From: Rhizoctonia solani
Lineage: Eukaryota; Basidiomycota; Agaricomycetes; Cantharellales; Ceratobasidiaceae
Assembly (NCBI RefSeq): GCF_016906535.1
Contig: NC_057370.1
Coordinates: 2,480,001-2,544,000 of the forward strand
Length of the DNA stretch: 64,000 bases
Reading direction: 5' to 3'
Part shown: piece after piece, positions 1 to 64,000 of the stretch
Layout: each line of letters starts with the position of its first letter
Position numbering within the stretch: the first letter of the stretch is position 1
Position numbers and translations under genes: made by a program
Notes under the pieces: model-generated
The model's database searches: none
Told to the model about the DNA's origin: nothing
What the model saw: the letters and a program-made list of their open reading frames with translations, nothing else

Positions 1-1994
1 ATTAGGCAGTTGGGGATATGTGATGAAGTCTTCGAGTTGGGAAATATCGTCGTCGTCACCCTCATCCTCTGTATCAGAAGTAGTTGGGCCCCGCATGCCA
101 TCAACAGTTGAGCTTAAGTACTCGAGATATCTACGTAGGTCCGCAACTCCCTTGCCAGAATAGACGCAAAACGCAGCTCGTTGGCTTGGGTTGAATTCCT
201 GTGCAGAGGGTCAGCCACACGATCACTAGGCCAGAACCACAGGACTGTGACGCCGCAGTGGACTGACAACAGTAAACACACGTACCCTGGGTGGTGTCCG
301 GCAATATCTCTGCAGTTCCTCCCTCCTGAACGCTGGAATTCCAGTCAAGCTCAAATGCGTTAGCTTGTGTAGTCGTTGCAGCAAAAAGTGAATCGCAGGG
401 ATAGTGATTTGTTCACAGTAGGACAAGTGTATCCGCTCGAGGGAGGATTGTCGTTCGGACAAAGCAAAGACCGCTTGATCTGTCAGGTTGATAACCCGCA
501 CCAGTCCGATTCGCCTAAGCTTGACAAGGGTGGCAAGTTCTGATACGGACAGGTCCGTTAATTGGGTACAGCCTGTCCGAGTAGATAGTAATCAGAATAA
601 CAATGGATGTGAAAGGTTCGAGGTACTTACACGCCAAGTCAACATATCGTAGACGCGTGCAGGTTCGGGCGAGTTGAATGACTGCTCGATCTGTAATTCT
701 ATTGAGTATGAAATTAGTGGGAGGCTTCAGGAGCGGCAGCTGTGAGAAGACCATGCTTACAAGGAAACGTGTCCCAGATGCAAATAGTGCAGGTATCGGC
801 CAAGTTTACACACGCTCGCAATCGCATTGTCCGTCAAGAGTGTGCATTTGGCCAAAACAAGATTTCGGATCTTCGGAGCGACGGAAATGATACCCTCAAC
901 GGCAGCATCGGTGAGAGAAACACAGCCAGTGAGATCCAAAATACGAAGGTGCTCGAAGCTGCGGGTCATCGTCAACCCGGTCTCCGGGGGCAGAAGGAGA
1001 GGAGGCGATTGGCTGCCATTTGGGCTGGTAATCATCCTGGGTTGTGAGTCGGCTGGAACGGGGAATGCGTCGTCGGTCAACGCGGCCCAATCAGGCCGAG
1101 CTTGAGTTCTCGAATGTGACCCGAGCAGGACCACAATTCACGGATAGCATCATTACTAATGGCCGTACAGCCATTAAGATCCATCTCGAGTAGAAGGGAG
1201 CATTGCCTAGCGAGATGAATAACGCTTCGGTTCGTTACTTGAAGGCCAGCCAGTTTGACTCGGCGGAGCAAGACACAATGGGTCGCGAGTTGGATGATTC
1301 CCTCGTCCGTAACCAGTTTACAGCCACCAAGGTTGATGCCCTGTAACCGAGACGCAGTACACGCAAGGGCGGCTATGCTCCTATCTGAGACTGATGATAC
1401 GTTCGTAAGGTCGAGAGCCACCAAATTGGGCATCTTGCTAAGAATGGCTACGAGTGATTCGTCCGTGAGATTGGTGCAGTTGACCAAAGTAAGCCTCTCT
1501 AAGCGCGTGCAATCCGCGATGCGGGAGACCATATGATCGTTGAGCTCGCTTCCAAAGGCCATGAAGTTAAGCCTTCGAACAAATGAGGCGTAGCGGAATG
1601 TGAGGTCATTTCGACCAAATGCGTTGAGAAGTTTCCAAAGAGATGAGGCTTTGGTTGCCATTGGCTTGTGCCACATCAACTCAACGGCACATGCACACCA
1701 CGTCCGTGAAACTAGGAGACACGCATATAGATCCTTGAGGAGGGGTATGAGGCGGAAAATATGGATAAGAACTTCTGGTGGAAGGCTATTGGCAAGTGAT
1801 AATGCTGCTGTGCGATCCCTCGGCTCTGAGATGGACAATGAACTAAGGCGCGAAGAGAATTGAGCCGGCAAAACCCGAGTCTTGTTGTCACCGTCGAGAT
1901 AGAATGCCGAGTTCTCCAAATCCTCGTCGTCGTCCGAGACCGAGGTCACGGAAATCGCAGGAGATGCAGTTGGCCTGTTTGAAGATATGAACAT
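1..1994 (-). CDS. GRR1: GRR1-like F-box/leucine-rich-repeat protein, SCF ubiquitin ligase subunit (partial)
   Basis: Substrate receptor of an SCF E3 ubiquitin ligase; Grr1 family members recruit cyclins and nutrient regulators to Skp1/Cul1. The first exon starts at the ATG at 1994. An F-box lies at about residues 70-110 (LPPEVLIHIF...), followed by a run of cysteine-containing LRRs (CTNLTDESLV, GCKLVTDEGI, GCTAISNDAI, GCVSLTDAAV). Further exons follow near 1100-757, 706-629, 571-308 and 210-1, joined by GT-AG introns. The C-terminal part (FCVYSGKGVADLRRYLEYL) matches the Grr1 tail and ends in an acidic stretch. The gene runs off the left edge in an open frame. Around 1095-1100 the frame shifts by one base between RELKL and WAALTDDAF with no credible intron. 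This is probably one missing base, and the gene is otherwise well conserved. Confidence 0.9.
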
Positions 1995-2689
1995 CTATAC
2001 AGGGTGAATCCTAGTCGTCAGAAATATATACTTGACTCACATTTTGTATATCGGGGGGCTTGGTTTGGCACCACTCGATTCAGTCGGGTGTGAACACGTA
2101 CGCTCAGGGGCACTTAGGGGTAACTGCCTTTGAGTAATGTGGGAGCAGTGAGTCCAAATGAGAGATGCGGATTTAAATTGGATTCAACGAAATGTGGGGA
2201 AATATGAGTGGTCGGACGATACGACACACTCAAGATGGTGGACGGCAGGATGTCTAAGATCCCTTGAGCCAGAGGTATAGTAGTGGCGCTGATGGGTTCG
2301 CTGTCTCGTCACGTGACATTAAAACCTCCTGAGCGTCTTTCTAACAGGTGTTTATCCTGACTAACTGCGAGCACAACTCGACTCAGGCGAACTTTGGTCA
2401 CCCGTGGTACATGATAATGGTCATGGGTGTATGAGAGGACAATAGGATTCCGGGTATTAATTGGAACGCGAGAATAAATAAATCCCGCCTTTACACGTGA
2501 CGGTATTCGGCAATCTTGCAGTGTCACACAGTATCGTAGACGAAATCCATGACTAGTCCATTGAGATACAAAGGGCATTACAGACGTTTGTGGTCAGAAT
2601 AGTAGGGACGTTCCTGGACGTAACGGTGCTGTGAAGACGCGAACTTGTGCTATTTGTCACACATTTCTGTGCCAATAGAATTAGAATGT
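1995..2689. other. Intergenic: GRR1 upstream and VTC1 downstream
   Basis: This is the promoter side of the GRR1-like gene and the 3' side of VTC1. I see no convincing exon, RNA gene or repeat. Confidence 0.5.
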
Positions 2690-3291
2690 TCATGCCTCTG
2701 TAAATCTCAAGATAAAGTTAACAACAATAGCAGCTGAAAAAAGCAGACGTTAGTTCCCGCACACTGGCCTCATTAATCGGTCGGGCATACCAAGAAGTGC
2801 AATGCAAAGGATTGTCTAAGAAGCCATGCTCGTTTAGTCAAGTTTCAATTGGAGTTATAACTCATACGTACCGGGCCAAGACGATCGTCATACGGACCGG
2901 ATCCACGCTTCGCTATCGCCGCCGCTCGCCAGTGGTAGGTGACCAATGCGTAAATCATAACCGCAATAGCTATCATATGCCCATTCTGATCAGTCTACTG
3001 AACGTTTAAATTCATTCGAAACCAACTGACCAACGAGGGAAAACATTCCGGCGCTGATCCTTCCGACCTGTGCATGGGAATTTAAGCATGTAGTATAGTA
3101 CAATGGTACAGAAGAGAACCTACCTTGTCACCAAAATTTAGCAAACCAACAGCCAATCCACCCAAAACGACCGTAAAGTGCAGCCATGAGAGGAATGTTC
3201 GTTCGTTGGCAAAGAACACCTTGGGCTCCACCCGCACAGGGAGGGCAATCCGCTTCTGGGCTGTACGCTGCAACAAAGGCTGAGTCGACAT
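2690..3291 (-). CDS. VTC1: Vacuolar transporter chaperone subunit 1 (VTC1, DUF202)
   Basis: Small three-helix membrane subunit of the VTC polyphosphate polymerase complex of the vacuole and ER. The spliced model has five exons: 3291-3124, 3067-3031, 2969-2872, 2815-2791 and 2733-2690, all with GT-AG introns and consistent phase. It contains the family signatures [20 protein letters not shown], then [22 protein letters not shown] and [12 protein letters not shown], and ends in [11 protein letters not shown]. Length and order match yeast Vtc1 (about 129 residues) from end to end, and no frame break is seen. The start ATG ([10 protein letters not shown]) aligns with the family start. It is divergent from SWC4, with about 208 bp between start codons, so the two probably share a promoter. 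Confidence 0.95.
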
Positions 3292-3499
3292 CTTCAGATA
3301 AATTTACGGTTGGTGTCAAAAGATCAAGTTGGGACCCGGGAGAGAAGGTGAACTGGGAAAGAAGACAAACCGGCTCTGCTGCATATCCAATTCCATGACG
3401 CTCCAGGACCCTTGCACGTTCCAGGGTCTTCGCGCTTTCCACCATCCGAAAGTCGACCACCACCAGGCTATCGTAGCCACCCCATAACCGGACCGAATT

Positions 3500-5437
3500 A
3501 TGGCTTCTTCTGCTGACGTTCGAGACATATTGTCGCTCCCCGCCAGCTCTTCTGGTCTTATGCCAGCAGCAAAGAAGATTGTTGCAAGTGGGCCTTCTAG
3601 GAAACCTGATGGAATATCCCGCGAGGTGTATGCCCTTATTGGAGACAATTCTCCGACACTCGTTCAAAACTATGCCGCACCGAAACTGAAGCAAAAACCA
3701 ACTTTTGGAAGGTCCCAAGCGGAGAAGCCAAAAGAGGAGGAGAAACCGGCTACTAAATGGTGCGTTTTCATCCACATTAGATCCTGTATGAAAGTATAGA
3801 ACTAGTACAGGGAATGGCGTGAATTTTCAAACGGAGCAAGAACGGATGGCTTGAAACTCAAGCATTGGACGAAGATCTCTCCTGAGAGGAAACCGATTCA
3901 AGTAAGACATCTACGCCGGCAGGTTCATATGGTCTAAACTAAAATAAACGCATCAGCCTATCAGTTTGAAAAGTATAATGTTACCCCGACGATATACACT
4001 TATTCAACTGACGAGTACAATAAACTTCTTCAAGGTATTTATTCTTATTACTCCCGTTACTCGTACTCACCCTACATAAGACCCGGATTGGTCTCGTGAA
4101 GAGACAGACTACCTATTCCAAATAGCGCGCGAGTACGATGTTCGTTTCTTTGTTATGTATGATCGATACGAGTTTCCAGGAGGGAAAGAGCGTACATTGG
4201 AGGTATGACCTTTGTATCTGTGTCAGATACAAGTGCATGACACATAGCAGGACTTGAAACACCGTTATTATGGAGTATGTCGAAAGCTACTCCGCCACCG
4301 GCCATGGGGAGGTGAAGAAGCTACTAAATCACAGCTCTTGGGCTCGTTTAGCTTTGACAAAGGTGCTTACCCATATATTTTACAATTTCTTAGGATTAAC
4401 ACCTTTTTCAAGACCGAGAGACGACTCGAAAGAGTATCTCAAGGGACTATTCAACCGCACACCCGCCCAAATCGCTGAGGAGGAAGCGCTTTACATTGAG
4501 ATGAAACGCCTGCAACAAAATGAAGCCCGTTTTGCAAGAGACAGGGAAGAGATTTTGCGCACTCTGGGTGGCTTGGACTCGGGCCTTGCAAACTTGAATG
4601 TCGATCCAGATTACTTCGTCACAGGCCCGGGAAGCATAACCGCCAGTACAGTAACTCAAGAAAAGAAGAAGAAGCGAAGAGATACGAGTGTTAGCGCGAG
4701 CGGAATGGACTTGGATACTCCTGGGACACCTGGAAGTAACAGTCTGGCATTGATGGGTCTCGGACCTGCGAACAAGGTGAGAAAGACGGACGCCAAGCAG
4801 GCTGCGAGCGGTGCGTTGCATGTTCCTCTCTATATATTTTTCCTTTTCTGACTGGGGTTGATACAGACCTCTTGAACTGCGTCACTCGCCTCGATCCACC
4901 TACGAACCCAACCAAATCAGGCCATGTTGCCGCGCACGCAAGGTCCTCACGGATCCCTACCGTCCGAGTCTCGTCTGGCATTCATGCCATCATTGGTGAA
5001 CTCGGCCTCTCCCACGACAGACTTGTCATGCCCACTCGAGCCAACATCGAGAAGATTGAGAGCCTGCAACAGGCCGCGATGGGTTTGGTGGAAGTTAAGC
5101 GCGCACACGACCGCACTAAACACGAACTCTCGGTACTCAAAGGGAGACTCGAACAGCTTCAAAATGGAGGGGAAGATGCTGAACGAGAAGACTCGACTGG
5201 GCCGAATACCAAAAAGGGTAGGAGTCGGACACCAGGCGAGAAACAGGTTAGATCATAGCTAAATTAATCCTATGCGATTTGTGTCTGTGTTCGCTTTGGA
5301 TTTGCTGACTTGTCGGGTGTTATTAGCGAAAACGCTCTGTGTCTGTTTCGTCCTCTGGTACTGCTGCCACCCACGCCACCCGAGGAGGTAATACCAAGCG
5401 ACAACGCAAAGATAGTAGCATGCTTCCACCCACATGA
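3500..5437 (+). CDS. SWC4: SWR1/NuA4 chromatin complex subunit Swc4 (DMAP1 family)
   Basis: Shared subunit of the SWR1 (H2A.Z exchange) and NuA4 (acetyltransferase) complexes. The first exon begins MASSADVRDILSLPASS. Conserved exons follow: WREFSNGARTDGLKLKHWTK, then a SANT/Myb-like DMAP1-binding block (DPDWSREETDYLFQIAREYD, FFVMYDRYEFPGG) and HRYYGVCRKLL. Next come a helical segment (YLKGLFNRTPAQIAEEEALY) and a C-terminal half (MPTRANIEKIESLQQAAMGL) with predicted coiled coil. The last exon ends TKRQRKDSSMLPPT and stops at 5435-5437. At 3899-3902 the donor after KPIQ gives the wrong phase for the next exon (AYQFEKYN) by one base, as if CAAGGTAAG had lost one G. It converges on the transporter locus to the right. 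Confidence 0.9.
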
Positions 5438-5591
5438 TCCGCCCGTTCTTTCATTCCTTTCCGCCTTTAGTTTTATTTTTGGTGATAAAAGCTATTGTAT
5501 TTTATTTGATACTCGAGAAAGCTGCTTAACAAACAAGAGAGAGGGTCAAAAGCACAACAGATAGCGACGACAACACAGAAGAGGAACTACA

Positions 5592-7575
5592 TTATGAACC
5601 ACAAAACCGTATATGTACTAACACTAAAGCCCGGATATAATGAAAAGGATATACAGATCTCGGAAGCGGACATTTACAACTTTTCCGCAACCTTCTCGGG
5701 TCGCTCGAGGTTTGGGAGGCGGAATGATTCAGGCTTGGAATGCCATCTTCGACGGAGGGAGAGTTGGATTCTCGGAGAAGCTGCTTGCGGCAGGTAGCAG
5801 ACTTGCGAGGTGTGCTATTGAGGAAAAGCATATCCACTTGTTCGAGTGTAAGTCCCTTGGTTCCGGGATAAAGAAATCTAGATATTCGAGTGAGTGGAGT
5901 CCATAAATAAATAGGGTGGTAACTTACAGGCATATGCGCAGCAGAGGGCGCTCAGGCTTCCCCACAAGAAATACACTCTGGCACCGAGGCCCAAGGATTG
6001 AGGCCCATCGTTGACGAGATAAGGAATCGAGTAGCTAATCCCGAAATTGACGGCCCAATTAGTCGCGTTCGTCATCGCCAGACCCTTGGCGCGCACAGCA
6101 AGGGGGAACATCTCTGCATTGAGCACCCATGCGACGGGCCCCAGCTGACAGCAAAGGCCGAGACATAGAGGAACACAAAGGCAACAGCATTCGTTGGCCC
6201 GCCATGTTGTCGACCGGATTGTCACGCCAGCAATGGCAATAATGAACTGGAAAACACACAGGAAAAAGGCGCCCCAAATGAGGAGGTGCGTCGGCCCAGC
6301 GGTCGATTAGGACGAAAGCTGGGAAGGTGGCGACAACGTTGACGACGTTGGTGAGGACACTATTAGGTATGGATCCTTGATTCCAGAATTCACGAAGAAG
6401 GTCGTCCCATAGTAGAAGATAAAGTTGATACCTACGCCTATTAGTATCATCATGTGTGACTCTTTAATCAACGATCGTACCTGTCAACTGCTGAGTGCCC
6501 AGGAAACCCAGTCCAGTCAAGATCCTGGTTCTGGTCTTGTTTGTCCCCTGCCTAAAGCAGTCAAGGTAACCGACTTGTCCAACTCGCTAGCCGCTGCACT
6601 TTGACCATCTCTTCGTATTCCTCAACTACAGCTGGGTCGGTCTTGCTCCTTGCTCGTAGCCGAGAGATGGCGCGAAGCGCGTCCTCATTTCGGCCCTTTT
6701 TGATGTAGTATCTAGGCGACTCGGGAAGGAAAAACATGCCGATACACAGAACACCGGCGAACGCAATCTGGATAGCGATAGGGATCCTCCAGGATTTTTC
6801 TCCAGTCACTTTGAGAGCAGCCTGGTTGGCGACCGCAGCAATCATGAGGCCTATAGTCGTTGCAAGTTGACTTCCCATCACCAGAGCTCCTCGGATAGAT
6901 TTGGGAGCACTGGAATGAAAGCAATTAGCCTAGGAATTAGCCTGTAGAATGTGGGGTAGCTCACCATTCAGATTGGTATGTCGGAATACAAGCAACCATG
7001 GCTCCTAATCCATAACCAGTAATTGCTCTCCCAACTGGACGCAACGTTAGAATGAATATATGAGCGCGTCCAATATAAACCAACCTGCGAAGGCAGCAAT
7101 ACCCGGAGCGCCGACCTGGAGCCCAACGCCAGCCATGAACAGAATGCTGGTAACGATTATGCCAAGTCGCCGTCCGAGACCATCTGCGAATAAAGCCTAG
7201 CCAACGATTAGACCAAATGATGTAGATAACGATAGTGACATACCGAGGACAGCGCTCCAAAGAAGGTCCCTGCGCTCAAGATGGATACAACGAGTGATCT
7301 TGTGAAGTGCTAATCACATATTGGCCTGTCTCGTCTGGATGTCCAAACGGTGCTTCCATGCCTAGTACAACAGGTCAATATTTTCAAGCTTTGGAGAGTG
7401 CTCGCTTACTGGGAGCTCCTTGACACCACTTATACTGAAGTATCAAACCCCATAATGAACCCGCCGAGGCTCGCAAAGCCTACGAAGGCCACAGAGATGA
7501 CATCGCGCTTGTCGATGGCTAGTGCAAGTTGAGCGTATGCTAGTTCTATGCAGGATGGGACTCACAATAACCCAT
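5592..7575 (-). pseudogene. MFS monosaccharide transporter, frame-broken
   Basis: A 12-helix sugar-porter family member of the major facilitator superfamily. The likely start is the ATG at 7575 with a four-codon first exon, then IDKRDVISVAFVGFASLGGF. Family signatures appear in order: GRRLGIIVTSILF, GRAITGYGLGAMV, ATTIGLMIAAVANQ, FFLPESPRYYIKKGR, LGFLGTQQLTG, VAWVLNAEMFPLAVRAKGLA, and PGTKGLTLEQVDMLF (the PETKG motif) near the C-terminus. The reading frame breaks at least eight times inside exons, near 7450, 7280, 6590, 6560, 6370, 6290 (twice) and 6170-6120. Each break is repaired in alignment by one missing base. No insertions or substitution stops were seen, so this is either a decayed gene or an error-rich stretch of consensus. 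It cannot be translated as written. Confidence 0.8.
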
Positions 7576-7899
7576 AGTGGACGGGGAGAGCAAAGAGTGT
7601 GGAGAGACAGAGAGCGAGCAAGGTTTAAAAAAGAAGAGTAGGGGCGATCAGAGGTTCGAGATGAAGCAGTGGCGTCCCTACGCTGGGAAAATGATGGATA
7701 TAGTCTAGTCCAGCCCAAATAATTCCATGTGAGCGTGGGCCAAGAATTTCCCGATACAAGCTACGATGCGCGACTTCTCCACAAAATCGGGCCTTTGCGA
7801 CTTGTAAGGGTACAAGTTGGCGTGCTTCTCCCGCAAACTGACAGCTCCATACATCTCAGAGCGACGATCACGTGCTAAGCGTTACACCCATCCGATACC
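7576..7899. promoter_or_regulatory. Divergent promoter region, transporter and THOC7
   Basis: This 324-bp interval lies between the transporter start (minus) and the THOC7 start (plus). No coding signal is seen. A CACGTG E-box-like hexamer overlaps the sequence near 7869, about 30 bp before the THOC7 ATG. Confidence 0.4.
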
Positions 7900-9028
7900 A
7901 TGTCTGACGCCGTTCCTCCCCTTCCTCTACTTACCCAAGAACAAGAGGGTGTGTATGTTACCCAATGTCTTTCCGTGAAGCCCTCAATAATGCATTATAG
8001 ATGCAACCTTGCATGCCCGTGTGCACAATGTAAACAACGACAAGGCCATCAATAAACTCATGAAGCGCCTCCAGGCATACCTGGCACGCAACTTTGCATA
8101 CATATCCTATCAAAACAATCCAGACCCCTCCCTGGCTACTCTAGTCACTCTCGAAGAAGTCGAGAACGCGCGTGATGAATTCCTGGTCGAGTTGGCATCA
8201 TTTAGGCTGAGCATGCGGAAAAACACTCTCGTGATTGATGCGGAAGGTCGTCAGGCGCAGCAATATAAAGATGAAATTGAGAGCATTGGTATGTTTCAAT
8301 GCAACCGAGTGTGCTCCTATTTCGCACCTGACAACTAGTCTATGATTTTCAGCCAGGGAGCATGAAGCTACGAAGCTTGACATTGAAAATCTACGCCTCA
8401 CACTGGAACAAGAACAGACCTTCCGAAAACGTAAACAAGAATATGACTTGGTGGCTGAAAAGATAAATGACTATCCGTCACGAACGGAGCTTACGGCGTG
8501 AGTAAACATGTCTCAAGACGCTGAAAACTGTTGTTTACCCGAGCGAAACCGGCCCGCAGCGACATTGCTGCGCTGGATGACGAATTGTCTACTATTCGGG
8601 CTGCACGCGAGGACCACAATGAGAATCTGGCGGCACGCCGTGCGGTACTTGACACTCTGGTTCAACAAATCCACTCTCTTCGACAGATGGGCAAACCCCA
8701 AGATGGCTCTGACCCAACACCAGGTTCTGCCGAGCTAGCGCATGGTACCCACCAATTAAATCCCGCTGCACGCCCGTTTGTGCCGGGTCACTCAGTAGGT
8801 GAAACCCCGACTCCAGGCCCAGGAACACCACTTGCCCCTGCACCAGCTGTGGCAAAGCCCGAAAGTGATGATGATATCGAGATGGGGGAGGTGGCGGAAG
8901 AGGCAGAGGCAGGCGAAGTGGAGGACAGGGACAAGTGGAGCAAACCCAAGTCCAAATCTCGGAGGCCGGACGACGAGATGGAAGAGGGTGAGGCATCGGA
9001 CGGAACTGGCGAGCCAATAGACTCTTGA
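7900..9028 (+). CDS. THOC7: THO complex subunit 7 (THOC7/Tho7)
   Basis: Coiled-coil subunit of the THO/TREX complex, which couples transcription to mRNA export in the nucleus. The model has four exons: 7900-7948, 8001-8288, 8353-8497 and 8560-9028, with GT-AG introns in phase. It begins MSDAVPPLPLLTQEQEDA. The THOC7 core follows (ARVHNVNNDKAINKLMKRL, then FRKRKQEYDLVAEKINDYPS), next a helical segment (DIAALDDELSTIRAAREDHN), and finally an acidic, proline-rich tail rich in Glu and Asp. The acceptor at 8557-8559 was chosen because it keeps the frame of the coiled coil (ELTADIAALDD). The frame is intact. It converges with RPN9, with only 88 bp between stop codons. Confidence 0.9.
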
Positions 9029-9116
9029 TTTACAACTAGTTCGTTTACATGGTATAGTGTCTAGTAGTATTCTGACCTTCCGTAAATAGTCGCTACACAT
9101 TTTTATTTGATCACCA

Positions 9117-10577
9117 CTAATGCGCGAATAACTCGGGCGTCTGGTTCTGAACAAATGAATCCAGAGCGTCGATCCGATCGCACCACTCGTCCAAGCGCGT
9201 GGCTAACTGAGATAGCTGCGAACGCGACAAGACACGAGGTTGGACCCACGTAATGGTCGCCGTCTCTGAGACTTGGTCCAAAGTGCCCTGAATCAACTTG
9301 AGGCTGTCATAATAATCAGATGGGTCTGAATTACGACGCCACGGCAGCAATAATCTCGACGCACCTGAGCGCCTTCATGACTAGATGCTCCACCTCATCT
9401 TGTGGTAGCTTGGTTTCCTCGGCGATCGTTTGGAATGACATCGTCTTACCCGCCGACCCTGTCCCCATGCGCTTGAAGACCGATTCGATCAGTGCCATGA
9501 GACAGATCTTTTGCCGTAAGAAGGGGTGATTCTCTTCCAAGATTGCCTAGCCCAAGAAGTTGGATTCTTTAGTTCAACGCAATTCACGAACCTCTATAAC
9601 ATACCTCCTGAGGAAACAGGGGCATAATGCTCTCAAATTTCCCAATATTGCCCTCATTAAAAACATAAAGCAAGTCCTTGAGCCATTGTTGAGGAGTGTT
9701 TGCAAGGGAATCCATAATTGGGTGCTGAAGAAGCTCTCCAAAATTGTAGATCGTCTCCCCAAGGAGCGCCGCTATGCTCAGATCATGCGCACGAACAAGC
9801 CTCTGATCGGGCGTAAGATCCTTCTCGACGTCAATGCATGCCAGATAGAGGAGCGAATTTTTGTAGTAAGGGACGTAGTCGGCTTTGGCCTAGAAATCTG
9901 TCAGATAAAGGGAGCAGCAACAGATATTGATACGTGCCTTGTGATAATCGGCGGCTACTTCATAATATGCCGCATGTACGCTCGGTTCTACTCCATCAAG
10001 ATCGTCGAGAAGTTTCTGACATTCGTCCGTATCGACCTTGGTCCCCGCCAAATCGCCGAATATTAATTTGGTGTGGGCGATTGATGAAACAAGCAAGATC
10101 CAAGCTTCACGCGACTTTTCTTTGGATATCCTCTCCAGAAGCGAGCTCAGGAACGTTAAGATGGCATTTGGATCTCCAGGTGTACTCCATTGGTTAACGA
10201 ATCGGCTTGGTTAAGAGTACTGCTTACCATCGAGTTGCCTCGAAACCGTCACGCCCATTGATACTAGCTTCAGTTGATTTAGCTTGTCCTCAAAGTCTCG
10301 AACAAACTTGGTAAATAGGTCAACCTGGAACGGCCCCGAGTTCGGATGTTGTAGAAATTCAAACAATGTCAAGGTCAACTGGTGCCACAACCTAAATATT
10401 ACAGAGTATACGTGAGTTTATTGAGATACCGTTAATTGAAAGACTACGCCAAACATACTTTCGCTCATGCTGTTTCCTAAACTTTTCGAAAAAGGGATGG
10501 AGATCAGAGGGAGCAGAAGAAGCGGCCGTCGCTAGATAAGAGTCAACATCTAGTTTGTCTACTTGCATCGCGGCCAT
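9117..10577 (-). CDS. RPN9: 26S proteasome regulatory subunit Rpn9 (PSMD13), PCI domain
   Basis: Non-ATPase subunit of the proteasome lid. The start is the ATG at 10577 (MAAMQVDKLDVDSYL). Exons then encode FFEKFRKQHERK, VDLFTKFVRDFEDKL, SSLLERISKEKSREAW, KVDTDECQKLLDDLDGVEP, VHAAYYEVAADYHK and WLKDLLYVFNEGNIGKF. The C-terminal PCI/winged-helix part holds HPFLRQKICLMALIESVF, SFQTIAEETKLPQDEVEHLV and LIQGTLDQVSETATITWVQP. Introns near 9305-9365 and 9545-9605 splice in phase, and I find no frame break. The length agrees with the family (about 380-400 residues). Confidence 0.93.
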
Positions 10578-11058
10578 GATGAACGGTTGGTGTTAGGTTT
10601 GGGCAAAGCGCTAGAGACGCGTCGTAAGCGTGGGTGGAACGCACGTGAGCGAATCATTGATCGGTACCAGAATTGTCACACATGAATACGCTGTCTCCCT
10701 TCCAGTTCCGCGTAGTATCTGTCTTCTCATTGTCACAATAGCGTGGAAATCGGAGAGTATAAATGTAACGGAGTATGCCCATTGGAGCAATACTGCACCC
10801 TCATAGATATGAGATTTAGTGTAAGACGTGAAATAAGCGGTGAAAATTTTCATGGAGAATAATGTGCACTGCTAATAGTTATACACGCACCTGTATACTC
10901 AGCATACATACCGGAACATCCGGAAGCTTAGGGTGTTCCAGCAGCATATATGTACTACAGGTTGTATCTAGCATAGACAAGCGCCCCAGTCCGGGGTGCT
11001 GACAAATCAGCGCTAATGGTAAACTCGACGTGTCGCTGACTGCGCACTGAAGACGACG
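10578..11058. promoter_or_regulatory. Divergent promoter region, RPN9 and OST1
   Basis: This 481-bp interval lies between two divergent start codons. No further coding or RNA signal is visible. The first 40 bp are the RPN9 leader. Confidence 0.4.
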
Positions 11059-12774
11059 ATGCATCCGACACAAAGTACTGGGTCGTTATTGTGGGCGCTC
11101 GCTTGCGGATTTAACATTGCAGTCGTATCAGTGTCTGCTTTTAATCCCGATAACTTTGAAAATGCCGGTGTAACTCGAACTATCGACCTTGGAGGCGCTC
11201 TCACTCAAGTTACCACCACATATGCGGTCAAGGCACTTGCAAACAACCTGGATCAATACGTTATTGCATTGAGTGACGAGGAGGAGAGGTATACTACGTG
11301 GATAGATGCTAAACTCAAGGGTCAGTCTGACACACTGGAACTGAAGCGACACGGTTTCAATCCCAGGAGGTGAGTGACCTATTTGTATGCCTACATACCT
11401 GTGATTAAGTGCGCATGATCTCTAGCCACGCGTTCTTATACTCAATCAACCTAACAAAATCTCTTAAGAATAACCAAACTGCCAACATCGTTGTTTCTAC
11501 AGTTCAATCACACGCTTCAACTCCTCTGCCAGCAACCGCTGCTCAGGGCGACCCTCAGTCACTCATGTACCAGACTCCCCTATATGTACTGAGCCCATAT
11601 AGGTCCACTGTACAAAGGATAAAAATACGGTATGAATTGCTCAGCTGCCTTGGTTCAAATAGTACTCATTTGGTGCTACAGCTCTTCTACACCTATGATC
11701 CATTCTTACACGGACTCGAAGGATCTTTCTGAATACGTTGAATCCGGGTCCTCAGCAGTAGCCAAGACTGGTGCGACAGTTGTTTACGGCCCTTTTCACA
11801 ATGTTCCTGCATCCAGCAATCTGCCGTTTCAAGAAAAGAATCAAAAGACCGTGTCGATTCATTATGACCATGACCAACCGGTGTTGACTGTGGTATCTCT
11901 GCAGCGCTCAGCAGAGATTAGTCACTGGGGAGCGAATCTGAATATTCATGACGAGGTTGTATTGCGTAATGACGGACCTGCGTGAGTGCTTTCCTCCCTT
12001 GGACTGGCTCCAGCGCCAACTGACCGTAACTAGTCTCAAGGGCCACTTCTCTCGACTTGAACATCAATCGCAGGTTTACTTCAAACGTCACGCCCCCCAC
12101 GTTATGAGGGAACTTGTTTTGCACCTTCCCGCTGGTGCACGAGACCCTTACTTTATCGATCTGGTCGGGAACGTATCTACATCTCATTTCCGCCCAGCAC
12201 CACCCGTCTCTGCAGCCCTTTTGTCCCCTTCAAAGACCAAGTCTAGCATTTTGGAATTGAGGCCTCGCTACCCTTTGCTTGGCGGCTGGAATTATACTTT
12301 CACGCTCGGTTACGATACTCCCTTGGAAAGCGCTGCTAGATATGATGCTTCCACTGGCAAATATGTTGTAGCCGTGCCATATCTTACCAACGTACCTGGG
12401 GCCGCTTTTGAAGAGACTGAACTAAAAATCATCCTCCCAGAGGGCGCAAAAGACGTTACCTTGCATACACCATTCGGCCCTGATTCAATTGAAAACGAAC
12501 GACACGTTACCTATTTGGATACGACTGGCCGACCAGCCATTGTTTTAAAGAAGAAAAACCTCAGCGAGAAGCATGCTGGTACCATTTATGTGAGCTAATA
12601 TATCAGTCCTACTTCCATATACATCGCTAATATGCCTGTTTGCTTTGATAGGTGACATATAGCCTTTCTATGGCTGCTCACTTCAAAAAACCAATCGCGG
12701 TCACCTCTGCCGCTCTTGCCCTCTTCACATTTGCTATTGGAGCTCGCAGGATCGATCTTGCGCTGCGTAAGTAG
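11059..12774 (+). CDS. OST1: Oligosaccharyltransferase subunit 1 (ribophorin I, Ost1)
   Basis: ER membrane subunit of the complex that transfers glycan from dolichol diphosphate to asparagine. The N-terminus (MHPTQSTGSLLWALACGFNI) is a signal peptide, followed by the lumenal ribophorin I domain. Recognisable pieces are RTIDLGGALTQVTTTYAVKA, the loop ending QTPLYVLSPY, GPFHNVPASSNLPFQ, ISHWGANLNIHDEVVLRNDG, RYPLLGGWNYTFTLGYDTPL and the VPYLTNVPGAAFEETELKII block. The last exon gives TYSLSMAAHFKKPIAVTSAA and one membrane segment, ending ARRIDLALRK with stop at 12772-12774. Introns at about 11372-11426, 11635-11681, 11983-12033 and 12592-12651 splice in phase. The gene is intact. Confidence 0.93.
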
Positions 12775-13283
12775 AATCGGGGCGGTTGTTGAGTGCCTTG
12801 AGGTATTAGACAAAATTATGTATCAACAGAAGGCAGCACTTGATTTAATTGTCTAGAATACAACACATTCGTGGCGTCTGAAGTAAAACTGTGTATAATT
12901 GGGGGTCGTTTGGGTAGCCCTTTGCCAGGATCCAACTAAACTCCTTGAAATTGCTTGTGTGACTACCACGGGTCCCAGTTCTTAGAGCCTTATGAGAGAA
13001 ACCGTTACTTAAATTAGTGCAGTAGTAAGGTCTAGGTAACGCACCCAAGGCATCAAAACTGTATAGGTAATAATGTGATGACTATATGATTAAATTTGCT
13101 GACCCCCATGCTGATCTTGCAGGCCTACTCCTAGCCATTGATATGTATAATACAGCCATAGTCAAACTGTTGTAAAATAAGCGTGGGTGCGCAAGCTAAA
13201 AGGCTAGCTGATTTATTATTGGTTTAGATGTAATACATTGGGGCCCAACAGGCTGTCCTTTGAAACAACTCTCATTGGCTTCT
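12775..13283. other. Intergenic, OST1 and P450 3' sides
   Basis: AT-rich stretch between convergent gene ends. No supported feature. Confidence 0.4.
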
Positions 13284-15564
13284 TCACACTTTCTCGCGCG
13301 GTGTAAAGATCAGATGGCAGCGGTCGTAACGAGAACGGAACCCATTCGCCTCAAAAGGTCGCATGGACTTTGGCGTTGTCTCTGGCGCTACTGCAATCTT
13401 GAATTTACGGATGAGAGCCCCGATAATAAGGCGCATTTGATAAACGGCGAGGCTTTATCGATGAAATTGATCAGTCACATAATTATATAACGAAAATGGT
13501 TTGAGACGTACTTGCCACCTGGACAGCGACGAGTTCCGACGCCGAATGGTACAAGCAACTTTCGCCTTTCATCCAAGTTCTCACTCTCGAGCCATCGAGA
13601 TGGGTCACTGTGAAGTGGCACCGGAATCAATGCGCGAAATTGGAGGTTGGTATTTACTTACAATGCATCAGCATTCGGGAATAAATCAGGACGCTGTCTA
13701 CATATACTCAGTGCCTGAGTAGTAAGTACAGTCCCTTCGGGAACGAAGTATCCCATGACGTCCAACCCCCCCTAAGGTTTAAGTTTTAGTAGGTATCGAA
13801 GGAATCAGAAGGCTCTAACTCACTTTAGGGACAACGCGGCTTCCAGTCAATGCTACGGGTGGGCGGAAGCGCAGCCCTTCTTTGATTGTAGCATCCTGGA
13901 AAATACCATTAGTTAAAGGGGTTAAATGAGAGACTTTGAGCTCGAGAATATACCAAGAGTTTTAATGTGTCTAGTTCGTTGTTTCCCGTAACTGTTTGAA
14001 GTTCCGAATATAAATGTTCGACAAGTCCCGGATTCTTTGCCAGTTCGTACATAATAAATCTATAGGTATATGCGTTAAACTTTGTTCTGCTCCATTATAG
14101 ATTTACTTACGCAATGGTAGAGGAAGTGGTTTCGGTGGCCGCAAGACTATTTATGACATGCATTGAATTTATGCATTCGTAGCGTAAATGGCAAGAACTT
14201 ACAGTTGACCAGCCATCTCCGAGCTTATTTCAGAATGGGTCCAATTCACTTTCTCTCCCTTCTCACTTTGAGTGAACACTGGTAGACACTTGGGGCTTCT
14301 TCCTCGTCCATGGGGCCGCTGGTAGCCTCGGCTTGTTTGTAAAGATCTTCCCCAAGCTTTTGGTAATATCTTAGGCTGAGTTATGCAACGTTAACAGCTA
14401 ACATACCTTGTACAACAATTCGCTAGACTTGATGCGGTAGCGCGCTTTGGCTGATGGCCCATATCGTAACCAATTAATCATCCATTCGGGAAACACCAGT
14501 CTCCAGACGACCAAAAAGTTGTACTCGCCAACAACCTCGGGAAACTCGTCTCCCTTCAAACGGACAGATGCTCCGCCTAGAATAATCTGGCTGATGTACA
14601 AGGTTGTCATGCGGAGTTGATGTACTATATCAACCGACTCTTCCCCATTGGCGCGCGTAATATTTGATACCATTTCGCCAACATATGTTTCAAATAGGGG
14701 AAGCCAGTACTTCAAATGCCGTGTCGTCGTAGCCATCATAACGGGCCGACGACGTGGACGAGCAATATCCATCTGCCTGGATAGAAGGCATGTTCTCAGT
14801 AAGCCAGGCAACAAGTTGAAGGTAAGCGCAGACTCCTACGGGTAGGTGACTGTCCAGTCATGACCACCAATGCGAAGAGCCCTAATAGCTTTGGGTGCTG
14901 TGTCCAGATTTTGCTTAGCAAATGCGGCTGTAAGCGCAGCAGGATCGTTGACAAGAACCATGTTGGGAGAGATACGAATAATTGGACCATAAATCTTTAA
15001 TATGTGGGTCATAAGCAAAACAGAGAAGAATAAAATTCTATGGAATTAAGACTTACTGAGAGAAGATCATCAGCTGTAAACGAGAGCTTGCCCTGCCAAC
15101 GCTGCCATCGAATCCACAAACTAGTGGCAGCGGGCAGGAGGCCCGCTTGACAAGAACCATGTTGGGAGAGATACGAATAATTGGACCATAAATCTTTAAT
15201 ATGTGGGTCATAAGCAAAACAGAGAAGAATAAAATTCTATGGAATTAAGACTTACTGAGAAGATCATCAGCTGTAAACGAGAGCTTGCCCTGCCAACGCT
15301 GCCATCGAATCCACAAACTAGTGGCAGCGGGCAGGAGGGGGCCAGGAATACGCTTCAGGGGTGGAAATAAACGTTATAGAAACTCTGTATATCATCCAGG
15401 TTGTTCAGAAGATTAAGAAATCATTTTTGGCCCTTGGGTGCACTTACCAACAACATCCACAGGATACTCCATGCAGCAGCGACATAGCAGAGGTTTGTCT
15501 GCCAAGAAGATATGATAAAACCAGGTAACCAAGTAAAAATACCGTTGGAATCGGAGCTGCTCAT
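13284..15564 (-). pseudogene. Cytochrome P450 monooxygenase, disrupted
   Basis: Heme-thiolate monooxygenase of the fungal microsomal type. The start is the ATG at 15564 (MSSSDSNGIFTWLPGF) with an N-terminal membrane anchor (CYVAAAWSILWMLL). It continues with YGPIIRISPNMVLVNDP, a helix-C region near RPRRRPVMMA, the I-helix AATETTSSTIA, the K-helix ExxR (IKEGLRFRPP), and the heme loop FGVGTRRCPGG near 13530. The last exon ends HLIFTPREKV with stop at 13284-13286. There are two defects. Near 15357-15361 one C appears missing from a C-run (FHP then stop, where LKRIPGPLLP is expected). In addition, about 190 bp containing an exon and its flanks is duplicated in tandem. All signature residues are present, so the locus may be recently broken or misassembled. 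Confidence 0.82.
14950..15337. repeat. Direct tandem duplication inside the P450 gene
   Basis: The block at about 14950-15139 recurs at about 15149-15337 with near identity. The clearest difference is GAGAGAAGATC versus GAGAAGATC, and the repeat period is 197-199 bp. The unit carries the P450 exon coding for YGPIIRISPNMVLV, one intron and the end of the preceding exon (WIRWQRWQGKLSFTADDLL). Confidence 0.9.
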
Positions 15565-16065
15565 ACTAATGAGCGCGTACGGTGGGCTAGAGAATGTTGC
15601 TTCATAACCAGATTCTGACCCTTATTTATAAAGCACTTACTGCATGATAGGTCGGTGCGCATATAACGAATGTGATACCCATACGTCTATCATCCACATG
15701 TTTAGCAGCGCCCGCGATGTCAGTGGCAAACCAAGGCTGAGAATTCATATGATGCCCCTGTAATCTAGAATCACTTTAGTGTCCAAAAGTTCAGCCCGAG
15801 TTAACCCAAGGCTGAACTTGACGTACACGCAATAGTGCCTATTAAATTATCCGCTCTATTTACAAACACGCTCGTGGCGATGTCTTGAGGTTGTGGAATG
15901 ATTTCACGGAGCATCTATATGGTCCGGAACGTAAGGTGGTACTACATGTGCGCGATCTATACCGCTTTGTTAGACTCGCAACCAGTCGCACTTCAGACTG
16001 CGGTATCTGAGGGCAAAAGGGTTATGTAAGATATGATGAGATAAGCTAATATATGAGAGGAGGTG
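15565..16065. other. Intergenic with one unresolved coding-like stretch
   Basis: On the minus strand around 15920-15640 two open segments could be exons: MLREIIPQPQDIATSVFVNR and then NSQPWFATDIAGAAKHVDDR, the latter ending at a GTAAGT donor near 15640. The phases between them do not join cleanly and I do not recognise the family. It could be a gene remnant. Confidence 0.25.
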
Positions 16066-16084
16066 CAGTCTTATGTAGCGACTG
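16066..16084. repeat. Left-end hairpin of the RecQ-DUF6589 element
   Basis: CAGTC and GACTG form a 5-bp stem around a 9-base loop, directly abutting the left inverted repeat. Confidence 0.55.
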
Positions 16085-16135
16085 GGACAACAGTCTAGGT
16101 GTTCCGACGATCCCTGACATATGTAAGCAGAGATG
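16082..16135 (+). repeat. Left terminal inverted repeat
   Basis: This 54-nt arm pairs with the reverse complement of 35032-35085 with seven mismatches. Positions 16112-16135 match perfectly (24 nt). Confidence 0.88.
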
Positions 16136-16337
16136 ATCGGAAGAACCTCGGTAAAATATAACGTAAGCCTCTCAGCCTAGGCAAGAGTCACACCGCCTAG
16201 GTATGGCGTGAGAGTGGACAAGGTTGTGATCAAAGGACGCTTACTAAGAGTGAGATTGTGACATAGGTACATTCGATGTGCATGGAAGTCTTAAAATACA
16301 TGATTTCAACATTAATGTACGACACTTGAAATCTGAG

Positions 16338-17052
16338 CTAGCCAAACCGCATTTTGCGAACCTGGCTCTGAGATAGATCCTGGAGATTAGCTCTCTTCTG
16401 CAATGGAACAACAGGGGTCATATGCGCGGGTAGCATTGGCGTAGTCAAGACTTGCCATTGAGAGCGAGGTGACGCTGGACCAATAATGAGTTCAGAATAG
16501 GTTGTGCCCCCGCTATTTGGCCTCTGGGGGGCTTTGTTGTCCACTTGAGAGTCCCTTGTTGGATCATTCACAGCCGGTCTTGGCACTGGTGCTTGCTTCA
16601 GAAGATCAAGTAATTCTCCTCCGTAGTGACCCCAATACCCCCAACTGCCCTTGAGAAGTCTTGCCAGATTTGTACCCAGGGCGATATCTGGCCGGTTTGC
16701 AATCAAGTGTATGGTTTGGTCATCAAGAAGTGCGTTCGGAGCCCATTGTACGTGTGAGTGATCTCTCTTGGGTTGAGTTGCCCCTTTTTTGCTTGTACTA
16801 CCCGACGCCTTGTTTTGGGAGGTGGTACACGCACTTTGTCAAGAACCGAGGGATTGCAAACGTCGCAACAGGGAACGCCTGAGGAGAGAAGAACTTTTGC
16901 GTCTTAAAATCAGTTATCACTGAATAAAGTAAGCTGAATTTGAGAAATCTTACCAGGAGTAGGGTTATTGAACACGCGGGTAAGGATAGCGCGACGACAA
17001 GAGGTTGTTTGGATAAACGCATAAATCCCTCCACCTGGTGAGTCTTCCCGTA
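16338..17052 (-). pseudogene. RecQ-family helicase, 3' part (split by chromovirus copy 1)
   Basis: Continuation of the helicase gene whose 5' part lies at 23450-24933. After removal of the chromovirus and one copy of the duplicated CCGTA, codons read straight across the junction from ...GEIEIR to EDSPGGGIYAFIQTTSCRRA. This is the zinc-region-like part of RecQ C-termini, with CRRAILTRVF. After one intron it continues GVPCCDVCNPSVLDKVRVPP, and the tail runs WAPNALLDDQTIHLIANRPD to the stop at 16338-16340. Near 16785-16790 the frame needs one extra A in an A-run (A6 where A7 restores VVQAKKGATQPKRD). The gene fragment lies about 200 bp inside the left terminal inverted repeat. Confidence 0.82.
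17048..17052. repeat. Target-site duplication CCGTA, left copy
   Basis: The same five bases occur at 23450-23454 directly after the right LTR of copy 1. Confidence 0.93.
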
Positions 17053-17623
17053 TGTCCTAGACGTCTATAAGGACGTCGAGGGTGCGGGCGCTTGTGGCCG
17101 TGTGACTAATACAATGAACCGCTTAAGGCGGCGGCGAGGTACCCTACGACGACGAGAACTATCTACGACAACACATGCTGTAAGGCGGCGGCGAGCTACG
17201 TATGTACAGCGAGAACGACGCTTAAGGCGTGTAACTAAGTAACTTACTGGGCTGTAAGGCCCTCGTACAGTGTTGAATGCGACAAGAGGTAATTGACCTG
17301 GGTGTTACCATGGTCGGTTGTCCTCCTTATATATTCTACAGGGTGACTAATTACAAATACATCATATCAAATATCTAATCCAATAAGAACCCCGCTCCGC
17401 AGTCGGCCTTACTCATGCATACGTGTCACTGACGTGTCATAGTGATGTCATCAGGTGGAGGTGGCTACGTATGCTGAGGTAAGCGCGGAAGGGGACGTGG
17501 CTTGGCGCTCAGCGTATGATATATAAGCGCCGAGGTCACGTGATCAAAAATGTTGTCCGTTTGCCTTCGTTTAAATTCGAGAAAATGGGAATAAATTCCC
17601 TGGTATCGAGTGTGTCTACGACA
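17053..17623 (-). repeat. Copy 1 3' LTR (left)
   Basis: A 571-bp LTR beginning TGTCC and ending GACA. It contains the TATATAA motif and TAAGGC-containing hairpins shared with the other LTRs. Confidence 0.93.
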
Positions 17624-20600
17624 CTGCCCCCCCTCTAAGGGCCTTGGCAGCGCCGAGGGCCTTCTTTCTCATTTCTTTTTTGTATTCTTTCAAAATTTTT
17701 TTTGCATTTTTGAGGTTTTCTCGGGGCTCCCACGTGTTTTCCTCTGGTCCGTAGCCCTTCCATTGACTCTGAAGAACCAATTTCCGTTCCTTTCTTCCAT
17801 GTCTGTTATCCCTTCTACTTTGTATCCTCTTCCCCGTCCACGGTGACTGGAGGGGGGCGATTTTCAAAGGTGCGCTTTTTGTCCCTCTTCACCTTAGATA
17901 AGAGTCCCACATAGAAGACATTATGGATCCGCATGGTTGGGGGGAGTTCCAAGCGGTAAGCTCTGTCGGAGATTTTCTCGGTTATTTTGAAGGGGCCTAG
18001 GCGTTGTTCAGTTAGCTTTGGACTAAGGGTCTTCAGCTTCACATTTTTGGCGTCCAGCCAGGCTTCTTCCCCAATTTTGAATTCAAGTGGTTCTCCTGCT
18101 TCTCCGGCTACCATGCGTGTCTTTGATTGCCGGAGTGCTGCCTCTATTTCCCGCCATTGTTCTTCCATCTGGGTTGCCAAATTGTCTGCCTCGGGGACAT
18201 CTGTTGGGACATTACTTGGAGTCAAGGAAGGTTCCCAGCCATAAAGTGCCTTGAAGGGAGATTTGCCTGTCGAGCTGTGTACTGCGTTGTTGTAGGCGAA
18301 TTCCGCCATTGGTAGCCACTTGACCCAGTCTTTCTGGTTTACCCCTGAGTATGCCCGTAAAAGTGTTCCACCGTGGGGTTCACACGTTCTGTTTGCCCGT
18401 CGCTTTGAGGATGGTAGGCCGAAGAGAAGTGGGGGTCTATCCCCAGGCGTTGGTACAGCGCCTTTAGGAACTTGTTATTAAAAACCCGTCCACGGTCTGA
18501 TATTGTCTTCTCAGGCATGCCATATCATTTCCACACATGGCGTAGGAATAGGTCTGCTAACTCCGGGGCCTTGAGCTTCTTAGAACATTCTACCAGGATT
18601 ACGTACTTAGTGAAGCTATCCACGATGACCAGGATAGAGTCACTATTTCCGTCTCTGGGCAGGTCCACTATCATGTCATACAACACATGTTGCCACGGGC
18701 GTGATGGGAGTTCTAACGGCTGAGGTGGGATGGATCCGTACTTGGGCTTTCTGATGCGTTGGCATGTTTCACAAGAATCAACATGCCAGTATGTGTCAGC
18801 CCGGATGCCAGGCCAGTAGTAGTTCCTAGATACCAGTTCTAGAGTCCGTTGCCTGCCCGGGTGACCAGCTAGAGGGCTGTCGTGGAATATGCGAAGCAAG
18901 TCCGTTCTCAATGTTCCAACGTCTGGTACCACAATTCTCCCTTGGTAAAATAGTAGGCTGGCTTCCATTTTGTAGTCCCTGAATGCCCGTTTGATAGAAG
19001 GCGGGGCCTTTGACTCATTTTGAAGGAATTGTAGAATTTCCTCCAGGGATTCGTCCTGGTCTAGGGACATTTCAATTTGCCGTTGTAGTTCCTTTTCAGG
19101 TGTGACTAGGGCAAGGTTGGCGAAAACGGGGTCTGGCAACATGGTCTGATCGGCGGGAGGAGTATCCGCATGGTCGGAGCGGCGGGATAGGGCGTCTGGT
19201 TTGCCGGATTGCTTACCCGGCCGGTACACAATTTGGAAGTTGTACCCGGCAAGTAGTAGGTGCCAACGCGCGTGACGACGGTTGAAGGTGCGGGATTCCT
19301 TCCAGTACTCTAGGTTACGGTGATCGGTAAACACGGTGATAGGGTGGAGGGTTCCTTCCAAGAAGATGCGCCAATATTCAAAGGAGCGGATGATGCTAGA
19401 AGCTCCTTATCATGTGTATCGTAATTCTGCTCAGCGCCTTTGAAGGATTCCGACAGAAAGCCTAGTGGATGAAGACGGCCATCTTCCTGACGTTGACTCA
19501 GTATGGAACCCAGGGCTGCACCGGAGGCATCTGTTTCCAGGAAGTAGGGTTTGGATGGATTGGCGTGGCAAAGGACTGGTGCGTTTGTGATGGCGTCCTT
19601 AAGCCCCTGGAAGGCTTCCTGTTCCTTGGTCTCCCATTTCCAGACTGTATCCTTCTTGACAAGATTGTGCAGTGGTCTGGCCATGTGGCTAAAGTTGGCA
19701 ACAAATCAACGGAGGAAGTTGGCAAAGCCTAGGAACGACTGGACTTCCTTAACCTTAGTAGGTACCGGCCATTCTTGCACCGCTTGGATCTTGAGCTTAT
19801 CCAAGCTAAAACCTTTATCAGAGACAATGATCCCAAGGTATTCCACAGAGGTGACGTGAAAGGTACATTTGGATGCCTTGCAGAATAGCTGGTTCTCCAT
19901 TAACCGCTTCAGGACCTCATGAACGTGTTGCGTGTGTGATGCGTCATCCGTGGAGTAAATAAGGATATCATCAAGGTAAATGATGACGCATACATCAAGC
20001 AAGTCTTTGAATAACTCGTTCATGAAGTGCTGGAAGGCCGCGGGTGCGTTTGTCAAGCCAAAGGTCATGACCAGGGACTCGTATAAGCCATATTTGGTAC
20101 GGAAGGCAGTTTTCCATTCGTCGCCTTCTTTTACCCGGACATTGTTGTACCCCCATCTTAGGTCTAGCTTAGTAAAGATCTTGGCGCCGCGGAGCTGGGC
20201 CATGAGATCATCTGGGCGAGGCAACGGATAGACGTTCTTTTTTGTCCGGTTATTGAGGCGGCGGTAGTCAACAACCAATCGGCGGGAGCCATCCTTTTTT
20301 GGAACAAACATAACAGGGGAGCTAATTGAGGATTTGCTAGGACGGATCTTTCCCGCTTTCAACTCGTCCCTGAGCCAATCCCTGAGAGTGGCGGATTCGG
20401 CGTCCGTCATGCTGTACAGGGGAGAGTTCAGGGGACCCTCTTCTGTGAGCTCGATCCCTATATCGTAGTGCCTATGAGGGGGAAGCTTGTTGAATTCCTC
20501 CTCTCCAAATACCTTGGCGTATCTATGGTATTCGGAGGTACTCCTTCAAGTGGGTTCTTGTCTGCTTCCTCCTCCTCGGCAATGGCCACATGTTCTGGCG

Positions 20601-21041
20601 GAGTGTGTGGGAAGGAGAGGGTGCGCGTATTCCAGTCTATTTCTGGGTTGTGGGCGTCTAACCATTTCAAACCTAGGATGGCCGCGTGACTGCCGGTGTT
20701 GCAGATGAGGAAGGTTTCCGTCATCTTTTTGCCATCATAGGTGAAGGTAAGTACTGCTTTCTTCCAGATTTTTCCTGCCTGGGGGCTCGACCCATCAAGC
20801 ATAGTAACGGTACGGGGTGAGGGGAGGTCAATGAGTGGGAGGCGGAGTGATTCCGCGGTACGGGGGTGTAAAAATGACAATGTAGCGCCTGAATCTATCA
20901 GGACTTCTATTGTTTCCGCTTTTTTCTCTGGCTGTATTGGAATTGTGAAGAGTGGTGCGATTCTATTGGTAGACGATATATTACAAAATTCCAGACATAA
21001 ACCAGAGTCCTTGGGGTCCCTGCGCGCGGCATCAGGTACCC
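17616..21041 (-). pseudogene. Copy 1 pol remnant (protease, RT, RNase H, integrase, chromodomain)
   Basis: Broken into at least six open pieces. Visible parts are a retropepsin-like stretch (protease region near 20880), RT with YLDDILIYS near 19960, RNase H FLETDASGAALG near 19540, and integrase HHCC plus core (LYDMIVDLP, which keeps the first catalytic Asp). The C-terminal chromodomain reads WKGYGPEENTWEPRENLKNA near 17750. Most breaks are single-base losses relative to copy 2. It cannot make a full polyprotein. Confidence 0.9.
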
Positions 21042-22393
21042 TTACTCTTTTCCCGCTTGGTACTTGGAGTCTTCGCCAATCTTGGCGGCTTCCTTAGTCT
21101 TTCCCTTGTCCTCAATAGGGGTAGCTTTCCAACCCGTGCGGCATTCCGCAAACTTGTGGCCCATTTTGCCACACTTGATGCAGGCGCCAGCGGCGCGGCG
21201 GCGATTTCGTTCTTCTTCCGACACAAAGTTAGGGTCGTCGGAGAGCTTCTTTGAACCGGTGCTGAACTGGCTGGTACTCGTCCCCCTTGCGGGGTTGGAC
21301 TGTTTGCTAGGCTTACTATCCTTCGGCGGATGGCTAGCACGCTCTTCACGAAGAGCGTTATCGATAACGAGTGCTGCATTCTGCAGCTCGAGGAGGGTTC
21401 GGGGGCAATGCTTGCGGGTTGCGATTTGACGGCTGACCTCCCAGTGGAGGCCTCGGGCAAACTGGCCTCAAAGGGCCGCGTCGTTCCAGTCCAGTTCCAT
21501 TGCTAAGGTCCTGAACTTTGTGATGTAGTCCGCACAGGTGCCGGACTGGGTGAGGGTGGTGATTTTCCGCTCGCGGCCCTTGTGGCATCAGGGTTGCCAA
21601 ACGCTGCCAGAAACTCTGATTTGAACCCTTTGACCGTCTGGATGATTGCCCGGTGTGACCCAAGCTGGTCAAGGTGAGGGTGGGCCCATGCTCCCGCGGA
21701 ATCCTTCATGTTCATCAGAAGGAAGGATAGGACTTCTTGGTCCGTGGGAAACATGCGTGAGTTTAGCCGGGTCCAGGCCAGCATCCTTGTAAGCCACTGC
21801 TTGGCTTTGCTCCCGATCTTGCCTGTATAGGCGTCTGGGTGGTCTACTTTGACCGGGGCGGGATAGGTGGCGGCTGGAGCCGGAGGTGGAGGGGCAGGTA
21901 CTCCAATGGGGGATCGGAGACGCGGAGATGGAAGGGGAGAAGGGACTCGCGGGGGTATGGCCCTCTGGGGGGCTGGCTGGGCAAAACTGGGAAGCCCTTT
22001 TGGTTGCTCGGGCCAGAAGGAGGGCCCACTAACCGATCCAATAGGCTTGGTCTTGTGTAGGGGGCGTGGCGTTGCTTCCACGACCGGGGGCTTGGCTTCT
22101 TCTGGGGTCCTTGGCCCATGGGATTGGAGGCTTCGAAGCCCATCCTTGACAACATCGACGGTTTGGGAAATATTTTCGACGTTGGTTTGGGTCTTGATCC
22201 CCGTTTCCTTGACTTCTTCGAGCTTTTGCTCGAGGTTCTCGACTTGGCTGAGGAGGCCAAGGAGGAGGCGGGTAACCCGCTCAAGGGAGACTTCCCCAAG
22301 TTCGATAGGGGTGGCTGACGGAAGTTGGGGTCCCAGGTCTCTCGGATCAAAAGGGGACTGGGCTCGAGAGGATGTCCGGGAACGGGTTGCCAT
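21042..22393 (-). pseudogene. Copy 1 gag remnant
   Basis: Homologous to the copy 2 gag from MATRSR at 22393. It is open to about 21560, where one base is lost (DATRAAS for DATRAAE), then continues in other frames to the zinc knuckle CIKCGKMGHKFAEC and the stop at 21042-21044. The slippery heptamer upstream of the stop is conserved at 21048-21054. Confidence 0.88.
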
Positions 22394-22877
22394 CGTAGGA
22401 GCGGGGTAGGAGCGGCCAGCGTGAGATGATGCCCGCGAGGACAAGCGAGTAGGAGTGCGGGATGTAATGGTGGAAATGGGGGGGACTAGTAGATGCCTGT
22501 GTCAGGACTTATGAGCGCTTTATTACTCGATCGCTAAGACCTTGCGTCAAACAACCTAGCGTTGAACAGTAGGAATTACTAATCACAGCCGTGGGCGGGC
22601 ATGATGTAGAATCCAATCTCTGCAAGCGGGTGTATTGGCTGTCTAGGTCCGCTGGTAAAAGGTGCGGCGACCGGGGTATGCGGGCGATAGGGAATTCTTG
22701 CCTTATAGCAATTTGGTACTAGGAGGGGACGACGCTGGTTTGATTATTAACAGCAAAAGGCAATCCCGATCTCCGGTATTTCCCTCGTGCTAGTACAAGG
22801 TTCCTTCTCGTTGTTGGGCTAAGTGTGGTGGGTGCGGGTAGGCACGGTTTGCAACCAACTTAAGGTTGATTACCTAG

Positions 22878-23449
22878 TCCTAGACGTCTATAAGGACGTC
22901 GAGGGTGCGGGCGCTTGTGGCCGTGTGACTAATACAATGAACCGCTTAAGGCGGCGGCGAGGTACCCTACGACGACGAGCTAACTATCTACGACAACCAC
23001 ATGCTGTAAGGCGGCGGCGAGCTACGTATGTACAGCAAGAACGACGCTTAAGGCGTGTAACTAAGTAACTTACTGGGCTGTAAGGCCCTCGTACAGTGTT
23101 GAATGCGACAAGAGGTAATTGACCTGGGTGTTACCATGGTCGGTTGTCCTCCTTATATATTCTACAGGGTGACTAATTACAAATACATCATATCAAATAT
23201 CTAATCCAATAAGAACCCCGCTCCGCAGTCGGCCTTACTCATGCATACGTGTCACTGACGTGTCATAGTGATGTCATCAGGTGGAGGTGGCTACGTATGC
23301 TGAGGTAAGCGCGGAAGGGGACGTGGCTTGGCGCTCAGCGTATGATATATAAGCGCCGAGGTCACGTGATCAAAAATGTTGTCCGTTTGCCTTCGTTTAA
23401 ATTCGAGAAAATGGGAATAAATTCCCTGGTATTGAGTGTGTCTACGACA
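22878..23449 (-). repeat. Copy 1 5' LTR (right)
   Basis: A 572-bp LTR, the partner of 17053-17623. It is followed by the target duplication CCGTA at 23450-23454. It lacks the two terminal bases TG at its left end. Confidence 0.93.
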
Positions 23450-24933
23450 CCGTATTTCTATCTCTCCGCTTGCTGTATCTGACATTTTCTTCTTAGTTCC
23501 ACACGCTGGTTGGCCGCTACGTCTTCGGCTTTTAAGTTGCATGTTTGGTGCGGATACATTAGCACTTGCAGGCTTGGTTGGGTCAACCTTGTATGCGTTA
23601 GGCTCTGCAAGGAGCACAGCAATACCTGTGCAAGATTTGCTCCGTTCAACACGTCCAGCACGCTGCTGGAAGCTCTCAATGCTATTAGGAGATTTCCACT
23701 GAACAACTTGTCCAATATTGGAGATGTTACATCCCTTGATATTTTACTAGTCAATGCGTGTAAAACATATAGCTTATGTGATTGTCACTCACCATTCCTG
23801 CCGCATCAGTGCAAACCAGAACTTGAACCAGTCCACGCCGAAAGAGTTCCATTACAAGTTGTTGGTACGGGGTGGAAAACGACGCGTTGTATGGCCAAAT
23901 GAGACCGGATGACTGGAGCGCAGTGGGTAAGCATTCATTAGTGAGGTAATCAACTATTCCAGTTCCATCTTCAATGCTATCAGCATAAATGAATGTCTTG
24001 AGAATATCGCTACGCTCTTTGACGTGAGGCGGGACCACAAAGCCAAGGTCTCGATAAGTTTCAAGTGGGTGAACACACTTTTGGGAGATGAGTGTGACAT
24101 TTCCCCGATCGTTGCCTTTGTTGATGAACTTGTGGTCCAATCGAAACTCCAGTTGTTTGATTAGGTCGCGATACACACGGGGTGTCAGTGTTGCTGAGAG
24201 AGCAATGAAGGGAATACCCTGGGGTAAAAAGGCGCGAAGGATTGAGAGTGAACCATAAAGCTTTTGGAAATCTGCACCCAACAGTGATATAACATGAGCT
24301 TTGTCAATGACAACGCTGAGCAAAGATTGAGTGAATTCTTGCGTGCTGAGGACATCTTTGATAAATCGTGGCGACAAGAGTGACTCGGGCAATATTAATA
24401 TAACCCTATATTTCCCAGAAATCACATCCTAAGCAAGGTTAGAGCACATTGAATAATACAAGAATGAATACTCACTTGTATAAGGTCCTTGTTAGAGGTA
24501 GTAACCTGACTGTTGATTGCGACAGCAGAGATTCCAAACTCTGCTGGAAAGGTAACTGCCTATGTAAGTCATTTTAGCTATTACTCATGGTCGAGATTGT
24601 TGATGTGCATCTTACCATCTCGTCTTGCAAGGCAAGTAATGGAATTATATAAATGATGATAAGCTGTGAGCATTGATCAAGGACAAACGGGCCAGCGGCA
24701 ACTGCCGTTTTACCCATGGATGTAGCAACATGTATAATTGCATCTTGCCCTCAAAGTTGAGCTCAAATGCCATCGAGTTGGAATGGGCGCGCCGCTTTCC
24801 ATCGGAATTTTGCGCAGAGCTGTTCCTCAACCGAGTTGATTTCCTCATCAGTGAAACAAATAGAATATGGTTTTGCACAATGAGGAATAAGTCTTTGTCG
24901 ATTGTTAATATTTCTGTTAGATGCGGCTGACAT
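23450..24933 (-). pseudogene. RecQ-family ATP-dependent DNA helicase, 5' part
   Basis: Superfamily 2 helicase. The likely start is the ATG at 24933 (MSAASNRNINNRQRLIPHCA). Motifs in order: an upstream aromatic/Q region (AKFRWKAARPFQLDGI), Walker A ATSMGKT, motif Ia/Ib region IIPLLALQDEM, Walker B as DKAH instead of DEAH (VVIDKAHVISLLGADF), motif III ALSATLTPRVYRDL, motif V (CTDAAGM then NISNIGQVVQWKSP), and motif VI QRAGRVER. Two in-frame TGA codons lie just before Walker A (GGC ATT TGA and CAA CTT TGA). Both fit CGA-to-TGA at CpG, and the DKAH change fits GAC GAA to GAC AAA, also at CpG. Introns of 50-60 nt are spliced in phase. With the chromovirus insertion downstream, the gene is inactive. 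It is divergent from the DUF6589 gene. Confidence 0.87.
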
Positions 24934-25118
24934 TGTGAACCAAGGCGGTTTCAAGTGTAGCGATTGGCAGACAGAGGCCCAAGTCCAAGTCACCTGATAC
25001 GAAATAAAAAAATTTTCATAATTGACTCTAAGACCACTCTTGCCTGACACCACTATCTACGCACTCATACCTATGCATATAGTCTGTTCTGCATGACAAA
25101 CACAATGTTTCGCGCATC

Positions 25119-25123
25119 AGGAC
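25119..25123. repeat. Target-site duplication AGGAC, left copy
   Basis: Repeated at 31548-31552 directly after the right LTR of copy 2. Confidence 0.95.
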
Positions 25124-25694
25124 TGTCCTAGACGTCCTTAAGGGGCGTCGAGGTAGCGGGCGCTTGAGGCCGTATAGAACTAAGTAAAACCGTGTAAGGC
25201 GGCGAGGGGTCTACCTACGACGACGAGCTAACTAACTAAGGCGACAAGACGCTGTAAGGCGTCGACGAGCTACCTAAGTACAGTGAGGGCGACGCTTAAG
25301 GCGTGTATCTAAGTGGTTACCGGCTGTAAGGCCTCGTACAATGTGTGTAGTGCAACAAGAGGTAATCAACCTGGGTGTTACCATGGTCGGTTGGCCTCCT
25401 TATATATTCTACAGACAAGCTATTTACAATTACATTATATCAAATACCGTATCAAATAAGAACCCCGCTCCGCAGTCGGTCTTACTCATGCATACGTGTC
25501 ACTGACGTGTCATAATGATGTCATCAGGTGGAGGTGGCTACGTGTGCTGAGATAAGCGCGGATGGGGACGTGGCTCGGCGCTTAGCGTATGATATAAGCG
25601 CCGATGTCACGTGATTGAAAATGTCGTCCGTTTGTCTTCGTTTAAAATCGAGAAAATGGGAATAAATTCCCTGGTATCAACTGTGTCTACGACA
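25124..25694 (-). repeat. Copy 2 3' LTR (left)
   Basis: A 571-bp LTR. Its edge supplies the pol stop codon (25687-25689), so the pol frame overlaps the LTR by 8 nt. Confidence 0.95.
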
Positions 25695-28600
25695 CTGCCC
25701 CCCCCTTAAGGGCCTTGGCAGCGCCGAGGGCCTTCTTTCTCATGTCTTCCTCGTATTTTTTCAAAATTTTCCCCGCATTTTTTAGGTTCTCTCGGGGTTC
25801 CCATGTGTTCTCCTTGGGGCCATAGCCCTTCCATTTGACCCGGAAGAACCATTTTCCGTTGCGTTCCTCCGCATCTGTTATTCCTTCAACCTCATATTCT
25901 TCTTCCCCATCCACAGTGACTGGTGGTGGACGGTTCTTGAAGGCCCGTTTGTTGTCCCTTCTGACCTTAGACAATAACCCTACGTAAAATACGTTATGGA
26001 TGCGCATGGTTGGTGGGAGTTCTAGCCTGTAAGCGCGGTCGGAGATTTTTTCCATGACTTTGAATGGTCCTAAGCGTTGTTCCGTTAGCTTGGGGCTTAA
26101 GGTTTTGAGTTTAACGTTCTTCGCATCAAGCCATACTTCTTCTCCGACCTCAAACTCTGTTGGGCTTCCGTGTTCTCCGGCTACCATTCGTTGTTTAGAC
26201 TGCCGGAGGGCGGATTCAACTTCTCTCCATTGTGCTTCCATGGCTTCCGCTAGTTCATCGGCCTCTGGCACGTCCGTAGGAATGTTGGAAGGGGTTAAGG
26301 TTGGTTCCCATCCGTGGAGCGCTTTGAAAGGTGACTTCCCTGTGGCACTATGCACTGCGTTATTGTAGGCGAATTCTGCCATTGGTAACCATTTGACCCA
26401 GTCCCTTTGATTAGTACCGGAGTATGCTCTTAGGAAGTGTTCTACGGAGGGGTTCACCCGTTCTGTCTGCCCATCGCTCTGGGGGTGGTAAGCGGAGGAG
26501 AAGTGCGGGTCTATGCCTAGTCGTTGGTACAACGCTTTCAAAAACTTGTTATTGAACACTCTTCCGCAGTCTGAGATTGTCTTCTCCAGCATTCCGTACT
26601 TTTTCCAGACGTGTCGTAAGAACAGTTCCGCCAGTTCGGGGGCTTTTAGTTTCTTGGAACATTCTACCAATATGACGTACTTGGTAAAGCTATCCACAAT
26701 AACTAGTATGGAGTCGTAGGCCCCGTCCTTTGGTAGATCAACAATCATATTGTAGGAAATGTGTTGCCATGGGCGTACTGGGAGTTCTAGCGGCTGTGGT
26801 GGGATTGACGCGTATTTGGGTTTCCTAATCCTTTGGCAGGTTTTGCAGGAGTCTACGTGCCAGTATGTGTCCGCGCGTATGCCTGGCCAATAGTAATTGC
26901 GTGAGATTAGCTCCAGGGTCCGTTGCCTGCCTGGGTGCCCTGCCAATGGGCTGTCGTGGAAGATTTGGAGTAAATCCGTACGTAGGGTCCCAACGTCAGG
27001 GACCACAATCCGCCCTTGGTAGAAGAGTAACCCTGCTTCCATTTGATAGTCCTTGAATGCTTGTTTGATGGATGGAGGTGCTTTGGATTCATTCTGCAGG
27101 AACTGTAGGATTTCTTCAAGGGACTCGTCTTGATCCAGACTTGACTCTATACGCTGTTGTAACTCCTTTTCTGGTAGGACTAGTGCGACGTTGGCAAAGA
27201 TAGGGTCTGGGAGCATGGTCTGGGCGGCAGGTGGGACATTGGCGTGGTCTGATCGCCGGGATAAGGCATCTGGTTTGCCGGACTGTTTGCCCGGGCGATA
27301 CACAATTTGGAAGTTGTATCCGGCCAGGAGGAGGTGCCAGCGTGCATGGCGGCAATTGAAGGTTCTAGACTCCTTCCAGTATTCCAAGTTCCAATGGTCA
27401 GTGAAGACGGTTACGGGGTGCAGGGTCCCTTCCAAGAAGATGCGCCAATATTCAAACGACCGGATGATAGCCAGGAGTTCCTTGTCGTGGGTGTCATAAT
27501 TTTGTTCGGCACCCTTGAAGGACTCAGATAGGAACCCTAGTGGGTGTAAACGGCCGTCTTCCTGTCGTTGGCTAAGAATGGAACCTAAGGCTGCACCAGA
27601 AGCATCCGTTTCTAGGAAGTAGGGCTTGGTGGGGTCGGCGTGACAAAGTACAGGGGCGTTGGTAATGGCATCTTTTAGTCCTTGGAATGCTTCCTGTTCC
27701 TTTGTGTCCCATCTCCAAGGTGTATCCTTCTTGACTAGGTTGTGTAATGGCCTAGCCATGTGGCTGAAGTTGGCGACAAATCGGCGAAGGAAATTAGCAA
27801 ACCCTAGGAATGATTGGACTTCCTTGACTTTAGTGGGTATCGGCCATTCCTGTACCGCCTGGATTTTGAGCTTATCCAGACTAAATCCTTTATTGGAGAC
27901 AATGATTCCCAGGTATTCCACAGAGGTAACGTGGAATGTACACTTGGATGCCTTGCAGAACAGTTGATTATCCATTAACCGTTTTAGGACCTCATGAACG
28001 TGTTGTGTGTGTGATGCGTCGTCCTTTGAGTAGATCAGGATGTCATCGAGGTAAATGATGACGCATACATCTAATAGGTCTTTAAACAACTCGTTCATAA
28101 AGTGTTGAAAGGCAGCGGGAGCATTGGTGAGGCCAAATGTCATGACTAAGGATTCGTACAAGCCATACTTGGTGCGGAACGCAGTTTTCCATTCATCGCC
28201 CTCCTTAACTCGGACATTGTTGTACCCCCATCTTAGGTCTAGCTTGGTGAAGATTTTGGCGCCACGGAGTTGGGCCATAAGATCATCTGGACAGGGTAGC
28301 GGGTATACATTTTTCTTTGTCCGGTTGTTGAGGCGGCGGTAGTCAACAACCAAGCGACGGGAACCATCCTTTTTGGGGACAAACATTACGGGGGAACTGA
28401 TGGAAGATTTGCTTGGGCGGATCTTTCCTGCTTTCAACTCATCCCTGAGCCAGCCCTTGAGTGTGGCGGACTCAGCGTCTGTCATACTATAAAGGGGAGA
28501 ATTGAGGGGTCCTTCTTTGGTGAGTTCAATGCCGATATCATAGTGCCTGTGGGGGGGAAGCTTATTGAATTCTTCTTCTCCGAATACCTTGGCGTATTGA

Positions 28601-29130
28601 TGGTACTCGGAGGGTACTCCTTCAAGGGGGTTCTTGTCAGCTTCCTCCTCTTCGGCAATGGCCACGTGTTCTGGTGGGGCATGAGGAAAGGAGAGGGTAC
28701 GTTGGTTCCAATCAATTTCTGGGTTGTGGGCGTCTAGCCACTTCAATCCCAAGATGGCGGCGTGAGACCCTGTATTGCAGATAAGGAAGGTCTCAGTCAT
28801 TTTCTTGCCATCAAAGGAGAAGGTTAGGTTGGCCTTCTTCCAGATTTTGCCTGCCTGGGGGCTCGACCCATCGAGCATAGTAACGGTACAGGGATGAGGG
28901 AGATCTATTAGGGGAAGACGTAAAGTCTCGGCGGTGCGTGGGTGGAGGAATGAGGATGTGGCGCCTGAATCAATCAGGACTTCTAATGTTTCTGCTCCTT
29001 TCTCTGGTTGAATTGGGATTGTAAAAAGTGGGGCATTTCTATTGATACTGTTCAATATATTACAGAATTCAAAACAACCAGAGTCCTTGGGGTCCTTGCG
29101 CGCGGCAGCAGGTACCCTTAGTCTTTTCCC
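25687..29130 (-). CDS. pol: Copy 2 pol: protease-RT-RNase H-integrase-chromodomain
   Basis: Open from the frameshift site at 29130-29124 to the TAG at 25687-25689, with no in-frame stop. Numbering from 29055, there are 1,122 residues. Aspartic protease: LIDSGATSSF near residue 28. Reverse transcriptase: YLDDILIYS near 335. RNase H: FLETDASGAALG near 480. Integrase zinc finger: HPGRQRTLELISRNYYWPGI with the CKTC pair. The integrase core follows, and a chromodomain near 1050-1105 has WFFRVKWKGYGPKENTWEP. Several conserved residues differ from copy 1 by CpG transitions. The first integrase Asp is Asn (YNMIVDLP; copy 1 YDMIVDLP), and SDRG is SDCG. RT has PLPCPDD for PLPRPDD, and RNase H-proximal HRN is HWN. 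The polyprotein is therefore full length but probably not competent for integration. Confidence 0.95.
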   Translation of the reverse strand, partial: GKRLRVPAAARKDPKDSGCFEFCNILNSINRNAPLFTIPIQPEKGAETLEVLIDSGATSSFLHPRTAETLRLPLIDLPHPCTVTMLDGSSPQAGKIWKKANLTFSFDGKKMTETFLICNTGSHAAILGLKWLDAHNPEIDWNQRTLSFPHAPPEHVAIAEEEEADKNPLEGVPSEYHQYAKVFGEEEFNKLPPHRHYDIGIELTKEGPLNSPLYSMTDAESATLKGWLRDELKAGKIRPSKSSISSPVMFVPKKDGSRRLVVDYRRLNNRTKKNVYPLPCPDDLMAQLRGAKIFTKLDLRWGYNNVRVKEGDEWKTAFRTKYGLYESLVMTFGLTNAPAAFQHFMNELFKDLLDVCVIIYLDDILIYSKDDASHTQHVHEVLKRLMDNQLFCKASKCTFHVTSVEYLGIIVSNKGFSLDKLKIQAVQEWPIPTKVKEVQSFLGFANFLRRFVANFSHMARPLHNLVKKDTPWRWDTKEQEAFQGLKDAITNAPVLCHADPTKPYFLETDASGAALGSILSQRQEDGRLHPLGFLSESFKGAEQNYDTHDKELLAIIRSFEYWRIFLEGTLHPVTVFTDHWNLEYWKESRTFNCRHARWHLLLAGYNFQIVYRPGKQSGKPDALSRRSDHANVPPAAQTMLPDPIFANVALVLPEKELQQRIESSLDQDESLEEILQFLQNESKAPPSIKQAFKDYQMEAGLLFYQGRIVVPDVGTLRTDLLQIFHDSPLAGHPGRQRTLELISRNYYWPGIRADTYWHVDSCKTCQRIRKPKYASIPPQPLELPVRPWQHISYNMIVDLPKDGAYDSILVIVDSFTKYVILVECSKKLKAPELAELFLRHVWKKYGMLEKTISDCGRVFNNKFLKALYQRLGIDPHFSSAYHPQSDGQTERVNPSVEHFLRAYSGTNQRDWVKWLPMAEFAYNNAVHSATGKSPFKALHGWEPTLTPSNIPTDVPEADELAEAMEAQWREVESALRQSKQRMVAGEHGSPTEFEVGEEVWLDAKNVKLKTLSPKLTEQRLGPFKVMEKISDRAYRLELPPTMRIHNVFYVGLLSKVRRDNKRAFKNRPPPVTVDGEEEYEVEGITDAEERNGKWFFRVKWKGYGPKENTWEPRENLKNAGKILKKYEEDMRKKALGAAKALKGGAVS
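25695..25709 (-). other. Copy 2 polypurine tract
   Basis: In element sense the bases before the 3' LTR are TTAAGGGGGGGGCAG, then TGTCG. This is a purine-rich tract at the plus-strand priming position. It lies inside the last pol codons (Lys-Gly-Gly-Ala-Val-Ser-stop). Confidence 0.85.
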
Positions 29131-30470
29131 GATTCGGGTCCAGACTCTTTGCCAATTTTGGCGGTTTCCTTGGCCTTCCCCTTGTCCTCAATAGGGGTAG
29201 CCTTCCAGCCTGTGCGGCATTCCGCGAACTTGTGACCCATCTTACCGCACTTGATACAGGCGCCTGCAGCGCAACGGCGGTTGCGTTCCTCTTCCGACAC
29301 AAAGTTAGGGTCATCGGAGAGTTTCTTCGAACCGGTAGTTGTTTGACCGGTACTCGTCCCCCTTGCGGGGTTAGATGGTTTGCTAGACTTATTGTCCCTC
29401 GGTGGGTGGCTAGCGCGCTCTTTGCGGAGAGCATTGTCGATGACGAGTGCTGCATTTTGCAGCTCGAGAAGGGTGCGGGGCCGGTGCTCGCGGGTTGCGA
29501 TTTGGCGGCTGACTTCCCAGTGAAGGCCGCAGGCAAACTGGCCTTGGAGGGCCGCGTTGTTCCAGTCCAGTTCCATGGCTAAGGTTCTGAACTTCGTGAT
29601 GTAATCCGCGCATGTGCCGGATTGAGTAAGCGTTGTAATTTTCCGCTCAGCGGCCCTTGTGGCGTCAGGGTCGCCAAATGCTGCCAAGAACTCCGTTTTG
29701 AATCCTTCAACCGTTTGAATGATGGCCCGATGTGAGCCAAGTTGGTCAAGGTGAGGGTGGGCCCAGGCCCCAGCGGTATCCTTCATGTTCATCAAGAGGA
29801 AGGATAGTACCTCTTGGTCGGTGGGGAACATCCGTGAATTGAGGCGGGTCCAGGCCAACATCCGGGTCAGCCACTGCTTTGCTTCGCTCCCTATTTTGCC
29901 TGTGTAGGCGTCGGGGTGGTCAACCTTGACCGGAGCGGGATAGGTGGCGACTGGAGCCGGAAGAGGAGGGGCAGCTGTCCCGATCGGGGATTGGAGACGC
30001 GGAGATGGAGGGGGAGATGGGACTCGCGGGGGCACTGCTTGGACAGGAGTGGGTTGGGCAAAGGAGGGGAGCCCTCTAGATGGTTCGGGCCAGAACGAGA
30101 CCCGACTAGTCAATCCAACAGGGTTGACTTTTGGTAAGGGGCGTGGCGTTGCTTCCACGGCCGGGGGTTTTGTGTCCTCTGGGGTCCGGGGCCCGTGGAG
30201 TTGGAGGCTTCTAAGCCCATCCTTGACAGTATCGACGGCTTGAGAGATGTTCTCAAGGTTGGTACAGGCCTCAACCCCTGCTTCTTGGACTTCTTCCACT
30301 TTCCGCTTGAGGTGCTCAACTTGGCCGAGGAGGCCAAGGAGGAGGCTTGTAATTCGCTTGAGGGAGACTTCCCCGATTTTGACATAGGGGGTTGCCGGAA
30401 GTTGGGGTCCCAGCTCCCCTTGATCGATTGGGGAGCGGGTTCGAGAGGCTGGCCGGGAACGGGTTGCCAT
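29118..30470 (-). CDS. gag: Copy 2 gag (capsid/nucleocapsid)
   Basis: 450 residues from the ATG at 30470 (MATRSRPASRTRSPIDQGEL) to TAA at 29118-29120. The N-terminal third has a predicted coiled coil, followed by a proline-rich linker. A Ty3/Gypsy capsid core comes next (KQWLTRMLAWTRLNSRMFPT, YITKFRTLAMELDWNN), and a CCHC zinc knuckle (CIKCGKMGHKFAEC) lies about 35 residues from the end. This is the structural protein that packages element RNA. Confidence 0.95.
   Translation of the reverse strand: MATRSRPASRTRSPIDQGELGPQLPATPYVKIGEVSLKRITSLLLGLLGQVEHLKRKVEEVQEAGVEACTNLENISQAVDTVKDGLRSLQLHGPRTPEDTKPPAVEATPRPLPKVNPVGLTSRVSFWPEPSRGLPSFAQPTPVQAVPPRVPSPPPSPRLQSPIGTAAPPLPAPVATYPAPVKVDHPDAYTGKIGSEAKQWLTRMLAWTRLNSRMFPTDQEVLSFLLMNMKDTAGAWAHPHLDQLGSHRAIIQTVEGFKTEFLAAFGDPDATRAAERKITTLTQSGTCADYITKFRTLAMELDWNNAALQGQFACGLHWEVSRQIATREHRPRTLLELQNAALVIDNALRKERASHPPRDNKSSKPSNPARGTSTGQTTTGSKKLSDDPNFVSEEERNRRCAAGACIKCGKMGHKFAECRTGWKATPIEDKGKAKETAKIGKESGPESGKD
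29124..29130 (-). other. Predicted -1 ribosomal frameshift site G GGA AAA
   Basis: In gag frame the codons GGA AAA GAC TAA end the gene, preceded by G. The heptamer fits X XXY YYZ. Slipping back one base gives GGG AAA AGA CTA, which continues without a stop into the frame that codes protease and RT. Copy 1 keeps the same heptamer and the same 3-base spacer to its gag stop. Confidence 0.8.
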
Positions 30471-30962
30471 GGTATGTGTTGGCGGGTAGGAGCGGCCAGC
30501 GTGGGAAGAAGCACGGGAGGAGGAGCGAGTGGGAGTGCGCGAGGTAATGGTGGGCGAGTAAGGGGGAGTGAGGGCTGTGTAGCCAGGTAGTGCCTATATC
30601 AGGACTTATGAGCGCTTTGTTACGCGAACGCTAAACCTCTGCGTCAAACAACCTAGCGTTGGACAGTAAGTGCCGCTAATTACAGCCGTGGGCGGGCGTA
30701 ATGTAGGGTCTCGTCTCTGCAAGCGGGTGTATCTGCTGTCTGAGGTCGCTGGTAACAGGTGCGGCAACCGTGGGTATGCGGACGATTAGAACCCGTCTGC
30801 CTTATAGCAATTCGGTACTAGGTGGAGCCAACGCTGGTTTGATTATTGACAGCAAAAGGCGAGCTCGATCACCTGTTTTCCCTCGTGCTAGTACAGGGGG
30901 TCTTCTCGTTTGTTGTGGCTAAGTGGGTGTGCTTTGGTGGGCACGGTTTGCAACCGACTTAA

Positions 30963-30974
30963 GGTTGATTACCT
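30963..30974 (-). other. Copy 2 primer-binding site, candidate self-priming type
   Basis: In element sense, two bases after the 5' LTR, the sequence is AGGTAATCAACC. It does not begin with the TGG expected for a tRNA 3' end. It is the exact complement of GGTTGATTACCT at 31224-31213 inside the LTR. Confidence 0.65.
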
Positions 30975-31212
30975 AGTGTCCTAGACGTCCTTAAGGGGCG
31001 TCGAGGTAGCGGGCGCTTGAGGCCGTATAGAACTAAGTAAAACCGTGTAAGGCGGCGAGGGGTCTACCTACGACGACGAGCTAACTAACTAAGGCGACAA
31101 GACGCTGTAAGGCGTCGACGAGCTACCTAAGTACAGTGAGGGCGACGCTTAAGGCGTGTATCTAAGTGGTTACCGGCTGTAAGGCCTCGTACAATGTGTG
31201 TAGTGCAACAAG

Positions 31213-31224
31213 AGGTAATCAACC
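31213..31224 (-). other. Inferred start of copy 2 RNA and self-primer segment
   Basis: GGTTGATTACCT in element sense, beginning about 35 nt after the first base of a TATATAA box. It is complementary to the primer-binding site at 30963-30974. Confidence 0.5.
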
Positions 31225-31252
31225 TGGGTGTTACCATGGTCGGTTGGCCTCC

Positions 31253-31259
31253 TTATATA
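31253..31259 (-). promoter_or_regulatory. Copy 2 LTR TATA box
   Basis: TATATAA in element sense, conserved in all four LTRs of the window. Confidence 0.65.
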
Positions 31260-31615
31260 TTCTACAGACAAGCTATTTACAATTACATTATATCAAATAC
31301 CGTATCAAATAAGAACCCCGCTCCGCAGTCGGTCTTACTCATGCATACGTGTCACTGACGTGTCATAATGATGTCATCAGGTGGAGGTGGCTACGTGTGC
31401 TGAGATAAGCGCGGATGGGGACGTGGCTCGGCGCTTAGCGTATGATATAAGCGCCGATGTCACGTGATTGAAAATGTCGTCCGTTTGTCTTCGTTTAAAA
31501 TCGAGAAAATGGGAATAAATTCCCTGGTATCAACTGTGTCTACAACAAGGACCAACAGAATTGGACAGGACAAATTTAGTACGTTATATAATGTTTGTGT
31601 CCACAACCCTGGCGC

Positions 31616-34600
31616 TGACCTTCCAAGAATGGAATTGATCTACAATGCGAGCCATCCGCGCTCCCGCCGCAGGCTTTAGTTCATCCAACACTCGGCACTG
31701 TCAATCCCGTAACTCCCTTGAGAAACAAAGCTATATTACCACAATCTAGTTCATGCAAAAGAGGACAAGAAAGGCGGGCGGCAACTTTCAAGAGAAAGGC
31801 CGAAGAAAGGCAAGCGGCCGCGCAAAGAGAAATGGAGCAAGCCGAAGAGCTCCAAAAGGCCAGGATGTCTTATGAAAACAAATTAGCAGCACAGAATCAA
31901 TTAGAGACATTAGAAGCCATAGTAAGGAACGTATCAATGAGTCTCAATCAACACAGTCTTGATTGGGGCGACTTACTGGTCTTTGCGTTTGACCCAGCGC
32001 ATAATCCCGGTCGCTTTCGTGCAGAGCAATTCTGGCATTGCCCAGAGAACTTTTCTAAACTTATGCGCCTTTGGACTAGCGATGGCGCAACTTGCTCTGG
32101 GCAACAACTTGTCAAGGACTTTGCAATTGACCTAGTCTCCCGGTTAATGAAGCGCGAGTCTCGGCGAGCTACCAAGGAAGGATTCTTGCGTCTAGCCCCG
32201 GGGGACCTTCCTATTCAGACAAATGAGTTTGGACTTCAGAACATTACAAAACAACTAAATCTACATTGCGCAACTACAATGTCAGTCCTAAAGGCCGTTT
32301 GCACATTGTCAAAGCAGAAGAAGACGCTTACTGAAATGGGAAAAAGCCGTAAAGAGAAGGTGCGCGCATACTTAATATTGTATTCGCTTTACTCAAAGAG
32401 GGTTTTAGGTTGTGTCTGTTGCAGCATTATCGCTCCTCCAGGAGTACAACCAACTAAACAACAAATTTCAATCGCTATCGAGCCTTTTCTTATATGCATC
32501 TGGAGTCTCGCGACAAGGCATCTCTGTGATCTCAAGCTACGGGAATTCAACTAGTTATTCCAAACTCATAGCTCGCCCAAACTTTGCTGCCAATGTTGAA
32601 AATACTCCAGGATGCGTGACTGCGGTCAAGCAACGTAAAGCTGGAACTCTGTTCAACCTCTCGCAAGCATGCCGACAGATGCTACGCGAAATTGCAGCAG
32701 AGCGCCCGATGGCAGTTGTATACAACAATATAAATATATACTTTAGGTCGGAACAAGTAGCTATTGGGAAAAAAGGTAAAGGTTGTCTCTTTGCTTGTAA
32801 TATTTCATTTGGTAAATGATACAATTCTCGCTAGACACGCTCGAAAGCGGCACATGCGCTACAGCATTTGAGCTCTTTAAAGCAAGCCCCGAAGATATGA
32901 AGGTGTTGGACCTTAATGCTAAATTTATCAACGCTCGTGGACTAACATTGGATGACATTCAACTGACGCACAAGGAATCAAGCCTTCACCTCAAATGTAT
33001 CGAGTATACAATACTTGATATTATTGTGACATACGGTGGCCACGAGTTTCAGCGCTACCGCTTGCTGTTGGATGAAATCCTACCCTTGTCAGAAATCAAA
33101 CGAGAAGTTCATCACGATCGTATATATCCTATGCCAACAATGGAACTCGACGAAGCCACGATCAAAGGAAATATCGAGATCTGCCAAACGCTATTTAAGG
33201 AACTAGGCTTGGACACTTCAACCCTTGAGTTCGCACAATTCGTTCGCATACTTGCTGGCGATCAACTTACAGTGTCACGGCTCCGTACGATCGCCAAAAA
33301 CCGAATAGGGCATGAATCCAGCTATGAGTCGTTTGAATGGCTCGTCCCCATAATCGGCTTATTCCACTTGAAGATGGCTCAGACGCAGGGAATTTTGGAG
33401 ACGCACCTTGGGCACTCAAACTCCAGCCGTAATCCAACGTCTCTTGCATTTCAAAACACAATACTCCATCAAAAGCCTATTCCTACACCAACGCCCTTTC
33501 ACACTGCTCGTGACTTGATTCAGGTATCGCTCTATGCTCGCATTCTGCATTGTTTTCAACTTGTCTCCGGAAACACAAGCTTGTCGGCCCTAGCGAACCA
33601 ACTCTCTTTGCTCGACTCTCAGGATTCTGAAGATCCTCCGACGTGCTCGTTTCGCCAGCTGAGACGGTACGCCCAAGACCTATACCAGGAGCATGCTAGT
33701 ACTCAAAAGGTTTACCATCTCCGGCAAGCTCGGAAGGCCGGAGGCGAGGGGTCTGATGCCGGCGACGCTATATTTGAGGACTCCAGTTTATTCATACGAG
33801 ATGCACTAGAACTTCAGGCATACACTGCGGCAATCAAGGCCGGAGACTCCGGAAGGGCTCTCATATCGCTGAAGCTATGGGCTCTTGCATTCCGTGCTAA
33901 TGGTCGATCCAAGTACGCGCAGGAGATGCTTTACTTGATTCATAATTTAACCCATGTATGGCCGCAACCACTTCGGTAAGTCAGTGCTCGGGTATTCTGC
34001 CTCCAAGGCCGACATTAATTACTTCAAGGGATATTATACTCAATAACTGGCTCCTCAATCCAACCGGGAACCCGAATTCACACGTTGAACTAGATCTAGT
34101 TCAAGAACATCTCATTTTTTGGATCAAGGTAAACATTACGATTTTGATTCAGCCTAATTAATTTAATTCAAGCTTCGAATATGCGACAGAATATGTACAA
34201 AGCACACGGAAGTGGTGCCTCATGGGAGTGGTTGGCCCACATCTCTCCGTGCGTCGACTTCCTTCGCCGACTCGCAAGAGAGTTCCAGCGAACCCTGGGT
34301 GATGATCAAGGCGCCAAGCACGCTCAGGCTGATCTATCCCGTTCAATAGATACATTAATACGCAGTTTTACCACCAATGAAATACACACCATCAAACCTG
34401 GACGGTCTAGAGCCGATGCCGATGGACCACCCATAGTTGACATGATAACCGAGGGGATGCGCCAACTCGTTCACGGCACTGACGGACCGATTGCAAAATT
34501 TAATCGAGAGCTCGAGCGGCTTCAGAAGCGCCGTAAGCTCATGCCAGTGTCAACGCAGTGGGAGCATTTTCAATCCACAATGGAAACCTCGGACACACAC

Positions 34601-34921
34601 GAGCACGAGAACATGAACGGCACTGAAGGCAAAAGCGAAGACGAGTGGGAGAGTATGCACGTTAGCAAAGCTCAGAGTGATAGCTCCGAGTTAGGGGTTG
34701 AAGATCAAGGCGAACACAGCGACTCCAAAACTGAAGCAGAGGAGTCGGAATCCGAAGAAGGCGAGGACGAGGAGTTTAGGCAAGAGGCGTTTAGTCTAGA
34801 ATTTGAACTTGGAAACGAAGTCTTCAATGCGTTTGGTGATCCAAGCGAATCTGAGGAAGAAGAGCCCGCTGCATGCGGCGAGCTTGATAGTGACAACGAC
34901 AGTCTCATTGATGAGCTGTAG
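31616..34921 (+). CDS. DUF6589-domain protein
   Basis: Large protein of a fungal family of unknown function. Exons cover about 31616-32360, 32409-32776, 32847-33974, 34042-34127 and 34175-34921, with in-phase GT-AG introns. For example, GKK joins to DTLESGTCATAFELF. The first part has a predicted coiled coil (KRKAEERQAAAQREMEQAEE). The DUF6589 core runs from HDRIYPMPTMELDEATIKGN through LAGDQLTVSRLRTIAKNRIG and WLVPIIGLFHLKMAQTQGIL to LALQNT-like SLAFQNTILHQKPIP and WLAHISPCVDFLRRLAREFQ. The tail is very acidic. The 5' end is uncertain: the frame is open from about 31616 without an ATG until 31832, so a first exon may have been displaced by the chromovirus insertion. The rest is unbroken. It is divergent from the RecQ gene inside the inverted-repeat element. 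Confidence 0.83.
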
Positions 34922-35031
34922 TGTTACATGATTCTTTATTGCCTAATACACATTATGTGACGATTGTGACTTCCACGCATCAGCTGATTCTAAGGTGCCT
35001 AGACCGGTAAAGCTATCCCGAGATAACCGTA
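34922..35031. other. DUF6589 3' flank inside the element
   Basis: About 110 bp between the DUF6589 stop and the right terminal inverted repeat. No other feature. Confidence 0.5.
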
Positions 35032-35085
35032 CATCTCTGCTTACATATGTCAGGGTTCGCCGGAACGCTTAGAGAGTTATCCCAG
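35032..35085 (-). repeat. Right terminal inverted repeat
   Basis: 54 nt, the inverted partner of 16082-16135. The perfect 24-nt block is 35032-35055. Confidence 0.88.
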
Positions 35086-35126
35086 CCCCTACGGTAACAC
35101 TGTCTTATAGTTTCCGTAGGGGCTGG
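35082..35126. repeat. Right-end hairpin: 13-bp perfect stem, 19-base loop
   Basis: CCAGCCCCTACGG at 35082-35094 and CCGTAGGGGCTGG at 35114-35126 are exact inverted copies. The inner arm overlaps the outer edge of the terminal inverted repeat. Confidence 0.9.
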
Positions 35127-35489
35127 TCACGAGCCTACCGCTTTGTCCATGATTTCTTTCCGAAAATTTGGGCCTGGCTAACTGGCATAGTCCCAGGGAT
35201 TGTTTCGTCGAAATTTAAGTTTACCCCTAAGATATACTACTCCATCGAATACTTTCAAAACAATATTTCGGGAATGAAACCTTATATGCACGTACATGTG
35301 ACGATCGGATCAATTGCAATCAAACCAGCAAGGGATAATCGGTTCCAGATTTGACCACGTGACACATTATTTTTCCTTCGCAGCCTCAAATTATTCTCAA
35401 TAGATTCACGAGTCGTAACAGCTTTTGGGTATCCTTTATTTCAAACATAAAATTAGGAGTATCGCTACCAACTTAAACAGGACTCTCCA
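35127..35489. promoter_or_regulatory. Upstream region of the PPR gene
   Basis: AT-rich, with CACGTG at about 35357, 130 bp before the ATG. No coding signal. Confidence 0.35.
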
Positions 35490-37410
35490 ATGTACTCTCG
35501 ATCATCTCGTTATCCTCTCGGAACTTTGTCAAAAGTTTCGTTCCGTTTTCCCAATCTCTCTGTTCCTTCTAGAGGCTTTGGCTCAACTGGTCAGATTCTC
35601 TCTTTGGCTATTTCGCACAAAACTTCTAGTGGGCCTGTCAATGCGACCACCTTTATATCTAAACCTCCGGAAAGCAGTCCCCTATTGCCTGTTAAGAAGG
35701 GACCCGTTAACTTTAGCCACAGCATTCGTACAAAACCTATGCATCCTCGATCCCCCAAAGATACAGGTCCGGCTCGTGAAGTTCACATTGCCGTCAAGGT
35801 CAGGAACCTGTGTCAAGCTGGGAAGCTCGATCAAGCTGTCGAAGTATGTGTGGGAGCCCCTGCAGCTTTGCAAGGAGCGACTGCGTGGAACACAATTATC
35901 CATCACGCACTATCCGAAGAAAGATATAATTATGCCTATACGCTATACCAGCAAGTACGTAGCAACAGAGCGGGACTTGTCGTAATTAGAACCTGACCGT
36001 TATGCTTGGGCTCAGATGAAGAGGCGACACATTGTGCCCACAATATCGACCTACACGTCATTCATGTCAGCCTATGCGCATGCGAAGCCTAAAAATCTTA
36101 CCGCAATTCAATTGGAACGTATCCATAAACTCTACAAGGATTGGAGTAACCTAGCTGCATCCGCACGGACTGAAAATGCTATCAATGCTATCACCTGGGT
36201 GCCCCCTGCAGCCGCATATATCAGTGTTCTAGGCAATGCAAAACTCTATCAGTCAATATGGGACGTATTTTATGATCTCGAAACCGAAGGCCCGCTCGCT
36301 CCGAACCAATTTGTATTCACAAATATGTTCGTTGCCTTCCACAAGCGTACCACAACATCTACCAATACCTTGGACGGGGCCACTTCCGAAGACGCAGTTT
36401 CTGCCAATGACATATCCGCTAATTTCGATCCTAATGGAATCGATACGGTTGCTCCTACTCCCAGCAGTGATATCAAGATTCAGAATGCGCAGGATGCTAG
36501 ACTACTTTGGCGCCTGCTCCTTCGGGCACTTGAGCGGTGCCCCTTTCCAGTAGACTCTCATCTGGTTGTTGCAGCACTTAGGGCTCTTCAGCATGGGGGA
36601 AAACCAGAGCTTGACTTGGCCCTGGAAATCATCGACAAGTATTTAAACTTACGCGCCCCGAGTGCGCCGGCACCGTCCAAAACGAGTAAAGCTTTGAAGC
36701 TCAATTTTCGGCTACTTGATGTAGCATTGTCCGTCTGCAATGCTGCTAAACGGCCTGACCTGACCCGTCATTTCCTGGACGTTCTAACTGCTCCCGAGCA
36801 CCCACAGCGCTACCTTGTCAATGCCGGCGCCATGAATCATTTAATTAAGACGTATATATCTTTGGGTGATACGCGCCAGGTTATTAGAACAATTGATTGG
36901 ATGATCCGCGAGGGTGCCCTTCCTGGGGGGCTTGATGTTATGCCTGGGGGCAGCTCTTGGTCCATGGCACTTAGAGGTTGCCTCGATGCACAAGACTGGA
37001 GTGCTGCCAAAACTCTGACCAAGCGATTGGCTAGTACGGTGAATAGCAAGCGCATCATAGATCCAGAGACTATCTACCTAGTGCTGAAAATTACGTACGT
37101 CTTGAAGCCTCCTAATAAACAACTACACGAGCGACAACTTCGCCAAGCGTTGGATGCGGTTTATTACGTTGTGAATTTATGGCCAAAGAACCCGAACGCG
37201 ATGCAACCAAAATATGCCGAGGATAACCCTGTGAAAGCAGAAAGACGACTTGTTTTTCGGAACGCATTGGGGGACCTAGTAAAGAAGATATTGAACGAAT
37301 TTGAAGGACTAAAGACCATTCCTGGGTTCAACGATTTGGGCTATCGACTTAAAGAACTACGAACGCGAGTTCCCGCCGATGTTTCAGCACAATATGAAGC
37401 TTATCTTTGA
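35490..37410 (+). CDS. Mitochondrial pentatricopeptide-repeat (PPR) protein
   Basis: Two exons: 35490-35954 and 36016-37410. The N-terminus (MYSRSSRYPLGTLSKVSFRF) is rich in Ser and Arg and poor in acids, as in a mitochondrial targeting peptide. PPR-like helical pairs follow: VHIAVKVRNLCQAGKLDQAV, AWNTIIHHALSEERYNYAYT, TISTYTSFMSAYAHAKPKNL, AAYISVLGNAKLYQSIWDVF, AMNHLIKTYISLGDTRQVIR and SMALRGCLDAQDWSAAKTLT. Such proteins bind organellar RNA and act in its processing or translation. I cannot assign a specific orthologue. The frame is intact, with stop at 37408-37410. Confidence 0.82.
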
Positions 37411-38090
37411 ATTCAAATATATTAAGTGTGTACATTACTTAATCTCTACTCCTTATGTTTATATACAACCGCAGTCCTGTCATATCTATACTCGCATTTA
37501 CATTAGAAGGAGATATTCAACCAGTTTGCTTCAACAAGGGCACTCCTGGGGTCTGAAGTGGGATAACTGGGCTGCAGTTGACCAAGTCGTGTAACTGATG
37601 CACAGATTTGATGGCTCTCGAATTGTATTATCGAATTCAGCGACTGGGGCTGTATTTTGGGTGCTTGAGCGTGTACAGTGGAGCAGCCGATGGTCCTGGG
37701 GTCCGGGAACGGCCTACTTCTCGTAAGAGGGCGATCTGACCAAGTACGGAAGTAGCATCAGAGCCGCAACCACCATGTGCCGCTTCGTGGTGACAACATC
37801 TCTGTAGAACTACACTAAGCACCTGACGCGAGTCGTTTGGAAGACTCACTATTTCAAAGGCTTTTTTTTCCCCAAATGGCGCAATGATTCATATTGCTTA
37901 CACTACTCGGAGCTCGTATCGTACAAGAATCGCGAATGTCAACTTTTCGAACGTCTATCCGGGACTCTATGCACAAAACGCGGAGCTCATTTGCGATTAA
38001 TTAACCCAACAGCTTTTTTCGTATATCCACATCTTTTAACGCGGTTGCTATCAAGAGCAATGATACCGACCTAGCATCTATGTGCGACAT
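37411..38090. other. Intergenic
   Basis: Region after the PPR gene and before the aspartic-protease remnant. No supported gene or RNA was seen. Confidence 0.4.
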
Positions 38091-40004
38091 TGTTTACATA
38101 ACCACAACTACAGAATTTCTAGCCGCAGGTACGAAGATATAACATGCTTATTCCTCTCAATACAAAGTACATGGTATACAGTGACACAATTAGCAGTGAC
38201 ACCTTTGGATTAGAAGTAGCCAGAACCCAGGGAGTTTATCATCGGTAAATCAAAGCTAAAAATCTGGTAACGATTGGCTAACTAATTCTCCTTAGGAAAT
38301 ATTAGGAAGTATCACTTATAGTGCTAGGTGGGACACTGGTACTATTTCCCAGGCAAATATATCACATGTTGGGTGCCATTAATCCACTATGTTCATCCCA
38401 GTGTGAACTCTGAACTTTCGCTCTAGATTTAGCGTTTAATCACAAGCTTTCACACTGGCAAAATCGACAGACAATTCTAACCTGGACTAGGGTGCAGATG
38501 GATCGCTCGGGCTTGAGCTAAATTCGCTCTCGATCATGGACCATCTCGTCAATAGCACTGGTAACTTGAACTCGTGGAGAAGACCACTATTATACAACAT
38601 CTTTTCTCAGAACCCCAAGACACCAAACTTTATTGCTTTTCTGTTTGAGAGACCAGAGCACGAGTCAGATACGGATACTGAGGGCTCATTTACCATCGGG
38701 TAAATTGGAACCAGAATATGAAGCAGAAACCGGTGACGGAAGCTATACCTACTTGGCCCAGAATTAACCCTACTCGTTGGTCAGTACTATCGATGGCTAT
38801 GATACCACAGGCGCCATCCCGCACACGTTACACAGTGTTGTGTCTGTGGCACCAGGGGGAAAGCCGTTCAATTGAATCTCCATTTTCTCCGAAGTTCTCC
38901 AGGGTTCTCCAATGAGGCGACTTAGCTCTGGGGTGCTCCAGAGGACGCTGGAGATGTTTGGAGATGTTTACTCCAGATATCTCTAGAGTTAAGTGGTCCT
39001 TTTGGAGAAACAGACGATTTTTGTTGAGCGTGGCCTTGCTTGACAGGTACTTCATTAATATCATAGACCATTTTTATCATGGTTTACTGATGCTAGATTA
39101 CAGCGGCACCAGTTACTCGTATGCATCTGAAGAATTTTGCAAGAATGTGTAGTCGTCGATCCTTGGCGCTACCTTTTCCTCGGTGCTGGGCCAATGGGTA
39201 GTGCCTTGCAGGGAAGAAGTAAACTTGGGACTTACAATAAGCGGTCGTCGTTTCCCGATTCACCCCTTAGATATAATTTCCCACTTCGTTGTTTTCCAAC
39301 GACACCACCACTTGCTATGGGACCTTCATACCCCAGTGCTTCCCGGCGGGGCGGCAAAGTCTCATATTTTATTGGGCAATATATTTCTGCGCAACGTCTA
39401 ATGTCTGTACGATCTTGGTGACTTTGAAGACGATCACAGTACCACTATGTGTAACCCATGCATCAAGCTTCTTTCGATCACGGACAGGACCACTTCGTCA
39501 CAAGAATTTCATAGAATTCGTGACGGATTGGCAAATACGGCAAACAACATATCTAACGGACGGGGATCCTCGGGATTGGTGTTTGGGCTATCCATGGTCT
39601 CCGCTTCTGCGATCATGCTTAATCGTTTAATGCGACATGCTGAAATCTTTTTGAGCCTACTTGTTGTCAGTACCACGCTGCTCGTCCTCGGAATTGGCAT
39701 TATGGCTTACTATATGTTTTTAAAGCGCAAACGAAACTCGCCTACTACAGGAGACCCCGGTTTAGGTCCCTCTGGCTTCAATGAGTCGCCTTCGCCCTCC
39801 TGGTGCTGCGTATCAGCAAGTGCAATCGGCCAGAAGCGTTCTTGTTCCTTGATTGCCTATCACGATTCTGGTAAAGTTTTGCCTTGTGGTAAATTTTTAC
39901 TTGGTTCGGTGTCACTTTGTACTATGCGCATGGTTCAGTGTGCCACGACATATGTTACACTACGCCACTCTACTCCTCGGATTTCAGCCTTAGACATGGG
40001 GTAA
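38091..40004 (+). pseudogene. Membrane-anchored pepsin-like aspartic protease (A1 family) remnant
   Basis: Scattered frames read in order as one A1 protease: GSLGLELNSLSIMDHLVNST, RRPLLYNIFSQNPKTPNFIA, ESDTDTEGSFTIGELEPEYE, IPTWPRINPTRWSVL, then LDYSGTSYSYASEEFCKN (second active-site loop, with a Tyr between Asp and Ser). Next come NLGLTISGRRFPIHPLDIIS, NDTTTCYGTFIP and GGAAKSHILLGNIFLRNV. The last open stretch, 39447-40004, adds a linker and one membrane helix (FLSLLVVSTTLLVLGIGIMA) followed by KRKR, so the ancestor was anchored at its C-terminus as in yapsin-like proteases. Frames change at least five times and stops occur between them. The first active-site loop is not clearly recognisable. 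It converges on the gene at 40086. Confidence 0.7.
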
Positions 40005-40085
40005 TGTAGATGATATTAATTAATGAAACATAAAGTACAAAGAAAATGCGCCTAAGTACGCCATCTGAGCCAATGTATTCACCGC

Positions 40086-42023
40086 TTAGGGTTTAGCAAG
40101 TAGAGTTGCTTCGATGTTTGTTTGGTTAAATTCGTCTTCTGAATATGCATGGCCCACGAGTGGAGTGAGCGCCCCATAAAATGTTGGACTCAGTGGTACC
40201 CCGTCCAAATTACGGATACTCCAATGCGACCTGACAATCTTGTTGAGTTTCGTCATCGCAGCCCCCCTTAGTTCAGGGCTCAGAGGCAATGTTTCTGTAG
40301 ACTCTATCGGTCCGTGAGCGCGAACCTTCCCTTTCCGTATACGAGGGTTTGTTGGGTCTGGTGGAAGGCGCGGTCCGAACGAATCATCGTTGCTGACATT
40401 GATTCTCTTGGAGCGCCTGCTCGGATTCCCGCTCGAATCGCGGCGAGTGAAATTAGGCTTAGCAATAGCATTTTTGGAGGCTGCATCGCACCCCGAATCA
40501 TCAGAGTTAGTCCGGGTAAAAAACAAGTGAGGCTGAAGAGGCGGAGAGAGCAATACCGCAGGAGCCGGTGGAAGAGGATGTTTGGTATTCTGGGGCCCTA
40601 GTGAGTCTAGCGAAAATTCTGAAACAGGTGTCACGCGATGTGGAGCTTCTGCAGCAATACGGAGTCTGTGCATTCGTTCATGGTGCCTTTCTGGATCAGG
40701 GGACCATGCTGAGGAATTAGAACCAATATCCGACGACTTGTAGCGACGACCGACGCATCGCGTATAGACTCCACCTTTGAGCTCAGCTGGATCTTCATAT
40801 AACGATGTACGTTGGCTCCCTTCCTGGTTAATATTCCTGAAGGTATCCAATAACCCCCCAGTCATCGCGAGTTTACTGCTATCGTCTGCCTTAACCTTGT
40901 CTGCGATGTTCCTACGAAGAGATACATGCCGAGAGGCTGAGAGAAGTGGGGTTGATCGGAAACTTGATATTGGCGAAGGAAAGGTTGATCCAGTGGTGGG
41001 TGACGCAACAACCATTCGTAATGTTTTTGGAGATTGCATATGAGTAGGCAATGGATGAAAACCAGAGCTAGAGTCCTGGGTTTGAATTTCACCAGCAGGC
41101 CACTGATGAACGTGAGTCCAATATGTCGACGGGGGATTAAGGACACTCTCTCCACTGGGCAAGTTAATACTACGACTTCGTCCGGACAGTGATTGAAACC
41201 AACTTCGAGCTCCCCGCTCGTCGGAGATGCAATTCAGTGATGCCCCTGCCTCCCCATTAACAGAGACTTCTTGGATAGGGTAGTAGCCGCCAGAGCCCAT
41301 GCTAGATCGACTGTGTATGCGGGATGCATCCACCCAGCTGACTCCGATTGATCGCAATGCTCCGATTGTATCATGTTCATAGCTGACGCCCTCATATGGT
41401 TTTCCACCGATATCCAGTCCTTCTGGGTCTGGTTCTCCACCACGTCTGCAACGATTGATACATCTTCCATAGGTCCACCCTACTAGGGTGGCAATAACCA
41501 GTACAGCCAGGATTATAAACAGGGGCAGAAGTGTCACAACGTTGAATGTGTCATCCCCGGAAGTTATTGGTCCAGTAATCCCCGTTTCTTTGCTCGGACT
41601 GTCGTTGATTGTTTCATCAATTTTCGTGCTAGAAGAGGGCGATTTGTGGGATGTTGAAGAAGGAACGACTGTAATTGAGCTCAAACTTGTAGTTCTTGTG
41701 GGCAACTCGTCTCCAAAATCAGCCGTTTCCATTTCAGCGGTACTGGTCGAAACAGGAGTATCAGTGGTTGTAGGATTGACTCCATTCGGTCCATATGGCC
41801 ACCAATAATCGAGGCTGGTTGACTGAGGCGCAAGAGAAGTACGGAAACTGAGCTGTGGTGCAGGTGCGATAGACGTCTGACGAGGACGCAGAGACATACG
41901 AGATACCTCCAATCGATTCAATCCACGGGGTTGTTGCTGAAATCGGTCGCGGGCCCTTATGTATCCATTGGTCGTAGAAAAAATACACATGATTGAAATA
42001 AAAGCAAGGCATTTATGCGCCAT
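40086..42023 (-). CDS. Single-pass membrane protein with Ser/Thr-rich ectodomain
   Basis: 645 residues in one exon from the ATG at 42023. A signal peptide (MAHKCLAFISIMCIFSTTNG) is followed by a Ser/Thr/Pro-rich extracellular part of about 140 residues, likely O-glycosylated. One transmembrane helix (VVTLLPLFIILAVLVIATLV) precedes a Cys/Arg cluster (CINRCRRGG). The cytoplasmic part of about 440 residues is low in complexity and rich in Ser, Pro and Arg. The layout resembles fungal wall-sensor or mucin-type proteins, but I find no named domain, so the function is unknown. The frame is intact. Confidence 0.75.
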   Translation of the reverse strand: MAHKCLAFISIMCIFSTTNGYIRARDRFQQQPRGLNRLEVSRMSLRPRQTSIAPAPQLSFRTSLAPQSTSLDYWWPYGPNGVNPTTTDTPVSTSTAEMETADFGDELPTRTTSLSSITVVPSSTSHKSPSSSTKIDETINDSPSKETGITGPITSGDDTFNVVTLLPLFIILAVLVIATLVGWTYGRCINRCRRGGEPDPEGLDIGGKPYEGVSYEHDTIGALRSIGVSWVDASRIHSRSSMGSGGYYPIQEVSVNGEAGASLNCISDERGARSWFQSLSGRSRSINLPSGESVLNPPSTYWTHVHQWPAGEIQTQDSSSGFHPLPTHMQSPKTLRMVVASPTTGSTFPSPISSFRSTPLLSASRHVSLRRNIADKVKADDSSKLAMTGGLLDTFRNINQEGSQRTSLYEDPAELKGGVYTRCVGRRYKSSDIGSNSSAWSPDPERHHERMHRLRIAAEAPHRVTPVSEFSLDSLGPQNTKHPLPPAPAVLLSPPLQPHLFFTRTNSDDSGCDAASKNAIAKPNFTRRDSSGNPSRRSKRINVSNDDSFGPRLPPDPTNPRIRKGKVRAHGPIESTETLPLSPELRGAAMTKLNKIVRSHWSIRNLDGVPLSPTFYGALTPLVGHAYSEDEFNQTNIEATLLAKP

Positions 42024-42469
42024 CTTTCTTGGAGCGGTAGGATCTGCATAAGCTATGGATCATAAGAAAAGGTTCATTACTGACCTTGGCCGGTACGGGG
42101 TTCCAACCACCTAAAGCCAAGTTCCAAGCTCAACGGGACAATTAATTATTTAAAAGTATCAAAATATCGTAATATGTTTCGATAAGTGAAGAAATGACAG
42201 TAAGGCGGATAGGGGCGCCGAGTCCGAAATGTGGAACCAAATTTCACTGATAGATAAACAAATCCCGACTTCACGTGACATATCCGAAGCGCTCGCCTCA
42301 CAAAATATGTTAAATTCGAGTGCATTGACAATGTGACAGCAATTTTGAGAAGCTCAAGAGTTGGATGATGTGGTTATTAAAAGCTCACAAAGAATAGCTT
42401 AATGGCCGAACCATAGTGTGCTTGGCTGTTGGGTGAGTTGGTGAATCATTGACAATCAAGGAGACTGTG
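42024..42469. promoter_or_regulatory. Upstream region of the membrane-protein gene
   Basis: 446 bp between the YOS1 stop and the start at 42023. No coding signal. Confidence 0.35.
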
Positions 42470-42858
42470 TTAACCCCAAGCCAGCTCGTACAAAATAACG
42501 AAAATGTTTACAACGATAAGTGGAACTACGCAAATTGTTGAGCACATAGCTTCATAATAGTAAATGAGACTCACTCCGTAGCAGTGTTCGCACTGCTCCG
42601 ATCAGGTTTATCATTTTTGATTTGACGTCAGACCCTCCTTCACCGTAACCTGTGCGATCGTACTGGCTGTACTGTTGACCTGGTTGCTGTCCGACGGATG
42701 ACCAACCAACTACAATATGCAAAATATTGTCAACGTAGAAGTTACGGTTGCATCGAAGGTTGCTCACTCCTTGCCAGGAACCTCTCCTCGTTAAGGACAG
42801 CAACCGCGTTGATTAACAGTAACGACACGTAGAATATTGTTCCTAGTCCCAGCACCAT
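42470..42858 (-). CDS. YOS1: ER-Golgi transport protein Yos1 (IER3IP1 family)
   Basis: Small two-helix membrane protein of the Yip1-Yif1-Yos1 complex, which acts in COPII vesicle transport. Three exons: 42858-42768, 42709-42575 and 42525-42470, with in-phase GT-AG introns. The product of about 93 residues begins MVLGLGTIFYVSLLLINAVA, continues VLNEERFLARIGW, has a Gln/Tyr-rich spacer (QQPGQQYSQYDRTGYG) and ends KMINLIGAVRTLLRIPLIVV then NIFVILYELAWG. Both halves match Yos1 end to end. It was too fragmented to be seen as one open frame. Confidence 0.94.
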
Positions 42859-43185
42859 ATCCGAATGTTTCTAACCGAATTATTGTACGATAACAAGTAG
42901 AGAGAATCTTTCAGAGATGCGTAATCTTGATATGAAGTAGCACGACTCCCAAAATGACCCCGAGTACTCTAAATTTATATGACCTCGGTCGTGTCTGGCA
43001 AGTTGCTGTCGTGTAGATACTGTGCTCGGGACCCTGGAAATGTTATGTAACTATCCAGTTTAAGCGCCGGAACAATCCTTGCATCGACTAAAGCCTGATC
43101 TACATAGGCAGCCGAGTGACAGGCAGCATGTCTTTAGCATCCGGTAATTGAACAACTGACCACAAATAAATAAAAACGCTCATAC
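42859..43185. promoter_or_regulatory. Divergent promoter region, YOS1 and uL22m
   Basis: 327 bp between the two start codons. No other feature seen. Confidence 0.4.
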
Positions 43186-44061
43186 ATGCTATCTCAAGCC
43201 TGCAAAAATGCTCTGCGTATTACCACACAGAGGACGACTATTCCCACCTATCCTGTAATGTACACCACGGTGACCCAACGAGGGTGAGCGAATAGACTGA
43301 AGTCACCTTAAATTATTCTAACTTACTTTTACAGAGTGTCTTTTATGCCGTCTTTCTCAGATATTTTTCGTGGTAATTTCTTGAGGAAAGACGACACCGC
43401 GGAGGACCAGAAGCCCACCGAACCCCCCAAAGAAGAAAACAATGCCAACTTGTTCGACACTATTGAAAGGCAAGCAGCCGCCCCTCTCAAGACACATACA
43501 CAGGTATGTCTCAATTATGGATATCAGGCGCCAACTAATGTTGTTCTCAGCATAAATACTCGACCGCAGTATTTAAGATATCTCGGCGCAAGCTTAATTT
43601 GCTCGCGAATCAAATTTCTGGCAAGCCCATCGACTCTGCCATCCTTCAAATGGAATTCAGCGACAAACGGGCAGCTCGACGAATAAAGAGCACTTTGTGC
43701 CTCGCACGAGACCACGCCGAAATGTACAAGGGACTTGCTCGGAATAAACTTGTTGTCGGTGAGTATATTAACTGGACTCTGGGAGCGTAAATCCATCTTA
43801 CTGATGTGCGCGCATAATGTAATAGCGGAGGCGTGGGTGAGCAAAGGGGATTACCTCCAGCGCGTGGACCCGAAAGGGCGTGGTCGGATCGGAAGGAAAC
43901 ACCATCCCTCTGCACGGATGTCTGTTGTCTTGAAGGAGGGAAAGACTCATGCCGAGATCCTGGAACAGCAACGAAAATATAAGCTCGGTAGGATTGTCGG
44001 AGCAGGTTTTGTACGAGAGGACAAGCCCATCAGGAATCCGGGTCCAGGCTGGGCATGGTAG
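43186..44061 (+). CDS. Mitochondrial large-subunit ribosomal protein uL22m
   Basis: Component of the mitoribosome exit-tunnel region. The likely start is the ATG at 43186 (MLSQACKNALRITTQRTTIP), a basic targeting peptide. Exon 1 ends near 43285 and splices to VSFMPSFSDIFRGNFLRKDD. The uL22 core follows: HKYSTAVFKISRRKLNLLAN, SAILQMEFSDKRAARRIKST and AWVSKGDYLQRVDPKGRGRI, ending GFVREDKPIRNPGPGWAW with stop at 44059-44061. The motif GRGRIGRKHHPSARMSVVLK is typical of fungal mitochondrial L22. The four exons are in phase and intact. Confidence 0.9.
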
Positions 44062-44604
44062 ACATGTAACTCCTGCTACGTGTTATCTGTACACTGCCTA
44101 TCAATATAACGGGTATTATGATTTTATTCCACTTTAGCGGACAGTATCGAGTTCCGCTCGTGAATCAATCACGTGATGCGTGCCCAAGTATCAAGGCCCG
44201 AATCAGACAGAATGCGGAGTAGTGTCTGAGACGACGACCAAGGAACGTGCTCCGCTGTCTTACGACCTTCAATTTTGACTGAGATAGGCTTTGGAACTAT
44301 TACCCAACAGCGCGGTAATCTCGGACGAGACGTTCACCACGCTTAATGGAAGCGCCGATATTCGGTTACGTAGCGGGGCTTCTTTGGACACTATTGTATT
44401 CGCGTGACACAGGTGCTATCCCTTTAGCTGAATACCTCGGAGAATGGTATTGCATATATGGAATACCGCTTGACGATGCCCATATGGGATGGCTAGGTCT
44501 CTCTGAGTTTAAAAAGGTAGTTCAGCCGACCTGACCAGACGTCCTTCATCAGCCTCCCACATCTAGCTCGTATTCACGGTAGAGTTATATCCCTGATCCA
44601 CAAG
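44062..44604. other. Intergenic
   Basis: Contains a CACGTGATG motif near 44169 and a short open stretch (44346-44534) without family features, which I do not call as a gene. Confidence 0.35.
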
Positions 44605-45479
44605 ATGAAATTTGCTGCAACTGCTGCATCGGTGCTCGTATTTGCGTTTGCTGTTGTAGGCGTTCCAACCGCTGGCCAGAAGAGTATGAACGCGATGGCC
44701 GCGATTTATGGCTCGCAGGGCGGAGGGATAAACTACGGATTTTCTAGCGGTCAAACAAGATTTACGGGAGGAGATGTGATCAGGGCCTTGGGCTTGTATC
44801 AATTCATCGGGAATCTTTACCTCCAACCTGTTATTGGCGTAAACGAGGTAAACCAAGGCGAGTTGATCCATTTCAAAGTATATGCATTGTCTATCATCGA
44901 TACTGACACCAGAACAGGGAGACCGGGGCCTGCTTCTCTCGGACTAAAACACTACGCTCCTACGTTCCATATCAAAGGTGGTGCACTATACCAGCTTAAC
45001 AACGAAGTACGTGGCAAGTATATCCCCTGCATTTCAAACGTGGTGTTCACCCATGAGATCCTTTTCAAAGACCTCCGTGCTTTATGCAAACGTTGTAAAC
45101 GTTACTGAGACTCACGGCTCACACATCGTACCAAAGCTTCAATTATTCCTTGAAGAGAAGCGCCGTGGTATTGGCGGGCGATGGCAATGGCATGACACTA
45201 CCCTACACTTTGAACAAGGAGAGTGGACAAACCATGGTGCGCTCGTATAGCTTGCCCCTTGGATTATAAACGCTTACTCCTAATAATTAGGATTGTTTCA
45301 CTCTTGCCGCGATATGAAGGGATCATATGGAATCTATGTTGATTTCAAGTAAGTTCAAGTGGTTACTTTTTTGGCGAAACTGATACTAAGAAACTCCACA
45401 CAGTGTTACTCAAGAGTATCCTCAGAATTGTGTAGCCATTACTTTTCATAGCTATGGTGACGATGATGCCAATTTCTGA
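44605..45479 (+). CDS. Small secreted protein of unknown function
   Basis: Begins with a clear signal peptide (MKFAATAASVLVFAFAVVGV). The mature part includes GGGINYGFSSGQTRFTGGDV, LGLYQFIGNLYLQPVIGVNE and YAPTFHIKGGALYQLNNE, then by splicing SVLYANVVNVTETHGSHIVP, WHDTTLHFEQGEWTNHG, MKGSYGIYVDFN and VTQEYPQNCVAITFHSYGDD. It ends DANF, with stop at 45477-45479. Introns near 45009-45080, 45236-45291 and 45350-45404 are consistent with GT-AG. It has few cysteines, so it is not a typical disulfide-rich effector. I do not recognise a domain. Secretion is predicted; the function is unknown. Confidence 0.65.
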
Positions 45480-45854
45480 GCTGGCCTAGTTATAGGATGA
45501 TTTCGTGCTGTATTATTAGCTTGTTTGGTGGTGTACATATTTCTTGGTTTTATTATAACATTTGCATTAAATTCAGAAATGCTTGACTCATGACATGGTT
45601 GGGCCAATGAATTTCACAATATTGCACCATGGGTGCTATTCGGGGCCCCAAGCGAGGCCTGAATTGCCTTCAACGTGGGTTCAATCGATCATAAATCCGC
45701 CAATCGAAGTCAAGCATTTACCCCCACAGATTGATCCGGGTAAAGGTCAGAGCCGGGACCCCGTAAGTATAATAAGCGCCGTCTCCCCCACATTCATTCG
45801 ACCTTGGCCCAGCTACGACCATACCTCGAACGAGTACACTGCACATAAAACAAG
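45480..45854. promoter_or_regulatory. Upstream region of the transhydrogenase gene
   Basis: 375 bp, no coding signal recognised. Confidence 0.35.
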
Positions 45855-47956
45855 ATGGCACCAAAGGCTAGCCGTGCATCTATTAAAAACCTTCTTAACC
45901 TGAGTCGCCATACTATGTGTCCATGCCATGGCGCGAATGCTGCACACCATCACCCGCCGGGAAGTTTGTTATCCGGTATGCGCAAGTACGCGACGCCAAT
46001 TGACCTACCAACCGAAAAAGAATATGCATTCGAGGTGTGCTATTGTATTTTTCTCATGGTATATGGGCTAATGCGAGTCATTTAGGTTGCGGCGGCCAAT
46101 TTACGTTTTGGTGAAGGGGTTACGAAAGAGGTCCGGTTACTTGTAGTGTAGTCTGCCTTGTACTAATGCTACATAAACAAGGTTGGGATGGATCTTAAGA
46201 ACTTGGGTGCTACCAAGGTATATTAGAACATGGCTCCTGATTTTGCATATTCACAGGTTGTTGACAGGTCGGCGTATTTACCGATTCCAATCTTGCGAAG
46301 CTCTTGCCTATGAAGATGGTAAGTGGTTCACATGACCCAAGTAGACACGTTGACTCACAGATCGCAGACAATTGAGTCACTCGACCAACACGGAGTCAAC
46401 TACGAGGTGTTTGAGCGCGTTGTCGTTGAGCCGACTGATTCCAGCTGGAACGATGCAATTGCTTGGTCTAGAAAGCACGACTTTTCGCATTTCCTCGCGT
46501 GCGTATCGACAGTACCTTGTATACGTCATATTGATTGACCTTCGATTGTAGGGTCGGAGGGGGGAGTGTGATCGATACAGCCAAGGCGGCCAATCTGTGA
46601 GTCTTATTGGATAGTCTTCAATAATACATATATCTGAAATCATTTCAAGGTTCACCGTTTACAAAAACGCGATCTGTTTGATTTCATCAACGCTCCAGTT
46701 GGTAAAGGGATGCCTATTTCTGAGAAATTGCGACCGCTTATTGCAGGTAAATAAAGCGCATTTATTTTGTTAATTCATGCTTACAGATTGATGTAGTTCC
46801 AACTACTGCTGGAACTGGGTCGGAAACGACCGGTTCCGCCATTGTGGATATTCCATCCAAGAAATTCAAAACAGGAATCGCCAACCGTGCTCTCAAGCCT
46901 ATACTCGGAATAGTCGACACTTTGAATACTGATAGTTGCCCTACTACAGTTCATATAAGCTCTGGGTTGGATGTAGTAAGTACTTGCCTGGACTGCTAAA
47001 CTAAAGGATGCTGAGGCCAAGGCTCAAGCTTTTCCACGCCTTGGAAAGCTACACGGCAATCCCTTACACCGAACGCACCCCTCGACCTGCCAACCCGCTT
47101 CTACGACCGGCATATCAAGGCTCAAATGATGTTAGTGATGTGTTCTCTACATGGGCATTACGTCAAGCAGTCAAGTACCTCCCGCGCGTAGCGAAGAACA
47201 GCGATGACAGGGAGGCCAAGCGTCAGATGCTGTATGTTCAGTTTAGCTTCGTCGCCATATTACTTAATCTGTTCCACCGCCACTCAGACTCGCATCTTCG
47301 TTCGCCGGTATCGGGTTCGGGAATGCGGGGGTCCACCTGTGTCATGGAATCAGCTATCCGGTATGTAGAGCGCCAAATGTATGGTATTAGTGTTGATTCG
47401 CTTAGATTTCCGGATTCAACAAAACCGGTCCCAAGTGGCAACATCCTGGATACGTGGTAGACAAACCCATTATTCCTCATGGTGTTAGGTAAATGTGTGT
47501 TTTATCATATAATCTAGACGTAACTCAATTTCGTCTTTCGCAGCGTTGCTTTGACTGGACCTGCAGGCAAGTCGCTAGTCAAGCCTTAGAACATTACCTA
47601 AACATATTCTCGACAGTGTTCCGCTTTACTTCACCTTCTTCGCCAGAAAGGCACCGTGAGGCGGCTGCGATCTTTGCAGGTACCAGCGTTAATGATTCGA
47701 CGATCTCGAGGCTTTCTGGTACGTGCATTTGGCCTTCGACGGCCCCCATATCCTGACTAGCCTATCAGATGACGCTGTTGGCGATTTCTTGTTTGAGCAA
47801 ATTGCTCGCTTCTTGGATAATTTGGGTGTACCACGTGGACTGAAAGCTGTAGGATACAAAAACAGTGACATTGAGATGCTCGTCCAAGGTACAATCCCTC
47901 AGCGTCGCGTTTTGGACCTCGCGCCTGGGATCGGTGAGGCATTTCTGATTGCTTAA
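45855..47956 (+). CDS. Hydroxyacid-oxoacid transhydrogenase (iron-containing ADH family), mitochondrial
   Basis: ADHFE1/HOT type. It oxidises 4-hydroxybutyrate to succinate semialdehyde while reducing 2-oxoglutarate. It begins [20 protein letters not shown]. Short exons then carry [47 protein letters not shown], the nucleotide-binding [30 protein letters not shown] and [20 protein letters not shown]. The metal-binding block [20 protein letters not shown] holds the His ligands. The C-terminus [20 protein letters not shown] ends at 47954-47956. Near 46669-46672 one base is missing (NAICL where [15 protein letters not shown] is expected), breaking an otherwise intact gene. The intron at 47567-47616 has a GC donor. 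Confidence 0.88.
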
Positions 47957-48025
47957 TGGTGGGTTATACTGAATGCGCTCCAGGCGATGTGACAGGATCG
48001 GACGGTGCAGAGCACTTGACTCGAA

Positions 48026-48673
48026 TCATCGAGGGATCAATGTCTTATTAGGAGATTCAAAGCTTTGTGTTAAGCTTTTAGGACCCGAATCATGTTGTAG
48101 TATGACTGTCAGAATACAATGAAATGTGATGTGTGTACGTGCGTTCCGGTGGCTAGAGCATTGAGAGGCCCAACCCTGTTGCTGCTCTAATGCCCCTGCC
48201 ACGCGCAGCATATACGCTAATACCCAAGCAGCTGAGAATAAAGCCAACAAACCTACACAAACTTGTTGGTTCTCGGCGCACAGGTCAACCAAAATAACCC
48301 ACCTGAAGAAAGCAACCCGTGAAATGCTGCGCTCCTCGTTGGCCGTCCTGGATGAAGCGAAAATCGACCTCAAAACAGCAGGTGATACAGGACTACGCTT
48401 CTTCTCATCTGGAGGAGGAACAGGCAACGGGGTCGAAGGCGCTGAGGACGGTGCGTAACGGGGGGTAGAGGGCGGAGTCGTTCGGCGGACAGGAGGTGCG
48501 GTGCGCTGACGCTTACTGCTGTTGGAAGATGCTTGGGAAACACGACGGCCAGGTTGGGAAGAGGATGAGCGTTTAGACGAGGAACGATAGCTTTGAGGGT
48601 AAGGGTTGTTGCTTAATGGGTGGATAGTAGAGGAACCTGGTGATGTGTTGACGGAACAGCTGAAATCAAGCAT
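48026..48673 (-). CDS. Hypothetical Ser/Pro-rich protein with one membrane segment
   Basis: Open from the ATG at 48673 (MLDFSCSVNTSPGSSTIHPL) for about 215 residues. An upstream exon (MSSS...) with a GTAAGT donor near 48690 is possible. The N-terminal half is basic and Ser/Pro-rich (RSSSKRSSSSQPGRRVSQAS, TPPSTPRYAPSSAPSTPLPV). A hydrophobic helix (VGLLALFSAAWVLAYMLRVA) lies near residue 165. No family was recognised. The last 40 residues may be untranslated if another intron exists. Confidence 0.5.
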   Translation of the reverse strand: MLDFSCSVNTSPGSSTIHPLSNNPYPQSYRSSSKRSSSSQPGRRVSQASSNSSKRQRTAPPVRRTTPPSTPRYAPSSAPSTPLPVPPPDEKKRSPVSPAVLRSIFASSRTANEERSISRVAFFRWVILVDLCAENQQVCVGLLALFSAAWVLAYMLRVAGALEQQQGWASQCSSHRNARTHITFHCILTVILQHDSGPKSLTQSFESPNKTLIPR

Positions 48674-48941
48674 CAAATCTACTTACCTGAGGACGACATG
48701 GACATTGTGGTTGTTAAGATCAACAGATGGCTATACAGTGGGGACGAGTACGTATACGGGCGGGTCCAAATATTTCGGCATCATCATCTACGCGAGCTTG
48801 AAAGTCGGACTACAAACCAAGATGCTTGGGTTGAATATATCACTGCCTTTTGAGTGAGTGTTCGTTAGGAGGAGATTATTGGACCCGTGCGTACGTTTAT
48901 AAGGCAAATCAGCTCATCGCATAAAAGATGTCAGAAAAGAT

Positions 48942-49029
48942 TGACCACCTTGAGGTTCGAACTCAAGACCTCATCCGACCACGTCCAATTATGTGAAGGA
49001 TGCGTGATAACCAACTACACCAGGCGGCC
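48942..49029 (-). tRNA. tRNA-Val (anticodon CAC) with 14-nt intron
   Basis: On the minus strand the acceptor GGCCGCC pairs with GGTGGTC. The D arm carries GGTGTAGTTGGTTATC and the anticodon stem is CATCC/GGATG. The loop TTCACA is interrupted after position 37 by 14 bases. The T arm is TTGAG-TTCGAAC-CTCAA, and the discriminator base is A. The D-arm A box and T-arm B box are both present. Confidence 0.88.
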
Positions 49030-49625
49030 TTACATATGGTCTCTTAAAGATTTTATACAAAGTAAAAAAAGCCTAAACAATGGTACAATACAGCCTTGAG
49101 TACTACGGTAACAAGTAAATGTAATCATTTCTTGCCATAAAACCGCAGTCCGGTCGGCAGCGTTTTTGGTAATTAATCCACCAGGAGCAGGAACCTGACT
49201 CATATGTTCCTAGACCAAATTGACAGCGAATGATGCGCGCACATACCCCAGATGCATGGTATGCGTCTGCATCAGTGGCATTGGCAAGTCCAGAATGAGT
49301 TGCCGCGACTCCTGGTGTTTAAGTGAAGCGAGTGTTCATGCGGGTGGCGGCTCACGTGTGGATAAAACCACCAAACAATCACTAGAGAAAAGAAATCGAG
49401 CCTAAAGCATTTACGAAAGGCCTGTAAACTGGCCTACGGATACGCTTGCTTGGTACTCGTGTACTGTGTGTAAAGATTTTTGTGTTGTGATAGGCTTGGA
49501 ACATCAATTAGGAATTGAAATTGAGATTGGTTTCGGACTTGAATAAAATATGCAAATTCATTCAATCATGGCTCGTTTAGCGCCAACACGTCTGCTGCTG
49601 GCAACCACTAGGTAGCCACAATACA
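49030..49625. other. Intergenic
   Basis: Region between tRNA-Val and BUD31. No supported feature; short open stretches lack coding character. Confidence 0.4.
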
Positions 49626-50276
49626 ATGCCGAAAATTCGCACAACCCGCACGAAAAAGCCTCCTGAAGGGTTCGAGGAGATCGAGTCGGTGAGTGCATTT
49701 GGAAAAGCATTAATAGCTCATACTTAAACATTATTTAGATCCTCGATGACTATGCGAAGAAGATGAGGGACGCTGAGAACGAGTCGCACGAGGGCAAGCG
49801 CAAGTCCGAGTCTCTATGGCCCATCATGCGTATCTCGCACACCAGGTCCCGCTATATTTATGAGCTTTATTACAAACGCGAAGCTATTAGCAAGGAATTA
49901 TACGAATGGTTGCTCAAGGAGGGCTATGCCGACGCCAAGTAAGTTGACACATTAGTATCATTGCCAACTAACTAACTGGCTTGCGCAGTCTGATTGCCAA
50001 ATGGAAAAAAACGGGGTACGAAAAGTTGTGTTGTGTTCGTTGTATTCAAACACGGGTAAGACGCCCACTCGCCACATCCCCATTGTGTAACTGACTTGCT
50101 TCCAGGACATGAACTACCAAGGCTCGACTTGTATTTGCCGTGTTCCGAAAGCTCAGGTAAAAGAGGGCACTGTTGTTCAATGTGTTCACTGCGGTAAGTA
50201 TCGTTATTTTCGTTCAGAAGCGATTTCGGCTAATTCTCGTTCGAAAGGGTGCCGTGGTTGTAGCTCGGACTCGTAG
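49626..50276 (+). CDS. BUD31: Pre-mRNA splicing factor Bud31 (G10 protein)
   Basis: Core spliceosome protein of the NineTeen complex-related set, nuclear and strongly conserved. Exons encode [120 protein letters not shown] and [12 protein letters not shown], with stop at 50274-50276. The Cys pattern (CCVRC, CICRV, CVHCGCRGC) forms the zinc clusters typical of G10. Five exons, all GT-AG, intact. Confidence 0.96.
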
Positions 50277-50746
50277 TCAACTGTGCGTTAGATAGCGTTT
50301 TTGAAAGGACTCTGTTGTGTCATTGTAGTTCTAGTTTAATACCAAACGAGATATTCCGTACACACATGAGATTGTATGTGGTAACCAACTGATTGGAGAG
50401 GACTAGTCCTGGATCGGCCAAGGAACGACGAGGCTGGAAGCAGCGGATTTACACAGATCGAACTGGCCGTGAGTGAAGTATAGCCGCAGCACAAGACTTC
50501 CGGTAGCTAGTATTATTCGGGCATTCTCAGAGCGAGAGGCAAGAAGCGCAAGTCAAAATCGATCGCCAAGCTCGGGCTTGTCATTGCGCTATAGGAGAGT
50601 GGACTGATAGGGGCTCGTGCCTTGTGAAGCCGGGAAGCAATATGCCCGTGGTTCCTGAGTCGACGATATGTTTGTGGCTGTTTATTTCACTCGAATACAT
50701 AAAGAGCCAGTGGTAACCCCACTTACTCACCACCTCGCAAGACACC
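50277..50746. promoter_or_regulatory. Intergenic upstream of the antiporter
   Basis: 470 bp; nothing beyond the expected promoter of the gene at 50747. Confidence 0.35.
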
Positions 50747-53700
50747 ATGGGTGAGTTTTCCGACGTAATTCTGGGGGTTGGCCATGGCCTAGTCAAACGA
50801 GCTGCGCGCGAACAGGCAAGTAAATTAAGTCGCTATCTGGGCTCGGAGCATACTCACCGACTGACAGGGTGGTATCTTGTCTGGAGAAAATCCATCTCAT
50901 TTCGACACTGCGAATCCTATAAGGATATGGGTTATTCAACTGAGTATGACCGGCCTTATTTTGTCCCAATTTCTACTAATTATCCTCATGACAGTCCTTA
51001 TTGTCTGCATGACCCAAGGATTGGCCCTTGTGTTGGCAAAGCTGAAGCAACCGCGCGTTATTGCCGAAGTCATCGGTGGCATTCTACTTGGTCCTACAGC
51101 TTTCGGCCGCATCCCCAGTATGTCCATACATTTGACTCCAAATTCGTAGCTCATAGTGCGGTAGACTTTTCAAAGACAGTGTTCCCTCCAGAATCGCTCC
51201 CATACCTGAGCTTGGTGGCCACCATTGGTCTTTGCTTGTTCATGTTCGTCATAGGTAGGTCTTGCATCTCTGCTCCAACATGATCGGAACTCACTCGCGA
51301 TCAGCCATGGAACTTGATATTGCGGTTATTAAACGGAATGCCAAGGCATCTACAGCCATTTCGGCGGCTGGTATGATTCTTCCCTTTGGCGTGGGAGTTG
51401 CAGTTGCAGTTCCCATCTATCACCAATTTATCGACCCGGAAAAAGCATCGTTTGGTCATTTCCTCTTGTTCGTTGGTGTTGCCATTTCAATCACTGCATT
51501 CCCCGTGCTGTGTCGCATTTTGACGGAATTGAAGCTCTTGGGTAAGTATTTTAGACCCGTTTGGGAGTGCTCGACTGACGCACTTGTAGACACTCACGTT
51601 GGTGTGACTACCCTGTCTGCTGGTGTTGGAAACGATGTTGTTGGTAAGTAGCTGAACGTTATATTCAGCCATGATATTAACCATAGTGCAGGATGGATCC
51701 TCTTGGCATTGACTGTTGCCCTTGTTAACGCCAGTGAAGGACTCACGGCACTATATATTTTGCTCACTTGCGTCGGATGGATTCTCTTTGTTTTGTTTCC
51801 TGTCAAGTGGGGATATCGATGGCTTGCCAGGTACAGTGGAAGCCTCGGAAGCGGTACGCCTACACCGTTTATGATGACTGTCACCATGTTATTGGTGTTC
51901 GCGAGCGCCTTTTTCACCGATGTGATCGGCGTACATGCCATCTTTGGGGCCTTTATAGCTGGCTTGGTCATCCCAAGAGACAACGGCTTTTCCATTGCTC
52001 TTCTCGAAAAGATTGAGGACCTAGTCTCCATCTTGTTTCTACCATTGGTAAGCGCATAACACATGCTTTTGCTGGTTCGAGGTTCTGACTACGAATTCTC
52101 TGCAGTACTTTACGCTTTCGGGTCTCAAGACCGATCTGGGTCTCTTGAATGATGGCACCGCGTGGGGATATACTTTCTTGGTTATCGTGGTTGCTTTTCT
52201 TGGAAAGTTTATTGGCTGCGCTGTCACTGCGCGCCTCATGGGTTTCAACACTCGCGAATCCGGAGCGATTGGGATGTTGATGAGCTGTAAAGGGTAGGAG
52301 TATTCAGTGCTTAGTCCGATATTTGCTCACATTCGCATAGACTCGTTGAGCTCATTGTGCTTAATATTGGTCTGGCGGCTGGAATTCTCGACACCAAGGT
52401 GTTCTCGATGTTTGTTATGATGGCGGTAGTTTTGACCTTCATCACATCGCCTTGCACGGTTTTGTAAGTCCTCGCCGATTCTTCTATTTCTACATATTAA
52501 CCAAATTGGGCGTAGCATCTATCCAGAGCGAGTTCGTCAACACATCTCAGCGAACAAATCTTCTAGCGAAGACCCAGCTAATATGAACCACCGCCGCTCA
52601 GTTGCTGGAAATGCTACCGGCCCTATCTCACTAATGACCCGTTTCACCGTCGTGTTGAGCAAAATTGAACACCTGCCGGCTGTCATGACTTTAACCCAGT
52701 TCTTACAACCCCCTCTCAAGGCGTCGTTGGCTAAACCTGCTTTGATTGGTACCTCTGACGAAAAGATGGATCTAATGGACCCAAGCAGCCCAATAATTTC
52801 ACCTCTTCCTAGTAATACACCCCTCGTTTCCGATGGGACCCCTCGTGTTACCATTGATGCGCTTCGCCTGATTGAACTCACGGAACGTACCTCAGCGGTC
52901 ATGAGAGTTACCGCTGCCGAAGAGCTGATGCACCGCGATACTTTGATCAGCGTCATGCGCACATTTGGACACCTTAACCGAATCCCAGTCTCTTCGGCAC
53001 TTTCTATTGTCCCTCAGGAGTCATTTAGCTCTAGCGTCACCTCCCATGCTCGCGAAACCAATGCTGATCTCGTAGTTGTCCCATGGAACGCCGCTCCCTC
53101 GGCTATCGAAGAGATCCCACAAAATAGCAATGGAGTGGCTCCTCAAAACCCATTCGATGCTATCTTTGGTGGTCGTTCTGCTGCTGTCGACAAGGCTACA
53201 GCATTAGGCTATTCGCAATTTATCCGCCGGGTCTTTGTCGAGTCCCCAGCAGATGTCGCACTTTTCATTGATCGTGGACTTTCACCTCTGGAGACCAGCG
53301 CTACATACGGCCAGCACATATTCTTGCCGTTTTTTGGAGGCCCTGATGATCGCCTTGCGCTCGCATTTGTCGTCCAGTTGTGCGCGCACCCTGCCGTTTC
53401 AGCAACAGTTATGCGTATGAAGAAGACTGACGGCCTTGAGGAAACGGAGACTCGGGCCACAGATGTGAAGACTCAACAAGTCGCTGCCACTCTTGCTGCT
53501 AACAACATGACCGTTCATTCGGTGGGTGCTACTTCCCAGTTTGATACTGATCTACTAACGCTCGTTCTTCAGATGGGTCCTGATACAATCTATCCGCAAA
53601 ATACCACTCAAACTCGTCTCCAGTCTGAAACCGCTGATAACTTGTTTTGGACTCAAATGGTTTCCTCTTCCGATGCGCAGTCTCCGGCGATCCAGGGTGC

Positions 53701-54016
53701 TCTTTCCCGTATTACGTTTGTCGAAGACGAATCTCCCACACCTTTGGCCGGAATCCTGAAACAATGCAGTAATGAACATGACTCTGCTGTGGCGAGCAGC
53801 AAGGCTTTGCTTGTAGTAGTCGGCCGCGGACGACGATTGGCGGCCGAATCGCATACAGATGAACTCCGTGAAATTATTGCTGCTTCCAATGCGTCGGGCA
53901 CAATTGGTGGTGAGGTCCGAAGGACTGTGGGGGATGTTGCCACTGCCTTTGTAGCTACGGGCGCCAAGGCAAGCCTATTCGTTCTACAGGCTTCGGATAA
54001 TGTTGGAGATGATTGA
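50747..54016 (+). CDS. KHA1: K+/H+ antiporter, KHA1 type (CPA2 family)
   Basis: Membrane antiporter of endomembranes that exchanges K+ for H+. The start is [20 protein letters not shown]; exon 1 (to 50815) joins through a GC-AG intron (50816-50867) to [13 protein letters not shown]. The transporter part has about 12 helices: [59 protein letters not shown]-type [40 protein letters not shown] and [40 protein letters not shown] and [17 protein letters not shown] [20 protein letters not shown] follow. A long soluble C-terminus (from [20 protein letters not shown]) contains USP-like segments such as [15 protein letters not shown]. It stops at 54014-54016, and no frame break was found. Confidence 0.9.
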
Positions 54017-54298
54017 TTTAACGCCATTTCGGGTCTTGTCCATGATGTTTACTTATTTGCTTGTTTCTATACTCATGACTGTAGCATCGGTTGGTATAAT
54101 CGGATATCTTTGAAGTCTATACGTATCGTACATACAATCCTCGTTTCCGTGCGAGATAATCAAGAATCATTTTGGAGAAAAGAATACAATGTCTAGAACG
54201 GGTAGGTGCAATCTGTGCTGGGACCTATCCGATGTAGTAAACTGTCCAAATCCATCCAACAAACTACTGTACAGTTCAAGTCCGTGTGGCGTCGGAAT

Positions 54299-56110
54299 TT
54301 ACTCATTCAGCCGCGAGTTGTTATACTCTACCAACTCCGCAAACGAGACTTGCGTTCCACCAAATATGTCCAAGGAACTACACAATAATGCAGGGTTAGC
54401 TCAAGCAGGCTGAATGAGGTTAGCCACCTCAAATAGGAGAGTTTTGTAAACAAAAGGGGTAAAAGAGAAACCCACCTGCCAAAAGTTAAATCGACACGAC
54501 CATGCGACAGGCGCTCCACAAGGTCTAGATCTGATATGTCTGCAAGCACCCCCGATCAACCAGTGCGAAATACCAATGGAAAATAGCCTCACCTCGAGCG
54601 CCACCTGCATAAGTCACGGGAATAGTTGACCACTCGCCCAACCCTGGAATTGTATGTGGGGTCAGTGCTGGGTCTACAGCATCAGAAGGTCAAACTGACT
54701 CGTCACCAAAGCTTCGTCGATTCCCTGACAAAGCCCCTCCACATCCGCAGCGTGTATTAGAAATTCGCTACAGTATTTGGACAGTAAATCAAGCGATGCT
54801 AAGATAATATTTACATAAATTCCCGCTTATTGCGCAGATAGATCCACATACCCTTGTTTACTTCCATGTCCGTGAGATCTTGCCATTTGTTCATTGCAAC
54901 CACCCATTTGTCACCGGATTTTCTACAACTGGTGACAAGAGCCGGTTGTCAGCACGGAACAAACATAGAAAGCAAGAGCGAAGAAGGGTTAGCTACGGGA
55001 TCGTTCGACATTACCCGGGGAGTAGTGCCCGGGAACGTAAGAATACCGTTCAGGGTATAGGCAAGGAGAAATTCGAGAAAACGATAATCAAAAAGGGTAG
55101 AAGAACTTTGCAGGGTAGAACGTGTGCTGCATTTAGCCGAGCAGGGGTTCGCTGATGTACACGCATGTAATGGGCGCAACGTACACCAAAAAAGAGGGGA
55201 ATGGTGTGCGCAAGGAACGCAACAGAAGCCTAAGCTCGGAGACGGCGCAAACCAAACAGGGCTTTTAGGTGGTGAAAGATCTTCATGTATACCCCCAGAA
55301 TGGAGTGGCAATCAAAAAGAGGGGAACACCAGATCCTGGACTTTCGCATACTTTTCAGAAGGCAAAAGGAGGGTAGGGCGGGAAAAGATGAATAGCTGTG
55401 ATTATGTGCACCAAACTTACCTCACGTCCACGACTAGCCTCTCTCGGCCGACAAGACGGCAGAGCGATTGCAGCCGTGGGAGCGAGAACCGCGCGTTAGG
55501 GAAGAGGTAGGAAGTGACAATAATCTGTTGTACAGGTGGGGAAAGGATAAGGGTGCGGTCCGCACGGAACGGGGTGAAATTTACCTTCGATGCGCCAGCG
55601 TCGAGCCACTCTTGTGCGTTGGCCTCAGTGATTCCTCCCCCTATCTGTAATCCACCTATGACGACCGAACATTAGGGTTAGGATAATGTCACTGCAACCT
55701 ATTCCAACATCCATACCTCGCCATGCCGCGAGCGCCTCTTTAGCTGCAGAGTCATTCCCGGGGCCTAATTTGACAACATGACCACCCTCCAGTTGATTCA
55801 TTCTGTAAAGACGAGCAAAGCTTGCTGCAGAGTCGCTACAATAGTCATAGATCAGAAATGAAAGATGGGTTGATGGATGATAGATGTTCGTCGGTCAGGG
55901 AGAAAAGGGGCGATCAAAGTGATTTCAGACTCATGTGTGGTTGGGCAGCAAGCGGAGGTGCACATACGTTGCAACAAAGTTTGTCCTGAGCTCTTCTGGG
56001 TTGTTGCTCAGAGTCCCTCCAACTATTTGCTTTACATGACCGTCATGCAGATCGATACATGGTCTAAACACAGAGCGATGAGTAGGTGAGGATCTGCGAC
56101 TGCGACTCAT
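54299..56110 (-). CDS. HIS6: Phosphoribosylformimino-AICAR ribotide isomerase (His6)
   Basis: Fourth step of histidine biosynthesis, an Amadori isomerase with a TIM barrel. The ATG at 56110 gives [20 protein letters not shown], then [20 protein letters not shown]. Exons follow with [75 protein letters not shown] and [53 protein letters not shown] and [17 protein letters not shown] come next, ending [20 protein letters not shown] with TAA at 54299-54301. The two catalytic Asp regions (PCIDLHDG and HAADVEG) are present. One intron (54929-55420) is 492 nt, about ten times the local norm. Confidence 0.9.
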
Positions 56111-56370
56111 GGTAGTAGGTTAAGTAGAGAAAGATGAGGGTAGTGGTGCTCGAGCACTTGTGAACTGGGAGAAAGAGGGAAGTATGGAGATGTCAGCGTT
56201 ATGGGACCCAGAGGTGGTATTTAATGAACGGAGGCGAACTATAAGTATTCGCGTGGCATACACAGAAGATTCAGGTTCCCGCAGAATCAGAACATCATTG
56301 GCAATTATGTGATTACATCAGACACAAGTACATGACTGATCGGCTCTTCGAGGCCAAAAAGGCAAGGTCG

Positions 56371-57339
56371 TTACATGGAGATCTCGGTTAAGTTGGAATG
56401 ATGTCTCTTGTAGTTGAGTTTATCGTATTCACTGTTAATTCGGCGAACAAAGTCGGCCGGAGTATGTCCATCCTGAAGAACCAACCATGAATTTCAGGTC
56501 ACCAATAGAATAGGGTGTTCTAGGGACTCACATCGCATTCTTTCCACGTGCTGTCGCGGATACATCGCACCTTGCCGTTGATAATTATCGTGCAACTTGT
56601 CCTGAGGCGAGTCCATGAGGACCACATGTGACAAATACAATGAAACAGGTACTCACGTTATCTGGTTGCGTTTCGAATACTCCACACTCTCGCGCAGCAA
56701 ACGCTTTCCTTCGTCTCCGGCCACACAAGCGCCGATGCCACTTTTATCCCAGTCGATCCCAACAACCCGGGCGCACTTCCGGCTGGCATCCTCCAACCCG
56801 ATTTGGTTCCTCCCATTATAGTTGAGACATCGCAAAAACGGCCACCATTCGTCATGCGAAGACGTATGAGCGATTGCACAAAGCTCGTGTATGTTTCCGG
56901 CACATTCATACTCGCCGTGCATGCAAGTGACGCCATATAGCGGTTCCGAGTCGTTCAATCTGTGTTCGGACCCGCTCAAAATGACATATATCGGCGAGCT
57001 TTGGTTACGTACTTGCCAATAAAAGCAAGTCCGATGTCAATCTTGTCGCTAACTTCGGATACGACATGGTTGAACACGCCCTCGCAGAGCAATGCATCGG
57101 GACATCTGGAACCAGTCAGGCGATTAGATTCTCCGAATGCTGCGTATTTTATCGGCATACCTGCTCATTACTCCTAGAGTAATCTGAATGAAATGAGCCT
57201 AGAACGCCCATGCGAAACAACGTAAACTCACCGGAACTTTGTAGTCATCGGAGAGAATAACTGAGTCATCTTGAGAAATTAGTTCGGGTATAACTGCGGC
57301 CCTTGCAAGTAGGGGAAACAAGAGCGCAGTAAGGAGCAT
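56371..57339 (-). CDS. GILT-like thiol reductase family protein (secretory)
   Basis: Related to gamma-interferon-inducible lysosomal thiol reductase. Signal peptide MLLTALLFPLLARAAVIPEL from the ATG at 57339. Exons give QDDSVILSDDYKVP, ITLGVMSRCPDALLCEGVFN, VVSEVSDKIDIGLAFIGK, and the family signature CMHGEYECAGNIHELC (C-x-H-G-x2-E-C-x2-N-x4-C). KSGIGACVAGDEGKRLLRES, CTIIINGKVRCIRDSTWKEC and DGHTPADFVRRINSEYDKLN follow, with stop at 56371-56373. The N-terminal active site shows two cysteines separated by five residues (CPDALLC) rather than CxxC, so thiol-reductase activity is uncertain. The frame is intact. It is divergent from the next gene, 174 bp apart. Confidence 0.82.
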
Positions 57340-57513
57340 TGTGGTGGTGAATTAGGCCTATCTCAATTACTATGACGCCATTCCACGTGATACTGCCTTA
57401 TGCACACGTGACTGTCCACGGAACCATGAAAACACGTGCCGGCGCTTGTGTCGTGTTATGTTTGGAGAGTGGCTTGGAAAGAATCCCTCCCACCCAGATT
57501 ATGATCTAGCGTC

Positions 57514-59800
57514 ATGCTTGTACTTATCCTAAGCTCATATCTACTATTCCAAAATGTATACTCTACCTATAAAGCTTTGAAGCCACCCAAGCCGCCTCGT
57601 AAGGCAAAGAATGGAGTCGATCGAGCTACAAAAGCAAAACATTCTCGCAAGCGGGAGCTCAAGGGAATGCTCGCGTGCTGGATTGTCTGGGTGAGTTTAT
57701 CATAGACAAATTTAGATTTTTGCTAAATTTTCGCAGTCATGTTGGTCCATTGCCGAGTCTATCGCAGATCGCACCATCGCAGTGCTAACACCTTTCTACT
57801 CTGAGATCAAGATGTTTCTGATCTTATTCCTCATCATCGGCCGCTCAACAGTAAGTAGCACCGTGTAGTGCATGCTTGCTGCACCTACCTGAAAATCCAA
57901 CTTGCAGATGGCGGAGCCTATCCTCCTCCACGTCATTCGTCCACTCGTCAAGCCTTATTACGTTTCGCTCGATTGGTTTCTTGATATATTTACATCCCTC
58001 GCAGGCCTTGCAATCCTTCTCTTCTCATCGCCTCTTGTCTGGATCAAGATTGTCACAAACCACGCATGGAAATTTTTACGAAAAACATTTTCAAGCTCTG
58101 CTTCGCTCCCCCGACCTGGCAGTCACGCAGTCTCGGCTTCTGATGGTGATGAGTCCCTTACCGAAGCAAATACTCCGGCCGAGTCAACAGATGCCACGAA
58201 GTCAAAGCAGCCAGAACCTGAACCAGATCCACTACAGCGCTTCGTCCCGAAAACCCGAGGGGCACTTGCACAGCCCGACTCAGATGAGGATGATGTCCTG
58301 TACAAGAACCCATTACGGGATGAACCTCCACCATATGGCGTTCCTGTTGATATGCCATTATCCAGGGAGCGGGACTTTCCTCCGGTATTCTCAACTCCTC
58401 GTCGGGCTACTTCCCGTGTTCGTGGTGAAGCCGTTCCCTATGGTATGGGAACACCCGATTACCGGCAACCGTATGACACATCTATGGCTACAACGGCTTC
58501 TTACCGCCCGGACTCGGATATGAGTGCATCTTTTGCGCTGTCGCCTAATAGCACCCAGGAGATTTCTCATGGAGCAGGGGATCTAGCGCCCGATCCGGAT
58601 GTACCGGCATTTACCCTTGCGACCCCTGAGCATCCTCCAGTTGCAACCCCAGCAGCTCCCACGGTTCCTTCGTACTTGCAGCCTCGAACACGAGCTAGTC
58701 GGGCAAATCTAGCTCCTACTAGGCAGCGCGTCGATAGCTATGCGGACCGACCAAACCCTCGAGCGTCTGAATTCTTGCAAGGCGAACGTGGTATGACGTT
58801 TGCGGACAAACTTAGGGAGACCAAAGGCTTGACTCCAGATTTGGGTGCTGGCGCATCGTATCCCGCTACACCATCGCCTCCTCACTATGGGCCTACTTCT
58901 CCTCCCATGCAACCCTCTCCTCCGCCTGTGGGCTTCAACAGCCAATATCCCCGTGGGCGCCCGCAGGCCCCCATGCGCCCATACGCCCCAATCGTCCCCG
59001 TTGACGATGGGTATGAATCCCCACCACGTAGCTCGGCAGGGACTACGACCGATTTTATCCAAGGCTGGCGCCAGCGGTCTGCGATTCCAGTTGACACTAA
59101 GCCCAAGCGTCAGGGGAGTGGTCCGGGTGCATATTCGTACCAGCCGGCTACAGGCCCATACGCAATGCCTGTCCCGTCCATCCCGCATTCGATTGTGTCG
59201 CCTGTGGCTAGCATGGCGCCATCCATCCCTCCACCATCCGTTGCGCCGTCCTTTCCAACACCCTCAATAGCTCCTTCCCTTACACCCTCCCAAAGTATCT
59301 CGAATATTTTTGCTCGCCCAACGCCGACCTATCCTCCGGTCGCCGCATACCCCCCAGCACCAGTCGCCTCTTACCCGCCAATTCCATCTCACCCCCCGGT
59401 AACCTCTCCCCCTACTCGTCCGCCTACAACTGGGCCCCAGCGCCCATCCAGCACCACCCCTTCCCATCCGCCTACTACGACAACCGGAATGGGTCTTGGG
59501 ATTCCTCGCCGTCAGCGCTCTACGCGCGAATTGCGTGCACAGGCTTGGGAGCCCAAGGAGGATAACAGTGCTGCCGAAGCCGAGCGACTGGCCGAGGAAG
59601 AGCGTCGAGCAATCGAACAAAAGGAAGCCGAACGTCAAGCCCAACTGGAAAGACAACGTCGCAAGGTCTCGGATTCGGGCCAGTACCAACGTTCTGTCAG
59701 GGGCAAGAAACTCACTGGAGAGGTTCCGCCTACGCGATCCAGGCCATCGAGGACGCGATCACGGGCGCCTGGTGATGAGACGGATGGGCAAGGAAACTAA
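57514..59800 (+). CDS. TB2/DP1/HVA22 (Yop1/REEP) family ER-shaping protein with long Pro-rich tail
   Basis: Reticulon-like hairpin protein that curves ER membranes. Exon 1 gives MLVLILSSYLLFQNVYSTYK, ALKPPKPPRKAKNG. Exon 2 gives SCWSIAESIADRTIAVLTPF, YSEIKMFLILFLIIGRST. Exon 3 (from 57908) gives MAEPILLHVIRPLVKPYYVS and the last hairpin FLDIFTSLAGLAILLFSSPL. The pattern W-x-V-W...ES...PFY.E.K is the TB2/DP1 signature. A cytosolic tail of more than 500 residues is rich in Pro, Ser and Thr. It holds many PPxY-like and YPP repeats and a charged helix near the end (AEAERLAEEERRAIEQKEAE). Stop at 59798-59800. The tail is far longer than in yeast Yop1. The frame is intact. Confidence 0.86.
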
Positions 59801-60478
59801 GGGGCTATGAGGTGATGTGGATGCGCGACCATGTTCGGGATCGCGTCTCGAGAGGTTGATGCAGAGAGAAAGTATGTGGTTCAAAAGGGAAAAAACTTGC
59901 AAGGGAAACCCGATGCCCGGGATGTTGATAGGGGGACTCTGAGTCAGCGGTGACGTTTGGGTAAAAGTGATGTGTTGCTGATTCGCGGGTTAAAGCCGGC
60001 TCTCAAACCAGCAAGGGTGGACGGCAAAAGCTCGCTCCTGAAGCTCCTTGCCAAACGATCCACTGAGGAGTTTGCTTTGGCTGCCTAAATTATTCTCTCC
60101 AAGCTACCTAAATCTGCATCCCATATATCGCTTCGAAGATCTCCAAGCCGGCTCAAGGACCACATCAGCCGTCAACCTCATCTCCAAACATCACACCTGT
60201 CGTCTCGAGCCTACTTGCCCCGGATTCACGTCATGTTACGAACAATTAGATGCCCACGACGATGAATTGACAATCCACTTTTGTATACATTTGGTTTATT
60301 GGTCCACAGTGTTGAAATCCATCCTTTATATTCTCATCCCCTTCATATTACTATATTATGTGCTTGAAGCCTTTTGTTCTACTCATTTACGGAGCTTATC
60401 TTCTTTCGCCGTTAGTTTTGGGCTGTACTTTATATATATTAGATGTCCTGGTGATTTATACACAAAATTTTACCTAAA
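59801..60478. other. Intergenic between convergent genes
   Basis: 3' regions of the REEP-family gene and the PrpF-like gene. A stretch at 60048-60485 is open on the plus strand but looks AT-rich and noncoding. No supported gene. Confidence 0.4.
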
Positions 60479-62068
60479 TCACTGATCCTCTTGGAAAACA
60501 TTCTCGGGTACAGCAACACTTCCAGCGAAAAGTAGTCTCGCTGTTCGTGTGTATACAATAGCCTCGGGTCTTGTGACCCCGTCAATATTGCCAATTTTGA
60601 CACTTGCAGATGCGGTACCGGCCGGATGAGCGATCGTCAATGAAACTACATCTCCAATGTTCGCGGCATGTGCGTGGGTTGGCGAACTCGATACGCTTTG
60701 TACAATAGTACCCGGAATAGCAACTGCGGACGCGAGCGCGGAAAGCGTCGTCGCGGGTACTGTACGATGAATGTTACCCACGCTCACTGCTCGGATTATC
60801 ATATCTGCATCTTTCCTGTCGGTTGGTCCAACCAGACAGACCTTGGGCGCAGCGCTTGACAAGGGTATCTTCGCATGTGTGGCTCCGGCTGCTCTGATCC
60901 TTTCGATAAGGTCCATTAAATCCATGTCAGCGTCGAGAGTGACAGGAGAAGATTCTATAGTGTGTTTTGAAGACGCAATATTGAGTAAACGATCTGCATT
61001 GACGAAGATCACGGGCAGACCCGTATCGATGATCGAGCACTCGATCTGCAAGCGTTAAATAGTATGCATAAATGCCTAATGGGTGGATTGTACTGTACCT
61101 CGTGACTCCCAACGTGTAAAACATCCCTCGAGTTTCCTGTGCGTAAAGGAGCTGTGGGGATCGGCGTTTCAATGACTACTGGAGCACCTGTTCCCGGAAC
61201 ACCGGCGATGACCGCATCCCCCCCTGTGACCGCCACCAGAGTTGGCTTGGTGATTGAGGAATCGAGTGTGACAGGGATTTTGGCCGTTACTACCAGGCCA
61301 TTGTTTGCGGCTAGTATGCGTATTGGAAGGGTCATCTGTGGTCTAGACTTTGGGTTGGCTTGCATAAGTTGACTGAGAATGGGTTCATTCTGCACGAGGT
61401 TCCAGTTGATTGCTGTCTGGATCGGTTATAGAGGTCAATGATCGATCAGTGCCAGTAGGTTGTACACACCATAGCGGCTGCGGAGACGAGATTACCGCAT
61501 GTAGACCCCCAGTCAAGCTCAGGCTCCCGAACACCGACCTACGTACCGATGTATACGTATCAAGCATGTAAAAGGATAGAAACTTGAAGAATCACCTGGA
61601 CAAACCGATACACTACATCCCACCCTGACTTGCTTTCTCGTGCCTTGGCAATGTCATTAGCCCATGGAACACCTGGGAAGGCATTTGGCGAATCTGATGA
61701 TGGGTGCTGTGCTCCTGGGGCATGTAATATCGCTACCTTGGAGAGCGATGAGATCCCTCCGCCCATTCTATGAAACTTGATCAGTTTAGATGAGAAACAT
61801 GCGGCTATATGCGAACCCATCTATCTGGCGGCCATCGGGGTCGGGGGTGCCTTTGACTTTTCTAGTACTCATAGTTGCGCGTAAGCAAAGTGAGCCTACC
61901 CATAGCAGCAAGTATTATTCTTTCACGGGTAGCATGGGAAACATGAGCAAGAGCACTGTCCTGTAGGAATAGTCCTTTGCTACTAATCCGTCAGTCAACT
62001 ACTACAAAACCGGTTGAAACATACCTCGTCCCACCGCGACAGAAATGAGCTGCGAGAAAACGCTGCAT
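60479..62068 (-). CDS. PrpF-like isomerase (methylaconitate / methylitaconate isomerase family)
   Basis: Start at 62068 (MQRFLAAHFCRGGTR), then exons KGLFLQDSALAHVSHATRER, KVKGTPDPDGRQIDG, MGGGISSLSKVAILHAPGAQ, VGVREPELDWGSTCGNLVSA and AINWNLVQNEPILSQLMQAN. RILAANNGLVVTAKIPVTLD, IECSIIDTGLPVIFVNADRL and AAPKVCLVGPTDRKDADMII follow, ending SVAVPENVFQEDQ with TGA at 60479-60481. The FCRGGTRKGLF, GGGISSLSK and DWGSTCGN blocks are hallmarks of the PrpF family. Bacterial members isomerise methylaconitate in propionate catabolism. The substrate here is unknown. The frame is intact over the exons I joined. Confidence 0.85.
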
Positions 62069-62181
62069 ACGATTGTAAAAATGTTAATGTGTTAATGAGT
62101 GTTGTGTTGGCGGGGGGACCACGTGAGAGGTCCAAGTCCTGATACGTACAATGTGACTTTGTGGTGCACGAGTAAAAAGAA

Positions 62182-62264
62182 AGGCCCTAGCCGGATTCGA
62201 ACCGGCGTTACCGGAAGACTAACATAATCAGAATCCGAGGTGATAACCACTACACTATAGAGCC
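62182..62264 (-). tRNA. tRNA-Gln (anticodon CTG) with 11-nt intron
   Basis: On the minus strand the acceptor GGCTCTA pairs with TAGGGCC, and the D arm is TAGTGTAGTGGTTATC. The anticodon stem is TCGGA/TCCGG. The loop TTCTGA is followed by an 11-base intron, then T. The T arm is GCCGG-TTCGAAT-CCGGC. Its D arm closely resembles yeast tRNA-Gln. It lies 114 bp upstream of the PrpF-like gene on the same strand. Confidence 0.92.
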
Positions 62265-62741
62265 TTTGTTCGTATACCGGCAATACACAATCTATCTTCT
62301 ATAGAATAACTCAAAGTTATATAAAATAAAACGGGCTTGCTACTCCAATATTTCAATGACTCACAAACTCAGATGGACCCTAAAATTGGCTCTTCAGACC
62401 AGTTCACGGACCAACTCGACGCCAAGGGGGTTTTGTGTATGCGTAATCATGTGATAGCGCTGAGGATCGCGAACCCTGATGACGCGCGGTCACAATGAGG
62501 CGTATTAGCCCCTGTCTCAAACTGTTACTTACCCTTAAGCACCTGTAGGACTCAGTTCACTGTTTAATTGGGGTTATTTTCTTGAATATTCCGCACGCAA
62601 ATTGAACAAATTTATCCTTGGCGGTTTTTTTAACGTTTTATTCTCATTTAACTGGTACTTATTTTGGGATAAACTCCCATATTTTGGTGCTCAAGCACCG
62701 ATTACTGACTTGGATCCCTAGGCGCACGTTTGAACGACAAC
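62265..62741. promoter_or_regulatory. Upstream region of the kinase gene
   Basis: 477 bp, AT-rich, with no other feature. Confidence 0.35.
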
Positions 62742-64000
62742 ATGGTAGGGAATAAAATAATTATTCTCTCTCTCGCTAATTGATTCATAGCCCAAGTCCC
62801 CGCCCTCGTCACTGCCCACGTCCCCTTCGTCGCCACTAGGACGCATGCCTCTTCCTAGTGCCCCACGCCCTTTAGCTCCATCGTCCGATCCAACCTCTCA
62901 GTATACTTTACTTGAGAAGCTCGGTACAGGTAGCTTTGGGACCGTTTACAAGGCGTAAGTGCTGAACGCCTACAACTACTTCGTTACTGACCATAAAGTA
63001 ATAGTGCAGACAAGAATGGCCACATTGTTGCTATCAAACAGATTGACCTAGAGGACACTGACGATGATATATCAGAAATTCAGCAAGAAATCTCTCACTT
63101 GGCTCAATGTGATTCTGACCATGTCACTCGCTACTACGGATCATTCGTAAAGGGATACAAACTTTGGATCATTATGGAATACCTCGCTGGTGGCTCTTGT
63201 CTGGACTTGCTCAAACCAGGTGTATTTCCCGAAGCTCAAATCGCTGTGTTGGTCAGAGAACTACTCCTTGGCCTCGATTATTTGCACACGGAAGGGAAGA
63301 TCCATCGTGACATCAAAGCTGCCAATGTCTTGCTATCAGGATCTGGAAGTGTTAAACTTGGTAAGTACCATGCACTATTCGCCATACGTAGTCTAATTAA
63401 ATCATAGCCGACTTTGGTGTTGCCGCTCAGCTGAGTACAACATTGAGGCATACCTTTGTCGGAACTCCATTTTGGATGGCACCTGAGGTTATTAGACAAG
63501 CGGGATACGATGCCAAGGCAGATATATGGTCCTTAGGCATTACAGCAATCGAGTTGGCGCTCGGCGAGCCTCCGTTGGCTGAATACCACCCAATGCGTGT
63601 CCTGTTTCTGATTCCCAAAGCAAAGCCGCCCGTTCTTGAAGGAAACTTTGGTGCTGCATTTAAAGAATTCGTGTCTTTGTGCTTGACGAAGGATCCCAAG
63701 CTTGTGAGTAATCTATTATGAAATAATATTCCCTGGCCTCATTTTTCGATAGCGTCCATCAGCAAAAGAGCTTCTGCAACATCGATTCATCAAAGGCGCT
63801 CGCCGTGGTACGAGCTCCCTAACCGAATTGATTGAGAGGTACCAAGATTTTCGGACTCGTCAGCCACGTGCACCGAATCCGAACAATCATCCAACTATTC
63901 GTCAGTCAATCTATGATACGTATGCTGGAGGAGCGGGGGGTACTATGCGCAGCGAATGGCTGTTCGAAAGCGTTCGAAGCAACGCACCACCCAGCGGTTA
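62742..64000 (+). CDS. Ste20/germinal-centre-type serine/threonine kinase (partial, runs off right edge)
   Basis: The likely start is the ATG at 62742, directly followed by a GTAGGG donor, so the first exon would hold only the start codon. Exon 2 then reads [20 protein letters not shown]. The internal ATG at 62845 is the alternative. Kinase motifs: [16 protein letters not shown] (glycine loop), [10 protein letters not shown] (Lys), [25 protein letters not shown] (catalytic loop), ADFGVAAQL, the Ste20 signature [38 protein letters not shown] and [18 protein letters not shown]. The arrangement fits the MST3/Sid1/Kic1 group, which acts in septation and polarity signalling. The C-terminal regulatory region lies beyond the window. 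The frame is intact to the edge. Confidence 0.9.

Follow-up and report, generated by a model that had tools for sequence, protein, structure and literature searches.

The window, i.e., the whole stretch of 64,000 nucleotides of Rhizoctonia solani DNA that was analyzed, most likely contains a full-length but decayed copy of an AcademH-type DNA transposon, a cut-and-paste element with a low copy number, in which the DUF6589 protein would be the DDE transposase. An earlier note had regarded a RecQ helicase gene and a DUF6589 gene between inverted repeats as a mobile element. This claim was borne out, as seven loci share the same ends and 9-bp duplications directly abut these ends.

The earlier note had placed the termini of the element at a 54-bp inverted repeat (16082 to 16135 and 35032 to 35085). 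The repeat itself was confirmed, with 47 matches at 54 positions and an identical run of 24 bases. It was the sole inverted pair of at least 25 nt reported within 21.5 kb by a repeat finder (seed 12), which lengthened the arms to 66 nt with 83% complementarity. However, the alignment of copies revealed that this repeat is subterminal, and that the element extends about 110 bp and about 50 bp beyond it, to 15971 and 35137. The termini are TAGACTCG at 15971 and CGAGCCTA at 35137. Inward from each end, a short terminal inverted repeat is followed by a hairpin and then by the 54-bp subterminal repeat. The features of the two ends are:

15962 to 15970, no strand: target-site duplication, left copy, 9 bp, CCGCTTTGT, 9 of 9 positions identical to 35138 to 35146
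15971 to 15985, plus strand: left terminal inverted repeat, TAGACTCGCAACCAG, 12 of 15 positions matching the right terminus; start set by copy C8 and the duplication
15982 to 16085, plus strand: left terminal hairpin, CCAGTCGC pairing with GCGACTGG over a long loop; weak folding, z -1.9 to -2.4
16082 to 16135, plus strand: left subterminal 54-bp inverted repeat, 47/54
35032 to 35085, minus strand: right subterminal 54-bp inverted repeat, 47/54 versus left
35082 to 35126, minus strand: right terminal hairpin, stem of 13 bp and 3 bp, folding z -6.0
35123 to 35137, minus strand: right terminal inverted repeat, element end ...GGTCACGAGCCTA, with matching ends at this position in six other loci
35138 to 35146, no strand: target-site duplication, right copy, 9 bp, 9 of 9 positions identical to the left copy

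The terminal inverted repeats match at 12 of 15 positions in the window copy (C1) and at 9 to 11 positions in the four remaining copies with two ends; the right end of C16 has CCCA in place of CCTA. Hairpins had been claimed beside both repeats, and DNA folding in comparison with 200 shuffles recovered both, a strong one on the right (z -6.0, none of the 200 shuffles as stable) and a weaker one on the left (z -1.9, 10 of 200 as stable; for a tighter stretch z -2.4, 2 of 200). Subtraction of the two LTR elements by hand gave about 6.2 kb from repeat to repeat, in agreement with the size proposed before, and 6.3 kb from true end to true end. Just outside of the element, an 82-bp sequence is present in two identical copies (15060 to 15141 and 15257 to 15338), the starts of which are 197 bp apart.

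Each end of the element was used to search the genome to which the window belongs (40.7 Mb in 16 contigs). The search revealed six further copies or fragments beside the window copy, and the alignment of the edges of several copies uncovered common boundaries and 9-bp target-site duplications. The duplications were counted in the five two-ended copies (C1, C8, C13, C12 and C16); C9 and C10, for which the end searches found the right end and no left end, were left out. The duplication was perfect in three of the five, i.e., C1 (CCGCTTTGT), C8 (GTTGAAGGC) and C13 (GGCACTTGC), while the two smallest copies agreed at 5 of 9 (C12) and 3 of 9 positions (C16) and were counted as having none. C8 (2112 bp, with an LTR-like insertion inside), C13 (620 bp), C16 (173 bp) and C12 (149 bp) are internally deleted and have retained both ends. 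The mini-elements C12 (L034:4284-4432) and C16 (L027:4018-4190) consist of transposon ends alone.

Gene remnants lie beside the shared ends in C8 (both genes, 3' ends), C9 (a large part of DUF6589) and C13 (the RecQ 3' end), and a helicase core is present in one of the seven loci. At the deletion joints the aligned pieces overlap by 4 bases in C8 and by 7 in C13, which fits microhomology joints. A comparison of 2135 bases of copy C9 (L025:5901-8035) with C1 (33003 to 35137) gave 119 transitions and 3 transversions. Nearly all of the C-to-T type changes of C9 (113/116) are at CpG, and 113 of 256 CpG cytosines are altered; this CpG-specific decay hints at methylation or a RIP-like process. The DUF6589 gene of C9 has an Asn codon at the Asp of the GDQ motif.

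Between the repeats, a RecQ gene on the minus strand and a DUF6589 gene on the plus strand were found in divergent order, as proposed before, and their stops, read by eye, are about 200 bp (RecQ) and about 110 bp (DUF6589) inside the repeats. The claim that two later insertions interrupt the unit also held, since two LTR elements were found, each with near-identical LTRs and a 5-bp duplication. These internal features are:

16338 to 17047, minus strand: RecQ-type helicase gene, 3' part, truncated by LTR element 1; tblastn matches to R. solani P0162 (last exon 97.1%) and P0163 (97.2%), stop by eye
17053 to 23449, no strand: LTR retrotransposon 1, inside the RecQ gene; LTRs 99.1% identical, 5-bp duplication CCGTA, by eye
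23455 to 24933, minus strand: RecQ-type helicase gene, 5' part; in-frame stops at 24765-24763 and 24753-24751, DKAH at the place of the DEAH box (24305-24294)
25124 to 31547, no strand: LTR retrotransposon 2, between the two genes; LTRs 99.8% identical, 5-bp duplication AGGAC, by eye
31622 to 34921, plus strand: intron-containing DUF6589 gene, annotated as RhiXN_04332 and predicted to encode a DDE transposase (Pfam PF20231; match to P0106; predicted folds of the relatives P0010 and P0048)
32724 to 32726, plus strand: codon of the likely first catalytic Asp (YDNIN), Asn here, by eye, against Asp in the family column (128 of 130 letters)
33260 to 33262, plus strand: likely second catalytic Asp (GDQ), kept; 151 of 151 letters
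34105 to 34107, plus strand: likely third catalytic residue, Glu (QEH), kept; 134 of 136 letters, placed from the ends of structural alignments

The two LTR retrotransposons are related to each other, and both lie within one transposon. The RecQ relatives P0162 and P0166 have the Pfam domains DEAD and Helicase_C above the cut-off, and TIGR00614 (recQ_fam) was the top NCBIfam match for both, with 156.8 and 140.3 bits, under the curated cut-off of 219.8. Further Pfam rows in the relatives scanned, ResIII and Cas3-like_C_2, overlap the helicase domains, and no Pfam row for the XPG family was found in the scanned relatives (at E <= 1 in 10 proteins; at E <= 0.01 in 6 proteins). P0162, which stems from another R. 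solani record, is 95% identical to the RecQ piece of the window and lacks the two stops. At the Glu position of the DEAH box, 118 of the 120 relatives listed have Glu, one has Lys and one a gap; the window copy has Lys. The window copy looks dead: two stops and an LTR insertion disrupt its RecQ gene, and Asn takes the place of the first likely catalytic Asp of DUF6589.

The DUF6589 protein had been suspected to be transposase-like, and structure prediction supported this idea, giving a DDE-transposase fold for the relatives P0010 and P0048. With a full-length DUF6589 model, the top 22 structural matches among those listed were transposases or RAG1. The annotated protein P0106 (RhiXN_04332; 31937 to 34918) matches the window with 100% identity in two exons and 90.5% in the remainder, with introns read through. 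Two motifs had been put forward as sources of catalytic acidic residues. LAGDQLTVSRL contains the invariant Asp of GDQ, which is taken as the second catalytic residue. MELDEATIKGN is the less likely source, as its Asp and Glu, conserved in 139 and 133 of 153, sit in a loop of the P0010 model; the Asp of YDNIN is located in the first strand of this model and would be the first catalytic Asp instead. A further candidate for the catalytic Glu was that of KYAxE (153/154), which is now disfavoured, since the ends of the structural alignments with Hermes, the P element and RAG1 favour the Glu of QEH. The placement at QEH is tentative, as it assumes no gaps near the alignment end and depends on the residue numbering of Hermes, the P element and RAG1.

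The predicted fold resembles that of the hAT transposase Hermes. Identity to the Hermes and P element transposases is 4-12% in structural alignments, and a sequence search of the PDB with a DUF6589 profile yielded four rows without any transposase and no match to hAT (best E 0.022). Both hAT and P elements generate 8-bp duplications, and they are not known to have a RecQ partner gene. KDZ and Plavaka are fungal families with Pfam transposase domains of their own, and neither domain gave a row at E <= 1 with 10 proteins of the DUF6589 search. A BFVD fold search returned nothing at E <= 0.001, and no relatives were found in viral contigs searched with one protein (P0001). DUF6589 is also present in Mortierella and Podila. 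It was not mentioned, and hence not named a transposase, in the literature searched.

The pairing of the two genes recurs in other fungi. RecQ and DUF6589 matches shared a contig in at least 30 cases from 25 Agaricomycete species. The count drew on 120 of 202 RecQ matches, of which at least 30 were linked, and on 120 of 743 DUF6589 matches; it took 160 of 161 DUF6589 rows, P0037 being omitted because it has no contig. A shared contig was defined by exactly the same size in bp together with the same organism, the latter compared by eye. Size alone is no proof, because P0160 (Pluteus), with a size match of 6886, turned out to be a coincidence between species and was discarded. Six of the 30 linked contigs are shorter than 60 kb, and tight pairs were found in Ceratobasidium sp. 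423 (FRC11_005158 to 005160, 6886-bp contig) and Ceratobasidium sp. 392 (FRC07_014320 to 014322, 12,044-bp contig).

The protein distances of RecQ and DUF6589 correlate (r 0.856, 30 pairs), also within the Mycenaceae (r 0.911, 15 pairs, a value reached in none of 2000 permutations). Five species have two RecQ-DUF6589 pairs. For two deeply different lineages in Mycena alexandri and M. latifolia, RecQ and DUF6589 have the same nearest neighbours. The nearest neighbours disagree between the two genes in Hygrophoropsis and Plicaturopsis, and Mycena sp. CBHHK59/15 shows agreement in one pair only (RecQ distance 0.09 versus 0.36 for DUF6589). Based on the correlated distances, and with the neighbour comparisons weighed, the evidence on balance points to co-inheritance of RecQ and DUF6589.

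These results also bear on the explanation that two ordinary host genes lie by chance between copies of an unrelated dispersed repeat. The annotation of DUF6589 as the ordinary gene RhiXN_04332 and the existence of two copies made of ends alone would agree with it, but three copies (C8, C9 and C13) keep gene parts beside the same ends, the duplications adjoin the ends, and the gene pair recurs in other fungi, so that this explanation is highly improbable.

The earlier note had proposed the element as a candidate for an undescribed class of DNA transposons. This is probably wrong, because fungal Academ elements that encode a RecQ-family helicase are already in print, as is AcademH with 9- or 10-bp duplications (PMC6416283, PMC10045372, PMC10799480). 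Fungal Academ copies are described as having DEAD/DEAH and recQ_fam (CDD:129701) domains and as often being annotated as host genes (PMC6416283). AcademH is reported with few copies from Basidiomycota, Ascomycota and Mucoromycota (PMC10799480), and putative nonautonomous Academ elements from Marasmius oreades (PMC8290104). The element of the window shares with AcademH a RecQ-family helicase beside the transposase, 9-bp duplications, a low copy number (seven loci), its occurrence in Basidiomycota and, judged from the predicted fold and the conserved acidic residues, a DDE-type transposase, in a comparison with published descriptions. AcademX, the sister lineage within the same superfamily, differs by duplications of 3 or 4 bp and by a nuclease in place of the helicase (PMC10045372); an AcademX-type nuclease is lacking here, as in AcademH, judged by the absence of XPG from the Pfam scans described above.

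RecQ is also encoded by KolobokH, a fungal Kolobok lineage in which it accompanies a DDE transposase (PMC9587614). In spite of this likeness an identity with KolobokH was rejected and has next to no probability, because the 4-bp TTAA duplications described for Kolobok contrast with 9 bp without TTAA at three of three duplicated sites, and because the RecQ of KolobokH is placed downstream of the transposase domain (PMC9587614), in contrast to the separate divergent gene of the window.

A superfamily distinct from Academ, with DUF6589 as a separate DDE lineage that acquired RecQ independently, is unlikely, but clearly less so. It would account for the absence of DUF6589 from the literature searched and for RecQ partners also in Kolobok (KolobokH, and likewise Kolobok-1_CCri, whose RecQ lies on the complementary strand; PMC9587614), and the likeness to Academ was judged from descriptions. 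Against it, the RecQ-family helicase, the 9-bp duplication, the fungal range and the low copy number all match the descriptions of Academ and AcademH.

For the preferred reading, an AcademH-type element, the following mechanism is proposed. AcademH of the Academ superfamily reportedly goes back to Kojima in 2020. From the predicted fold and the linkage with RecQ we infer an enzymatic role of DUF6589: it would bind the terminal and subterminal inverted repeats, cut, and then insert the element by 9-bp staggered joins. P-element gap repair relies on the host BLM helicase, and by analogy the conserved partner gene RecQ most likely would unwind the hairpin-bearing ends or serve the repair of the excision gap. 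The short two-ended copies would be compatible with interrupted gap repair. It is doubtful that DUF6589 and its divergent RecQ represent an Agaricomycete DDE lineage distinct from Academ, in which the element's own RecQ would process hairpin ends or drive gap repair after excision, i.e., act as a self-supplied BLM.

The new point is that DUF6589 is likely the transposase of AcademH-type elements, and the element is most likely a new member of AcademH rather than of a new class. DUF6589, a domain to which no function has been assigned, is common in mushroom genomes and mostly filed under hypothetical host proteins; nearly all of the named proteins among the listed part of the 743 matches are hypothetical proteins. 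If it were recognised as a DDE transposase, such genes could be masked as transposons, a searchable protein marker for AcademH-type elements would be available, and the role of the element-borne RecQ would become testable. In addition, the CpG-type decay of C9 hints at genome defence in Rhizoctonia solani.
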